NCBI GenBank assembly: GCA_963920665.1
Contig: OY987268.1
Span: 12,216,501 to 12,280,500 of the forward strand
DNA length: 64,000 nt
Direction of reading: 5' to 3'
Source: Straminergon stramineum
Lineage: Eukaryota; Streptophyta; Bryopsida; Hypnales; Calliergonaceae
Shown here: positions 1 to 64,000 of the stretch, piece by piece
Numbering within the stretch: position 1 is the stretch's first letter
How the letters are laid out: each line of letters begins with the position of its first letter
Notes under the pieces: model-generated
Databases searched by the model: none
Seen by the model: only the letters and a program-made list of their open reading frames with translations
Told to the model about the DNA's origin: nothing
Made by a program: the position numbers and the translations under genes

Positions 1-979
1 TTTGAGATTTGCCACTGCACATCTGAAATGACGATATGTTTTATGATAAGCATTGAAAAGCGACTAAAATCGGGACATTCACCATCTTGTATCTTTTCAT
101 CTACAGAAGTTGTTACTTCCAAATGGACGATAACATTTTGTGAAAGCGATTTTCAGAACTCAATGATCGGTTCAGGTATTTTTTCATTCATATCCCCTTC
201 CGAACGAGAACCAACTTGAAATACTGCTCCTGATATAATGGAATCACACAAAGAAACCATTTTCATCACAATTTTGGCAAGAAATTATTGTTTTCAAATT
301 TCACAACCAACGAAATATCTTCAAATACAAGTTCCTTTGGTTCAAATTTGTCTGAAATATTTACCATACTGACCAAGACGAAGGATACTTTGACCTGCTT
401 TGCTGGTTCACTAGGCTATTTTCTGTCAATCTGAAAGATCTATGACCATTGACCATGTAAAAAGCTCCTCCTTTTCGAATCAGCATTGAATAGCGAAATG
501 CATATCAAGACAAAATGGTTATTGCAAGGGATGGACAAATAATACAGTGTATGGTATCAAATTACACAAATGCAGATCATAGCTTCTCAATATAGACAAA
601 CCTCAAACATGTTGCATTTGCAAGATCACATACTTGGTTCTCTCACCAAACCCTAGGCAAGAGACATACACTCCACCATCTCCAATTGCACGGCCTTAGG
701 AAACTAATGGACTCCTACATGCACGGTGACACATAGTTCACAACTTGATATGTTAAATTGTCCAATCAAATTAGGACAGAATATGACAGATTCTGAGTAT
801 ATACAAGGAATGTCAAATTGCAGAGTGTTGATTGTATCCAAACCAACACTCACTCTATGCTCTCAATATGACACTCATAAGTTCAACAAGCTTAAAAACT
901 AACTCTAAAGCGACACGCAGCAAAGACTACCAACTGTTTTAGAAACTATCTACAAAACTATCACACCTTGTCACCTCGC
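1..979. repeat. 3'-flank block of AP2 array, unit A
   Basis: There is no gene here. This is the 3' flank of the minus-strand AP2-like gene that ends at 980. It is strongly similar by eye to 4823-5849, to 14130-15455 (with extra insertions there), and to a truncated version at 21850-22173. Shared landmarks are a CGATAAGCGACTAAAAT-like string near the outer edge, an ACCATTGACCATG motif and a segment rich in CTCCACC words. Short open frames here (for example 28-219) are not conserved as proteins and look like chance. Confidence 0.75.
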
Positions 980-2296
980 CTACGACTCTTTATGGCCCAT
1001 GCTCATAAATCTATTTGTATCAAATTGTTGCTCTTGATGATGACTTTGTAGCTGTGATTGCAATTGCGTAATCTGATGGTTCAATAGCCCATTCTCACGT
1101 TCCAGCTCTGAATGTTTTATCTCCCACTCCATGTTCTCGACTTCCATTCGAGACACTTGAGCCTTCAAGCATTCGATCTGCTTGTGAGCATCAAGCAATT
1201 CGTGTTGAGTCTTCGCGAGCACCGGAAGGAAGCAACCTGGGTCATTGAAATCAATTCTATTGTGTATATTGGGGTCAAGTTGTGAGCTCTGATACTGCAT
1301 GGCCGAATCCATTCCTAAGTTGACAGGCTGTCGAAGTTGTTGAATCGATGAAGTCGCTAACAGTTGGCTCTCTTCAGTCGGCATCTCCAAGGCTAGTCTA
1401 GGTACACTTGGCGGCAGGCTCCTTGAAGCCCTTCGCTTAACAAACTCTGCATAAACCTTCAGGACTTGATCCCCAACTTGTTTCACCTTCTCCTCGTAAG
1501 GCAGGCTAGGGTCCAAGCTCAATGTTGGAATGGAGAAGTACGCATCTTCTCCGAGATCCAATCGCCCCAAACGATGCTTAGACTTATTGCAATAAAAAGC
1601 AGCAATTTGATATGCAATTTCCCCCTCAGCTTTGGTATCGTACGAACCCAGAGAGATCCTCTTAGACTTCCCACCCATGCCTCTCATCACAGGAAACTTA
1701 ATTCGTGGTTCCCACTTGCTGGAACCAGGTCTTTGATACACTGCTCTTCTAGAAATGACTTCTCTAAATTTAATCCAAACGTATGCAGCTTGGAACAGAA
1801 GTATGGAGATGGAGATGTCTCTAAAATCTAAAGAACCGGAGGAGCCTGCTTTAGAACCACCCCTATCAATGTAACCTATGAGATAAAAGTAGACAAAAGA
1901 TAGCAGAACGACTGCTGATACCACAATGGCATCTGCGACTCTTCGTCCACCAATAAGCGGAGGCTGCCTATCCTCACTAAACAAAGTATCCAGAACGGTC
2001 AATCCGACCCCACTGGTGTATCCGAACGCCTGCCATACCGCAATGATTTTTGCGACACCCTGCCGAGCCTTCACCACTGACCTTAGGCAGCGACACGCAG
2101 ACATCACCCTAGCAATGTCGCGGGCATCTTCCAATCGATTAACAATATTATTCAGCACATAATCGGGAATAGTGGGGAGGGATCTTGTCAAGTTCCCTGA
2201 AGCCTTCACATCATCAACCTCTGCGTACGCCTCCTTCAATTCATCACCGACGTCTGTCACCTCCTTCATGGAAACCAGGAATGGGTCCTCCGCCAT
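980..2296 (-). CDS. AP2-like domain protein with F-box-like motif and membrane segments (copy A)
   Basis: Single-exon open frame of 438 aa starting at an ATG in a CAGCCATG context. In order, it shows an acidic helix-like N-terminus (1-35) and an F-box-like stretch at about 40-76 (LPTIPDYVLNNIVNRL, then DARDIA and CRCLRSVV). A hydrophobic, probably membrane-spanning segment follows at 121-143, and a second weaker one at 160-176. An AP2/ERF-like domain at about 183-250 keeps QRPGSSKWEPRIKFP and LGSYDTKAEGEIAYQIAA, matching the beta-strand and amphipathic-helix halves of AP2. A coiled coil runs from about 358 to 425. AP2 domains normally bind DNA; a membrane-anchored or F-box-linked AP2 protein is my inference. 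The canonical YRG is RRA here and the domain is divergent. It is the first of three tandem paralogues (see 5850 and 15456). The F-box call is the least certain part. Confidence 0.72.
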   Translation of the reverse strand: MAEDPFLVSMKEVTDVGDELKEAYAEVDDVKASGNLTRSLPTIPDYVLNNIVNRLEDARDIARVMSACRCLRSVVKARQGVAKIIAVWQAFGYTSGVGLTVLDTLFSEDRQPPLIGGRRVADAIVVSAVVLLSFVYFYLIGYIDRGGSKAGSSGSLDFRDISISILLFQAAYVWIKFREVISRRAVYQRPGSSKWEPRIKFPVMRGMGGKSKRISLGSYDTKAEGEIAYQIAAFYCNKSKHRLGRLDLGEDAYFSIPTLSLDPSLPYEEKVKQVGDQVLKVYAEFVKRRASRSLPPSVPRLALEMPTEESQLLATSSIQQLRQPVNLGMDSAMQYQSSQLDPNIHNRIDFNDPGCFLPVLAKTQHELLDAHKQIECLKAQVSRMEVENMEWEIKHSELERENGLLNHQITQLQSQLQSHHQEQQFDTNRFMSMGHKES

Positions 2297-2480
2297 GGCT
2301 GGAATTGTGAAGAATCCACCTCCTCCGAGAACTCAGCCTTTTCGCAATAAAAGGCAGCAATTTGATGAACGATTTCAGCCTCAGCGGCAATATCCGACAA
2401 ACCCAAAGGGATCCTATAATTCAGACTGGCAACGCGCCTATCGTCGTTCAAACTACCAAGGCTTTCACGCACTCCTCAAA
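2266..2480 (-). pseudogene. Degenerate upstream AP2-domain relic (copy A)
   Basis: Just upstream of copy A, and overlapping its start in another frame, an open frame reads like a decayed AP2 domain: a YRIPLGLSD strand, then AAEAEIVHQIAAFYCEKAEF, which matches the LGSYDTKAEAEVAYQIAAFYCNK half of the real domain. The N-terminal half is badly eroded. The ATG of copy A lies inside this relic, read in a different frame. A parallel relic precedes copy C. This suggests that the ancestor had two AP2 domains, or that an AP2 exon was duplicated, and that the first was lost. Confidence 0.6.
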
Positions 2481-3420
2481 GAATTGCGGCTCTGAATGGA
2501 ATCAAACAAGGCAGCTTAGAACAAAACAATAGCGATGACATGGATGTCTACATGCCTAAGAGAACTGGACGAGCCTAAGCCAATTGCCTACACTGTTCCA
2601 AAATCACTTCTCAGCGATCATACACAAATAGATTCGTCGGGAGATTCTCCAAATTCCTACCACTATAAACAAATTGGAGGTCTACAACAAGTGGGCAACG
2701 GAAGTTCACGTCCTTGACCAAATATCTCGTGTGTTTTTTCACGTCAACAACCGAGCATGAGAATAGGATTTACAATTCCTACTTCACTTTCCAAATAACA
2801 TCAGAGGCTAGAAATCACAATGTCCGGGGTCTGGACTTCCACGACTTCTAGAAATTCAGGCAAAGAACACCTCCCCCCACCTCCTACTCTCAAATCTCCC
2901 CCAAATTCCTGAGACAGTAGGTACATGCAGCAAACCCAGAAAACTCAAGCCAACAGCGAGTGCATGGTGTCACCTTCCTCCCGAGTCAAGAAGGTGTGCA
3001 AGAAGACCACCTCCAGACTACCCGAATTGCACCACTAGATCAGCGATCGCTTCGGCAGTTCCCACTTCATCCTACTCGACTGGAGGCAACGAAACCCAAG
3101 AGAGAAAAAGGTAACTGTCTTGATGGACCAAATGCAAAACTTTCTTATACTGTGAAGGAAGAGGAAAGGAGCCCTGAGGCAGGGGCAGAGGGAGGATGAA
3201 AAAGGAAGGGGGAGGCAGGGTGGGGGAAAGAGGAGGAAGGGGGAGGACGGAACTCACGGAAGGGGAGGAGGGGGACGGAGGGGAAAGGCTGCTGCACTGA
3301 GGGAGCAACCAATTTTTTTCTGGCACAATGGGGGCAGATTACGCCATTTCTAAATAAATCTCTACTTTTCGTCAAATAAAAGTATAGTTTATTTCACCAG
3401 AAAATTTTCATTTCTATTTT
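2430..3420 (-). promoter_or_regulatory. Conserved 5' block of AP2 unit A with CT-rich tract
   Basis: Upstream region of copy A, conserved by eye at 8230-9120 (copy B) and 16840-18230 (copy C). It includes a CGATCGCTTCAGCAGTTCCCA-like core (around 3045 on the plus strand) and a long purine-rich tract at 3160-3290, which is pyrimidine-rich on the coding strand. Beyond it is an AATAAATCTCTA motif at about 3350. Conservation across all units and the CT-rich tract suggest promoter plus 5' leader. I cannot place the transcription start or any upstream splice sites. Short open frames in the tract are low-complexity artefacts. Confidence 0.5.
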
Positions 3421-4245
3421 AAATCTACACCTTAAATTTAATTTAAATTAAAACAAAAATTTCTAATACATTGAGATTTTAGAAAGCATTAGCCCTGATG
3501 TGGCATTCTTAGTATTGTTGGAAAGCTCTTCACAAAGAGGGGTGCAAGTGACTTGTTTTTTGGCATTTCGACATATGATGTGAAAGTTATTGAACTTCAA
3601 AGTTTTTACAAATTAGAAAATTGAATTAAATTATCTTTTATTTTGAAAAAACCATAGCTTTCACATCACATATTCAAATGCCAAAAAACAAAATCCTTGC
3701 ACTCCTTCGTGCATAAAGCTTTCTATTCATATCAAGAACACAAACTCTCACACCACAACAAAGCCCTTGCACTCCTTCACGCATAAAAAATACTGAATTT
3801 TTTAAAACTAGAAAATTAAAAAAAATAGTTTTATTTTTATTTCTATTTTGGCAGTGGCAAAGGGCACACTAGCATGAATGAAGTTGCCAAGTTTGAATGA
3901 AAAATTGCATGAATGTAATTGAAAAGTGTTTTTTGGTCCAAAAGAAGGATGAATGTAGAAATCCAATGCTTTACCAAATTTTAAGTGATTGCCATCCTTG
4001 CACTTTTTCAAAAAGTAGAAAAATACCCTGGTGAGGAGACTTAATCATCAAACTGCAAATAGTCCCTCATGCAGAATTGGTAACATTCATAACTGCGACT
4101 AAGCGAGAACAAGAACACTGACCCAAACTTCATAAGCTCATACAAAATATATGACACAAAATGTTTATACAAAATGTTTCCACAAAGATAGCCGGTAACA
4201 TTAATGTTAATTATTCTTCAGTTATTGAAATTTCTACTACACATC
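3421..4245. other. AT-rich spacer between AP2 units A and B
   Basis: No gene seen. The end of the stretch (4040-4245) resembles 13120-13210 and 14040-14130 in the later units, with material missing in between. Two imperfect copies of a short segment with AAGCCCTTGCACTCCTTC-like text occur around 3690-3790. Confidence 0.5.
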
Positions 4246-4249
4246 TTAA

Positions 4250-4818
4250 CCCCTAAACGCATTGACGTCTATTTTTTGGATGATGAACAATTTGAAACAC
4301 CAGTTTCATCCTCCTAACTACTTGGACGAAAGTTATTTTAATTTGTGAAGATACATTATCAAGTTGTTGTCCTATCTAAGGTTTGGATTTGGTGTTAGTA
4401 GAGTTCATATTTTTCTAAAATTACAAATGTGCAAGTATGTCAAGTGGTCAAACTGCATTGACTTTAGTTCTAAACTGGATTAGCCAAAATGAGGTCATAG
4501 ATAGGAAGAACACAAAAATTTCAAAAAATCAACATGTGAAGAGAACCTCATTTCAAATCCATTCCAAAAAATTTTACTCAAAAAATGATAATATTTTGCT
4601 TGTAACCGAATTTTGAAGGAATTTTGGAATTTCTCTTTCAAAATTTATAAAAAAATATTGGTGATAAAATTGATGAATCTAACCGTACAGATGGAATCTA
4701 AAAATCATAATATACAACTTTCATTTGTATATCAAGTCCAAAACATGCTTCCAAATAGTACTTTATAATGATTTTTCTCAAATTGTCAATTTTGGAGATG
4801 AATCTGGACGTTTAGGGG
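4250..4818. mobile_element. TTAA-inserted element with CCCCTAAACG ends (copy 1)
   Basis: A 569-bp block with inverted ends CCCCTAAACG / CGTTTAGGGG, flanked on both sides by TTAA (4246-4249 and 4819-4822). The paralogous site at about 14121-14140 reads ACACATCTTAATTAGATGAC without the block, so the insertion and the duplicated TTAA are directly visible. No coding capacity is seen. The interior is related to 53232-53787. TTAA target duplication with CCC-type ends is the rule of the piggyBac superfamily; assignment to it is inference. Confidence 0.78.
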
Positions 4819-4822
4819 TTAA

Positions 4823-5849
4823 TTAGATGATGATATGTTTCATGGTAAACATCGATAAGCGACTAAAATGGGCACATTCACCATCTTGTATCCCTTCATC
4901 TACAGAAGTTGTTAAGTTGTTACTTCCAAATTGACGATTACATTTTGTGAAAGCGATTTACAGAACTCACTTATCGGTTCAGGTATTTTTTCATTCATAT
5001 CCCCTTCCGAACCAGAACCAACTTGAGATAGTGCTTCTGCTGGACGAGGAAGAGGCTCCTCCACACTGTACTCCCAAGTCCCAATATAATGGAATCACAC
5101 AAAGAAACCATTTCATCACAATTGTGGCAAGACATTATTGTTTTCAATTTTACGACAAACTAAATACCTTCAAATGAAATTTCCTTTGGTTCAAATGAGG
5201 CGTAATTATTTACCATACTGACCCGAGACGAAGTGCACCTTGACCTGCTTTGCTGGTTCACTACAGTAGGCTATCTTCTGTCAATCTGAAAGATCTATGA
5301 CCATTGACCATGTTGAAAGTTCCTCCTCTTCTAATCAGCATTGAATAGCGAAATGCATATTGACACAATGCAAAATAGTTCTTGCAAGGGATTGACAAAT
5401 AATACAGTGTATGGCATCGAACTACACAAATGCAGATCATAGCTCTTCTCAATATAGACAAACCTCAAACATGTTGCATTTGCAAGATCACATACTTTGT
5501 TCTCCCACCAAACCCTAGTCAATAGACATACACTCCACCATCTCCAATTGCACGGCCTAGGAAACTAATGGACTCCTACATGCTCGGTGACACATAGAAC
5601 TTTCACAACTTGATATGTTAAATTGTCCAATCAGATTAGGACAGAATTTGAGAGATTCTCAAGATAGACAAGAAACATGCACTTGAAGGGAATAAGTAAA
5701 TGCAGTGCGTTGATTGTGCCCAATCCCACATTCACTCTGTGCTCTCAATATGACACTCATAAGTTCTTGAAAAGGTGTGAAAAGAAAAACTAGAGCAACA
5801 TGCAAAAAAAAGTACCAATTGTTTCAAAAACTCCGTACCATCTACAAAA
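4823..5849. repeat. 3'-flank block of AP2 array, unit B
   Basis: Paralogue of 1-979, lying 3' of copy B. It keeps the GCGACTAAAAT landmark, the GACCATTGACCATG motif and the CTCCACCATCTCC stretch. A small insertion around 5025-5080 (GAAGAGGCTCCTCC) is also present in units C and D but not in A. The short open frames are unsupported. Confidence 0.7.
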
Positions 5850-7988
5850 CTAAAACACGATGTCACCTCCTAACGACTCTTCATGCTCCATAGCGAGATA
5901 TCTATCAAGATCAAATTCCTCCTCCGAATGCTGTGACTGCATATTCTCATGGTTCAATAGCTCATTTTCATGTTCCAACTGCAAATTTCTTTGTTCCAAC
6001 TCCGAAATTTTTCTCTCCAGCTCCGAGTAGTTTCTTTCCAGCTCCGAATACTTTACATCCCACCTCATGTTCTCGACTTCTGTTTGGGACTCTTGGGCCT
6101 TCAAACATTCTCGCTGCTTGTAAGCACTAAGCAACTCGTGTTGAGTTTCCGTGTGCAAAAGAAGCAAGGAACTGGGGTTGTTGAAATCGACTCTATTGTG
6201 TGCGTTGGGGCCAAGCTCAAAGCCCAGACACTGCATGGCCGAATCTATCCCTGAGTTGAGAGGTTGTCGAAGTTGCTGAATCGGTGAAGTCGCTAAGAGT
6301 TGACTCTCTCCAATTGGCATCTCCAAGGCTAGTCCAGGTGCACGTGGCGGCAGGTTCCTTGAAGCCTTCTGCTCTTCAAACTGAGCATGAACCTCCAAAA
6401 CTTGATCCCGGACTTGTGTCCGCTTCTCCTCGTAAGACAAGCGGGGGTTCATCCTCAAGGTTGGAATGGGGAAGTAGTCACCCCCTCCAAGATCCAGGTA
6501 ACAAGTGTGCTTCGGCTTCTTGCAATAAAAAGAAGCAATTTGATATGCAATTATCCCCTCAGCTTTCGTATCGTATGAACCCAAAGGAACCCTTTTCGAC
6601 TTAATTTGAGGTTCACCCTTTAAACCCATGCCTTTTGTCACAGGAAACTTAATTCGAGGTTCATACTTGTCGGAACCAGGTCTCTGATACACTGCTCCAT
6701 CAGGAATGTCGTCCGTCAACCTATAAACCGTTCCATTTATCACCTAGTGGGTGATCAAGACAAGTGGATCAAAATCAACGAATTCACACAAAAAAATTCA
6801 TCATCACCAACACAACAATACATATCTATCATCCCAGTGACATCCCAACTCATTTGGAACAAAAAACACTTCTGCCAAATGGAAACAAGTAAATGGATAA
6901 AGTAACTTTACTCACACCTTGCGTAAACCTGACCTCTTTTGAATATGGGAATCTTCAAAACGTGTCCCCAGCAAAACCAATCTACTAATCGCTTCAACAA
7001 TCTCCTCTCGGTAGTTCACTTCTCCCAACTCAAAGTTGTACTTCAAGGCATTGGTGTGGCTTAACAATTGCAAGGCATTGTTCCAATCAGTCAAATCAAT
7101 CCTGCTATCATGTTCCGCCCAAATATGCCACAATGATAACAGATGGTTATCTACATCATGACATTGTGGAAGTGAAATGCCAAGATGAACTTGCATTATT
7201 CTGAAGCTTGGCTTTCTCTTTTGGACATTTGCCATTGCCACCAACTCCAACATGCACCATTTCGAAGTAAAGAATTCCTCCGATAGCACCACCACACCAA
7301 CTTCACATTGGTCAATAGCTTCAAAGATAAGCTTTCGAAAATCCTTTCCAGTGGGCAAGCAATCCGGACGCTTGTCAAAAAAGGGAGAAAGGTCACATCT
7401 CTCCAAGTCCACACACAACTGTTCCACAAACCCTTTTTAGGCACCACTGTGGCTAAAAAGCCTTATGCTTTGGTTGTAACGTGGAATTCCTGTCCACTCC
7501 ATGTAATCAACAACCAATCAATCAATGTTGAAAGAGAAACTAAAAAGTATTTTATAATCGAGGTTGACACTATAATTGCAACAATCACAATATTTGCTAT
7601 TCAAACCAAATGAGCCAAGATGAGCAATGTGCAAGAAATTGCAAATCACAGTTACTACTAACCCATAGCCATTGCAAGCGCTTGTAGACAGGCTAGTGCT
7701 CCCCAGCTCCATGCTTCAAATCGTTCTATGTCTGGAAAACATCGCCAGAACATTACATCTAGTAAGAATCACTCGGGGCAGTCAATCTCCTCCAGGTCTT
7801 CCATAGTACAAACTACCTGGAGAATCATGCACATCCTGAATACCCAATGCTCTCAGGTGACCAATTCTAAGGCGCCAGATGAAAAATTGAAAGAGATTCA
7901 TCAACATCAATTTAAGATTGATCAGCCCCACCACAGCCCCTCTCAACAACGACAACCTGCCTTCAAGATTGACACAAATCTCCTCCAT
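5850..7988 (-). CDS. TIR-AP2-coiled-coil chimera (copy B), three-exon model
   Basis: Inferred exons are 7817-7988, 6918-7432 and 5850-6743 on the minus strand (526 aa). An alternative junction, 6916 to 6720, also keeps the frame (519 aa). Exon 1 starts at the first ATG after an in-frame stop and encodes a partly hydrophobic leader; its donor is CAG|GTAGTT. Exon 2 is TIR-like: LSPFFDKRPDCLPTG, AIDQCEVGVVVLSEEFFTSKWCMLEL and ITxxx-type downstream blocks, with the Glu of SKWCMLEL at the position that is catalytic in NADase TIR domains. Exon 3 gives the AP2-like domain (GAVYQRPGSDKYEPRIKFP, then LGSYDTKAEG) and a long coiled coil, paralogous to copies A and C. The usual TIR N-terminal FLSHRG strand is missing from the model; upstream of 7432 a similar SHSGA string is followed by a stop. 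The gene may be functional with a short TIR, or a recent non-functional fusion. Confidence 0.6.
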
Positions 7989-8229
7989 GGACGGATTTAC
8001 TCTTCTCTCGATCGCGGACACACAAGATTCGGGCCACGCCAAACGAATGATTCATAGTGACTTACAGGAAAAAACCTGTGCGACTCACACGGATACAATG
8101 TTCTATGACGGTGTCCCGAAATGCAACCCTCGATCGGCGATCGCTTCAGCAGTTCTCAATTCATCCAACCCTACAGGAGGCAGCGAAGCCAAAGAGAGAA
8201 AAGAGTACATTAAAAAGGTCCTTAGTCGT
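7989..8229 (-). repeat. Second copy of the AP2 5' block upstream of the TIR exon
   Basis: Positions 8115-8225 repeat, imperfectly, the segment at 8780-8890: a GCGATCGCTTCAGCAGTT core, then TCATCC, then GAGAGAAAAGAGTACATT. Unit B therefore carries the conserved AP2 5' block twice, once directly ahead of the TIR-bearing exons and once farther upstream. This fits the TIR module having entered, or the unit having recombined, within the 5' region. Confidence 0.5.
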
Positions 8230-9120
8230 GGTTCAACCAACCAAGTCCTGCATACACTCCTCAAAGAATCACGTCCCTGAATGGAATCCAAACGAAGCAT
8301 TACAGCAGAACTACACAGATGGCATGAATGTCTCCAGACCTAAACAACTGCACGAACCTAAGCCAATTGCCTCCACTGTTCCAAAATATCTCCCAGCGAT
8401 CATACACAAACAGATTCATCAGTGGCTTCACCAAAAATTGGAGGTCTACAGCAAAATGGGCAATGGAAGTCCACGTAATTGACCAGATACCTCCAGTGTT
8501 TTTTCAAGGCTACAACCGAGCACAACAATAGGGTTTACAATTCCTACTCCATCTTCCAAATAACAACAAAGGCTAGATATCACACCGTTCGGGGTCTGGA
8601 CTTGCACGACTTCTAGAAATTCAGGCAAAGACCACCTCCCCCACCTCCTAGTCTCAAACCTCCCGCAAACTCCTTGGACCCAGAAAGCTCAAGCCAACAG
8701 CAAGTAGTGAGTGCATCGTGTCACCTTACTCCCGAGTCGAGAAGCCGAGTCAGAAGACCACCTCCCAACAGCCCGAATTGCGCCCCTAGATCGACGATCG
8801 CTTCAGCAGTTCCCAATTCATCCTACTCGACTGGAGGCATCGAAGCCCAAGAGAGAAAGAGTACATTCGAAAGGTCCTTCGAGTCTCTGCAAGCGAACTG
8901 GCTTCGTGGAGCAAATGCGAAGCTTTCTTATACAGAGAACGAGGAGGAAGGAAGGAGGACTGAGGCAAGCGCGGAGGGAGGAAGAGGGAGGGGAAGGAGG
9001 GAGGAAAGAGACGGACGGAGGCGGACGGAGGGGGACGGAGGGTGAGGGGGGCTGCAGTGAGGAACAACGCATTTTGGGGGGGGCACAATTGGCCAAATTG
9101 TACCATTTCAAAATAAATCT
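8230..9120 (-). promoter_or_regulatory. Conserved 5' block of AP2 unit B
   Basis: Paralogue of 2430-3420 and 16840-18230. It has the CCTCAAAGAATCACGTC segment, the GATCGACGATCGCTTCAGCAG core, a purine-rich tract at 8935-9055 and the ACAATTGGCCAAATTGTACC motif before the outer boundary. It is probably promoter and leader of copy B. No transcription start can be assigned from sequence alone. Confidence 0.5.
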
Positions 9121-11291
9121 CTATGTTTCCTCAAAGAAAAGTACCATACTCACTACACATGCCGGTTTAACGTTCTGCATCGAATTACTACTTAATGTTG
9201 GCAATTGTGATTCAAGATTTTTCTAAAAATTGAAATATTTGAATCAAGTGAAAAATAATATTCCCATAATAATTTCATTTATTCTTAAATTCTATTTTGT
9301 TAATCCTGATCACTTAGTATGTAAGTCATTTTTCAACAAAAAGACTCCATGTCATTGAAGTGGAAATCACAAATTTTGGATGAAAATGTGCATGAATAGG
9401 ATTGGAAACTATTATTTTATTCAAAATAGGAATGAATGTAGAAATATTGTGCATCTTTTAGAAATATGTAGAAATATGAATGAATGTATATAGATTTCAT
9501 AGATTTCTATCTTGACATTCTTTCAAAAAAACAAAAAAATCTAAAAGAAAAACTTTAATAGGTAGGAAGTTCCAGTGGTTACTTATCATAACATAAACAT
9601 ACTTATTATGGATCCAAACCCAATGGAGATTCTTGGCATCCTAAGGTTGTAAAAATTGCACTCATGGAATTGGGGTTCAAGGGTTGGAATTAGGTTGAAA
9701 AGTCATCATTTTAGGAATCCAATGAACAACATTGTGCATCTTCTACACATGACCAATGGTTCATTCATTATTGCACAATTTCAATGGACACTTAGAGATT
9801 GCTACTAGAACTATGTCTAGAATTTAGAGAGACATATTAGCATCCAAAAGGACAAGAATAGATCTTATAAAGGTTCACAATAGGAAGCTCTAGAATTTTG
9901 CTTTGGCGGACTAGAATGTCTCTTTTGAAAAAAAATGAGTTTGACCAAAATGAATGTAGACTATTTTTTCATTCGTTGTTCTTTTGCTAAATAAATGAGG
10001 ATCCAATAAGCACAACTATGTGCTCTAATCAAACAATCTACAATAGGCTTCCTAACTTAATTACACTTGATGGATTTGCCCCCCCCGCCCCCCCTCACAA
10101 ACTAGAAAAGGAAAGGAAAATCATGAGATATTCTACATGTATTTTGGTCAACCTAGTTTTGAAAACAACTCTAGTCAAAGTAACATTCCATTGCTTGCCA
10201 AGTTGCCATTGTAGATCCTAAGAAGGGGCTATTCTTGTTCTTTGTATACTAATGTGGCTCTCTTAATTCCCAACACAATTCTAAGGACAATCCAAAAGAG
10301 TCCTTTCTACCTCTAAATGCAATTTTTACTACTTTATAATACAAGAGAGCAAACTTGGGTCCAAGATTAGGTATTTCAATTGGAATGGTTTTCACAATGG
10401 ACCTTCTTCCATTATTACTTCTGGCTCAATTGAACACATCTTCTATCAAACACTTAAAATTACCGTATTGCAACAAAAAATTAAATTCTTTTCTAGGGTT
10501 ACATTTGTTAAAAATAATTCAAATATAATTCAATATGGCATCTATAAGTCTTCAAAAATTATGAGGTAGAATAATTGAATAGTGTAGAAAATATTAATGA
10601 AAATAATCCAAATTTATAAAACTTCAATTTTTTGCATACAACATTCCTAGTACAAAGTACAACACTTTCTATTAAGAAAATCATGAAAAATTGCAAAAAA
10701 CCAAGATGTAATCATTTTAATGTCCAAAATTTTTATTAGTGAAAAATTCAATGATATGTAAAGAACAAAGCCTACGATCAAAAGTCACATTGAAATATTA
10801 GATAAATCAACTAATGAAATTTGAAGAAAATATAATTTCATTTACTAAATAAAAATATCCCTAAAAATAAATTCTATTGTATACGGCCCAACAAATCTAA
10901 CTCCAAGGTACAGTATTCAATTTTGTAAAAAATTTAATATACTTGTTGTAATTTGAGCTATAAAAATAATTGCACCTAGTTTTGATCCATTAGTAATACT
11001 ATCCCATCTAGATTTTTGCCTACATTGTACATCCACTATTTCATAAGTGCATGGAATTAATTTGAAATATAATCATTTCAACACTTTGGAAATTAATAGT
11101 TGATTCATACAAAGTCTACAAAATGCATGCTAAAACTATTAGTTAATATCTCCTCAACTAACTACCAACAAGACACAAAATTCTTTTTTACAATTCAAGA
11201 ATAGGATCCATGATCAAGCCCCTATTGGAAAGAATTTAGGTGACAATATACAATACAAAAATCACATTTGAAGCCACTAAGATGCAATCCA
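9121..11291. repeat. Distal spacer block, unit B (paralogous to 18230-20130)
   Basis: No gene seen. The whole stretch aligns by eye with 18230-20130, including a CATTTCAAAATAAATCTCTA left edge, an AGAGAGACATATTAGCATCCAAAAGGA segment and an AGTTCTTTTTTACA-type right part. It shows that the array unit is larger than the AP2 gene itself. The open frames at 10018 and elsewhere are not conserved between the two copies. Confidence 0.65.
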
Positions 11292-11542
11292 ATGATGCTA
11301 GTATGTGAGCCCAAGAATACGAGCTTGTGAGCATTGAGCCTACATTATAGGTACCTATAATATAGATATCATGCACTATAGAAGGTGTATGTATCATAAA
11401 CACCTATAATATGAGTATCTGTAACAAATATATCTTATAATCATAGACGGTTTCTATGGTATGTACACCTATAACATAGGTGTATAGTATTATAGGCTCA
11501 TAGGCTCACACTCCTATGCTCACATATTAGCAACCCTTAGAG
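11292..11542. mobile_element. hAT-like short element with 8-bp target duplication
   Basis: Flanked by GCAATCCA on both sides (11284-11291 and 11543-11550). The paralogous site near 20128-20140 has a single GCAATCCA and no insert. Subterminal inverted motifs are GCTAGTATGTGAGC on the left and, on the opposite strand of the right end, GCTAATATGTGAGC. The interior is a run of near-palindromic CCTATAATATAGGTACC-like words. An 8-bp target duplication suggests hAT. It shares its ends and words with the 2.35-kb element at 55573-57920. Non-coding. Confidence 0.75.
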
Positions 11543-11550
11543 GCAATCCA

Positions 11551-11793
11551 TAGAGGACAAAGGAAGAAGAAGTTGGATGAGTTGATGATCTGAAGTTATT
11601 GCTGGTTATACTTTCCCCCTAGGACACCGTAGCAAGAAACCTATTTCAAAAAATAGACAAGTGAAGGAATTACAAAAATAATATAATAAAAATCAAATGA
11701 CATGGCAAGGATTCAATTAGATGAGATACAACTATAGCTACAATTGGTGTATATGTGGGTTCCATTGTATAGATATAGATATGTATACAATGA
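11551..11793. repeat. Distal spacer block, unit B (continued)
   Basis: Non-coding. It continues the alignment with 20137-20617 in the next unit, apart from the G-rich-ended element present only in the latter. Confidence 0.55.
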
Positions 11794-11797
11794 TTAA

Positions 11798-12868
11798 TTC
11801 CTAAAGTACCAAACGGCATTTTTTGGCAACATAGCAATTTTGGTTAGCTCACTACAAACATTATTTTTATTTCTTTTTAGAGAAATTTTCACACAGCATG
11901 TGCCTAAGAAGTAGCTTTAAGGCCCAATAATTTTCATGACTTTTGACTACATGGTTAAAAAGGTATTGTATAGTAAATAATTTTCATTGCTTAATAGGCA
12001 ACTTGGGCAGCTCAAAAAAGTTCTTAAAAAGATCAATTTTTTTTAATAAAAACTTTAAATTGGTTTTCAAGATTTACATATGTATGGGAAACTTTTAATT
12101 ATTCCATTCTTATTAATGAGATGAAAGTTACGAGGGTTTTTAGTTTGTGGAAGGGCTTTTTTAATGGACTAGTGTCCCTTGTGTTGGCTTCACTACAGAA
12201 GCGAGATTTTGGAGGGACAAATTTACAATGGTGAGATTATGATAGATGTGGCGAAATTTCGCCAAAAAAAAAGCCCTAGTTTGTGGGTAAGGATGGATTC
12301 TCTACTTTGAAATAAACTGTGAAGTCCTTTATTTAACTCAATTTTAAATGCTTTTGGAAAAAAATAAAATCAAAGGATGTAGATTGTCTATTAAAATATT
12401 ACAACCATTGGATTTGGCATTTTTCAATTCCATGAAAAAATTCTTAACAATTTAGTATTTTGAATCATTCTCTATTTTTTTCTACTTACTATTTTTTTCC
12501 TATATGTTGTACAATTCCAAATGATCTAAATTTTTTCAAGCATATAGCCAACTTGCCTTGAAGAATGAATCTAAAGAAGCACCACCATTTGGGATATTTT
12601 TTCATACAAATAAGACCTTGTGAAGTGCAACCACTTGATGTTCTGTAGGGTCAAAACAAGGATTTTTGTCAATTCAAACATTAATATCTCGCAATCTTCA
12701 TGGTGAAAATTTCTGAAATTCTATTCACATATTCTCATACCAACATGCTATAAGAACCTATGGTTACATGTGTCCACATTTTATTTAATTTCTAAAATTT
12801 GGTACTTTTACTAGAAATGGCAGTTTTGGAGTGTTTTTGGTGAAAACATAGTCAAAAAACTTTGGGGG
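11798..12868. mobile_element. TTAA-inserted element (copy 2, 1.07 kb)
   Basis: Left flank TTAA (11794-11797) then TTCCTAAAGTACC. The right end is CTTTGGGGG followed by TTAT (12869-12872), a TTAA with one change. The paralogous locus at 20611-20630 reads ACAATGATTAATAAGGATGC without the block. Part of the interior (12480-12680) is similar in inverted orientation to 32400-32600 inside another member. No transposase frame is visible, so this is a non-autonomous or decayed member. Confidence 0.72.
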
Positions 12869-12872
12869 TTAT

Positions 12873-13590
12873 TAGGGATGCGGATTATTTCACAGCTTTT
12901 GTTAACAGCCTAAGTCAATACCGGTATTTCAATTCTTGAATTTGAAAAAATAATAATAAACTTGGATTAGAGTGGCCAACTTTAATTTTAATAACTAAAA
13001 CTTTAGACATGTTGAGTGACTATCCACTATCCACCTATCACACAATACTTCAAACATCGTAAATATATTTTCTTTACATAACATCAATCTCATTAAAGTG
13101 GTGATATTCCATTACTTTGACTGCACTTTCTGAAACCAAATCTCTACCGGCAGAATTGGTAACCTTCGTAACTACCGAGTAAACTGAACCAAACTTCATA
13201 AGCTCAACGGCAGGCACAAAGGGAGAGATATTCAAAATACAATCAGAAACCATGGTCGATGCATAAACACACAAACCCCACTTACATTCCAGGCACCTTT
13301 TATTTTCGTTTGGTGAAGTCACCTTGACACAAATAGTTCACGAAGTCTGCTCCATCCAGAAATTACTCACAAACCAATTAAGGGATTCTCATCCAGGAAA
13401 CCTTCAAATTTCATACTGAATCGTACCAACTTGTATAATCCTGCTAACATGATACACATGAATTTCCACACACCTGTACAGTACAGTACAAAAATAGAGG
13501 AAGCATTCTCTCAATGCAACACTCCATGCAAATGTTGATCTTTCCATATGCAGCTTGCCAGGGCATCGGCCAGAGTCTGTAGGCTCAGAA
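12873..13590. repeat. Distal spacer block, unit B, near its outer edge
   Basis: Paralogous to 20622-21333. Short frames on the minus strand (13074-13322, 13404-13619) are only partly conserved in the second copy. The segment MRKGSQEVTDSEPTDSG is shared, but it arises from the reverse frame of a better candidate exon at 13591-13668. Confidence 0.5.
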
Positions 13591-13668
13591 TCAGTCACTT
13601 CTTGGCTTCCTTTCCTCATTTTTCCTAAGATTTAGCAACTGTTCCGTTCGTCTCCGGTTGCTCCTCAC
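13591..13668 (-). other. Conserved terminal-exon-like segment (unit B/C boundary)
   Basis: On the minus strand, a TGCAG acceptor is followed by 25 codons (RSNRRRTEQLLNLRKNEERK, with flanking residues) and a TGA. The same protein string is kept at 21334-21411 apart from the first residue, while the flanks have drifted. The basic, leucine-containing text looks like a short nuclear-targeting or importin-binding type helix, but I do not recognise the gene. It could be the last exon of a duplicated gene whose other exons are lost. Confidence 0.35.
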
Positions 13669-15455
13669 CTGCACCCAACAAAAGTGTGCTCAAAATCCTC
13701 ATCGCAAGCTGTTCTTCAAACTAACATGACACACGGAGGCTAAGTTTCCACAAAACATTCTTAAATGGGAAGGAGGGGGCCCTAACTTCTACAGTCTCAC
13801 TAGAACAAGAATTTATTCCTCTTACAGCGAGTTGCCCACAGTACAAGGGCAAGCTTGCATTCAAGATGTTCCACAGTGGAAGGATCCTTTGTTCCTGGAA
13901 AGCAAAGCTTCAAGAATTTTATGCATGGATCGCCTCACTGGTAGACGACTATCAAATCGAACAGCCAGACTGATACCAGTCACCACTTAAGACTTACCCA
14001 TCAGTCGATATCAGCCTGGCAGTCTGGCAATACATGGAAACTTGGCCACATTCATACAAAATGATTATAGAAAGATAGCCGATGATAAATGATTCTTCAG
14101 TTAATGAAATTTCTACTACACATCTTAATTAGATGACGATATGTTTCATGATAAGCATCGATAAGCGACTAAAATTGGCAAATGCAACATCATGTATCAC
14201 TTCATACAAAGAAGTTGTTACTTCCTAATGGACGATAACATTTTGTGAAAGCGGTTTAAAGAACTCACTAATCGGTTCAGGTATTTTTTCATTTTTATCC
14301 CCTTTCCAACCAGAACCAACTTGAAATAGTGCTCCTGGTGGCCGAGACAAAGGCTCCTCGAGCTATGCTGTGCTCCTGAAATAATGGAATCACACAAACA
14401 GACCAATTCATCACACTTTTGGCAAGGCATCATTGATTTCAAAATTTCTCAAGCAACTAAACGCCTCCAAATAAAGTTTTCTTTCCTTCAAATTTGGCTT
14501 AAGTATTTACGATACTGACCGAAGACATAGGGTACTTGGACCTGCTTTGATGGTTTACTTGGCTTCATTTTTTATCAATTTGATAGATCAGTGATCAAAA
14601 GTAAGTTCCTCGATTTCTCATAAACATTGAGTAGCAAAATGCATATCACATACTCTGTTCTTTCACCAAACCCTAGGCAATGGACATACACTCCACCCCC
14701 TCCAATTGCACTGTCTCAGAGAACCAATGGACTTGTACATGCACTACGACATGTGCTTCACAACTTGATATGTTTAATTGTTTAATCAGATTTGAACAGA
14801 AAATGAGTGATTCTCAAGATTTACAACAAACGTGCACTCCAAAGGAACGTGTGATTGCAGTGCGTTACATCCAAAGGAACACTTGCATGTTTCTCTTATA
14901 AGTAGACATCACAAATAACTCCAAACAAACAGTTGCATGTTCCTCTTGCATGTTTCTCTTGCATGTTTCTCTTATAAGTAGACATCACAAATAACTCCAA
15001 ATCAACACTTGCATGTTTCAATTTGCAATGGTGAAAATCATGAAAATACTATACTCTTTGCATTGGGACCATTTTCAAAGCAAATGGATAAGTACAATTT
15101 CTTAGATCTCAAACCAAGTGAAATTGACAAACTTTGCTCAAAGCTAGGAAATGAAGTATAATTAGCAATTTTACTCTTCACTTAGGGTACTTACATGCCT
15201 TCAGAGACCTCTCAAAAATCCAATATTTACATTTTTCAGTGAAAAATAAAAGTTTTCAATAGTTAACCTTCAAAACTGCCTATAATTTTTTCTTAAACGG
15301 TCAGAAGAATTTAACTGCCTATACCAAAACGAGCAACCATATATGGTCGGTTGGGCATACAAGGGTTAAAAACTAACTGTAAAGCAACATGGCGCAAAAT
15401 GAAACTACCAACTGTTATGAAAACCATCTACAAAACACCACACCTTGCCACCCTG
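13669..15455. repeat. Spacer plus 3'-flank block of AP2 unit C
   Basis: Positions 13669-14130 match 21412-21846. Positions 14130-14860 match the 3'-flank blocks of the other units, including an intact empty site for the TTAA element at about 14121-14140. Positions 14870-15020 hold a local tandem duplication built on CTTGCATGTTTCTCTTATAAG and AAATAACTCCAAA. Positions 15020-15370 are unit-specific AT-rich sequence. No gene seen. Confidence 0.6.
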
Positions 15456-16679
15456 TCACGTGGCCAACAACTCTTCATGCTCCATGCTGAGAAATAAATC
15501 AAAATCAAAATCCGGCTCATAATGTAGGGGTTGTAGCTGTGACTGCATAATCTGTTCGTTCGATAGCCCTTTCTCACGTTCCAGCTCCACATTTCTTTGT
15601 TTCAGCTCGTTGATCTCGACTTCCATTCGAGACAATTGGGCCTTCAAACATTCGTTCTGCCTTTTCTCCTCAAGCAACTCGTGTTGAGTCTTTGCAAGCA
15701 CTAGAAGTACGGAACCTGGGTTGCTGAAATCGTCTCCATTGTGCATGTCGGGGGGAAGCTGGGATCCCTGACCTTGCATGGCCGAATCCATCCCTGAGTT
15801 GAGAGGTCGTCGAAGTTCCTGAATCGGTGAAGTCGCTAAGAGTTGGCTCTCTCCAACTGGCATCTCCAAAGCGAGTCCAGGTGCATGTGGCAGCAAGTTC
15901 CTTCCAACCTTCTGCTCTTCAAACATTGCATAAACCTTCAAAACTTGATCCCTGACTTGTTTCACCTTCTCCTCGTAAGGTAGGTTGGGGTCCATGCTCA
16001 GGGTTGGAATGGGGAAGGAGGCACCTCCTCCGAGATCCAGTCGACCCAAACAATATTCAGGCTTGTTGCAGTAAAAAGCAGCAATTCGATATGCAACTTC
16101 GGCCTCAGCAGAAGTATCGTACGAACCAAGAGGAACCCTTTTCGACTCGACCCCCACGGCTTTCATCTTAGGAAACTTGATTCGAGGTTCGAACTTGTTG
16201 GAATCACGTCTGTGATACACTGCTCCTCTAGGAATGACGTCTCTGAATTTAATCCAAACATATGCTGCTTGGAACAAAACTAGAGAGATGTAGATGTCTC
16301 TAAATTCTAAAGAACCGGATGGGCCTGCTTTAGAACCACCCTGATCAAAGTAACATTCGAGATGACAGTCGACACTAGATAGCGTAATAACTGTTACTAT
16401 TATTAAAATGCGATCACTTTCTTCCAAGATAGACCCAGGGAAGAAAATCTCAATCACTATGCTGAACCACTTGCCAAGATACATGAAGGGGACGAAAATC
16501 TCCAAGAAAGAGGCCAGCGGCCTTCCAGATACTCCGAAAGAGACATCATCCTGCATATCTCCAAGTGAGCATAACTTCTTTAAAGCCTTCAGCTTTTCAA
16601 TCTCTGCGCGCACCGCCTTCAATTCATCACCGATTTCTGTCACCTCCTCCATGTCATGTAGCAATGGGTACTTAGTCAT
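15456..16679 (-). CDS. AP2-like domain protein with membrane segments (copy C)
   Basis: Single-exon frame of 407 aa. The ATG lies in CAGCCATG, the same context as copy A. It has a charged helical N-terminus (8-36) and hydrophobic segments at about 56-80 and 90-104, with a third at 127-144. The AP2-like domain at about 150-218 has RGAVYHRRDSNKFEPRIKFP, then LGSYDTSAEAEVAYRIAA; RGA is closer to canonical YRG than in copy A. A coiled coil occupies about 328-390. It lacks the F-box-like stretch of copy A, although the sequences on either side correspond. It is probably a membrane-associated AP2-family protein; function unknown. The closest relatives in this window are copies A and B. Confidence 0.72.
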   Translation of the reverse strand: MTKYPLLHDMEEVTEIGDELKAVRAEIEKLKALKKLCSLGDMQDDVSFGVSGRPLASFLEIFVPFMYLGKWFSIVIEIFFPGSILEESDRILIIVTVITLSSVDCHLECYFDQGGSKAGPSGSLEFRDIYISLVLFQAAYVWIKFRDVIPRGAVYHRRDSNKFEPRIKFPKMKAVGVESKRVPLGSYDTSAEAEVAYRIAAFYCNKPEYCLGRLDLGGGASFPIPTLSMDPNLPYEEKVKQVRDQVLKVYAMFEEQKVGRNLLPHAPGLALEMPVGESQLLATSPIQELRRPLNSGMDSAMQGQGSQLPPDMHNGDDFSNPGSVLLVLAKTQHELLEEKRQNECLKAQLSRMEVEINELKQRNVELEREKGLSNEQIMQSQLQPLHYEPDFDFDLFLSMEHEELLAT

Positions 16680-16830
16680 GGCTGGAGTTGTGAATAATCA
16701 AACTCTTCCACGAACTCAGCCTTTACGCAACAAAAGGCAGCAATTCGATGGAAGATTTCTGCCTTAGCGGCGACGGACTACGAGCCCAAAGAGGTCCGGC
16801 CAACGCCCCTATTGTCGAGAGAGCTTCAGT
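16660..16830 (-). pseudogene. Degenerate upstream AP2-domain relic (copy C)
   Basis: Reading into copy C, one frame gives TSLGS, a stop (TAG), then SVAAKAEIFHRIAAFCC and VKAEFVEEF, ending in a stop at the TGA of CCATGA. This matches the second half of the AP2 domain and corresponds to the relic ahead of copy A. The stop and the missing first half mark it as dead. The ATG of copy C lies within its last codons, in another frame. Confidence 0.6.
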
Positions 16831-16839
16831 CGTCGTTCC

Positions 16840-18230
16840 ACCAACCGAGTCCTTCGTACACTCCTCAAAGAATCACGTCTCTGAATGGAATCCAAAGGAG
16901 GCAGCTTAGAGCAGAGCAGAACTACTGAGATGACATGGATGTCTCCAGACCTAAACAACTGCACGAACCTAAGCCAATGGCCTCCAGTATTCCAAAATCT
17001 CTTCCCAGCGATCATACACAAACAGATTCATCGGTAGCTTCACCAAAGTCCTACCGTTATACACAAATTGGAGGTCTACAGCAAGGTGGGCAATGGAAGT
17101 CCACGTAATTGACCAGATACCTCGAGTGTTTTCCAACGTCAACAACCGAGCACGACAATAGGCATTACAATTCCTACTCCATTTTGCAAATAACAACAGA
17201 GGCTAGATATCACACTGTCCGGGGTCTGGACTTCCACGACTTCTAGAAACTCAGACAAAGAGCACCTTCCCCCACCTCCTACTCTCAAATCTCCTGCAAA
17301 CTCCTCAGACCCAGAAAACTGAAGCCAACAGCGAGTAGTGAGTGCATGGTGTCATCTTACTCCCGAGTCCAGAAGCCGACCCAGAAGACCACCTCCCAAC
17401 AGCCCAAATTGCACAACTAGATCGGCGATCGCTTCAGCAGTTCCCAAATCATCCTACTCGACTGGAGGCATCGAAACCCAAGAGAGAAAGAGGACATTCG
17501 AAAGGTCCTCCAAATCTCTGCAAGGGAACTGGCTTGGAAGAGCGAATGCGAAGCTTTCTTATTATAAAGAGAACGAGGAGGAGGGAAGCAGGACTAGGCC
17601 CGCGCACATGAGGCTTATGCAGGGCGTCCGACGTCGGATATGAGGGCCTGAAACCCCGGGTTTGCTCCCTCTCGCCCTCACGGTGCAGAGCTTACAAAAT
17701 ATGCGACCTCCAGCCCTCACGGATTTCTTACTGGAGTTTTTACCCGCAAGGAAAAAGGACCTCCTCTTCTCTCTCCTTCGGCACAGAGTCTCTTCTTCTT
17801 TCCTGCGCAAGAGACTGCGACAGAGAGCTTGTTTCAGAAGGGGGGGCTTTTTTTTACCGCACCTGGCTCCCACAGGGCCGAAGAAAGTGCCTCCAACGAT
17901 TTCCTCGAAACTGCAAAGCAGTTCGGGGTGGGGGCCCGCCTGATCACTTACGACGTCTGATCCAGCCCTCACCGGTACTCATGTGCGCGGCCCTACTGAG
18001 GCAAGGACAGAGGGAGGCAGAGGGAGGCAGAGGGAGGAAGAGGGAGGAAGAGGGAGGAAGAGGAAGGAAGGGGAAGGGGAAGGAGGAGGAGGGAGGAAAG
18101 AGACGGACGGAGGAGGAAGGAGGAGGAAAGAGGGGGACGGAGGGGAAGGGGGGCTGCAGTGAGGAGCAACCCATTTTGGCGGGGGTGCACAATTGGCCAA
18201 ATTGTACCATTTCAAAATAAATCTCTACGT
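16840..18230 (-). promoter_or_regulatory. Conserved 5' block of AP2 unit C
   Basis: Paralogue of 2430-3420 and 8230-9120, interrupted by a 399-bp GC-rich element at 17596-17994. It holds the GATCGGCGATCGCTTCAGCAG core (about 17421), a purine tract at 17998-18160 and the ACAATTGGCCAAATTGTACC motif at about 18190. Probable promoter and leader of copy C. Confidence 0.5.
17596..17994. mobile_element. GC-rich 399-bp element with CGCGCACATGAG inverted ends
   Basis: Inverted ends AGGCCCGCGCACATGAG and, read from the right, AGGGCCGCGCACATGAG. Flanks are ACT on both sides (17593-17595, 17995-17997). The paralogous sites (about 3170 and 8960) read straight through this point (GGACTGAGGCAAG in unit B) without the insert. 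The interior is CpG-rich and G/C-rich, unlike its surroundings, and has no convincing coding frame. A 3-bp duplication fits PIF/Harbinger- or CACTA-type insertion; the family is not clear. Confidence 0.75.
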
Positions 18231-20182
18231 TTCGTCAAATAAAACTACCATAACTTACTCACTACACAGGCCAGTTTAACATTCTGTACCAAATTACTAA
18301 TTCATGTTGACAAATGTGATTGAAGACATTTTTTTTTAAATTGAAATATTCGAATTAAGTGACAAGTAATATCCTAGAATTATTGCATTTATTTTTAAAT
18401 TTTATTTTGTTGATCTTGATCACTCAATATGTGAGTCATTTTTCACCAAAAAGATTCCATGTCATTAAAGTGTAGATGAATTCACAAATTTTGGATGAAA
18501 AAGTGTATGAATAAGATTGGATATTAGTAGTATTTTGTTCAAAATATGAATGAATGTAGAAATATTGTGCTTCACCAAATTGTATAGATTGCCATCTTGA
18601 CATTCTTTCAAAAAAGTAAAAAAAAACTTAGAGAGGTAGGAAGTTTCAATGGTTATTTTTCATAACATAAGCATACTTATTATGATGCCAACCCAATTGA
18701 GATTCTTGGCATCCCAAGGGTGTAATAAGAATTACGCTTATGGAATTGGGGTTTCAAAGGTTGGAATCAAGTTGAAAAGTCATCATTTTATGAATCCAAT
18801 AAATACTATGTAGCCTCTACACATGACAAAAGGTTCATTCATTATTGCACAATTTCAAGGGTTGTTTTGGGATTGCTATTGGAACCTTGTTGGGAGTTTA
18901 GAGAGACATATTAGCATCCAAAAGGATAAGAATAGATCTTATAAAGGTTCACAATAGGAAGCTATGTAATTTTGCTTTGATGACCTAGAATGTCTCTTTT
19001 GCAAAAAAATGAATATGACCAAAATGAATGTAGCCTATTCCTTCAATTGTCTTTCTTTTGCTAAATAAATGGAGATTCAATAAGTGAAACTATGCACATT
19101 GTCTAAACAAATAGTTTGCAATGGGCTTTCTAACCTAATTACACTTATTGAATTTGCCTCCAAAGAAGTATTCTTACTATTTCTAGAAAAGACCTATATT
19201 TCTTTTGTATTCTACAAAGCAAACACAGGTCTTTTTCAAAAAGAGAGGTAGTAGCAAGTGATATGCAAATTATAAAATATTCTACATGTATTTTGGTCAA
19301 TCCATTTTTAATAAACAACTTTGGTCAAAACAACACCCCATATATTTCTTTCCATTGTAGATCCTAAGAGGGTGCTTTTTTTATTCCTTTGGATGCTAAT
19401 GTAGCTCTCTTAATTCCCAACACAATTCTAAGGACAATCCAAAAAAATCCCTTCTACTTCTAAGTGCAAATTTTACTACTTTATAATGCAAGAGAGTGAA
19501 ATTGGGTCCAAGAGTAGGTATTTCAATTGGAATAGGGTTCATTTTAGACCTTCTTACCTTAATATGTCTTGCACAATTTGACACATCCTCTATCAAATAA
19601 CTGAAATTACCATATTGCAATTAAAACTATCCCATAAGGACATTGTGGACCAAAGTGGTTCAATGGATGACTTCATCGTTAACTGTAGAAAAACAAAATG
19701 CACCTATTGGTCCAATAATCGGAGGATTTTGGTGACTACTTTTGTCATGGGAGGCCGCCTCTTTATAGGGCTATATTCAATTTGGAAATTTGAATGTACT
19801 TGTTGTAATTTGAGCTTTAAAAATAATTGCACCTAATTTTGACCCATTTGCAATACCATCCCATCTAGATTCATGCCTACAATGTACATCCACTATTTCA
19901 TAAGTACAAAGAATCAATTTGAGTTACACCCATTTTCAACATTTTGGAAATAAATAGATCAATCATACAAAGTCTATAAATGTATTCTAAAATTAATTAA
20001 TATCCCCCTCTAACTACCAACAAGACACAAAATTCTTTTTTACAAAGGATCCATGTTGAAGCCCTTATTGGGAAGAATTTAGGTGATAATGTACAATACA
20101 AAAATCACATTTGGGGCCACTAGGATGCAATCCATAGAGGAGAAAGGAAGAGGAGGATGGATGAATTGGTGATATTGAACAT
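18231..20182. repeat. Distal spacer block, unit C
   Basis: Paralogous to 9121-11291 and 11551-11600, without the hAT-like insert. No gene seen; the small frames (19396, 19615) are not kept in the other copy. Confidence 0.6.
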
Positions 20183-20436
20183 TTGAGGAGTTTTGGGGGG
20201 TTTGGAGGGTTGTTTCGGGCCTGTTCCCGATGCTATTCCCTCAGCAATCTGGGAATAGCTCTTGTCAGATTTTTAAAAAAAAATTTAATGTAAAAGAAAG
20301 TTGAAAAAAAAATTGAAAAGAAAAGAAAAAGTGACATAGCAATCACTGTGCCACGTCAAACAACTATTGCGGGGCAGATCCCAGGGTTTGGGAACCCAAG
20401 GGAATACACAGCCCTCAAGGCCCCTCAAAACTCTCT
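20183..20436. mobile_element. Short element with G-rich inverted ends
   Basis: Present here but absent at the paralogous site near 11590. Ends are TTGAGGAGTTTTGGGGGG on the left and ATTAGAGAGTTTTGAGGGG when the right end is read inwards. ATATT-like strings flank both sides (20173-20176 and 20437-20441), so a short target duplication is possible. The interior has several G-runs and a second inverted TTCCC/GGGAA pair. Non-coding. Confidence 0.55.
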
Positions 20437-22173
20437 AATATTATTGTTGGTTACACTATCCCCTTAGGACACCACCAAGCCCCCTATTTCAAAAAATGGA
20501 TAGGCCAAGGGATTACAAAAATAGTAAAATAAAAATCCAATGACATGGCAAGGATTCAACTAGATTAGATACAACTATATCTACAAGTGTATAGACTTAT
20601 AGATATGTATACAATGATTAATAAGGATGCGGATTATTTCAAATTTTTTGTTAGCAATCTGAATTAATATTGGTAGTGGTATTTCCATTCCTAAATTTGA
20701 AAAAGTAATATTAAAAATGGACTAGAGTGGCACGCTTCAATTTTAATAACTAAGACTTTTGACATGCTGAGTGACTATCCACTATCCACCTATCACACAA
20801 TACTTCAAACATCGTAAATATATTTCTTCACACAACATCAATCTCATTAAAGTGGTGATGTTCCATTACTTTGGCGCAGTTCAGGCCGCACTTTGTGAAA
20901 CCAAATCTCTACCTGCAGAATTGGTACCCTACGACTAAACTGAACCAAACTTCATAAGCTCAACAGCAAGCACTAAGGGAGAGAAAGTCAAAATACAATT
21001 AAGTAAACCAGGGTCGATGCATAAACACAAACGCTGCTTACATTCCACCTTTTATTTTCGCTTGGTGAAGTCACCTTGAAACAAACAGTTTACGAAGTCT
21101 GCTCCATCCAGAAATTACTCACAAACCAATTAAGGGATTCTCATTGTAAACCTTCAAATTTCATACTGAATCGTATCAACTTGTATAATCCTGCTAACAT
21201 GCTACACATCAGTTTCCACACACCTATACAGTACAAAACTAGAGGAAGCATTCTCTCAATGCAACACTCTATATGCAAATGTTGATCTTTCCATAGCTTC
21301 CCAGGGCATCCACCAGAGTCTGTAGGCTCAGAATCAGTCACTTCTTGGCTTCCTTTCCTCATTTTTCCTGAGATTTAGCAACTGTTCTGTTCGTCTCCGG
21401 TTGCTCCTCGCCTGCACCCAACAAAAGTGTGGTCAAAATCCTCATCACAAGCTGTTCTTCAAATTAACGTGACACACGGAGACTAAGTTTCTAAAAAACA
21501 TTCTTAAATGGGAAGGAGGGGGTCCTTCTACAGTATCACTGGAACAAGAATTTATTCCTCTTACAGTGAGTTGCCCACAGTACAAGGGCAAGCTTGCATT
21601 CAAGATGTTCCACAGTGAAAGGATCCTTTGTTCCTGGAAAGCAAAGATCCCCAGCCTTAAAGTTCAAGAATTTTATGCATGGATCGCCTCACTGCTAGAC
21701 GACTATCAATCCAACAGCCAGACTGATACCAGTCCCCACTTGCCCATCAGTCGATATCAGCCTGGCAGGCTGGCAGTGCATGGAAACTTGGCCACATTCA
21801 TGTAAAATGTTTATACGTAGATAACTGTTGATAAATGATTCTTCAGTTATTGAAATTTCTACTACATATCTTGATTAGATGACGATAGGTTTCATGATAA
21901 GCATCGATAAGCGACTAAAATCGGCACATGCAACATCATGTATCACTTCATACACAGAAGTTATTACTTCCAAATGGACGGTAACATTTTGTGAAAGCGA
22001 TTTAAAGAACTCACTGATCAGGTCGGGTATTTTTTCATTCCTATCCCCTTTCGAACCAGAACCAACTTGAAATAGTGCTCCTGGTGGCCGAGACAGAGGC
22101 TCCTCTACGCTGTGCTCCTGATATAATGGAATCACACAAAGAAACCAATTAATCGCAATTTTGGCCGGAAATT
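20437..22173. repeat. Distal spacer plus truncated AP2 3'-flank (unit D)
   Basis: Paralogous to 11600-14420. It includes the empty site of the 1.07-kb TTAA element (20618-20621) and a second copy of the conserved exon-like segment (21334-21411). From about 21846 it matches the AP2 3'-flank block, but similarity stops near 22173, so the fourth AP2 gene itself is missing. The + frame at 21566-21805 is only partly kept in the other unit. Confidence 0.6.
21334..21411 (-). other. Conserved terminal-exon-like segment (unit D copy)
   Basis: Second copy of the 13591-13668 segment: TGCAG acceptor, 25 codons with RSNRRRTEQLLNLRKNEERK, then TGA. Differences from the first copy are few (GTG to GCG at the first codon and silent changes). 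Unknown product. Confidence 0.35.
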
Positions 22174-22177
22174 ATTG

Positions 22178-22335
22178 TAACAGAATGTCAAGTTCAAGTT
22201 TCAAGTTCAACGCAGCTATGTCATTCTTTCATTGATTTGCCATAAAGAGGGCTAGAACCTGCAATTCTGCTCCTCCTTGTGAGCCCTTAGATCAACCAGT
22301 TGAACAATCTAACCATATTAGATTCTTGCAAACAA
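22178..22335 (-). repeat. Possible tRNA-derived SINE
   Basis: On the minus strand the segment contains a box-A-like GTTCAACTGGTTGATC and, some 37 bases on, a box-B-like GGTTCTAGCCC. This is the spacing of a tRNA internal promoter. It is followed by sequence ending in repeated AACTTGA words next to the array breakpoint. The acceptor and T stems do not pair properly, so it is not a functional tRNA. A SINE or tRNA pseudogene is likely. Confidence 0.4.
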
Positions 22336-22557
22336 CTGGGCATTATATCCCATTACTTGCTTGCCATTCCCATGGCTTGCCAATTATGTAATCCATTAGT
22401 CAATTGAGTTCATTTCGTAAAGGTGGCAACCAAGCACTGGATATGGAGAGCATAATTCTATCCCGTTTTTTAATTGATATAGTGCCTTAGCAATATTAAA
22501 TTCGTTTGAGACCCTTGATTGAACAGGATCCAAACATATAGGTTATAATGCTAACAG

Positions 22558-22634
22558 GAAAGTAAAGCCTTGTGACGTAAATATCACCCCTCGCCAATCC
22601 CGTTACTCGGAATGTTATTAGAGGCTTTACTTTC
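22558..22634. repeat. 77-bp fold-back with 13-bp perfect inverted ends
   Basis: Ends GAAAGTAAAGCCT (22558-22570) and AGGCTTTACTTTC (22622-22634). It lies between the array breakpoint and the orphan exon at 22853. It is too short for a typical transposon and could be a miniature element or a structured RNA element. Confidence 0.5.
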
Positions 22635-22852
22635 ATGTTGCCGATTCCATAGATCGTTCATATATCAGGCAAGAAATGCATGAATACAACCGGAACTAAA
22701 ACCAAATATAGCAGCACGCTAATACTATGGAAGCAGAACACATCTATATTTGTAAAAGTTGCGTTAATTAATCCCAAACATAAATCAGGAAATGTGTCAT
22801 TAGATGAACAGATGACCTATAGCTGATGCTGGCATGAACAGAAAGAACATAC

Positions 22853-24060
22853 CAAATGGTCAGCACGGGGCATTATGTCTTTTGGAGCAGGAGTGTCCGT
22901 GCCAGTCGGGCCAATTCCGGTGCTGATATCCGTCTGGTTCAGGACAGACTTTGGCACCGCCTCCGGTACATTTCCTTCAGGATCCATCTCACTAATAATA
23001 ATCAACGTGACTCGGTCATTTCTCACTTTCCTATTCTCGTTTTTATATTTAAAAAGTGTATCTGCACAGGGACATTTGGATTCATCAATTGTCATAACAA
23101 CAGTGATCGCATCACAAATCATTCATTTACAACTCAAGTTTGCAAGATTACAAGGGAGGGGATTATTTTCCATTAAATTGACAGTTTTCCGTTGAATTAT
23201 TTGTGCAGATATATACTAAACCTGAATGCTCGAGGTAAACGCGCTTCAGATAAAGAAAAATGTTTTTTCACATGACCTACCTAAAGTTCTGATCTGCTTT
23301 ATAACTCTACCTGCACGTCAGGATTCTCAGCTAAGGCAAGAACACCCAAAAATTCTCAGCGACACACTTGATCTTTATGTTAATAATATGTTCAGCAGGT
23401 GTAAAAATCTTGATCAGCATATACCTCTTATTGGAGAGACGATTTTTAAAACGTCTACCAAATTTTTTTTAATACTCCATGACTTTTGCATACAGTATCC
23501 AAATAAGGCTTTCTTTGGTGCTCGAAAACCCTCTTTCACTCGTCAACAAGAAAAACATAAAAACATGAACTAAGATGAACAGAAAACGTAAAGTGGCGAT
23601 TGTCGGTGTCCAAACTTTAAACCAAGCTCCCCCCCCCCCCCCCCCCAAATATCCTATGATTAAAACATACTCCGTTCTGCCAAAAACTCCCGATTGTACT
23701 GACTACAATTTCGCGTTCGAGAAGAAACAGCGTCACGGAATACTCAAACCCAAAAAAATTTCGAGGGTAATTTTCACTTGAAACATCCGCCAAACCCCCC
23801 AAAGCAAAGGAATTTCTTGTTTCGGCACACCGAAGTACTAAACTAAGTCTCCGGGAGCTCATCCACCGCAAATTAACAAGGACAAGGAGGTAAAATCACT
23901 TGCGGAGCAGGAATGGAAAGATTTTCGAAACCTAACCTGAATGCGAGAGACGTCCCAATGCACCAAATTCACGATAGCGCCGTTGATTTGCTTGAAGACT
24001 GGCAGAATTTCAACGTGACTGGGACGGAAGGAGATGAGAGGTCGTACAAGTGGCGCTAAC
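22853..24060 (-). pseudogene. Truncated gene start: leader exon and one coding exon
   Basis: Possible leader exon ending at 23937 (CATTCAG|GTTAGG). An exon with acceptor TGTGCAG near 23063 carries ATG at 22987, encodes 45 aa (starting MDPEGNVPEAVPKSVLNQ) and ends in phase 0 at a consensus donor, TTTG|GTATGT (22853). The G+C rise and two ABRE motifs upstream fit a real gene start. No following exon is visible before the array breakpoint at about 22173, so the gene seems cut off, or its next exon lies in sequence I cannot recognise. Product unknown. Confidence 0.4.
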
Positions 24061-24079
24061 GACGTGACAGCAGGAAGAC

Positions 24080-24106
24080 ACACGTGGCATGAAGGTGACA
24101 CGTGGC
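24080..24106. promoter_or_regulatory. Pair of ABRE/G-box motifs
   Basis: ACACGTGGC occurs twice (24080-24088 and 24098-24106), 18 bp apart. This is the ACGTGGC core recognised by plant bZIP (ABF/ABI5-type) factors. It lies just upstream of the putative minus-strand leader exon, so abscisic-acid or stress regulation is a reasonable inference. Confidence 0.5.
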
Positions 24107-24109
24107 ACG

Positions 24110-24395
24110 CGATGGCGTAAATCGTACGTACCTCATCAATGAGTGTCATAGATATTATATTCAATATTGTATAGATTACATTTCTTCTTTATTTTTAAGT
24201 ACTTGAAATAAAGTAATGATAAATTAATAATGAATAGTATATAACATTACATAACTATAATATTTATATCATTGATTGATGTAAGGTATTTTTTTCATCT
24301 TGTCATTGATAAATTATAAGATTGATAGTTTTTCTATAAATATTAATTGAAAAAATCGTACTTTTCAATGTAATCATCATTCATCTCATACATGG
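24110..24395. other. AT-rich spacer
   Basis: No gene or repeat recognised. Confidence 0.4.
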
Positions 24396-24399
24396 TTAA

Positions 24400-24982
24400 T
24401 CCCTCAAGGACCAAGTGTCCTTTCAACGTAGGCAAGAAATCTCGGGTAGGCTCCTACAAAGTCATTTCCAATCGGATGTTCATGAAATTTGGACATAATA
24501 TGTACCTATGTATACCCTTCCTGAAAATCTAATTTTTTTTCCGATCAGGTGATTAGATCAAAAGTTATGCTACCCTGAACTTTGTGGGCAGCTCGGGTAG
24601 TCTTAGGTAGCATGTGCAAAACTCTTCCTATGATTTTGAAATTTGGTGGGTGGGTAGCTTATGTGATCCAAGATGCAAATGTCAAAAAAAATAACTCTAT
24701 TTAGTGTAAGAATCTCATTCTAAAAGGAGTTAAAGTTTGCAGGCCATGTTGGATAAGGTAGGGAAAAAAAACTTTTTCACCTGACTTCAAATGTTATAAT
24801 CTTTCAATTTGTGCAGTCAAAGTTTCTAAAAAGTTTTTCCATGTGTTCCCAAACAAGTCTAGTTCAAATTTGTACGGTTGAATTTTGAAAAAGCAACTTT
24901 TTTTTTCATTTTTTTCTTGCCGCCCTAAAAAGTGGCAGTTTTTGACAATTTCTACCCCAAATGTGCCTTGGTCCTTTAGGGG
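24400..24982. mobile_element. TTAA-inserted element (copy 3)
   Basis: 583 bp flanked by intact TTAA on both sides (24396-24399, 24983-24986). Ends are TCCCTCAAGGACCAAG and, from the right, CCCCTAAAGGACCAAG. Non-coding interior. Same end family as 4250, 11798, 32193 and 53232. Confidence 0.68.
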
Positions 24983-24986
24983 TTAA

Positions 24987-25672
24987 GCATTAATTTAGGG
25001 GCTAAATTGGGGACACATTTAGATGGAAGGCAAGTTCACTACATCCCACTTTAAATCTAAAGTCCATACTTTGGATGATGGACAAAGTGCTTTAGGACAA
25101 TAATTTGTTCAAACAATCTCTCATTCATGTGAAGAGTGATGCTTGAAGTAGTAACAAACACCCATCATTTATAACCACTATGATGTAATTGGGATAAATA
25201 ATATGATTGTTCAAAGATGTAAACAAAAATACATATAAATTCAAAAAAATGATTTAGGTGCTACAAGTTTAAGAGTCTTGAACATAATTCTATCCTCTTG
25301 GTGAATCATTGATGTATACAAGGATATTTTATTTTTATCTCAAAATATATATTTTAGCTTCTATAAGTTATTATCTTGTCTCTTGTAACCATTTGATTAT
25401 TTTCTTCTTCATTTCATCATTCTGATTGCTTCAAGTAAATCCACACATTATTTCTCCCCCAAAAGATGGTCATTTAGTTGATTTAGCAATGTTATGAAGA
25501 TTATACATGTCAAGCAATAAATTTGAGATGAGAAGAAATTTGACACCTGCGTGGTTCAAAAATAAAAATTTTATTTGTTTCAACTACTTTGGTTCAATAT
25601 TTGTTTTACATTCATCCAAGTATGGGTCCAAGTAACATGAAGAAGTGGTATTTGCATGCTCCTTATGTATTA
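24987..25672. other. AT-rich intergenic sequence
   Basis: No gene seen. Confidence 0.4.
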
Positions 25673-25914
25673 CTCCCTTAGTTCCACTAACTAAAACCTT
25701 TGAATCGTTTTAGGGTTTGTACCACTAACCTGATCCATTTATTGATTTTGACTATTGAACAAGCAATCTAGAATTCAAATCATATGTGTAGCCACTCCAA
25801 CCCCCATCTCACATAAGTTTCTCAACAATCAATGATCAAAATCAATAAATAGAATCTTTACTTTATTAGTAGAAGCCCTAAATGATTTGGAGTTTTTTAG
25901 TGGAAATGAGGGAG
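25673..25914. mobile_element. Hairpin MITE with CTCCCT ends (mariner/Stowaway-like)
   Basis: Ends CTCCCTTAGTTCCACTAA and, from the right, CTCCCTCATTTCCACTAA. The inner parts also mirror each other (TTTATTGATTTTGA / TCAAAATCAATAAA). TA precedes the left end. CTCCCT ends with TA targets are typical of Tc1/mariner-derived MITEs. Non-coding. Confidence 0.65.
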
Positions 25915-27927
25915 TGTGTTAGAAATATTTGAGATCACAAGGTTTGTAAGTACCAAATTTCAACTATCCCTTGAATGGACTCTTGGTCCTTGAGGGGTTA
26001 TAAATACTTGCTTTCAAATGCCATTGCATTTATAATGCATCATCATCCAAAAATCCCATATTTTTTTTAAAACGATGAAATTGCTTGATTTGAGATAAAT
26101 ATATTTAAATGTATATACATTTATGTAAATAAATGATGTTTCATTTATAATCTACTAAATTATAGATGTAAGCTTCATCATTCCAAAATAGATTTCAAGT
26201 TATTCTACTTTGAAATTTGAAATTAAAAAACATATTTTCATGGAATGAATCATAAAAACTAAAAGTCTTTGAGGTTGTAATTAGGAAGTACAATTTTATT
26301 CTATAAAATTAAAGAATTCTTGAATTTTTTCCATGTGATCCTAGAAAGAATTTCATATTTTCATTGTAGAATATTCTTAACTTTGCATTTATAGAAAAAA
26401 AAAGCCAATTTATCTTTTGATTTGATTTTTTAAATGCGTGAATTTGATTTCAAAATTTGTTATCCTATTTCCATATTTTTCCTTTTTTATGAGGATGGTT
26501 TTCAGTGGTATATTATAATTTTGTCTTTTAGCTTGCTTCTAATAGGTTCTATTTCAATTGTACAAAGTCCAAACTTTGTATTTTCTTTACTTTCTCTATA
26601 TCTGATTTTTAATGAGCTTTCAATGATAGTAATCTCAAGTACAGATTCTCCACCAATAAAAAGACTAATATAGTAATTGAATAATTTTTTGTGTTGAACT
26701 AGTGATGCTCTCAATATCATCAATGGAATACACTGCATGGAGCAAAAGTAATATATCTCTAGTGCAAGCCACAAAAATGAACAAAGTTGGGCTCTAAAGT
26801 AACTACACCCAATTCCAAACCCTCTTGAATGTCAACTCCTACTTTTGAAGGGAAACTAAACAACTAGAAAGTATCCAAAATGATGAGCATTAGAAGGATA
26901 AGTGTAAGGTGGAGTTAGAGGCCATTTTAGGTAATGAATGGCTTTATTCATAATACTTATAAGAGGTGATTTTTTATATATTTTCTTTTGTTTTAACTAA
27001 TATCAAAAGGATTTTGGCATCACCTAGATTACACTTACAACCTCCTACACCTTGCATCTTTGAAAATTTGCTACTAATTCATAGTGATTCCAAAATTTAT
27101 ACAACCACTTATATTATGATTCAATTAAAAGTATCTACTTGCAAATTTTGATTGTCAATTATTATTGCATATCCATTTGTCTACAAAGCTTATTCAAATG
27201 AAGTTAGGTGCAATTACCTTAATGTATAAGTGGAATAGGGTTGGTTGTTGACCTACTCAATACAAAAATCTACACATGACAATTTTGGATTATTTATTGT
27301 GCACTCTACATTGAGCAAGAAACCTTTGTCTTACAACATGACAAGGGCATCTAAGGGCCCTTTTATACTGTGCCCCAAGTCCTACTAAGTTTTCAAATTT
27401 TGTTTGGTGGAGAGTTGAAAAATGGGACTTGGGGCTTCACATTACAATCCAAGTCCCACATCACTCTAAACCCCTATATGGGAATACCTTTTGGGATTTT
27501 TGGCACCAAGAAATTGGGACTTGGAGGACAAATTGGGTCTAGACAAAATGAAAATCCAATTTTGCCAACAAGTCCCAACAATTTTTTTGACTAAAATATT
27601 GAAGACCAAGAAGGATGTAGGCCATCAAGTAGACATGATTGTTTTGTCTATTGAATACAAGAGCCATCCAAAATCCAAAATCTTGAGCATGTGTATGTTT
27701 TTTCTTCTGTTGTTGTTGCAACATTCAATTATTTGGCTAATTTTTTTTGTTTGGTTTCAGTTGTGGTTTGTCCCTTCTATTTGTAGAGTACAGAAGGATT
27801 TTTACGAAACCCTTATAGTTGTAACCAAATGGATTATTCAATTGGAAAGTAGAATTTGGGGTGTCTAATTTATACAATGTGTTTCATTCCTTTACTCTTG
27901 AAAGTTATACCTCAAAAGAACAAGATT
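25915..27927. other. AT-rich intergenic sequence
   Basis: No supported gene. A 79-codon hydrophobic + frame at 26434-26673 resembles a membrane protein in composition only. Around 27365-27545 the words GGGACTTGG and its variants recur, suggesting an old degenerate repeat. A TTGGTCCTTGAGGGGTTATA string at about 25983 resembles one end of the TTAA family without an obvious partner. Confidence 0.4.
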
Positions 27928-28149
27928 GACTACAAGAGAAAGGGGTGTTTTAAGTGAGTTTTTAAGTATAGTCCTAGACAAAAGATTATAAGTAATGACC
28001 TATAAGGAGATTTTTAGTATAAATTTACTAGAAATACATGTGTTTCTAGTAAAATTTTACTGAAAATCTCTTTACAGGTCATTACTTATAATCTTATGTC
28101 TAGGACTATACTTAAAAACTCACTTAAAACACCCCTTTCTCTTGTAGTG
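27928..28149. mobile_element. CACTA-like hairpin MITE
   Basis: 222 bp forming a nearly perfect hairpin. The right end read inwards is CACTACAAGAGAAAGGGGTG; the left end is GACTACAAGAGAAAGGGGTG, so only the first base differs. Each arm is about 100 nt. CACTACAAGA is the terminal signature of CACTA/En-Spm elements. The expected 3-bp duplication is not preserved (ATT versus CAT). It directly abuts the end of the Harbinger-like transposase relic. Confidence 0.75.
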
Positions 28150-28935
28150 CATGACAGGAATATGACTCCCAACAATAGCTCCTAATATAAATGGACTACC
28201 ATATGAAGCTTCAAATTCCCTAGCAATTTGCTTGATTTGAAATTGAATTGGTTTAGGATAAAACCAATGGCTTCAATTTTTTGGTTAATAGCTTCACAAC
28301 AATTTCTAACAATGATAGAAGTTGTATTCACTCCTATCCCATATAAATTAACAATCATTGTTAAAGAATTACTGAAGCCCAAACAAAAAAGAGGTTACAA
28401 CAACTCTATTCTTCACGAAAATGTTTTCCCTAAATTGTGTGTTTCTCTTTTCTAAAACATGCCCTAGAAGAGTCTACAAGTAATCATAAGTGAATGCACT
28501 CAACTTCATCTATTATCTAAACATAGTCTTTGTGTATGATCCAAAATGACAATGCTCCAAAAATTCAATGGGGCTTGAATTTTTTTGCCAAATTGTCTTT
28601 AATGAATGAAGCTTCCCACTTTCAACAATGATCCCCCATTGATGTTGCTCTTCCAAAATGTAAATTACAAATGAATGAATAGATTCTTCATGTATGCCTT
28701 TAGTAGGAAGATGGTGCCAAGCTAGTGCCAATATGGGACTAGGGCACGACGTTCTGGTATTATTCTTTCGTACTCCAAAATCAACCTTAATTTCTACTAG
28801 TGTGCCAATTCCAAAAAGAATCGAAGTTATTTCTCTTCGTAAATCATGAATGAATTTGCAAAATTTCAAAATGACATCCATTGCCATAGTAGTTGATGAA
28901 AGTACGACCATGGATGATTCCATCCATCCATCCAC
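28150..28935 (-). pseudogene. PIF/Harbinger-like transposase relic
   Basis: Across several broken frames the minus strand reads as a Harbinger (DDE_Tnp_4) transposase. There is a MFR, then two stops, then a TYDYL region. Next come LEKRNTQFRENI and RVVV, then GFSNSLTMIVNLYGIGVNTT as the HTH with SIIVRNCCEAI, and finally, after a frameshift, YGSPFILGAIVGSHIP. In the family the last motif is GAIDGSHIP, so the first catalytic Asp is changed to Val here. The frame stops at the CACTA-like MITE and I could not follow the domain beyond it. The first 100 codons of the 28935 frame are not recognisable. Confidence 0.62.
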
Positions 28936-29564
28936 GACTATTATCGCGTGTTGTACTTTGAATCGTACAGTCCGATTTTCTCTTGCAGACGGGCGACGGC
29001 TATGGCGCTAGCTGCTCTATCGTGCCTACCCCTGGCTATGGCGAGAGCACCAGCTCACACCGCTTGTACTTCAGCTCACGCCGCTTGTACTGCACCACAC
29101 GCTAGTTGCGGAATTTTGGATATGGCCGAGAACAGGACTTGTGTTGCCCACACGTCCTTGTAGTCAACTCCACGTTCTTGCGCTATAACCCCCAATTGAG
29201 AGTCCTTTGAGAAGCTTTCGTTTCCCCCAAATGCGCTTCAACTTGCCACTCTGGGAAAGCCATAGCAGACTTTGTTGCTTCTCTTCACATTGCCGGCACA
29301 TTTCTCATCAGTCATAACTTACCAGCATTGCAGCCGAAGTTTTCATTCTCTTTAGCTGTCGTAGGTCGAGCCTGGGCTTGGAAGTGCCTGTGGGGTGTTG
29401 CTTTTACGTTTATCGACTGTCTTTTGCGTTTCCTCGAGGAGAATTGATGAAGTGAGAAAGAGAGAGAGAGAGAGTATAAGAGTTGCTATGAGTGCAGGGT
29501 TTCAGAATTTTGAAAAATTAAGTTGTTTCCCTTTCGAGGAGGATTAGATTTGTGCGAAGACAGG
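28936..29564 (+). promoter_or_regulatory. Upstream region and 5' leader of the small membrane-protein gene
   Basis: G+C is higher than in the surroundings. It includes an imperfect tandem repeat at 29055-29105 (CAGCTCACxCCGCTTGTACT), a GA microsatellite at 29457-29475 and no stop-free conserved frame. The + frame at 28948-29163 is Ala/Cys-rich because of the tandem repeat and is probably not a protein. Likely promoter and 5' UTR of the gene starting at 29565. Confidence 0.45.
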
Positions 29565-30231
29565 ATGTGTCCTCTACGTGTGATTGTGTTGTTTCTCTCT
29601 GCTATGCTGGCGGGCTACTTTGCGATAAAGTCATTGGGGAAGCAGGGCGAGAATAGTGTTTTAGACGTAAGTGAAGAGGTGCCGGAGAAGGCCATTGAGC
29701 AGACGAGCTTCGTCACTAAGGTACGCGCATTAGGGTTTTGAGTGTCGAGGAGTCACTGGGTTGGGAATTTTCCTGGAATTGTCATGTTTTTGGATGAGAC
29801 CTTCGTGTCTGCGATCTCTTGAGCTTATTCCTTGGAGGACTAAGAAGTCCAATTTGGACTTCATGTTTTTCTTTAACTAGTTTTGAGAGTGTCATATGAA
29901 CATTTTTGTGTTCAATTTTACTTATTTTCTCACCAACGCATGCAATGTTCTTCACTGATTCTAGTGATATGAAATCTAATTTCATATGAATTATATTTTT
30001 CACAAATATGATCTAATAAACTGGTCATTCTAATTCCTTCAATTCTTGGTTCTTTCGGGGTTAAGCTACGACTCTGTCTATTGCTCGCTCTCATGTATTT
30101 GTGCTATAATTCTGCAGGTCTCCACAGCAGCGTCCTCCTTCTTCTGGGTGACGATCGAAATGCTCAGCGGTCGTTACCTATACCACAATCTCAAGGGGCA
30201 AGCAAAAGTCGCGACAGTGGCAGATGGATAA
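29565..30231 (+). CDS. Small conserved single-span membrane protein, two exons
   Basis: Exons 29565-29720 and 30118-30231 (89 aa). The donor is CTAAG|GTACGC and the acceptor TTCTGCAG|GTC, both phase 0. The protein begins MCPLRVIVLFLSAMLAGYFA, a signal-anchor type membrane span, followed by an acidic linker and a C-terminal SFFWVTIEMLSGRYLYHNL motif. From memory, small plant proteins with an MCPLR start, one span and an FW...SGRYLW ending form a conserved family often labelled methyltransferase-related; that label is not evidence of enzymatic activity, and no methyltransferase motif is visible. The gene looks intact. Sequence up to about 30480 is likely 3' UTR. Confidence 0.72.
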
Positions 30232-31089
30232 CATTCCAGAGCAGCGGGAAGCTGGTGCAGATATTGTAGAGTGCATGACTGAATTGAGTAAAAAGTGCAG
30301 ATATCGGCAAAGCTCACAATCCTGAGCTCAAGGTGGTGTGCCAAAAAGAATCTGGATTCGCTTGCCAGGGTGTTGAAACAGCTTCTCAAGAATGGTATGT
30401 CCCTGTTTTTCAATTTGACGATCCTTACATTCAAACATGAGTTACTTCCTCAATCGAAGTCCTCTCGAGCAGTGGTCCTTTGCTAGGATCTGGCTCTCAT
30501 AGAATCTATCAATAAAATGTAGCTCTCTGCCATGTGAGCTCCTTCGGAAATGTCACCGATTTTTTTCTCTCCTCTCGATGTGCACTTTCTCAACATGACA
30601 CTCAAATGAAGTATTTTCTTCAACTTGATTCTCTAATTGCTATATGTAATGCTTATGTGTTGTTTCATTGGTTCTGAGATACCATGGAGTTTATAGACAT
30701 TGCAATGGAGATTTGGTCATGTTTCCTCTGCTTTTCTTTGGAGATTTGGTAATAAATTGTGCTGTTCGCTTTCGTCATATGCAACCAACTTCGAATGTGC
30801 ACAGTGCTTATTGCTTGAATCTTCTCAAATTATTTACAGATTACTGACCACAACCTTGCCTTGATCCCCAGTACAACTACCAAAATCCTTTGCACATTCA
30901 AAACAGGCCAAAAATGCCAAAAACTTGAGTAATTTTTTGTTATATTTCTTTCCAAGATCGCATGGAATGTAACAAAGGATTTTGTAGTTCTTACTGAAAA
31001 GGAGCACATCACAAAAATTCATGTTAATTGATTAATCAGTTTTGCAGATATTGAGATTGAAGCTTTATTTGGGCCTTTTTCATAAGACC
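30232..31089. other. 3' UTR candidate and intergenic sequence
   Basis: Positions 30232-30480 are richer in G+C and may be the 3' UTR of the 29565 gene. The rest is AT-rich with no recognisable gene. Confidence 0.35.
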
Positions 31090-31092
31090 TTC

Positions 31093-31224
31093 CACTAGTA
31101 GAAACATGGTTTGCGTAGACTCAAGCTTTAAGATCCATATGATCTAATTTGTTATTAAAATGATGAATTAGACCATGTGTGGATCTTAAAGCTTGAGTCT
31201 ACGCAAACCATGTTTCTACTAGTG
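31093..31224. mobile_element. CACTA-like MITE with TTC target duplication
   Basis: 132 bp. Ends CACTAGTAGAAACATGG and its exact complement; the arms (about 50 nt) are nearly perfectly complementary. TTC flanks both sides (31090-31092, 31225-31227). CACTA ends plus a 3-bp duplication define the CACTA superfamily. The sharp ends suggest fairly recent insertion. Confidence 0.85.
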
Positions 31225-31227
31225 TTC

Positions 31228-32188
31228 ATGAAATATTTATCCAAAATTTCACAACATTAAAGTTTTATTTAATTATTGGTGGACCTTTCATCTATGGTGG
31301 TCAAGAAAATGAGAGCAATTCTTGAGAGAATCACAAGGATTAGTGCACTTGCTTTTTATAGAAATCCTTGAATTTGGTATTTAGCTTGAATCCTATGAAT
31401 AATTCTTAGAAGCCCAGGCTTAAATATGTTGGTGGCTCATCATCAAATTGCACACCATTAACTTTTGGCATTTTGAAATCAAGGCCTACAACAAGATCAA
31501 CAGATCAATTACAATAAATACATTGTTCAAATGTTGACACTAGCTTATAAGAACATAAGAAAAATATAAAGATAAAAAATCAATTGTTGGCAGGTCTTCC
31601 AACTCACCTTTAATTTTGTACTTTATTTTTTACTACCTAATATCAGAGAAGATGGTCAATACACTTCACCAAATTACTCTAATTGAAAACTTACATTAAT
31701 CTTACTTGTTCAACATCTATGACAAAGACACATTTTATAAATTTTGGCTTGTACAAACTTCAAAGTACTTAGGACATCCCTAAACCAACTCCATGGGTGG
31801 TCAAAAAACATGATCTACAATAGCCTCAACAAGTAATTAAATGGATTGTAGAATGCCAATGCTAAATCCTAGTCGCGAATGAGTGGAAGAAAAAAGGGTT
31901 CCTTTACCCCACATCATCTAGTTCCCATTTACCAATTTGAATGGTGGCTTTCTAATATTTATCTAATCCCTAGACACAATTGTACCTAGTTAAGCATCCT
32001 ACAAAACTCTTTCACACAAGATTCACCACTTAATTTCTTAAAAATATTTTACAAAGCTTGTATTGGTCATTATGTTGATCCCTATTCTACTAATTTTTCA
32101 TATAGTTTGAAAAAAAATAATCTGTCTTTCAGATATTTTGTAGAAAATCTAAAATTTATCTAGATTGAATTAGTTTCATCCTATCATT
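31228..32188. other. AT-rich intergenic sequence
   Basis: No gene or repeat recognised. Confidence 0.4.
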
Positions 32189-32192
32189 TTAA

Positions 32193-33119
32193 CCCCTAAA
32201 GTTCCTTGACTATGTTATCACAAAAAACATCAAAAAACTGCCATTTTTAATACAAGTACCAAATTTTTGAAAAATATCATTTTTAGACACATGTAACCAT
32301 AGGATCTTAGAGTACACTAGATTAAAAAGATGTGGAAAAAATTTCAGAAATTTCCACCCTATAGATTGCAAGATATTAGCATTTGAAGTGACAAAAATCC
32401 TTTTGGGGGCCTGTGAAAAAACGGGCAGCTGCACTTCACAAGTTTACATTTGTATGAAAAAATGTCCAAAATGGTGGTGCTTCTTAAGATTCATTCTTCA
32501 ATGCAAGTTGTCTACATGCTTGGAAATTTTCAGATCATTTGGAATTGTGCAATATATAGGAAAAAAATAGTATGTAGAAAGATGTAGAAAATGATTCAAA
32601 ATACTAAATTGTTAAAAATTTATTAATGGAATTGAGAAATCCAAATCCCAATGATTGTAATGTTGTAATAAACAATCTACATCTATTTTTTTTTTTTTTT
32701 TCAAAAAATATTGAAAATTGACTTGAATAAAGGACTTCAAAGTTTATTTTAGAGTAGAGAATCCATACTTGCCTGCAAACTAAAACATCTCATAACTTTT
32801 GACTCATTGATCAAAATGGAATGATTCAAAGCTTTCTATGTATATATAAATCTAGAAAATCAATTTCAAATTTCAAATTTTGAAAAAAAATGATTTTTTC
32901 AGATTTGCCCAGACTGCCCAAGTTAAGAAACAAACTACGTATTAGGCCATAACTTTTGACTCATATTTCCAAATGCCTTGAAATTTAGTGCACATGCAAT
33001 GCCTCGTCCACACCTTCTATTAAAGTTTGGGCCAGAAACATGGAAATCTCAACATAAAAATATTGAAACCTGCCCCAAAAAATTATGTTGCCAAAAAACA
33101 CACCTTAGTCCTTTAGGGG
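32193..33119. mobile_element. TTAA-inserted element (copy 4, 0.93 kb)
   Basis: Flanked by TTAA (32189-32192) and TTGA (33120-33123, one change). Ends are CCCCTAAAGTTCCTTGAC and, from the right, CCCCTAAAGGACTAAGG. Internal similarity, inverted, to 12480-12680 of the 1.07-kb member. Non-coding. Confidence 0.65.
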
Positions 33120-33123
33120 TTGA

Positions 33124-36100
33124 ATCACATTGCCATTTGAATAAATGCCAATGAATTCTTTAAATGTATCTTCAACAATCACTTTGTTCATGACAAACAA
33201 TATGGATAATCAACTTCAATTATTCAACTTCTAATGCGACATTAACTCCTAAAGGTTGTGGAATTTCTTGAAATTTTGTGATTTTCAAATATTCATTATA
33301 AAGTAGCTCTTAATGGATAAATTCAATAACAAACTTTGAGCAAGCTTTATATATTAATAACCATATATTACATCTAAATAGTTAAATATGTCCAAATTAT
33401 CATCAATAATTTTATATGATACAAATAAAATAAAAATAAGGAATATTTCAAATTTTTACTAAAGAAAAAGTTTTCATATTTTTCTTAAAGTCTTTTTGTA
33501 GAAAGCTTCAAACTTCAAATTCTAACTATGATAAATTTTTCAATATAATTTTCATTTAAAAAATTAAAAACTTTCCTAATAATACTTTTAATGCAAGAAA
33601 GCCAAAGAATATTTTTAATTAAAAAATTTATAGAATATTTAAACAAATCAGTTTTTAAAATTTATATAGTGAATATGTTGGATAATTAACATATTCTTTG
33701 TAAAGAGATTGAATTGGTGAAGTATCCACTCCAAGTGAATGAAATCATTTTTTTCATCCATCAGCCCCTTTCACCCCTAAAATTCCATTGTCATGTGGAG
33801 GTACATAATGGTTTTTGGGTACGTTCATATAGTTTCAAATATTTGTTGTAATTTTTAAAACTTTTGAAGATAGGAAAACTCATCAGCTTTCCAAGAATAT
33901 AATTTTTATTTCAATTGGTGTTTTAGAGCAAAAGCTATGCCACTTGAAGCTCCAAAAGAAGTTCAACAAACAATACAAAAAAATCACAGAATGTCAAAAT
34001 AAAATTTTCAAAATTTTGTTTTTCACAAAAAGTCTTTTATCGAAAGGGAAAGATTCAATTCATTTTATTTGGATTAGTGATGAAAAAGTTATGGAAAATC
34101 TTATTTGAGGGGCAATCTAAGCATCTTCTTGAAAAAATAACTTTTGTTGAATTCATTTTTTAACACAATTTTTACATTTGTTTCAGAAAAATATTCTACA
34201 AGGTTTAGTTAGTTTGCTAGAACAATCTCAAGTTGGGATTGGTGATTTTCAATTCAATCCATCTTAAGACCTATTAAAGATTTATTTTTTCCTTCAATCT
34301 TGTACCTACTTCTACTTAACAATTTCTTTAAAGAATAAAAATCAAGAGTGTATTTTTTGAATTTTTTTTCCTAGACTTTCAACTGAATTCTTAAGAAAAA
34401 ATATTGTAAATGTATAGAGCAAAAACATTAAGCTAAAAAGATTCAAACCCTTAAAAATCTAGTCAAGCAAGGTACAAAAAAATCAGACATATAAACTTCA
34501 AATACAAATATCTTGCAATCCACGTAGTCTAAGAGATTTAAATGTCTTCTACACATTCCTATTCTAGTCTAGTACAAGATCCTAGAGGTAGATATGCAAA
34601 AAAAAGTTCAAAACTTTAATGCACTTTGCAATAGAAATGATGGTTTTGGGTAGTTTTGATGAAGAAATGCCTTGGGAGTTGAGGAGTTGAGGACATTTCA
34701 ATCTAATTACAGGTGTCAAGATTTTAGGTAATTGTGTTTAGTTGTGACTTGTTTCTAAAACCAACCCTCAAAAATATTGTTTAAAATTCACAACAAACTC
34801 TATTCATTAAAAATTAGATTGATTTCAGATATATCTATTTTTAATACTTAAAAATTCATAGTTCCTTCTTATGAAGTCCAAAAATTACACTTTAGAGTAT
34901 CAAGAATCCCCTTTTGACCACCAATAAGATCCAACCAAAATTTTATAGTTTAATAATACTAACCATGGTCAAACCATTATTCAAAAAAATCTAGGTGTTG
35001 TTAACTTGAAATAGTTATTATGCATTAAGTATGAGGTTGCTTGTGGAAGTGTCATTGACTAAAGTGATAAAGCTTGATGCACATTTCTATCGGAGTGAGA
35101 TATTCTCAACTAAGAGCATCTTCATTGTGGACATGCCAAACTTTGAAAGACCCCTTCAAATCCAATGTTCCAAATGCCATACTTGCAAGCACAAATATCT
35201 CTTCCCAACTCATCCAAGCATCAAAGTTCTTTTTCTTTAATTATCATCTTGGCCAAATCAAACAAGAGATAACTTGCATCAACAAGTGCAAAGACAAATT
35301 AGACAATTTTAGAACCTCATCCCCTATAGCCCTATAGTAATAGGGATCTTGTTGCCCATGTGCTTTTTTTTTTTTTTTATAGAAAAAGTGTGTCTAATTT
35401 GGATGTTGGGGTAGGAGATAAACTATTGAATTGCCCACCTAATTTGCACGTCATGAGCCTTCTAATCTTCCATTGATCACTTGGTGTTGGAGATTTGAAG
35501 AGTGATGGTCGAGATGCTCTAAATGAGATGTGCTTTGGAAGTTAGATTGCTCTAGAATGATGTTAGAAGCTATATCTAATATAAATTAAAAGTAGAAAAT
35601 GAAAAGTGAAATCTAAGAATAAAAATGAGGTTTTTTTACTAGTTTTAAAGTCTTGGAAATAAAGATCATACTTTGCTAATAGAATATATAGTCACTTCTT
35701 TTATAAGTTTGAGCTTAGAGATTAGAAGGATTTGTTATTAGACGTGTGGTGGTTGAGCTCATTACTTCTACTCTTCTTGTATAAGCCTTATTGATTATCA
35801 ATTGATTAATACAACTGAACTTCTCTGCATTCTAAACATTACCATAATCAACTAGGTTGATTGTTCCCTATAGTACATAGAAATGAACTTTATTTCCTTC
35901 AATGATTAAAAGATCAACATATAGATTTGTAGGATTAGAAAAAATGGATTTTATACATTCAAAAAAAATGAAACTAAGTTGCAAGGAGAATAGGAATCTA
36001 CACCCTACTATAACTTCTAGTGATTTGATACATGTTAGATCAACAAAATTAATTAATTTATAAACCTTAATGACTCCCCAAAGACACCTCTACTTAATGA

Positions 36101-36130
36101 ATAATGTCAAGTTGTTGATTTAAGTTTGTT
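33124..36130. other. AT-rich intergenic sequence
   Basis: No supported gene. A CACCCCTAAAATTCC string at about 33773 could be the left end of another TTAA-family member, but no clear right end is seen. A T-run of about 16 lies near 35365. Confidence 0.4.
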
Positions 36131-36340
36131 AGTTGATAGAGTTAATTGTAAAGTGTGTGTAATGAGGGACCAAGAGCTAAAGTTTCAAAAAAACACAAGA
36201 TGAAACTCCTTGAAGCACCTAAACTTGGTCTGATGGAGTTTAGACAATGTTGTGTTTCTTTTGTATTGTTTTTAGTTAAACCTTCCTCCAATACCCTTTC
36301 TACAAACTAGGGTTCATTTTATGATTAATTCTATTGTAAG
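36131..36340. repeat. Dispersed repeat ahead of the RING pseudogene
   Basis: About 200 bp closely similar to 61238-61428 in intron 2 of the second GDSL gene. Shared are AATTGTAAAGTGTGTG, AATGAGGGAC, ACTCCTTGAAGCA, TTTTTAGTTAAACCTTCCT and CTACAAACTAGGGTTCA. Here it directly precedes the RING frame by about 20 bp. Confidence 0.65.
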
Positions 36341-36357
36341 TACAATTTAAGGTAATT

Positions 36358-36735
36358 ATGGACAACCATTTCGGTGACTCAATTTGTATTGATGAGGGCG
36401 AAATCATTTGCAGCATCTGCTTGTGTGAGATGACCAACCCTAAAGAGACTATGTATTGCAAGCACTTGTTTTGCAAAGATTGCTTGGGTAGGTGGATTTA
36501 GACACAACATTCCTCTAGGCAACCAAAAATATGCCTAGTATGCCAAAGAATCCTTAGCAATGGTGCCTTTGCTCAAGAGCTTGATTTGGATAACGAACAG
36601 CGTATGCACCGAGTAAGAGCATTAAGAAGAAGATGGGGGAAGAACCCGTTTTTATTATTCTTATTATTATATCAACCCTTGAACAATATTCTTTGCCTAA
36701 TGAGCAACGCAAGGGAAAATCAAACACTTCCTTGA
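36358..36735 (+). pseudogene. RING-finger gene copy with one in-frame stop
   Basis: ATG at 36358 opens 47 codons up to TAG at 36499. The same frame then continues to TGA at 36733. All RING ligands are visible across the stop: CSIC, YCKH, LFCKDC, then after the stop CLVCQ, in C3HC4 order, with the usual Trp in GRWI. The stop would be explained by a single CAG to TAG change. The rest of the frame (basic RALRRRWGKN, then a Leu-rich end) is open. Probable former E3 ubiquitin ligase or a retro-/transposon-carried copy; no intron is seen. Confidence 0.62.
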
Positions 36736-39700
36736 AGTGTGGCGTGGATCTTGTTGCTTGTTCAAGGTTTATGTAGCCAAGGCATGCAAAATTAACTAGT
36801 GAACATATCGAGCTACAACTCCATTGCCTAAATGCCCAGTGCTTGGCATGACTTAATATGCACTATTAGTAGAAGTGAGACCACTAGGATGAAACACTTC
36901 AAAAAATTCCCAAAGTCACTCTTATACAAAAATTTGTTCAAAACCAAGTTTGAAGGGTATGGCTTGTTGTTTATTGGTTAAGTCAAGTTCATATCAAGAG
37001 TATTCAAAAGTGCCAACTTCACTAAAGAATAAGTTGCTTACATGGCATCCAAATTTCAGAATCCTTTCCCATTTGAATCTTTTTGTCACAATGAATAAAC
37101 TTATTTTACTCCTAAGAATTCCGTTATCTATGTTATGAATGATGAACAAAAGAGTGCTTCATGCCAGATGTTCCATCCAAATAACTTCTCATTTATCCAA
37201 AGCATTTTTTGAATCTTGAAATGATGATCTTTCTTTAAGACCAATTCAATGAAATTAAAAGAAACAACATGTTCTTTAATACAAGCCATACAAGCACAAA
37301 TGTACAAAAATCCAAAAGGGATTCAAGCATTAAATTTTTGAGGAAAAGGTGTATTAATGTGCTAGCATTTGTATCAATGTCATGATGTTGGGTGTTTATG
37401 AAGCTAAAGTTAGACATCTATCTATTTTCTTGTTTGTTTTAACTAGGTGGAGGTTGCTATTGCTTGTTTTGTAAATTCGATTTCAATTGGGGTTTATATT
37501 ATTAGCTTTGTAACCTTCAACAATACTTTTGTTGATACTTATTGACTGAGGTTTGGTTTCCATAGACTCCTTACAATTTTTTTTAATCTTATTGCATCAA
37601 GTCTTAGCACTAATGTGTGCTTTTGAAGTTTGACAGTTTGTTTTGCACAAGGAGGTCTTGAGAGCATTGGACTTGTACTCAATAGGAGTTGAAGATCTAT
37701 TGAAAAACAATAGTTATTTCTTCTAGCTATATGGATTTGTAAAGCAAGTGTTGTTTGGAGATTTATTTTGTGGAACTTCCACAATTGTTTTGGCTTTGCA
37801 TAGAATATACTTCTAATTACAAGAATTGTATCACTTTCAATAAACATTTGTTACAAATAGACATCATGTGCTTTTGGGGATAGACAAAAAATTTCACAAT
37901 GCTATATAAATTTCAAACCCCTTATTTGCAAATTATCTATAGTTGAAGAGTACAAAGAATTTTTACCTCAAAAGCTAACTATTCTAATTCAAAACACCTT
38001 CCCTTCAAAATTTGCTTTAGAAAATACATCATTCAGTTTTACAAAAAATTCCACTCAATTAGAGCTATCATAAATCAAAATCTAAAGGAAAAAAAATTCT
38101 TGTGAAAATCATGATAATCAATTCGTAATCTAAAAATAAATATTTGATTCTAGGTTTCAAATCTCTTTGATAAATATTGAATAGTGCAATGGTAGGATCC
38201 ATCTATATGGATGTAATCTATAGATCATAGATTCTAGCTTTTTATTTGACAAACATTTGAAAATTCTTCTTCTACATTGCAATTTGTAACACCATCTTAC
38301 AATATTGGAAATTTCAGCTAAGTTAACTCTCTAATCTTTAAGGGGTCAAGAACTCCAATACGTATTTATTATCTACTACAAGTATTCAATGGCTAGAAAG
38401 ACTTATTTTTTTAACTACTAAAGGACCAAAGTATCCATTCATTGGACACTTTAGAACTTGGATAGTCATACAAAGTCAATTTTTAAATAATGGTTGTTTT
38501 CAAAATTTTGACACAAAATGGGAAAATTCACCCTCTTCATGGAAATTGAAAAAAAAAAATTGATCAGCTTTATAGATAAAAAATTATGTTGCCCCAATTG
38601 GGTAGTTTTGGCAATTTTGGCATCTTTGCTAAATTCTTCATCTACTTTTGAAACTTGGCATGTATACACCTAACATCATGACATAGTATGTAATTGTAAA
38701 AAGAAACTACTTTTAATACAAAAATCTCATTCCAAGAGGAGTCAAACTCTACTTACCCTACTTGACAAATTTGAAAAACAAACCATTTCTTCTAACTTCA
38801 AACTCAATTATCTTGAAATTGGTAATCTCAATTTCAGTTTTAGAATTTTTTTTTCTCACATATTCCAAATGCCTATTTCTAAACTTTCATTGTTTAGATT
38901 TTAAATATAAAATATCCTCAATGCATGACAAATCATAAAAAAATTACTAGTCACATGTTGCCAATTCACTTAGCTTCTTTGCATTGCAAGGTGATTTAGA
39001 GTCGGTTAGACCTCTTGAGGTGTCTTCTCACTTGACATTATCAGTCTTGTCAGTCAACCTAAGAGTTAGCAAAAATATATTTTGTTTTTACACCATTGTT
39101 GTTTACTAATGTAAGTGTTAAATCTGCATTTTGTAGTTGATGTAGTAGAAGATCATAACAAGTTTTTTGTTAGTTATTTCAAAACCTCATGAAGAATTAA
39201 AGAAAATTTTGGAAAATGTTATATAGCAATCAATCTTCTGAGCATGTAGATTTAAAGGAGATAGAGTTGATATTATGAGAAATGAGAACAATTACATAAC
39301 ACCCCCAAAAGGATGCCCAATCATTCAAGTGTCATATGTACTCGATCACCTCCGTATTCTAGTTTAGGTTAAGCATATTGGCAATACACTAGTCATTTTT
39401 TGATGATTTTAAAATATTGTGTAGAAACTTATCATATAATTTGTGGAAAAACAATAATAAAAATTCAAGATTCTTGTTGGAAGTGTATATCATGAGCCCA
39501 ACTTGCTTACCAAACCTAAACCATAGTAGTAGGATGGTTTTATAAAATTTGGTGAGATTTATCAAATGCTTAGTGCAAAGAGCCCTTTATTTGCTTCTAA
39601 AGTTTGCAAGAGTGTGCCTAACAAGATTTAGAACTCAATGGTGGAGAGATGGACATTCATCAAGAGCAAAAATAATACTCCATGAGGGCTCTAAGTCTTC

Positions 39701-40517
39701 TAATCCTACATTGCAAAAAGGAAAAATAACTTCTTTTTTTTCACTTCAAATGTTACAATCTAAAGGGCTGAAAATTTTCGTACTATACATTTATAAAGTT
39801 GAAGTTCAAAAAAAAGGTCTTATTTTCATTTTAGGCAATGCACAAAAAAAGACAATTCTTGACAACTTTTCTTATACAACACCTTCCTCTCCTTCATGGG
39901 TTAATCCATATGTTTCCTTCATTTTAATTATAACAAGTGCATTCAACAATTGAGAGCTATTCAATGGCTTTCTACCTTGTGCCAATGTTTAATACACTCA
40001 AGAATAATACTTTGAAAATCCATGACTTTTTCATAATATTGGTGTCCAAATAAGGTGGGTACACTGAAAATTGCACCATCCAAAAAATGCCATTGTCCAC
40101 TTTGTGCACATCTCCAAAATCAATATGTATGTATGTTGAAGAAACAATTTGTAAACACCTACCAAAAACACTTTGACCCTTCATAACTTTTGCATACAAT
40201 ATCCAACCATTGAGTTCTTTGTGCGTTGGAACCTCATTTTACTTGCCAACAAGAAAATATGAAAATTTGACCACTCTAATAATAGTAACTAGGCATAGTA
40301 GCAAAAGTGGTGAGTTGGGGGGATACCCACCTCAAAATGTTTGCTAAGTGTGTTGGAATCCTCTTTAACCAACTAGTAAGATCTAATAAAAATAAGTTAT
40401 GTTTAACAATAGTCACTAGAACAATTTGCTATTGTGACAATTATGGGTGCATGCACATTCCATCAATGCCCCAAGGTGCATGGAATTGTAATTATTCTAG
40501 ACATAAAAAGGGAATTT
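36736..40517. other. AT-rich intergenic sequence
   Basis: No supported gene. At 38408-38440 a TTAACTACTAAAGGACCAAAG string resembles one TTAA-family end. Positions 40130-40517 are paralogous to 55480-55572 plus 57929-58226, that is, the 3' flank of the duplicated GDSL gene, without the hAT-like insertion found there. Confidence 0.45.
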
Positions 40518-43500
40518 CTATTGCTCATGCCGACACATTTCTTTGATATGAAATGCAGGTTGCATGTTCTCACCTCTTAGGAAAGCTTGTGCAATATGGA
40601 AAGCAAATGCATCAGTGGGGTGAAGACCATCCCAAATCATGTATTCTGATCGATTCTCACACACTGTGGCCCTTTGCAACTCCCCATTCAAAATCCCATC
40701 TTTTCCACAATAAATGACCTTGTTGAAGTTGTAATCTCCACCACCATAGCCGCAACATGCCTTATGGACATATTTTAACCCTATCAAACAACCAACATGA
40801 TTATTGATGAGTCCATAGTTTCTTGCCAAATCAACCTCAATGTTATTCATGAAATTGGAGTATAATTGTAGTAAGAGTGCAAATAAATTTGAACTCATTG
40901 AATGGGTTTGAGTGCCATGTTTGGGGTTGGCATTCAAACTCCAAGACTATGCCAATTTCATTTAAATCCAATTATTTCAGGAATGTCATATATTCTTCAT
41001 TGTGTCTCTATCTATCAATGCATCTACACCCAAGGTTTGAACATTAGTAATCATCTTGAACTACTACTTCATATAGTACCAAAATTAAGTTATCTACTTA
41101 ATATCTTTAAAAAGATAATATAGAGTATTTTTGTTGTTGAAGCCTTGGTGTGAGGGCCTTCAATAAACAAATTCTAGACTCATTTTAGTTCAAAAGTTAA
41201 AATATTTTAAAACTTTTTTTGACAAATTTTTACAAAGAAGAAATAATCGAGTAAATCAACTTACCAAATTTAGATGGATTCCGAATGGCACTCATGAAGA
41301 CATCATGGAGGCTGAAAATGATCAAATTCGCCCCAATAAGCTCCCCATGCAAATTTGCAACCATAACTTTTAACCCTGCATTGTGTTGTTCTGCAATCTT
41401 TGTGACGGAGATTATACAACCATCTTCATTGAGCTCATTGGGATTAGTGTAACCCAATAGGCATGGAAAGCATGCTATGGGAAAAGCATCCATAATCACA
41501 ATGGTTCTTGCTCCTTCATTGTAAAGAGTCTGTTAATCAATCAAGACAGAGAACATCTCACATAATAAGTTATTAAATACTACAATGTTTGTCCAAAATT
41601 GATCATAGGTTTGGATATTTGAACATTGAAGGACTATTTAATATTCATGTAATTAATTGACAAGTGGAGTTCTTCCAATTAAAGTCTAATTTATGTTCTT
41701 CTATTTTGAGTGCAGATTCTATGAAAAGAAATCACACGCATGTTAATGCTTTTGTATTCATAGAAAGTGTGACCAACAATCACCTTTCTCATTTGATCAA
41801 CAAGCTACTCTAGTCTCAACTTCACTATCAATGCAATTCTAAACACTCCATGCACATGGATTATATATGCTTGAGCACTATATAAAGGTGAGAAATGCAT
41901 AATACATGATAGTTATGTACCTTTACTCCCAACTCAATGCTTTGCAATACCAATCGAATTAGTGCATCAACTTGGTCACCTCTAATACCATGGTAATCAT
42001 TATTGCCAATTTCAATGATGTAGACTCCTTTAGAAAAGGCTCCTGGTGTTGGGAAGAGTCTTTGTGCATCTATGTTCAAACCAATTTAACCAACATCAAA
42101 CATGGGTAGTGTAGGTAGTAAGATACTCTAGCCTTTATATAGAAAAGGCCTTGGAAGACCAACAACTTTAGGGATGGAACTTGGTGACTCAAGACGTTTT
42201 TTCTATTATCATTGGTGGATAGTAGGGTCAACCCATCTTTATCACACAAATGAAAGTTTAAAAATATAGGATTTGACATATGGTACAAATAAGATTATTA
42301 TATGCAATTTTTTGAACATACAAAAAAGAATCTTTGAAAGAAGAATTCCATGAAACTTTTTGGCATTATTTTTGGAATTATTGTCCACCTATATTAGTAA
42401 GGATGAGCTATTTTTGATGAAATTTCATGGACAACCATGATTGTATGCAAATGAGATAAGATTCTTGGACTACATATATATTAATTCCTCTTGAGTTTTA
42501 TTACGAGAAGTTCAAGAATAATGTTCATGAATTGATTGCAAAAGCTATAGGAGCTCAACATTCACTTGCTCTAATTGCAATGTCAATAAGTTGAACATTC
42601 TCTGTTCATTATCTAGATTTCTTAGAGTACACTATGAGGTCAAAGCTTGACTTTAGTTCATCCTATGCTGTTTGTAAAATAGTCATCCTGAAAACTTGCC
42701 ACAATGACAGAAGAGTAAAAATAAGAACTTGCCTTCCTTCTTGGATTTGTACATGGACAGGGCCTGTTGGCGAAAGACCCGAAACTGGTCCACCTGCACA
42801 GACAGCGAGAAGAGGCCGCTACTACTCAAGCCATCACCTTCTACGGATGAATTACATGCTTTGGCCCCTGACGATGCAAAATTGACTCCATGTTGAAAAC
42901 TGGCGCCTGTATCTCGTAAGTATGGACTTAAAAGTTCTTGGCCCAATCCTTCTGCTGCCATACTTGCACAAAACACACTGTCATGGGCTTGAACCAAATA
43001 AAACCATTACAATCTTAAATTGCTTGTACGTGCAGAGCTCTCAGTGGATGTACTAAAGCAACACATTGCAGACTCATACATATAGTAGGTCATAAACTAA
43101 GCAGGAAACAATACATTTGGAACCTTGAAGTAAACAATAGTGGCATGCATCCTTCAAGAGCCACGAGATTGAGAATATACACAAGTTTTAAATAGGAGTC
43201 ACTCACAATTTTACATGCAGATTTGGTTTGCTATCATATTTAGCCAAAAATAAGAGTTTGCTTTAGGTGCCTATACATTTAAGGCATCATTGACTTAATT
43301 AAGGTAACAACAACTAATTTCTAAAATCGACCACCTATTTTCAACATTGTGAAAATTCGTAGTTTACTCATGATTGTGGTGTCCAAGAAATGCATTCGAA
43401 GAGAATTTAGAATCCCCTTTTGACTACCAACAAGACTACACAATAAGTTGTTTAACAAAATATTTGAGTTGCTTATTTGTTCAATTTTAGGTGTAGTTTT

Positions 43501-44305
43501 TCAATATAATATTGAGAACCATGTTGAATTGCTTATTTGTGCAATTTTAGATGTAGTTACCTTAATATTACACATCCATGTGAGGTAACTCCACCTAATA
43601 ATGACCTTTTTCTAAATCTGGTCCTTGTAGATTCTTGCCTAGCATGTATTTGCCTTTGTTCATGAGAGCCTAGGGTCGCTTTTGGGTACACCTATTTCAG
43701 CACTTGGGATATTCATAGTTTATTCATATAGTGTCCAAAAATACTTAAAAAGAGAATCTAGCATACTCTTTTGACTTCCAACAAGATTCAACACAAAATT
43801 AAACATTTTAGTAATAGGAACAATGCTTTATTGCTTATTTGGACGAATTTAGCTGTAGTAACCTTACTCCAAAATCTGATACTTCAGTTATCCTTCTTCC
43901 CAGAAAATCAGAGTTTCACCCAAATTGCTGAAGCCCAACAGAGGTTTCCAAAGATCAGACAGAGCACATACAAATATGGTCGATAATGAGGCGTCCGTTG
44001 CTGTGCCTGCCCGTGGCCGAGGCAGAGAAATCCACTCCGTAAGGGAAGAAATCAGAAGGCGACCTGAAGGGCATGGCTGCGAAATTCTCCCCCACGTCCA
44101 TGTACGAAGCGCCAAACACAAACAACGGCGCTGCAGCACCACCACCACATGAAAGTCGAGTAGAAGAAGCCGAAACGAAGTCCGACGACTGGATATCGCG
44201 TCCTGCTTCCACTGCCCAAGTGCTGCTGGCAATGACAGCCATAACAGTCGTCGTCATCACTGCAACTTTGAAGCTCCGGGGCAAGCCCATTCGGGTTTCA
44301 CCCAT
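40518..44305 (-). CDS. GDSL esterase/lipase (copy 1), five exons
   Basis: Exons on the minus strand: 43972-44305, 42733-42954, 41921-42069, 41265-41529, 40518-40780 (410 aa, normal for plant GDSL proteins). The ATG is the first after an in-frame stop and gives a signal-peptide-like start (hydrophobic about 14-30), so the product is probably secreted. Block I is FVFGASYMDVGEN, with Ala where the family has Asp, but Ser kept. Block III is EIGNNDY and block V is WDGLHPTDAF; with the block-I Ser, the Ser-Asp-His triad and oxyanion Asn are present. Junctions: TTT|GTATGT to GGCAG|CA, GAAG|GCAAGT (GC donor) to ATAG|AT, AAAG|GTACAT to ACAG|ACT, TTTG|GTAAGT to ATAG|GG; phases agree throughout. Likely esterase/lipase on wall lipids or acetyl esters; substrate unknown. 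Paralogue at 58227. Confidence 0.88.
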
Positions 44306-45420
44306 CCCTCCAACCAACTCTTGCAGTCACCTGCACAAAGGGATCCAAGAACGCAGGTTTCGTCACGGGAGGAATGAGGGAAATGCGAACTAGCAGGGAA
44401 ATATCCAAATCTTACAGTCACCTAGCGTGCTCAAATGTATCCAAGAGCGCAAGATCAGTCAAAGGGAGATCATCCTGTTTCACAAGTTTCCGAGGCGGTT
44501 TTGCTCTAGAGGATTGGGAGGAATCAGTCGAATCGAACAAATGGGAAGATCTGTGTGTGCTCGAGGAATGACAGGGAAGGAAGCAGGGAAAAGCTAGCAG
44601 TAGTTTAACAGGGAAACAAATTTACAAATCTGAAAGTGACGGCTAGCCTGCACAAGAGCGCACTCAGCTGTTCAGTCAGTCTCAGGAGAAGATCGATCCT
44701 TGTTTCCCTTACGAGCTTATCCGAAGTTGCCCAGATGTTTTTGCGCTAGACTCGGGAGGAATCAGAGGATCCAGAGAATGTGGAGGACTGTTTGCACTAG
44801 GAATGGAAGGAATCAGGGAAAAGCTCGCAATGCACAGTTCTAAGGGCCCTCCTGCCATGTGAGTCGGGCCGGCCAAGTTCCCCGGGGAAGCTACAGTGTC
44901 AAAAAAGAAATTGCACTGCTACGTGGACCGGGTGGGTGGGGAAAGATCCAGTGAAAATTTCACACGTAATGATTCCCATCAAGTTGACCAAAATCCACCG
45001 ATGGGCTTGTCCACCGATCATAGCTGAACCTTGCAATCCGACTTCTCCGCTCACCGAGGCCGGCAAGACAATCGGTGGTCACTTCTTGTCATTGAGTGCT
45101 TTTTCCACCGGCCCGACTGACATGGCAGGAGGCCCTAACTGGGAAGTACCAAAATCTGCAGTTTCGACCGGGTTCTTGTTTCCTTGTTGGCAACGATGGC
45201 AAGTGAAACCAGGAATGGCAATCCGGGAACCAAAGATCAATCCAGATTTTCTCCCTGTGAGTGCATGCCCTTGAATCTGCAAAGCAAGGTCGCTTGTACT
45301 GCTCATTCACCAGTCGTTGAAAAAGAAAACTGCGGTTTGGTGCGATTCAGGATAGTGGGGAAGTAGAAACTTTGAGGAGTGGATGTTGAGGGAGAAGGGG
45401 TCAGCACATGCTAATTAAAA
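44306..45420 (-). promoter_or_regulatory. 5' flank of GDSL copy 1, duplicated at copy 2
   Basis: Similar by eye to 62754-63870. Segments around 44395-44860 correspond to 63065-63540, and 45120-45420 to 63540-63870. About 44860-45115 (G+C-rich) is present only here. Conservation upstream of both genes suggests a duplicated promoter/leader. Small frames on both strands are not consistently kept. Confidence 0.5.
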
Positions 45421-47344
45421 ACTTACCAGGAAATTACCACAGATTTTAGGGGTAGTCGCGGCTTCTTCACTGCGGGAGCATTCAGGAGCATTCTCTTCAG
45501 AATGATCACCTGGCGTCTTCCCGTTGGCTCAAAGCTGTCTCGCCATCGCAAAATATGCTTTTTCAGCGAAGCCTTCTACACGTCCATTATTCTCCTCCGG
45601 AGAAAAATAACCAGCGTGGAGAAGACTTCAAGAGCGAATTTTTTTCCTTTCAGCTCCATAGTTTCACCGCTCCAGATTTCACAGTTGCTGTTGACTTCGA
45701 CGTAGTGGTCGCTGCAGCTCAAGGTGGCAGGAGTTGTGCACATCTCAACCCATCTAATTGGGTCCCGGAACCCTCTGCAAATACCCCATCCTCTCTTCAA
45801 GGTAAACTGATTCTACAGTTTTTGATTCTCCACGCTCGACACAAGTAGAAGGGGTGTCACACCTTCTTCACCCACAACTGCGCCCCATTGGCTCCTTTTC
45901 TTTTTCTCATTACTAATTCATTCTTCAGAGAACTTTGAGTTGATGAAGAAGCCACGACTAGAGGAGATCACCCATTTCCGATCAGCCTCCCATTCTTGTA
46001 ATTTAGGCTGCTCCATTTCTGATAAGATGAATTGTAGGTGATAGCTCATGCACCACATGACCCCAGGGACAACAAAAATGTCTAGGAGATGTACATTGAA
46101 AGCTTAGATGATCACAACGTGTACATTGGAAGCCTTACATCGATTATGGACCTGTCCTATGGTTGGAAATAGGTTTGCCTACATATCAAGAATGGGACAA
46201 ATAAAATCTTCTAAAAAAGAATTCGTGATAATTTTGCATTTAAGGGAAAAAACTTTAGGAAATTATTAAATCCTCCTTAAATCTATTTCTCTACACTTGG
46301 ACATTTTTTCCTGAACTTTTCCCATGCCGCAGATAGATAGGCTGAATTGCTGAAGTGATCGGAAATGGGTGATCATCCTCATACCCGGCTTTGAGTTTTG
46401 AGTGTATCGAGCAGTGCGTTTTGCGCGCACGAATATCCCCATTGAACGGTGGCTCTTTTTGGTAAAGAAACTTGCTACTTTTGTCACCAAGAATAACGTG
46501 GGAACCGCAGTTAGGAAAAACGAGAGTCACGAGGTGAGTGATACACTAGGTGGAATTACAGACTGCTGTGGAATTCAATGTAGCCTGTGCCGTTATAGAA
46601 TATTCTGTGTAGTCCACATTGTATCTGATCGATCGCACCCACCCTGGAAAATTGAAGGAGTGCTGAACCAGATCTGATGAGTCTGGCTACACTAAGTAGT
46701 GAAATTAGGTTGCCTTAACAATTAGGTTGCCTTACCTCAAGAAAGTTACTTTACAAGTCATCAAAGTCAACAAATATTTCTAAAAAATATTTTCATTTGT
46801 ACACTTGGAGGTTCATGAGTCCCAATGACAATAATACTTAATTCAAAAGTAGTGCATTCTTGTACATAAATAGTAAAGATTTATATAGTGTGGAATGTCG
46901 AGAAATTAGTGAGGGGCAATCTAATTTCACTATTTAAGGTGAAGGCACCCGTAACTGATCAAATAAGCGATTCTAGAAATGATCCAAAGTAGTGCAAGGT
47001 GAAGCAAATATATTCAGAGGTGCAATGATAGAAAAGATGGGGATTGCAAAAACTTTGGTTATTTTATTGCTTGAATTGAAATTATTATGAATTTTGAAAG
47101 CCAAAAGTTAGTCTTGACCCATGCTGAACATATAGACTCTTCCAAAAGCACTCACTTACTAACTACTTATTGTTGACTATGGCATGCAGAACGAGGGACA
47201 TTTGTTAGGGTACTTTGCTACCTAGAGTGCTATTAATACGCAATTCTTTAAATGGAAAACTAAGAACAACTAGCTCCTAAGCTAGCAACAGAGGTCCGTA
47301 TAACTATAGTTGTGAGGACTTTTTGCTAGTCATGAAGTACCCGT
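45421..47344. other. Intergenic sequence with a 19-bp inverted repeat
   Basis: GATCACCCATTTCCGATCA at 45968-45986 and its complement at 46356-46374, with partly matching outer flanks (GAGGA before GATCACCC on each strand). Nothing between them codes for a recognisable protein. 46680-47344 is AT-rich and lies downstream of the transposase relic. Confidence 0.45.
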
Positions 47345-50300
47345 TCACTGGTCATCAACGGCTCCAAAAGTAGCCTCTTGCCACGCAAATTCCCGCCCAT
47401 CCCTAGTATCACCGAGGTCCATGGATGTTGTAGCACCGCTCACAACTTGTGCCATGGCTACAGAAGGCTCTATCTGTATTGTGGTAGTCCAAGGTTGGAG
47501 AGGTTGTGGGTGCATTGGTGTTGAGAAGTATGTTGTAGGAATCATGTACGGGTAGGGAAGCGTTGCTTGTGGTATCGAAGAGTGCACTGGAGTGATGAAT
47601 TGGAAAGGACGCATTTGCTGTGAAGAAGAGTTAGAGGGTAACAATGGCATCGTAGTTGGGAAAGGAACCCCTAGAATGCTCCCCACTTGATTCTCGTTGT
47701 CAAATTGCAACCCTTCTTGACCCCCTGTTGTTTGCAATGCTGCCAATGTCTTCAAGCGTTGCACTTGCAACCAATTAAATTTTCTCGAGGCTTTTTCTGC
47801 TTCACGTTGAGCACGGATTCTTTCTCGTTCAAGTACCTTCACCACACGCGCCTCCGCACGTTCACGCCTTTCACGTTCTCTTTCTACAGCTTTTTGTTTT
47901 TTACGTTGTTCCTTTTCTTGACGCATACGCTCCCGCTCTGCATCGGCATCAATTTTTGCTTGCCTCTTGTGCGCTACAGCATTGAGGTACTGGTCAGATG
48001 TGAGTATCACAGATTTACTGAAATCCATTTCAGGATCTTGTTGCTTACTACTCACTCTTGTGGTTATGGTTGGCAGGGTGAGGAAGTGCGTGATTGATTC
48101 CACAACATCAATGCCCTTGCCCAAGGCACCCATCTCTGCAGGTAGATTAGGGTTGAAGGGATTGACATCTACAAAGAAATGATTGACACCAGCTTGTGGC
48201 TCCTTCGCCAATTCTGCCGCTATCTGCTCAATTCCAGGTGACAATTCATGACTGTCCTCTTCAAATTCCAACCCTAGGCTTTCACTGTCATAGTCATCCA
48301 ATGTGGCCATGGCGGTGGTTGATATCATTGGTTGCACTTAAGAGGATTCGAGTAGCTGGTTGCTCGTTCCTTGATAGACCTGTGATGGATGACACCGCCC
48401 TTGCACCGCCTGTCGATTGAGTGGCCAAATCCCTGTGGTTCTAAAACCATTCTTGATGTTTTTCACAGACAAGACCTTCCTCAAAGCTAAAGAAACCCAT
48501 TGTGCCAATGTCTCCTTTGATGGTGTTTCTCCCACATTCTTGCTGCTCCAATAGTCTCGATAGGCTCTGAAATGTTGTTTGAATGGCTTGAAGATGCTGC
48601 AATCCAATGGTTGTAGGGCGTGTGACGTATGCGATGGAAGTGTGACTATATCCAGTCCTACCGATTTTGCTTGACCTACCACCTCTAGGGTCACATGATT
48701 GTTGTGTCCATCTAAAATGAGTAAGTGTCATCTTTGAGGTGAGATGCCTCCTACACTCTCCACATTTTTTATGAAATGTGAAATCCAAGTGGAAAATAAA
48801 TATGAAGTCATCTATGCTTTTTCCTGCATAGCCATAGTAGCTGCTGGTTTACATTTTTGAATATAATTTTTCACAAGGCGCTTTCCACAGAAAATGTAGA
48901 ATGATGGAATGGTTTTTCCTGCTGCATTAATGCAGACTAACACTGACATCCATTCCCTTTTGTCAGGCACAACCGAGTGAATGCTGCGTGCACCTTTGCG
49001 AGCAAGAACCCGTGCCCCACCATTTTTCCCTGCTTGCACCCCAGACTCATCACAATTCCAAATTCTGTCAAGTGAGTAAGAATGTGTTGTGTATAAGTAA
49101 TCCAAGTTATCATAAAAAGTTTGAACTGTAGGAGCATTTAGGCCCTTTGCCCTTGCTATATCCAATGCCTCAACTACTCGTAGCGCTAGCTCAGGGTGTC
49201 GTCTATACCACCATTTCAACCAACTTTTTCCAGGGATACCATTTCGAAATGGAGTCCACCTGCCACTCGTCATCTCGGACACCTTCATTTTGAGCGCAGT
49301 GGGGGTCAAGCCATATCCTAAGTCACACATGGCTATGACATATGCTACTAATTGTTTCTCCTCTTGTGGATTTAGAATGGTGGGAGGCCCGCGCTTGCGA
49401 GAAGTGCATTGCCCATAGCACCAATCACGAAGACTGGAGTAAGGTATGTGAAATTGTTGTGATGCTGACCTCATGCTACTTCCATTGTCAACTACAGCTA
49501 GTGTTGCTTGTAGTTGTTCGTCAATCCATGTGCCATTTTTTCGCTTCACCTTTTGTTTGCCTAGCTTATTTTGTCATTCCCTTCCATGCCTTGCATCGAT
49601 GACGCCATCAACATTGATGTCTATGGTAGGAGTGTCTGCTACAAGGATGTTGATGTTTCTATTCTTCGATAGTGAAGTAGGAATTGGATGACTGCTACGG
49701 AAGTGTCGCAGCGCTTGCAGGTTGCAGGCCCCCATGCCTTTTAGATTAGTTAGTGTCAGGATTCCACGTTGGGACCTTGCTCGACTGGGCACTTCACAAC
49801 ATCTCTATACATGTGTAGGAAAAATTAGCAATTTGAGTTTTGTTTCATTTCTTCCAAAAAAATTAAATAAAACACACATACATCATGATTATTTAACTGC
49901 TACCAATTCTCATGGTCAATTTCATTGGATCTAGATGGAGCTTCAATAGTTCAACAAGATCAAGAGGTTTCTTTGCTTTTACAGGTCCATCTAAAAGTGA
50001 ATTCTATGTGTGTGGAGCTAATGGCACCTGACTTAGGTCTAATGCATCCAGAATTTATGAGTTCAACTTGTTCTCCAGTGAGTTATTAACATGCGTGTCT
50101 TTGAATTTGTTTGTAAAACAATTTTTGCCTTTACAATAATAGTTTCTTTGGAAGTGGGTTCTGGCATGTCTTTGAAGAGGTCATAATGTGCAAAACTGAA
50201 ATTAAAAAGTTTAGATATTTTTCCTTATGGCTATGTTTTTGGGCAATTTTTTCATTCAGAGTTGATTGGAAGTAGCCACTGCTACATATTATAGTACTTT

Positions 50301-51210
50301 CACATTCTGTTGTTTTCATTTGCTTCTCTATCATAACTTATATTGAATTATTGCAAATCTAGAGTTATTCATTGTATAGTGGGACATCTATACTCATGAG
50401 TTGATTCCTGTGAATGCTAAAAATATGGGATGCTCACTTTGTTCCTAAGTTAATACATCTACTTGTACTCTCTAGAATGAGAGGGTAGGGAATGGTAGTC
50501 TATTTTGATTTATATGTGAAGGTCAACACTCATGTAGAGGTTATGATGTGGTTGATTTGGTTGATGATTCAATGGTTGCACCTTCACAGAGACCTAAACT
50601 ACATAAAGCAAGGTTTATTTCTATCAAACAACACCTTCTACAACTTTGTCACCTGGTGAGTAATGTCATCTACATAATTTTTACTATTCCTTTTTTGTGA
50701 AGTTCCTTCCAGATTGTTTGTTTTTCAAGGAAAAGATTTCAAGAGCATAGTTAAACAAAATGTTGGGATTCTTTGAGTCCTTCCTTTATCTGCCATTTCT
50801 ACAAATCATTTGGGACTTCAAATGATTCTATTACAAGTGCATCGCAACTTTGTAGAAACTGATGGCTTGTTGTAAAAAAAATATTTGGAAAGTAAAAAAT
50901 ATATGAATTTTGATTGATGACTTACTTGACCTCCAGAAGTTCTTGTTGCGCTACGTCTGCTGGTGGGTTGTGATCCTGGAATGGTGTTTCTTGATGCTTT
51001 TTTTGTCCTCCACAGATCCTTTTGCAAGGCCTCCCCATCAACGTCATTCTGCAGCTCATCACCAATATTACTACTATTTGAGGCATCGCTAGTACTATGC
51101 CAATCACCAGCATTGTAGTCCTCATTTTCATCATTGGTGGTGCCTCCAGACCCAAATGGCATGTCTTTGTAAGTCGGTGAATCCATCATTGCAACTACGT
51201 CAATAATCAT
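47345..51210 (-). pseudogene. pogo/CENP-B-type (DDE_1) transposase relic
   Basis: Reading frame 49804-47345 (minus) is one continuous frame interrupted by four stops: TGA at 49574-49576, TAG at 48812-48814, TGA at 48728-48730 and TAA at 48338-48340 (the last could be the true end). It shows an HTH (SASQQFHIPYSSLRDWC) and a CENP-B-like region (PGKSWLKWWYRRHPELALR). The three catalytic motifs are IWNCDESG, LILDGHNNH and PSHTSHALQPLDCSIF. The tail is highly charged (RERMRQEKEQRKKQK). A possible upstream exon, 50926-51210 (95 codons, acidic, Ser/Thr-rich), joins in phase 0 by CAA|GTAAGT and TATAG|AGA. The stops are explained by single C-to-T type changes (for example TGG to TAG or TGA, CGA to TGA). 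Terminal repeats were not found. The element is immobile as it stands. Confidence 0.75.
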
Positions 51211-52628
51211 TCACTGCGAATACTATTGGAATTTACAAGTACCTACCCACTCCAATAATACACATGCAAGTACCAGCTAAGAGTAGAAGCTAGGCTTGGT
51301 ATAAGTTATGTAGACACTAATGCTCACTAGAATTTAACAATAGTTCCCACCTTACTCTCTTTCTATAAGTACATATAAGAGAGCTAAGTAAATTACAAGG
51401 CACGACCTCTGTGATCACTCATTCAGACACAAACTCAACAGTACAATCACACTTCCTTGCTAATGCAACTACAAGTAGCAAAGTGAATTACAAAGCAAAA
51501 TATCAATTCAACATCAATTCATAGACAATCCACAATGCATGCTCTGTTCTTCCCTTGAAGCGTGAATGGGGGCTTTTAAATCCAGAAGTGAAGATTTCTA
51601 AATGACCAAGTGCAAGTTCTAGAAACTACTCAAGCAAGGCATATTCATGACCATCCATGTGTCTTAATTGATCAATAATGAAGTGTAAATGTACTATCTG
51701 AGGTTGGTTAACTATTATATGGCTCATTATGTTTGCAATCATATGTGGCACCATTTCTAGTATTGCATGCTCAATTTTGTATGAAACCTGGTTAACTTAT
51801 TATGCTACTAGCATTACTGGAAGCCATCAAACCAGGAAGCTTATTACAACCATAGAAATAATAAAAACATGGAGATGAGTTCCAGCCTCTCCAAATTAAA
51901 GACACCCTATTGATTGCTGATGGGGCACTAGTTAGTAATGGGTCCCTTTACCTTAGTGTAGGGGGATTTCCCATTCTTGACCCACTTAAGCAATTCCACA
52001 TATTTGTAGGGCGGGTTTCCTCAGTGGGGAAATTTTCCAATGTGCAAAAATAGATTTCAGAGGTTCACTTTCCATAAATTTTCAGATTTTTATTTCTCAT
52101 TAGATAATTACTATGAATTTTTGAGTGGAAGATTCCATTCCTTACACTTTGGCTAATATTGAGCTTCCTATTTGTGACCAAGGGCTCACTGCAAAATCCA
52201 CCAAAGGTTGGTTGCAATATTGAGAGTCTTATAGAGCTAGCACAATGTGCTAGAACTGCATAGGGAACTGTGCTATAATTAATCACTATTCATTTATTCC
52301 TACGTAGAAAGAGAGTAGTTTACATTGCTAGAATGGAAAAGTGATCTGGAATGGAAAATCTCCCCTACCGATAGTAGTTCCCCTTATCACAAACATACCA
52401 TTTCACCTAAGGAATTTATGTCGGGTCCCTTTCAACTTGTGATAATTTAATCCTTAGTCTAAGGATGCCGCAAACACTACATATGTAATGGATGACAGAG
52501 AATCCTTCTATATCAAACAGAAGTGCAAATATTCATCCTTGAAATAGTAAGTGAAAAGGATGGAATATTGTGTGAAGTACAAAGTAGTTTGACCTCCAAT
52601 GAAGGCTCTTGATTTTTTTTTAAACAAA
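51211..52628. other. AT-rich intergenic sequence
   Basis: No gene seen. Positions 52490-52600 resemble 58990-59105 in intron 4 of GDSL copy 2 (shared GAATCCTxCTATAT, GTTCATCxTTGAAAT), so a short dispersed repeat is present in both. Confidence 0.4.
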
Positions 52629-52630
52629 TA

Positions 52631-53198
52631 CTCCCTCCGTCCCAAAATGATCTTCCTGTTGGACAAAGTATTTCTAATTAAGGCAAAAAATAATATTTTT
52701 TCAAAATTGTTTCGCATGGCAAGTAGGGTTTGGTACACTCCTAGTGTCTTAGAAATTTTGAGTTTCGGAACCCTTGTCAAAGTGTAGTTTTGTAGTTTTG
52801 AAAAGTGGAATTTTTGGGGCATTTTTAAGGAGCACCACTGGGCACATAATTGTAGAGTGTGAGGTCATTGTTTCGTAGGCACTTAGTGTAAGCCTAAGCC
52901 CGTGTGTGGACCTCTGTATCATCTCCCAAAGCTTCATCTCCTTCAATCAAGAAACACTCGAAGAGATGCAAAAAATAAGGACGAAGAGTGTTGATTGACA
53001 TCTTTAGTCATTTAATTTGTATTTTGATTGATGATTGTATAGATGGAAGGGAAACTATTGCTTGGAGTTGTTTTGTTAGTCCCAAGTAACAATCAAAAGT
53101 TGAAGTTGACCAATTTTCAAGTCATAAAGTGCAATAGGAAGATCATTTTGGGACAAAAACTTAAGGCCAACAAGAAGATCATTTTGGGACAGAGGGAT
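52631..53198. mobile_element. Tc1/mariner-type element with CTCCCTCCGTCCCA ends
   Basis: Left end CTCCCTCCGTCCCAAAATGA after TA (52629-52630). The right end read inwards is ATCCCTCTGTCCCAAAATGA. CTCCCTCCGTCCCA is the classical plant mariner/Stowaway end. The right terminus is partly duplicated just inside (53130-53160). 568 bp, no transposase frame visible. Confidence 0.75.
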
Positions 53199-53231
53199 TT
53201 ATAGTATTCCAAAGAAAAAGATGCTTATTAA

Positions 53232-53787
53232 CCCCAAAGTACTTTGATGTCCATTTTTGGACAATAAATAGATTGAAACTCAAGTTTCATCCTCACTACT
53301 TGGAAGAAAGTTATTCTAATTTGAGGAGATACTTTATCAAGTTATTGTCTAATCTAATGGTTGGATTTGGTGTTACTAGAGAACATATTTTTCTAAAATT
53401 ACCAATGTGCAAGGATGTCAAGTGGTTGACCAAGCCAAAATTGCATTGACTCTAGTTCAAAACGGGATTTGCCAAAATGAGGTCATAGATTTTAGGAACA
53501 CAAAAATTTCAAAAAAACACCATGTCAAGATAACTTCATTTCATATCCACTCAAAAAAATTTACTCAAAAAATGATAATATTTTGCTTATAATCAAAATT
53601 TGAAGGAATTTTGAAATTTGGGTTTCAAAATTTATTAAAAAAATATTGGTGATAGCATTGGTGAATCTAAAATTCATAGTCTACAACTTTTATTTGTATA
53701 TCATTTCCAAAATATTCCTCCAAATAGCACTTTATAATGTTTTTTCTCAAATTGTCAATTCTAGACATGAAATTGGATGTTTAGGAG
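53232..53787. mobile_element. TTAA-inserted element (copy 5)
   Basis: 556 bp flanked by TTAA (53228-53231, 53788-53791). It is closely related along its length to 4250-4818 (for example AGTTTCATCCTC, TTTGGATTTGGTGTTA-type, ATATTTTTCTAAAATTAC, TGTCAAGTGGT). Ends are eroded (CCCCAAAGTA; CTCCTAAACATC from the right). Non-coding. Confidence 0.68.
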
Positions 53788-53791
53788 TTAA

Positions 53792-55564
53792 CCCATAGAT
53801 CACCATTGTAGTGTGTTTTGGCCAAGTCTTACTCTTTACTTTCGATGTGAATTTTTACCATAATATTGATATTTTTTGAATTTGAGGCCAACTAATGAAA
53901 TGAATTTGATCAAGTTTAGTTTCTATTCTAATTGAAAATTTTCAAAAAATCTTAAAATTCAATGTTTTATTGTAATTTGAACCTTGGTCCTATAACCATG
54001 GTTTGTTGACTTTCTAATTTTAGAGTGATATGATAACTTTGTTTTATATCGAGATGTTCGATGCTACAAAATACACCTATATTGAAAATTTCAGAGTTTT
54101 TGAGCATATTTTGGATTCAATATCAATTTCATCATTTCTTCCTTAAAATTTTCACAATAATCGCAAATTTTCACACAAAAATCTGAAATTATGAGCACTT
54201 ATAGAAGACATGGAATTTCATCTTTGAAAAATAAATGGAAGAACTTTCACATCCATATTTAGTCGCAAAATGGCAACAAATGACGAGAAAGATTGTGAAG
54301 CTTGAATATGTGGAAAGTAGAGGCCCTATCACCAAGGTAGTCAACCAAAATTGATCAAATTCTTGGATGGACAGGTGCATTTTTTGTTTCTATAGTTTCC
54401 CTAAAAGTCATTTGTGAAGCATTCTTCATCCTTAGCATCTATTTGTTGAGTTAAAGTAATAAAGTTTCAAGTAACAACATTACATTGAACTTGGTTCCTA
54501 TTATTGGATTATAAAACTTTTGGTAGGAACTTGTTGGTAGTCAAAGGAGATTTTGGATTCTCTTAGAATCCAATTTTGGGACACTATGTGAATAAACTAT
54601 AAATTCTCAAAGTATTGAATATGGGTGTACCCTAAATTGATCTTAGGTTCTCATGAAAAGAGGTTTTACCTTTAAGTCAAGAATTTGTAGAGGTTCAATT
54701 TTGAAACACGTTCAAAATTAGATGCATTTACATGAGTTAGTATTTATCTGTGAATGAAATTGTGATAATTTTTCCAAAATGAAATGTAATGTCTTGAAAC
54801 AAAATGTATTTACCTAATCTTTCTTATAAAGATAAATTATATAATTCAAATGAATGAACATGTTTAAAATGGCAAATGAAAGTAGCTTTGGTATCGATGT
54901 CATCAAATTGGTGAAAAGGGAAGGATTTTTTTGAAGGTTTTTACATTGATCACTTTAGATGAATGCTTATAAGTTATTTGAACAAAACACTAATTTGAAG
55001 TACTCAATTCATCATCTAAAATTTAAATGTCCAACCACTTAGGTATTACAAAAGTTGATAACTAGTTAAGATGGATATTTTTTTATGAGCTCCCACAAAG
55101 TCTTTGTGAGGGAGTCTTACAATTATTACAAGCTTAGTTAATTTTGAACTCTTAGTTTCAAACAATAATAATTTTTATGTTTCAACTATGCTACAAGAGG
55201 TTGTGTCCTCATTGCACTAAAAATGTGGAACAAGAATGGGAAAGGTGATGAAGGACTAATGTCTATCTCTTTTCATTTCTTAGATCTTTAAAGTGGCTCA
55301 TTTTCAAGGTAGATACTCAAACTTCTTCACTACAGCTTCTATCAATGCAAAACCTCCTCTTATATTCTAGAGCTAAAAAATTCTTTTCAACCTCGTAAGG
55401 ATGTTGAGGCAAGAAAGTGTTGATGGATGACTTTCCAAATCACTCTAGAAGTATAGAATGCACCAAAATCAATGTGTACATATGTTGAAGAAAGAATTTT
55501 AGAACATCTATCAAAAATCACTTTGACCCTTCATAACTTTTGCATACACTATCCAACCATCAAG
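53792..55564. other. AT-rich intergenic sequence
   Basis: No gene seen. From about 55480 the sequence is paralogous to 40130-40230, the 3' flank of GDSL copy 1. Confidence 0.45.
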
Positions 55565-55572
55565 TTCTTTGA

Positions 55573-57920
55573 CATCAATGCTAGCATGTAAGCCTAGAAA
55601 TGTGAGCCTATGAGCCTAGGTGTAAGTAGATATTCTACAACTATTGAAGGTGTTTATAACATACATACTTATAATATGAGTACCTTATAACCATGTAAGG
55701 TGCTTGTAACATAGGTACTTATAATATAAATATACTATAACCATAGAAGGTGCCTATAAAATAGGTATCTAAACATCAACATCCATAATATAATTATACA
55801 CTTATTATATGAATATCCTATCACTATGGAGGGTGCCTATAACATAGGTTCCTAAAGCATAGACACCCATAATATAATTAGGCATTTATAATATAAACAT
55901 CCTATAACCATGGAAGGTGCTTATAACATAGGTACTTACAACATAGACACCTATAATTATAAACATCCTATAACTATAGAAGGTACCTATAATATAGGTA
56001 CCAATAACATAGGAGCTTAGACTCCTAAGCTCATGGATTGTAGATAAGCTTAGATCCTATTCAAAAATAATAAAGCTAATAGTATAGTTCATTCCTTGGG
56101 AGGCAATTTAAAATAGGGATGTTTCTAGCTTAAAAATCAATAGCTAAATAGCCAAATAACAACCACCAAAAGGAGAAAATACTTCCAACCAGGAATAATT
56201 TAAAACCTCACAATTATAATCTAATTACTAGATTCCTTCACTCCCCTCTTAATGGCCACAAAGATAAAATAACTCCCAAATTTTATTTCTTCAACTTAAT
56301 CTTTAATAACTTGTCTTCTTTATCTTTTTACTCCAAATTGGGCTTCTCGCTTTCACAGCCTTACTTTGGCTTTTCATTTTCTGACTTGGCACCTAATCTC
56401 CACTGATTGCTTTGTCTCCAACTAGAGAACCACAACTTTTTGCTTAACCAACTTGGCCTTCTTTTCTTCCATTGTACAATTTTGCTTTCGGTAATTGTGA
56501 CACTTGCAAAACTTGCATTCTTTTCTCACCAACTCGGAATCACACTTTTTCTCTTCATCTTTCATTCTTACTATATCCTCTCATAAAATCAATTTAATTA
56601 TGACCCTTACAATTTCTCACATAGCTCATTCTTACTTGACAAATGGCATGCATTCACAATCAAACCAAATTGGAAATACCACAAGACAACATTCAAAATT
56701 AACACACTCTAATTTAGACAGTGGCTTAAATTAACTTAGGCCACACACAATCAAATAGACTCCCATTTGGAATCACTCATATAACATAAATCATCAATAA
56801 ACCAACTTAGATTGCAATCACAAATTATTCGTCATCACTTTAACATCTCACTTTCACAATTAATTCATTACATACCACATCACATAATTTTTCACACATA
56901 CGCACAACACCAATTTGTATGTAATTCCCGACTTGATTAATTAGTTGGTGAACACATCACCATTATAAATAGTATATTTTTTATATTTTTTCACTCATTG
57001 TCTTATTTCTTCCACTCTTAGATTCATATTTTTTTTATTTTCTATTATCTTTTCTCTTTCCTAATTGGAATACTTGATCTTTATCACTCTGTAATTTCCA
57101 ACTATATCTTATTCACTTCTCAACTTAAATTCATCACTAGCTCATCTTCTCCATTCACCTTCACAAACTTCCAACTTGTAAACATTCTTCAACTTAGACA
57201 AAGACATCATCCTTCCATAAACACACATACATTACTTAACTCAACCAATTGGCAACCATATACAAACAAACCAACTTGGAAACATTTCCAACACTTAGAC
57301 ATAACCATTCCATCACTCATAACCACAAACATGCGCATAAACAAATGAAAATACATAGCACTACTTGGTTGGGACTCCAACTAGAACTCTCATCAGTGGG
57401 TAAAGAAAAATGAAAGAAAAATTAGACCAAATAGGAGTCACAAAACCTGCTGGTTATCAAATCGGGAGAGACAACCAAAGTCCCATCTAACCATTGAATT
57501 GGAACTGCAAAGGCAACTACCACAAACACTGAAGAAATTCCCAATTGGAATTAATTCACCAACTAGCCAACTGGACTTGACACACACCACTTAAAAATCC
57601 AACTTGGACAGAATCATCACCCAATTTGGAACACAAATTATACAACCTAGAACTTGGTTGGAGAGCCAGAATGTATCAAATAGGAAACCAACCATCCTAA
57701 TCAGCACGACCCACATTCAACATTCATTCATCACCTAAAACACACCAAATAGAAACTCAAAAAACCCATCAAAATACTCAAATTAGATACCAAATTCAGA
57801 AACAACAAGTCAAAAACAGTAAAAGACATACAAAAATCAACCAAAAATTTACACACATAAATCCTAATTGGTTATTTATATGGGCTCAAGATCCTAGGCT
57901 CACACACTAGCAACCGTGAA
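55573..57920. mobile_element. hAT-like 2.35-kb non-coding element
   Basis: It interrupts the 3' flank of GDSL copy 2; the paralogous site near 40220-40232 lacks it. Flanks are TTCTTTGA (55565-55572) and TTTTTTGA (57921-57928), an 8-bp duplication with one change. Subterminal motifs TGCTAGCATGTAAGCC and, from the right, TGCTAGTGTGTGAGCC match the 251-bp element at 11292. The left 450 bp is a run of CCTATAACATAGGTACx-type units. The interior (56300-57850) is rich in CCAACTTGG/CAATTGG words. No transposase found. Confidence 0.68.
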
Positions 57921-57928
57921 TTTTTTGA

Positions 57929-58226
57929 TGTAGTGGAACTTCTTTTCACTTGCCAATAAAAAAATGCGAAAGTTTAAGTAGTCTAACAATAGTATCTAGG
58001 CACAATAGCAAAAAATTGTGGTTTGGAGTTCGATACCCACCTCAAAATGCTTGCAAAGAGTATTGGAATCCTCTTTCACCAACCAATAAGATCTAATAAA
58101 ATAAGTTATGTTTAACAATAGTAACTACAACAAGTTGCTATTGTGACAATTATGGATGCATGCACATTCCATTAATGCCCCAAGGTGAATGGAATTGTGA
58201 TTATTCTAGACATAAAAAGTGAATTT
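57929..58226. repeat. 3' flank of GDSL copy 2
   Basis: Paralogous to 40233-40517, with shared ATACCCACCTCAAAATG, TTGGAATCCTCTTT and AAGATCTAATAAA. Likely includes the 3' UTR. Confidence 0.55.
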
Positions 58227-61200
58227 CTATTGCTCATGCCGACACATTTCTTTGATGTGAAAAGCAGGTTGCATGTTCTCCCCTCTTAGGAAAGCTTGTG
58301 CAATATGGAAAGCAAATGCGTCAGAAGGATGCATATCATCCCACATCATATATTCTGATCGATTCTCGCACATTGTGGCCTTTTGCAACTCCCCATCCAA
58401 AATCCCATCGTGTCCACAATATATGACCCTGTTGAAATTGTAATCTCCACCACCATAGCCGCAACATGCCTTGTAAATATATTTTAGCCCTATCAAACAA
58501 CATCAAGGAGATTATTGATGAGTTTCATAGTTTCTTACAAGATCAAGCTCAAACTCAATGTTATTCATAAAATTGGGGTATAAATGTAGAGTACAAAAAC
58601 ATGTGAACTCTTTGAATGGGTTTTATGTGTCTTGTTTTGGGTTGGCATTCAAACTCCAAATTTATGCCAAATGAATTTCATTTAAATCCACCTATTCAAT
58701 GAAAGTCATATTTATAATTGCATCTCTATCTATCAGTGCATTTATGTCTAAGGTTTCAATATTAGTAATCATTTTGAACTACTTGTTCATATAGTACCAA
58801 AATTTAGAAACCCACTTAATATCTTTGAAACATATAGTGTAGAATATTTTTGTCATTGATGTGCTTGCAAACCTTGGTGTAAAGGCCTTGATCAAACAAA
58901 TTCTAGACTCGTTCTAGCTTCAAAAGAAGTTAGAATTCTTTTGACAAATATTTTACCTTGGAGCATGATAGCTATAGATTATAAGCATTCAATGGATGAT
59001 AAAGAATCCTCCTATATAAGACAACAATGTAGATGTTCATCTTTGAAATTTGAAGTAAAAAAAAGGCAAGTCTTACACAGGAGTTTAACCTCGATTGAAT
59101 ACACAATTCATGTGGTACCCCAAAAGATAATTTCCACAATGACCAACCTATCCGTTTAGGGTTAGAAAGAAGAAGTTTTAAAGGTAATTGACTCACCAAA
59201 TTTAGATGGATTCCTAATGGCACTCATGAAGACATCATAGAGGCTGAAAATTATTAGCTTTGCCTCCACAAGCTCCACGTTCAAACTTGCAACCATAACT
59301 TTTAACCCCGCATTGTGTTGTTCTGTGATCTTTGTGGTGGAGATTATACAACCATCTTCATCAAGTTGATCAGGATTAGCGGAAATCAATAAGTACGGAA
59401 AGCATGCCACTGGATAAGCATCCATGATCACAATGGTTCTTGCTCCTTCGTTGTAAAGAGCCTGTGAATAATCAATCAAGAGAACATCTCACATAATAAG
59501 CTATTAGATACTACAATGTTGTCCAAAATTAATCACAATTTTGATATCTAGACATTGAATGCCTATTACTTTAATTAATTGACAAGTGATGTTGTCACAA
59601 TTAAAGTCTAATCAACTTCTATATTGAGCAAAGATTCTATGAAAGTAAATTACACACATGTCAATGAATTTGTGTGCTTAGATGTGTGACCAACAATCAT
59701 CTCTCTCATTTGATCAATATTGGATGCCCATGAAATGCAAGACAATGTGAGCTAATGTGGACAAAAATCCAAGAGAATCTTCCACCATGGTTTATTTAAT
59801 CACTTGATTTATATCCCATTAAATGCCTTTGGAGAATTCTCAAATAAAGATTAAATCAATATGAAAGACCTCCAACTAGATTGATAGAGTTGTGGGATCA
59901 TGTAGTAGAAGTTTTCTATTCTATCACCCAAAATGATTGTAGGATGCTTGTGGAAAGTATGCCACATTGAATTGCATCTATAATAGCGATAAAAGGGAAG
60001 TGGACAAAATATTGAATGATTCTCTTTCTATGTGCTAATATTAATCAAATTCATGAGTGAACTCAAGAGTTATTTCCTTGTTGTGTAGGACTCCAATCTA
60101 GAGTCTCTTTTTCTTTAACATGTACTCTATAAGCATACTACTTCAATAAAATGACTACTTCCAAGTTCATGCATTTATTTTTCCTCTAGGATTGATTGAA
60201 TGAAAAGTTTACAAACTTGTGAATAGTTTTTTATGATACTATAGAACAAAGCCTGTTGCAAATGTAACAATATCAAAAGACTTCTATCATCAAATTGAAA
60301 ATAAAGACTAACAAGCTACACTTGTCTCAACTTCATTATAATCTAACCCAAAACACCCCACATGTATGGATTATACTTGTGCCCTACATTCAATATTATA
60401 TAAAGGTGAGAAATGTATAATATATGATAGTTACTTACCTTTACTCCCAACTCAATGCTTTGCAATACCAATGGAATCAATGAGTCAACTTTGTCATCTC
60501 TAACAACATGGTAATCATTATTGCCAATTTCAATGATGTAGACTCCTTTAGAAAAAGCTCCTGGTGTTGGGAAGAGTCTTTGTGCATCTATGTTCAAACC
60601 AATTTAACCAACATCAAACATGGGTAGTGTAGGTAGTAAGATACTCTAGCCTTTATATAGAAAAGGCCTTGGAAGACCAACAACTTTAGGGATGGAACTT
60701 GGTGACTCAAGACGTTTTTTCTATTATCATTGGTGGATAGTAGGGTCAACCCATCTTTATCACACAAATGAAAGTTTAAAAATATAGGATTTGACATATG
60801 GTACAAATAAGATTATTATATGCAATTTTTTGAACATACAAAAAAGAATCTTTGAAAGAAGAATTCCATGAAACTTTTTGGCATTATTTTTGGAATTATT
60901 GTCCACCTATATTATGAGGATGAGATATTTTTGATTAAATAAAAAAATAAAAAAAATCACAAACAACTATGAATATGTGCAAATCAGATCTATTTTTTGG
61001 ATCACATATGGGTTAATTGCTCTAGAGATTAATTAGGAGAAGTTCAAGAATAATGTTTGTAAATTGATTGCAAAAGCTATGAGAGCTCAAACTTCAATCA
61101 ATGAATTTTTTAAATTCATGCTCCAAATGCAATGTCAATATGTTGAACATTCTAAAATGAGTTTCCATTTATTATCCAGAGTTATTAGAGCACAACATTA

Positions 61201-62753
61201 GGCTAAACATTCTAAAATGAGTTTTCATTTATTAGAGTCAATTGTAAAGTGTGTGCAATGAGGGACTGAGAGCTAGAGTTTGAGAAAAAACACAAGAAAA
61301 AACTCCTTGAAGCATCCCAATATGATCAAATGGAGTTTGTTGCACTGTTACTTTCATACTATTTTTAGTTAAACCTTCCTTTGACATCCCTTCTACAAAC
61401 TAGGGTTCAATTTATGATTAACTCTATTATCTAGATTTCTTAGAGCACAATACTAAAGTAGGAGGCTCAAAATCCACTCAAGTTTTAAAACTACCCACCT
61501 CCTCAAATGTAAAATATTTGTATATTTTGTTTTTTCATCTTTACACGAATGTACTAGAAGTGTAGATTTGAGGGAGGTAGGTAGTTCTAGAGCCCTATGA
61601 CATTTCAACTTCAAAAATTCATAACTAATTTCACAAAGCTCCAAAAAATATGAAATGACCTTAGATTAGATACCAATTCTACTTATCTTTCAAGGAAAAT
61701 TTACTGAAAAATATTTCAAAAAGTTTCACCTCCCTAAAATTCAGTTTCAGCTCTTACAATAGATGGTTGCTTCATGGACCTCCTACGTTAGGTGAAAGCT
61801 TGACTTTAGCTCATCTTATGGGATTAGTGAGATAGTCAACTTGAAAACTTGCCAATGAGAGAAGAGTAAAAATAAGAACTTGCCTTCCTTCTTCGATTTG
61901 TACATGGATAGGGCCTGTTGGCGAAAGACCCGAAACTGGTCCACCTGCACAGACAGCGAGAAGAGGCCGCTACTACTCGAGCCATCACCTTTTACGGATG
62001 AATTGCACGCTTTGGATCCCGACGATGCAAAACTGACGCCATGTTGAAAACTGGTGCCCGCATCTCGTAAGTAAGGACTTAAAAGTTCTAGGCCCAATCC
62101 TTCTGCTGCCATACTTGCACAAAACACACTCTGTCATGGGCTTGAACCAAAGAAAATCAATACAATCTTAAATTGCTTGTGCAAAGCTCTCGGTGGATGT
62201 CCTCTGCACTACTAAAGCAACACATTGTAGGCTTCTACAATGGGTCATAAACTGAGCAGGAAACAACGCATTTGGAACCTTGCTGAAGCAACAGAGAGTA
62301 CGTCAATGATGAATGAATATTGACACCCTTGATTAGCCACTTTCTTCCCAGAAAATCAGAGTTTCACCCAAATCGCAAAGCCCCAACATAGGTTTCCAAA
62401 GATCAGACAGAGCACATACAAATATGGTCAATAATGAGGCGTCCGTTGCTGTGCCTGCCCGTGGCTGAGGCAGAGAAATCCACTCCGTAAGGGAAGAAAT
62501 CAGAAGGCGACCTGAAGGGCATGGCTGCGAAATTCTCCCCCACGTCCATATACGAAGCGCCAAACACAAACAACGGCGCTGCAGCACCACCACCACATGA
62601 AAGTCGAGTAGAAGAAGCCGAAACGAAGTCCGACGACTGGATATCGCGGCCTGCTTCCACTGCCCAAGTGCTGCTGGCAATGACAGCCATAACAGTCGTC
62701 GTCATCACTGCAACTTTGAAGCTCCGGGGCAAGCCCATTCGGGTTTCTCCCAT
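58227..62753 (-). CDS. GDSL esterase/lipase (copy 2), five exons
   Basis: Exons on the minus strand: 62420-62753, 61884-62105, 60439-60587, 59197-59461, 58227-58489. Exon lengths are the same as in copy 1 (334, 222, 149, 265, 263), giving 410 aa. Block I is again FVFGASYMDVGEN; block III EIGNNDY; block V WDDMHPSDAF. It has the same GC donor (GAAG|GCAAGT) at the end of exon 2; other donors are GTATGT, GTAAGT and GTGAGT. No stops or frameshifts. Amino-acid differences from copy 1 cluster in exons 3-5. Introns differ by insertions: a Tc1-type relic in intron 3, a dispersed repeat in intron 2 and extra sequence in intron 4. Probable secreted esterase; substrate unknown. Confidence 0.87.
59735..60015 (+). 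pseudogene. Tc1-type transposase C-terminal relic
   Basis: In intron 3 of GDSL copy 2, on the opposite strand. An MQDN motif (second catalytic Asp of Tc1) starts at 59735. After a frameshift, the frame from 59758 reads ENLPPWF..SLDLYPIKCLW, then RLNQYERPPT, LIELWDHV, RMLVESMP and KGKWTKY, with three internal stops before the final TGA. The family motif is SPDLNPIE-LW; here the catalytic acidic residue after PI is Lys. Copy 1 lacks this block: its intron reads TTTGATCAACAAGC where copy 2 has about 590 bp extra (about 59720-60309). Confidence 0.72.
61238..61428. repeat. Dispersed repeat, second copy, in GDSL intron 2
   Basis: Partner of 36131-36340. It is absent from intron 2 of GDSL copy 1, where the flanking TTATCTAGATTTCTTAGAG sequence is continuous (about 42610). 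It does not include the RING frame. Confidence 0.6.
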
Positions 62754-64000
62754 CCCTCCAACCAACTCTTGCAGTCACCTGCACAAAGGGATCCAAGAAC
62801 GCGGGTTTCGTCACAGGGAAAGTAGCAATCCTTATACGTTTCAGAAGTTTCTGAGATGGTTTGATTGCAATAGAAATGGGAGGAATATCAGGCCAGGGAG
62901 TAGCTAGCAGGGGTGCAATTTTAACAGGGAAATATGAAGAATCTTAACTTACAGACCCCTAGCTTGGACAAAGAGAGACCCAAGACCGCTAGCTAGCTAT
63001 ACATTCACAGCCTGGAGATTAGCAATCCTTGAACGTTTCAGAAGTTTTTGAGATAGTTTTGCACTAGAAACGGGAGGAGTGAGGGAAATATCAAAATCTT
63101 ACTGTCACCTACCTCACCTGCTCAAATGTATCCAAGAGCGCTATTCAGTCACAGGGAGATCATCCTGATTCACAAGTTTCCCACGGCAGGCGGTTATGCT
63201 CTCAAGAAATGGGAGGAATCAGGGGAATCAAAGAAATGGCTGGGAAGATGTTTTGCTCAAGGAATGGCAGGGAAGGAAGCATGGAAATGTTAGCTTAGCA
63301 GTAGTGCAATTTGAACAGGGAAATATTCAAATCTGAAAGTGACGGCTAGCGTGCACAAGAGCGCAGCTGTTCAGTCAGTCCCAGGAGATGATCGATCTTT
63401 GTGTCCCTTACGAGCTTATCCGAAGTTTCAGATTTGATTTTGCACTAAAAACGGGAGAAATCAGAGGAACCAGAGAATACGGAGGACTGCTTGCACTAGA
63501 AATGGGAGGAATCAGGGAAAAGCTCGCAATGGCACAATTCTAACTGGGAAGTGCAAAAATCTGCAGTTTCGGCCGGGTTTTTCCTTGATGACAACCCTGG
63601 CAACCAGGTATGGCGATCCAGGAAGCAGAGATCAATCAAGATACTCTCCCTGTGAGTGCCCGAGAATCTGCAAAGCAAGTTCACTTGCACTGCAAAATGA
63701 TTCAGCTGTCTTTGAAGAAGAAAACTACGCTTTGGTGCGATTCAGGAGTTTGTTTGTTCAAGCTAGAGCACATTCAAGGCAAAGTGGACCGGATCGTGGG
63801 GAAGTAGAAACTTTGAGGACTGGAGGTTGAGGGAGAAGGGGCCAGCACTTGATAACTTAACTCACCAGGCAATCACCACTTTGCCAAACATTGTTTCCCA
63901 ATGTGGCAGGGGTCCGTCACCTTTTGCATCCTTGAAAAGGGAACCTGCACAGTGAACAAAATTATCAGCTTATATGGCTCCTCAGCCAACCCCAATCCTT
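62754..64000 (-). promoter_or_regulatory. 5' flank of GDSL copy 2
   Basis: Paralogous to 44306-45420. It contains locally repeated text: AGCAATCCTTxxACGTTTCAGAAGTTT at about 62825 and 63020, and GGGAGGAATCAGGG-like words several times. Likely promoter plus leader; no conserved protein frame. Confidence 0.5.

Follow-up and report, generated by a model that had tools for sequence, protein, structure and literature searches.

We found that the 569-bp insertion at positions 4250-4818 of the window (the whole stretch of 64,000 nucleotides of Straminergon stramineum DNA that was analysed) is very probably a non-autonomous piggyBac-type MITE, presumably moved by the DDE_Tnp_1_7 transposase of coding relatives in the same genome. 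Three lines of evidence, taken together, argue for this assignment of the element, here called E1: a duplication of the target TTAA, the presence of coding elements that carry the Pfam domain PF13843 (DDE_Tnp_1_7) and have similar termini, and the retention of the aspartates in these coding relatives. Under the proposed mechanism, a transposase encoded by the coding relatives would recognise the CCCCTAAACG ends of E1, cut the element out, and join it into a TTAA, or rarely a CTAG, which would give rise to the 4-bp duplication. We infer that one of the transposases found here moves E1, and any statement on which lineage does so, and how recently, would be of the same kind.

Including both target copies, E1 occupies positions 4246-4822 and reads TTAA-CCCCTAAACG...CGTTTAGGGG-TTAA, an assignment based on its ends, on the comparison of paralogues, and on at least 43 rows of a genome scan (strands are given here and below only where one is assigned). 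The left and right target-site duplications lie at 4246-4249 and 4819-4822, and the terminal inverted repeats at 4250-4259 (plus strand) and 4809-4818 (minus strand); these repeats are perfect over 10 bp, and arms of 14 bases are 100% complementary. The flanks of E1 are colinear with two paralogous units of the window, unit C (14051-14124, continuing at 14129) and unit D (21834-21870, continuing at 21875), with exactly 4 bases between the flanks in each unit. These joint bases are TTAA in unit C (14125-14128) and TTGA, which is different by one base, in unit D (21871-21874). A third paralogous copy, at the start of the window, is likewise without an insertion at this site, but has a small local deletion there. 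The comparison shows a clean insertion of E1, which turned a single TTAA into two. The preliminary description had placed 569 bp with inverted ends between two TTAA copies, which is confirmed, and had reported an uninterrupted site in units C and D, which holds for both units as far as the missing insertion is concerned, with the amendment that the TTAA of C is replaced by TTGA in D.

The genome scan with E1 covered the 326 Mb assembly (59 contigs), in which 11 large contigs of 17 to 47 Mb account for 324.9 of 326.0 Mb; 40 of 4082 first-look candidates were scored. Forty of the 43 rows, E1 itself (L001) among them, were read with their flanks, the other three being a complete row with a lower score and two partial rows; it should be noted that these 40 copies are the best matches and not a random sample. 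They sit on 10 of the 11 large contigs and correspond to 39 independent insertions, given that L003 and L008 have common flanks and represent a single insertion that was duplicated along with its surroundings. The distance of the copies to their consensus has a median of 2.9% (0.029) and ranges from 1.6 to 4.6%, and the longest stop-free stretch of the consensus is 65 codons. When the copies were anchored on the consensus ends, TTAA was present on both sides in 37 of 40 (31 of 40 before shifted ends were re-anchored). The exceptions are one left end with ATAA, one with TTTA, and the copy L021, which has CTAG on both sides; beyond the flanking tetramer, there is no strong base conservation among the 40 copies.

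By itself, TTAA reads alike for a duplication of TA, of TTA or TAA, and of TTAA. The copy L021, CTAG-CCCC...GGGG-CTAG, separates these cases, because CTAG stands directly beside CCCC and GGGG on both sides; this single copy shows a true 4-bp duplication and not one of TA next to ACCCC ends. A PIF/Harbinger (Tourist-like) origin with three duplicated bases, an outcome that the preliminary description had singled out as fatal to its reading, could draw on both TTA and TAA being contained in TTAA and on MITEs of this type being common in plants. A 3-bp duplication, however, leaves the fourth base free, whereas that base is conserved here, with TTAA on both sides in the 37 copies, and in the CTAG copy the complete tetramer is duplicated; we consider this origin vanishingly unlikely. 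The TTAA-only sites would fit equally well a MITE of the Tc1/mariner or pogo type that duplicates TA, has ACCCC ends, and prefers T-TA-A, and a pogo-like coding relic at 47348-49573 of the window offers a possible source. The arrangement predicted by that combination is CTAA-CCCC...GGGG-TTAG, which is contradicted by L021, and this alternative is very improbable. The relic was rejected as the source of E1 because its superfamily, according to excerpts of PMC7386202, duplicates TA, TAA or TAAA; moreover, the end-like matches found between 45.3 and 53.2 kb (45393, 45452 and 51595) are weak (9.2-9.9 bits), none of them is at a TTAA, and none is oriented so as to bracket the relic. The reading of E1 as a TTAA-duplicating, piggyBac-type element is supported by the sequences that were read, 40 copies of E1 and the transposase loci, the 4-bp duplication being nearly always TTAA (37 of 40 copies, one CTAG/CTAG copy, and two empty sites).

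Some copies of E1 have neighbours of a similar kind. In L009, L019, L020 and L023, another C-rich end lies directly across the common TTAA (4 of 80 sides), an excess that is weak when set beside the 14 of 738 TTAAs in the window that are followed by YCCY. Among the 43 rows, three pairs are at most 80 bases apart (near C3:14798846, C4:20225848 and C4:21407570).

The preliminary description had also listed ends of the same family at 11798, 24400, 32193 and 53232, and all four proved to be real, belonging to the elements E3, E5, E4 and E2, respectively. E2 (53228-53791) is a relative of E1, 81% identical to it, with TTAA on both sides. E3 (11794-12872; 1079 bp) represents a second family and is flanked by TTAA and, at the right target copy, by TTAT; E4 (32189-33123, minus strand; TTAA/TTGA) belongs to the same family, with 81.5% identity to E3 across 596 aligned bases in the opposite orientation. 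Comparison of E3 and E4 with E1 gave no match. The joined flanks of E3 match positions 20441-20800, where a single TTAA (20618-20621) is present and there are zero extra bases at the joint. Accordingly, E3, which is unrelated to E1, supplies another empty site that is independent of the first and has a single TTAA. E5 (24396-24986) is of a third family and has TTAA on both sides and the ends TCCCTCAAGGACCAAG and CCCCTAAAGGACCAAG. There are two further probable elements: Y (33770-34690), a weak relative of E4 with flanking tetramers TTCA and TTGA, both of which deviate from TTAA, and Z (38411-39000), a relative of E5 (67% over 140 bases) with an end coordinate guessed from the length of E5. E5 and the probable elements Y and Z start additional families or belong to them. 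Two unpaired ends on the minus strand complete the set: one of the same type at 25971-26001 (TTAT on the plus strand), which may instead be the outermost right terminus of a longer element that begins at 24396, and TTAACCCCGAAA at 30053-30064. By coordinates, E1 to E5 and Y add up to 4.7 kb, or 7.3% of the window.

The abundance of such ends was compared to that in shuffled sequence. The pattern TTAACCCCTAAA, at no more than 2 mismatches, occurs 22 times in the window, whereas 9.1 occurrences are expected, and this number was not attained in any of 100 shuffles. A weight matrix built without the TTAA positions, and trained on ten of the ends it recovers, gave 13 matches of at least 14 bits in the window, with TTAA at 9 and a one-base variant at 4; 9 of these 13 are training ends. 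At the matches of this strength outside the training set (25997, 30060, 34686 and 38415), TTAA was found at two and a one-base variant at two. Among the matches of 8-14 bits, TTAA is present only at 33246 and at 53232, the latter being the left end of E2.

The search for a DDE_Tnp_1_7 transposase with matching ends, one of the checks suggested at the outset, was successful. Using the PF13843 profile (473 first-look candidates, 116 scored), we detected at least 118 matching stretches at at least 116 loci in the genome, with a best E of 7.8e-79, as compared to zero matches in 14 control genomes. Each of the 11 large contigs has such loci, which is evidence against contamination. Of the small contigs, C59 (115,000 bp) contains plastid genes and C58 (104,602 bp) mitochondrial ones (rps7, ndhB, rpoB, atpB, rps4, psaA and nad5 were identified by eye). 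The best match of the plastid atpB piece is chloroplast ATP synthase beta (6fkf), and that of the plastid psaA piece is PDB 8htu, from the moss Physcomitrium patens; mosses typically have a mitochondrial genome of about 105 kb. These features point to a land plant, probably a moss, as the host. Comparison of E1 to a plasmid collection and of the end pattern to viral contigs produced no match. For 20 loci that were fetched, the domain is free of stops in five (L043, L045, L046, L056 and L057). The L057 protein matches piggyBat (PDB 9c0f) with an E of 2.9e-33 and the piggyBac of T. ni (6x67) with an E of 1.7e-26; in the DE, MDN and GVDxxDQ motifs, it retains the aspartates that align, which we take to be catalytic, and its C-terminus is cysteine-rich. 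In a motif scan, all three motifs with their aspartates were found in 6 of the 20 loci (L042, L043, L045, L046, L052 and L057), although the domain of two of them, L042 and L052, contains stops. In L056, the second D is replaced by N, and in the other 13 loci at least one motif is unmatched, partly as a result of stops and partly of the narrow patterns that were used. In a tree of the domain pieces, the 20 loci fall into several lineages and are interleaved with proteins from public contigs. Among the 57 relatives of L057, the two that are named come from insects (26-30% identity).

Five coding copies could be bounded at both ends; they lie between TTAAs and are 5.1-6.6 kb long. With upstream sequence added, four of them measure 5125, 5124, 6413 and 6557 bp, both TTAAs included. 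The first two have CTCAACGCCC at their ends, one end of the second being off by one base, and the 6413 and 6557 bp elements have lineage-specific bases that are common to both ends (CTAAGCGCCCC; CTGAGCGCCC). The fifth, of 5344 bp, lies on the contig of the window, at a distance of about 0.95 Mb from it, and has the ends TTAATCCCTAAAGGACCCT and TTAACCCCTAAAGGACCCT; a stop interrupts its transposase frame. An E4-like MITE lies 0.2 kb outside this fifth element. More broadly, of the first 20 transposase loci, 7 have TTAACCCC ends, and when one mismatch to TTAACCCCT was tolerated, such an end was seen in 8 of 20 additional 3' windows, the rest being out of reach or without such ends.

Compared to the best MITE end, the ten termini of the coding elements agree at 9-12 of the 12 bases after TTAA, a likeness that is partly built in, given that these termini were sought with patterns of TTAA followed by pyrimidines or C. 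As a control, we used 23 12-mers beside internal TTAAs of the coding elements, which reach at most 8 of 12, and 8 only once. The lineage-specific bases common to both ends of one coding element are not built in and provide independent support. The fifth element matches one end each of E4 and E5 at 12 of 12 bases, and the E1 end has a maximum of 10 of 12 bases in common with several coding elements. When the MITEs were compared to the coding elements by BLAST, no common interior was seen, E1 giving its termini and chance-level matches only. Among the bounded elements, a direct coding parent of E1 was not found, and none has E1 ends beyond about 10 bases.

The restriction of the likeness to the termini is what would be expected if E1 belonged to another superfamily, such as Sola3, presumably also a TTAA superfamily, with CCCCT ends that arose by convergence with piggyBacs; the transposase search, which covered PF13843, is compatible with such a source as well. 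Conversely, E1 agrees with coding termini at 10 of 12 bases at best, E4 and E5 each have one end that matches in full (12 of 12), and the genome contains over a hundred piggyBac-domain loci, all of which makes this convergence very improbable. Kolobok, the other large superfamily that duplicates TTAA, merits consideration because of that common duplication (PMC9587614, PMC6004289) and of its record in chlorophytes and rhodophytes, as given in a section of PMC9587614. The Kolobok termini described there, 5'-RR...YY-3' (AG ends in PMC6004289), are absent from E1, which has 5'-CC...GG-3', and the coding elements with similar ends carry PF13843, so that a Kolobok-type MITE is highly unlikely. A transposase of another superfamily with the same ends, the second result that would have overturned the initial reading, did not emerge among the coding elements found with such ends, which carry PF13843, and the piggyBac-type assignment of E1 stands.

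The consensus of E1 ends in CCCCTAAACG at both sides, with CCC as the first three bases, as do most animal piggyBacs in the survey of PMC10813416. The stricter rule CC[C/T]T, given for piggyBac termini in parts of PMC2872659 and PMC10175614, does not apply, since the E1 ends are CCCCT, with C as the fourth base. We do not treat this mismatch as defining, because published piggyBacs also depart from the rule (CACTA, CCCAT), and rare targets other than TTAA are on record as well (PMC10813416, PMC10140906).

Compared to the piggyBac superfamily as represented by 6x67 and 9c0f, the moss elements have in common PF13843, the aspartates, the cysteine-rich C-terminus, the TTAA duplication and the C-rich termini. 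They differ in the land-plant host, in CCCCT instead of CC[C/T]T, in conserved segments upstream of the transposase domain that are without a Pfam match, and in the length of the coding elements (5.1-6.6 kb, as compared to 2.47 kb for the T. ni element according to PMC10140906). Plant MITEs of the Stowaway (TA) and Tourist (TWA) types are short, numerous and non-coding, and have inverted ends. E1 is like them in form, but differs in the duplication and in the source of its transposase. A closer parallel in the sections of PMC2872659 on coral CMITEs comprises short, non-coding elements with a TTAA duplication and C-rich ends as in coding piggyBacs, empty-site evidence, and some copies that adjoin each other; the CMITEs are about 100 bp long, whereas the MITEs found here measure several hundred bp to 1.1 kb and reside in a plant. 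The Kolobok and T2 MITEs share the TTAA duplication, and Kolobok has purine termini and another transposase (PMC9587614, PMC6004289).

The upstream segments were observed in the five coding elements L041, L047, L050, L057 (with upstream stretches added) and L085. The first segment is present in five of five elements from four lineages and is 28-42% identical between lineages; the second is present in four of five, from three lineages (27-50%), and was not found in the fifth element. The four open frames that hold these segments gave no Pfam match better than an E of 0.11. In P0098, a public relative, a stretch similar by eye to the second segment lies in one open frame with the transposase; relatives of this type suggest that the segments are probably N-terminal modules of the transposase protein, perhaps on separate exons in the elements analysed here.

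The suggestion in the preliminary description that piggyBac is rare or unreported in land plants could not be upheld as to the second part. Plants are named in passing among the piggyBac hosts, or the superfamily is listed for plants, in portions of PMC10813416, PMC10140906 and the review PMC10794571, and the repeat table of Ceratopteris in PMC6890710 contains a small PiggyBac class (1230 entries, 0.00%). Among the open-licence papers listed, judged by titles and the beginnings of abstracts, we found no paper devoted to endogenous piggyBacs or TTAA MITEs in a moss or another land plant, which is a weak indication.

What is new here is the occurrence of piggyBac-type MITEs together with their coding relatives in a land plant. 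The piggyBac group is known mostly from animals, and plant MITEs are usually filed as Stowaway, Tourist, hAT or Mutator types. The present case is a plant genome with numerous TTAA MITEs and more than 100 piggyBac-domain loci, a few of which are stop-free through the catalytic domain. We lean, by a little, toward a broader interpretation, namely, that a lineage of land plants, probably mosses, has undergone a large and old piggyBac radiation, with a transposase that has extra conserved N-terminal modules and with some copies intact, which feeds several TTAA MITE families and makes up a noticeable part of the genome. If this is true, piggyBac would be a resident superfamily of plants, and not an animal superfamily with stray plant reports. 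The occurrence of the MITEs and the piggyBac-domain loci in one plant genome provides plant biology with an endogenous counterpart to a tool so far taken from insects and with a natural system for TTAA targeting and excision in plants, and adds a new branch to the evolution of the piggyBac superfamily. These results also suggest that repeat libraries of bryophytes may contain TTAA elements that go unclassified.

Several other features of the window were observed. The pogo-like transposase relic (47348-49573, minus strand) matches HTH_psq and HTH_Tnp_Tc5 without reaching the curated cut-off and has relatives with DDE_1; the best of the named ones comes from Cryptomeria japonica (44%), and a search of the relic against PDB gave no match. 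The Cryptomeria relative had raised the possibility of a conifer host, against which genome size, contig number and organelles argue. Land-plant pogo is reported from eudicots only in the excerpts of PMC7386202. Directly to the left of E2, there is a MITE (52632-53197) with the ends TCCCTCCGTCCCAAAATGATCTTCCT and arms that are 94% complementary, which we take to be Stowaway-like. A near-perfect palindrome of 220 bp (27929-28148) consists of two 110-base arms, 94% complementary, without a spacer. A tandemly repeated gene is found at 983-2332 (minus strand), with further frames related to it at 5853-6743 and 15459-16697. The protein of its first copy, 450 aa long, has a weak F-box-like match, and only two relatives at E<0.001 were detected for it among 8000 scored candidates. 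The window also contains a TIR domain that is closest to plant resistance proteins.
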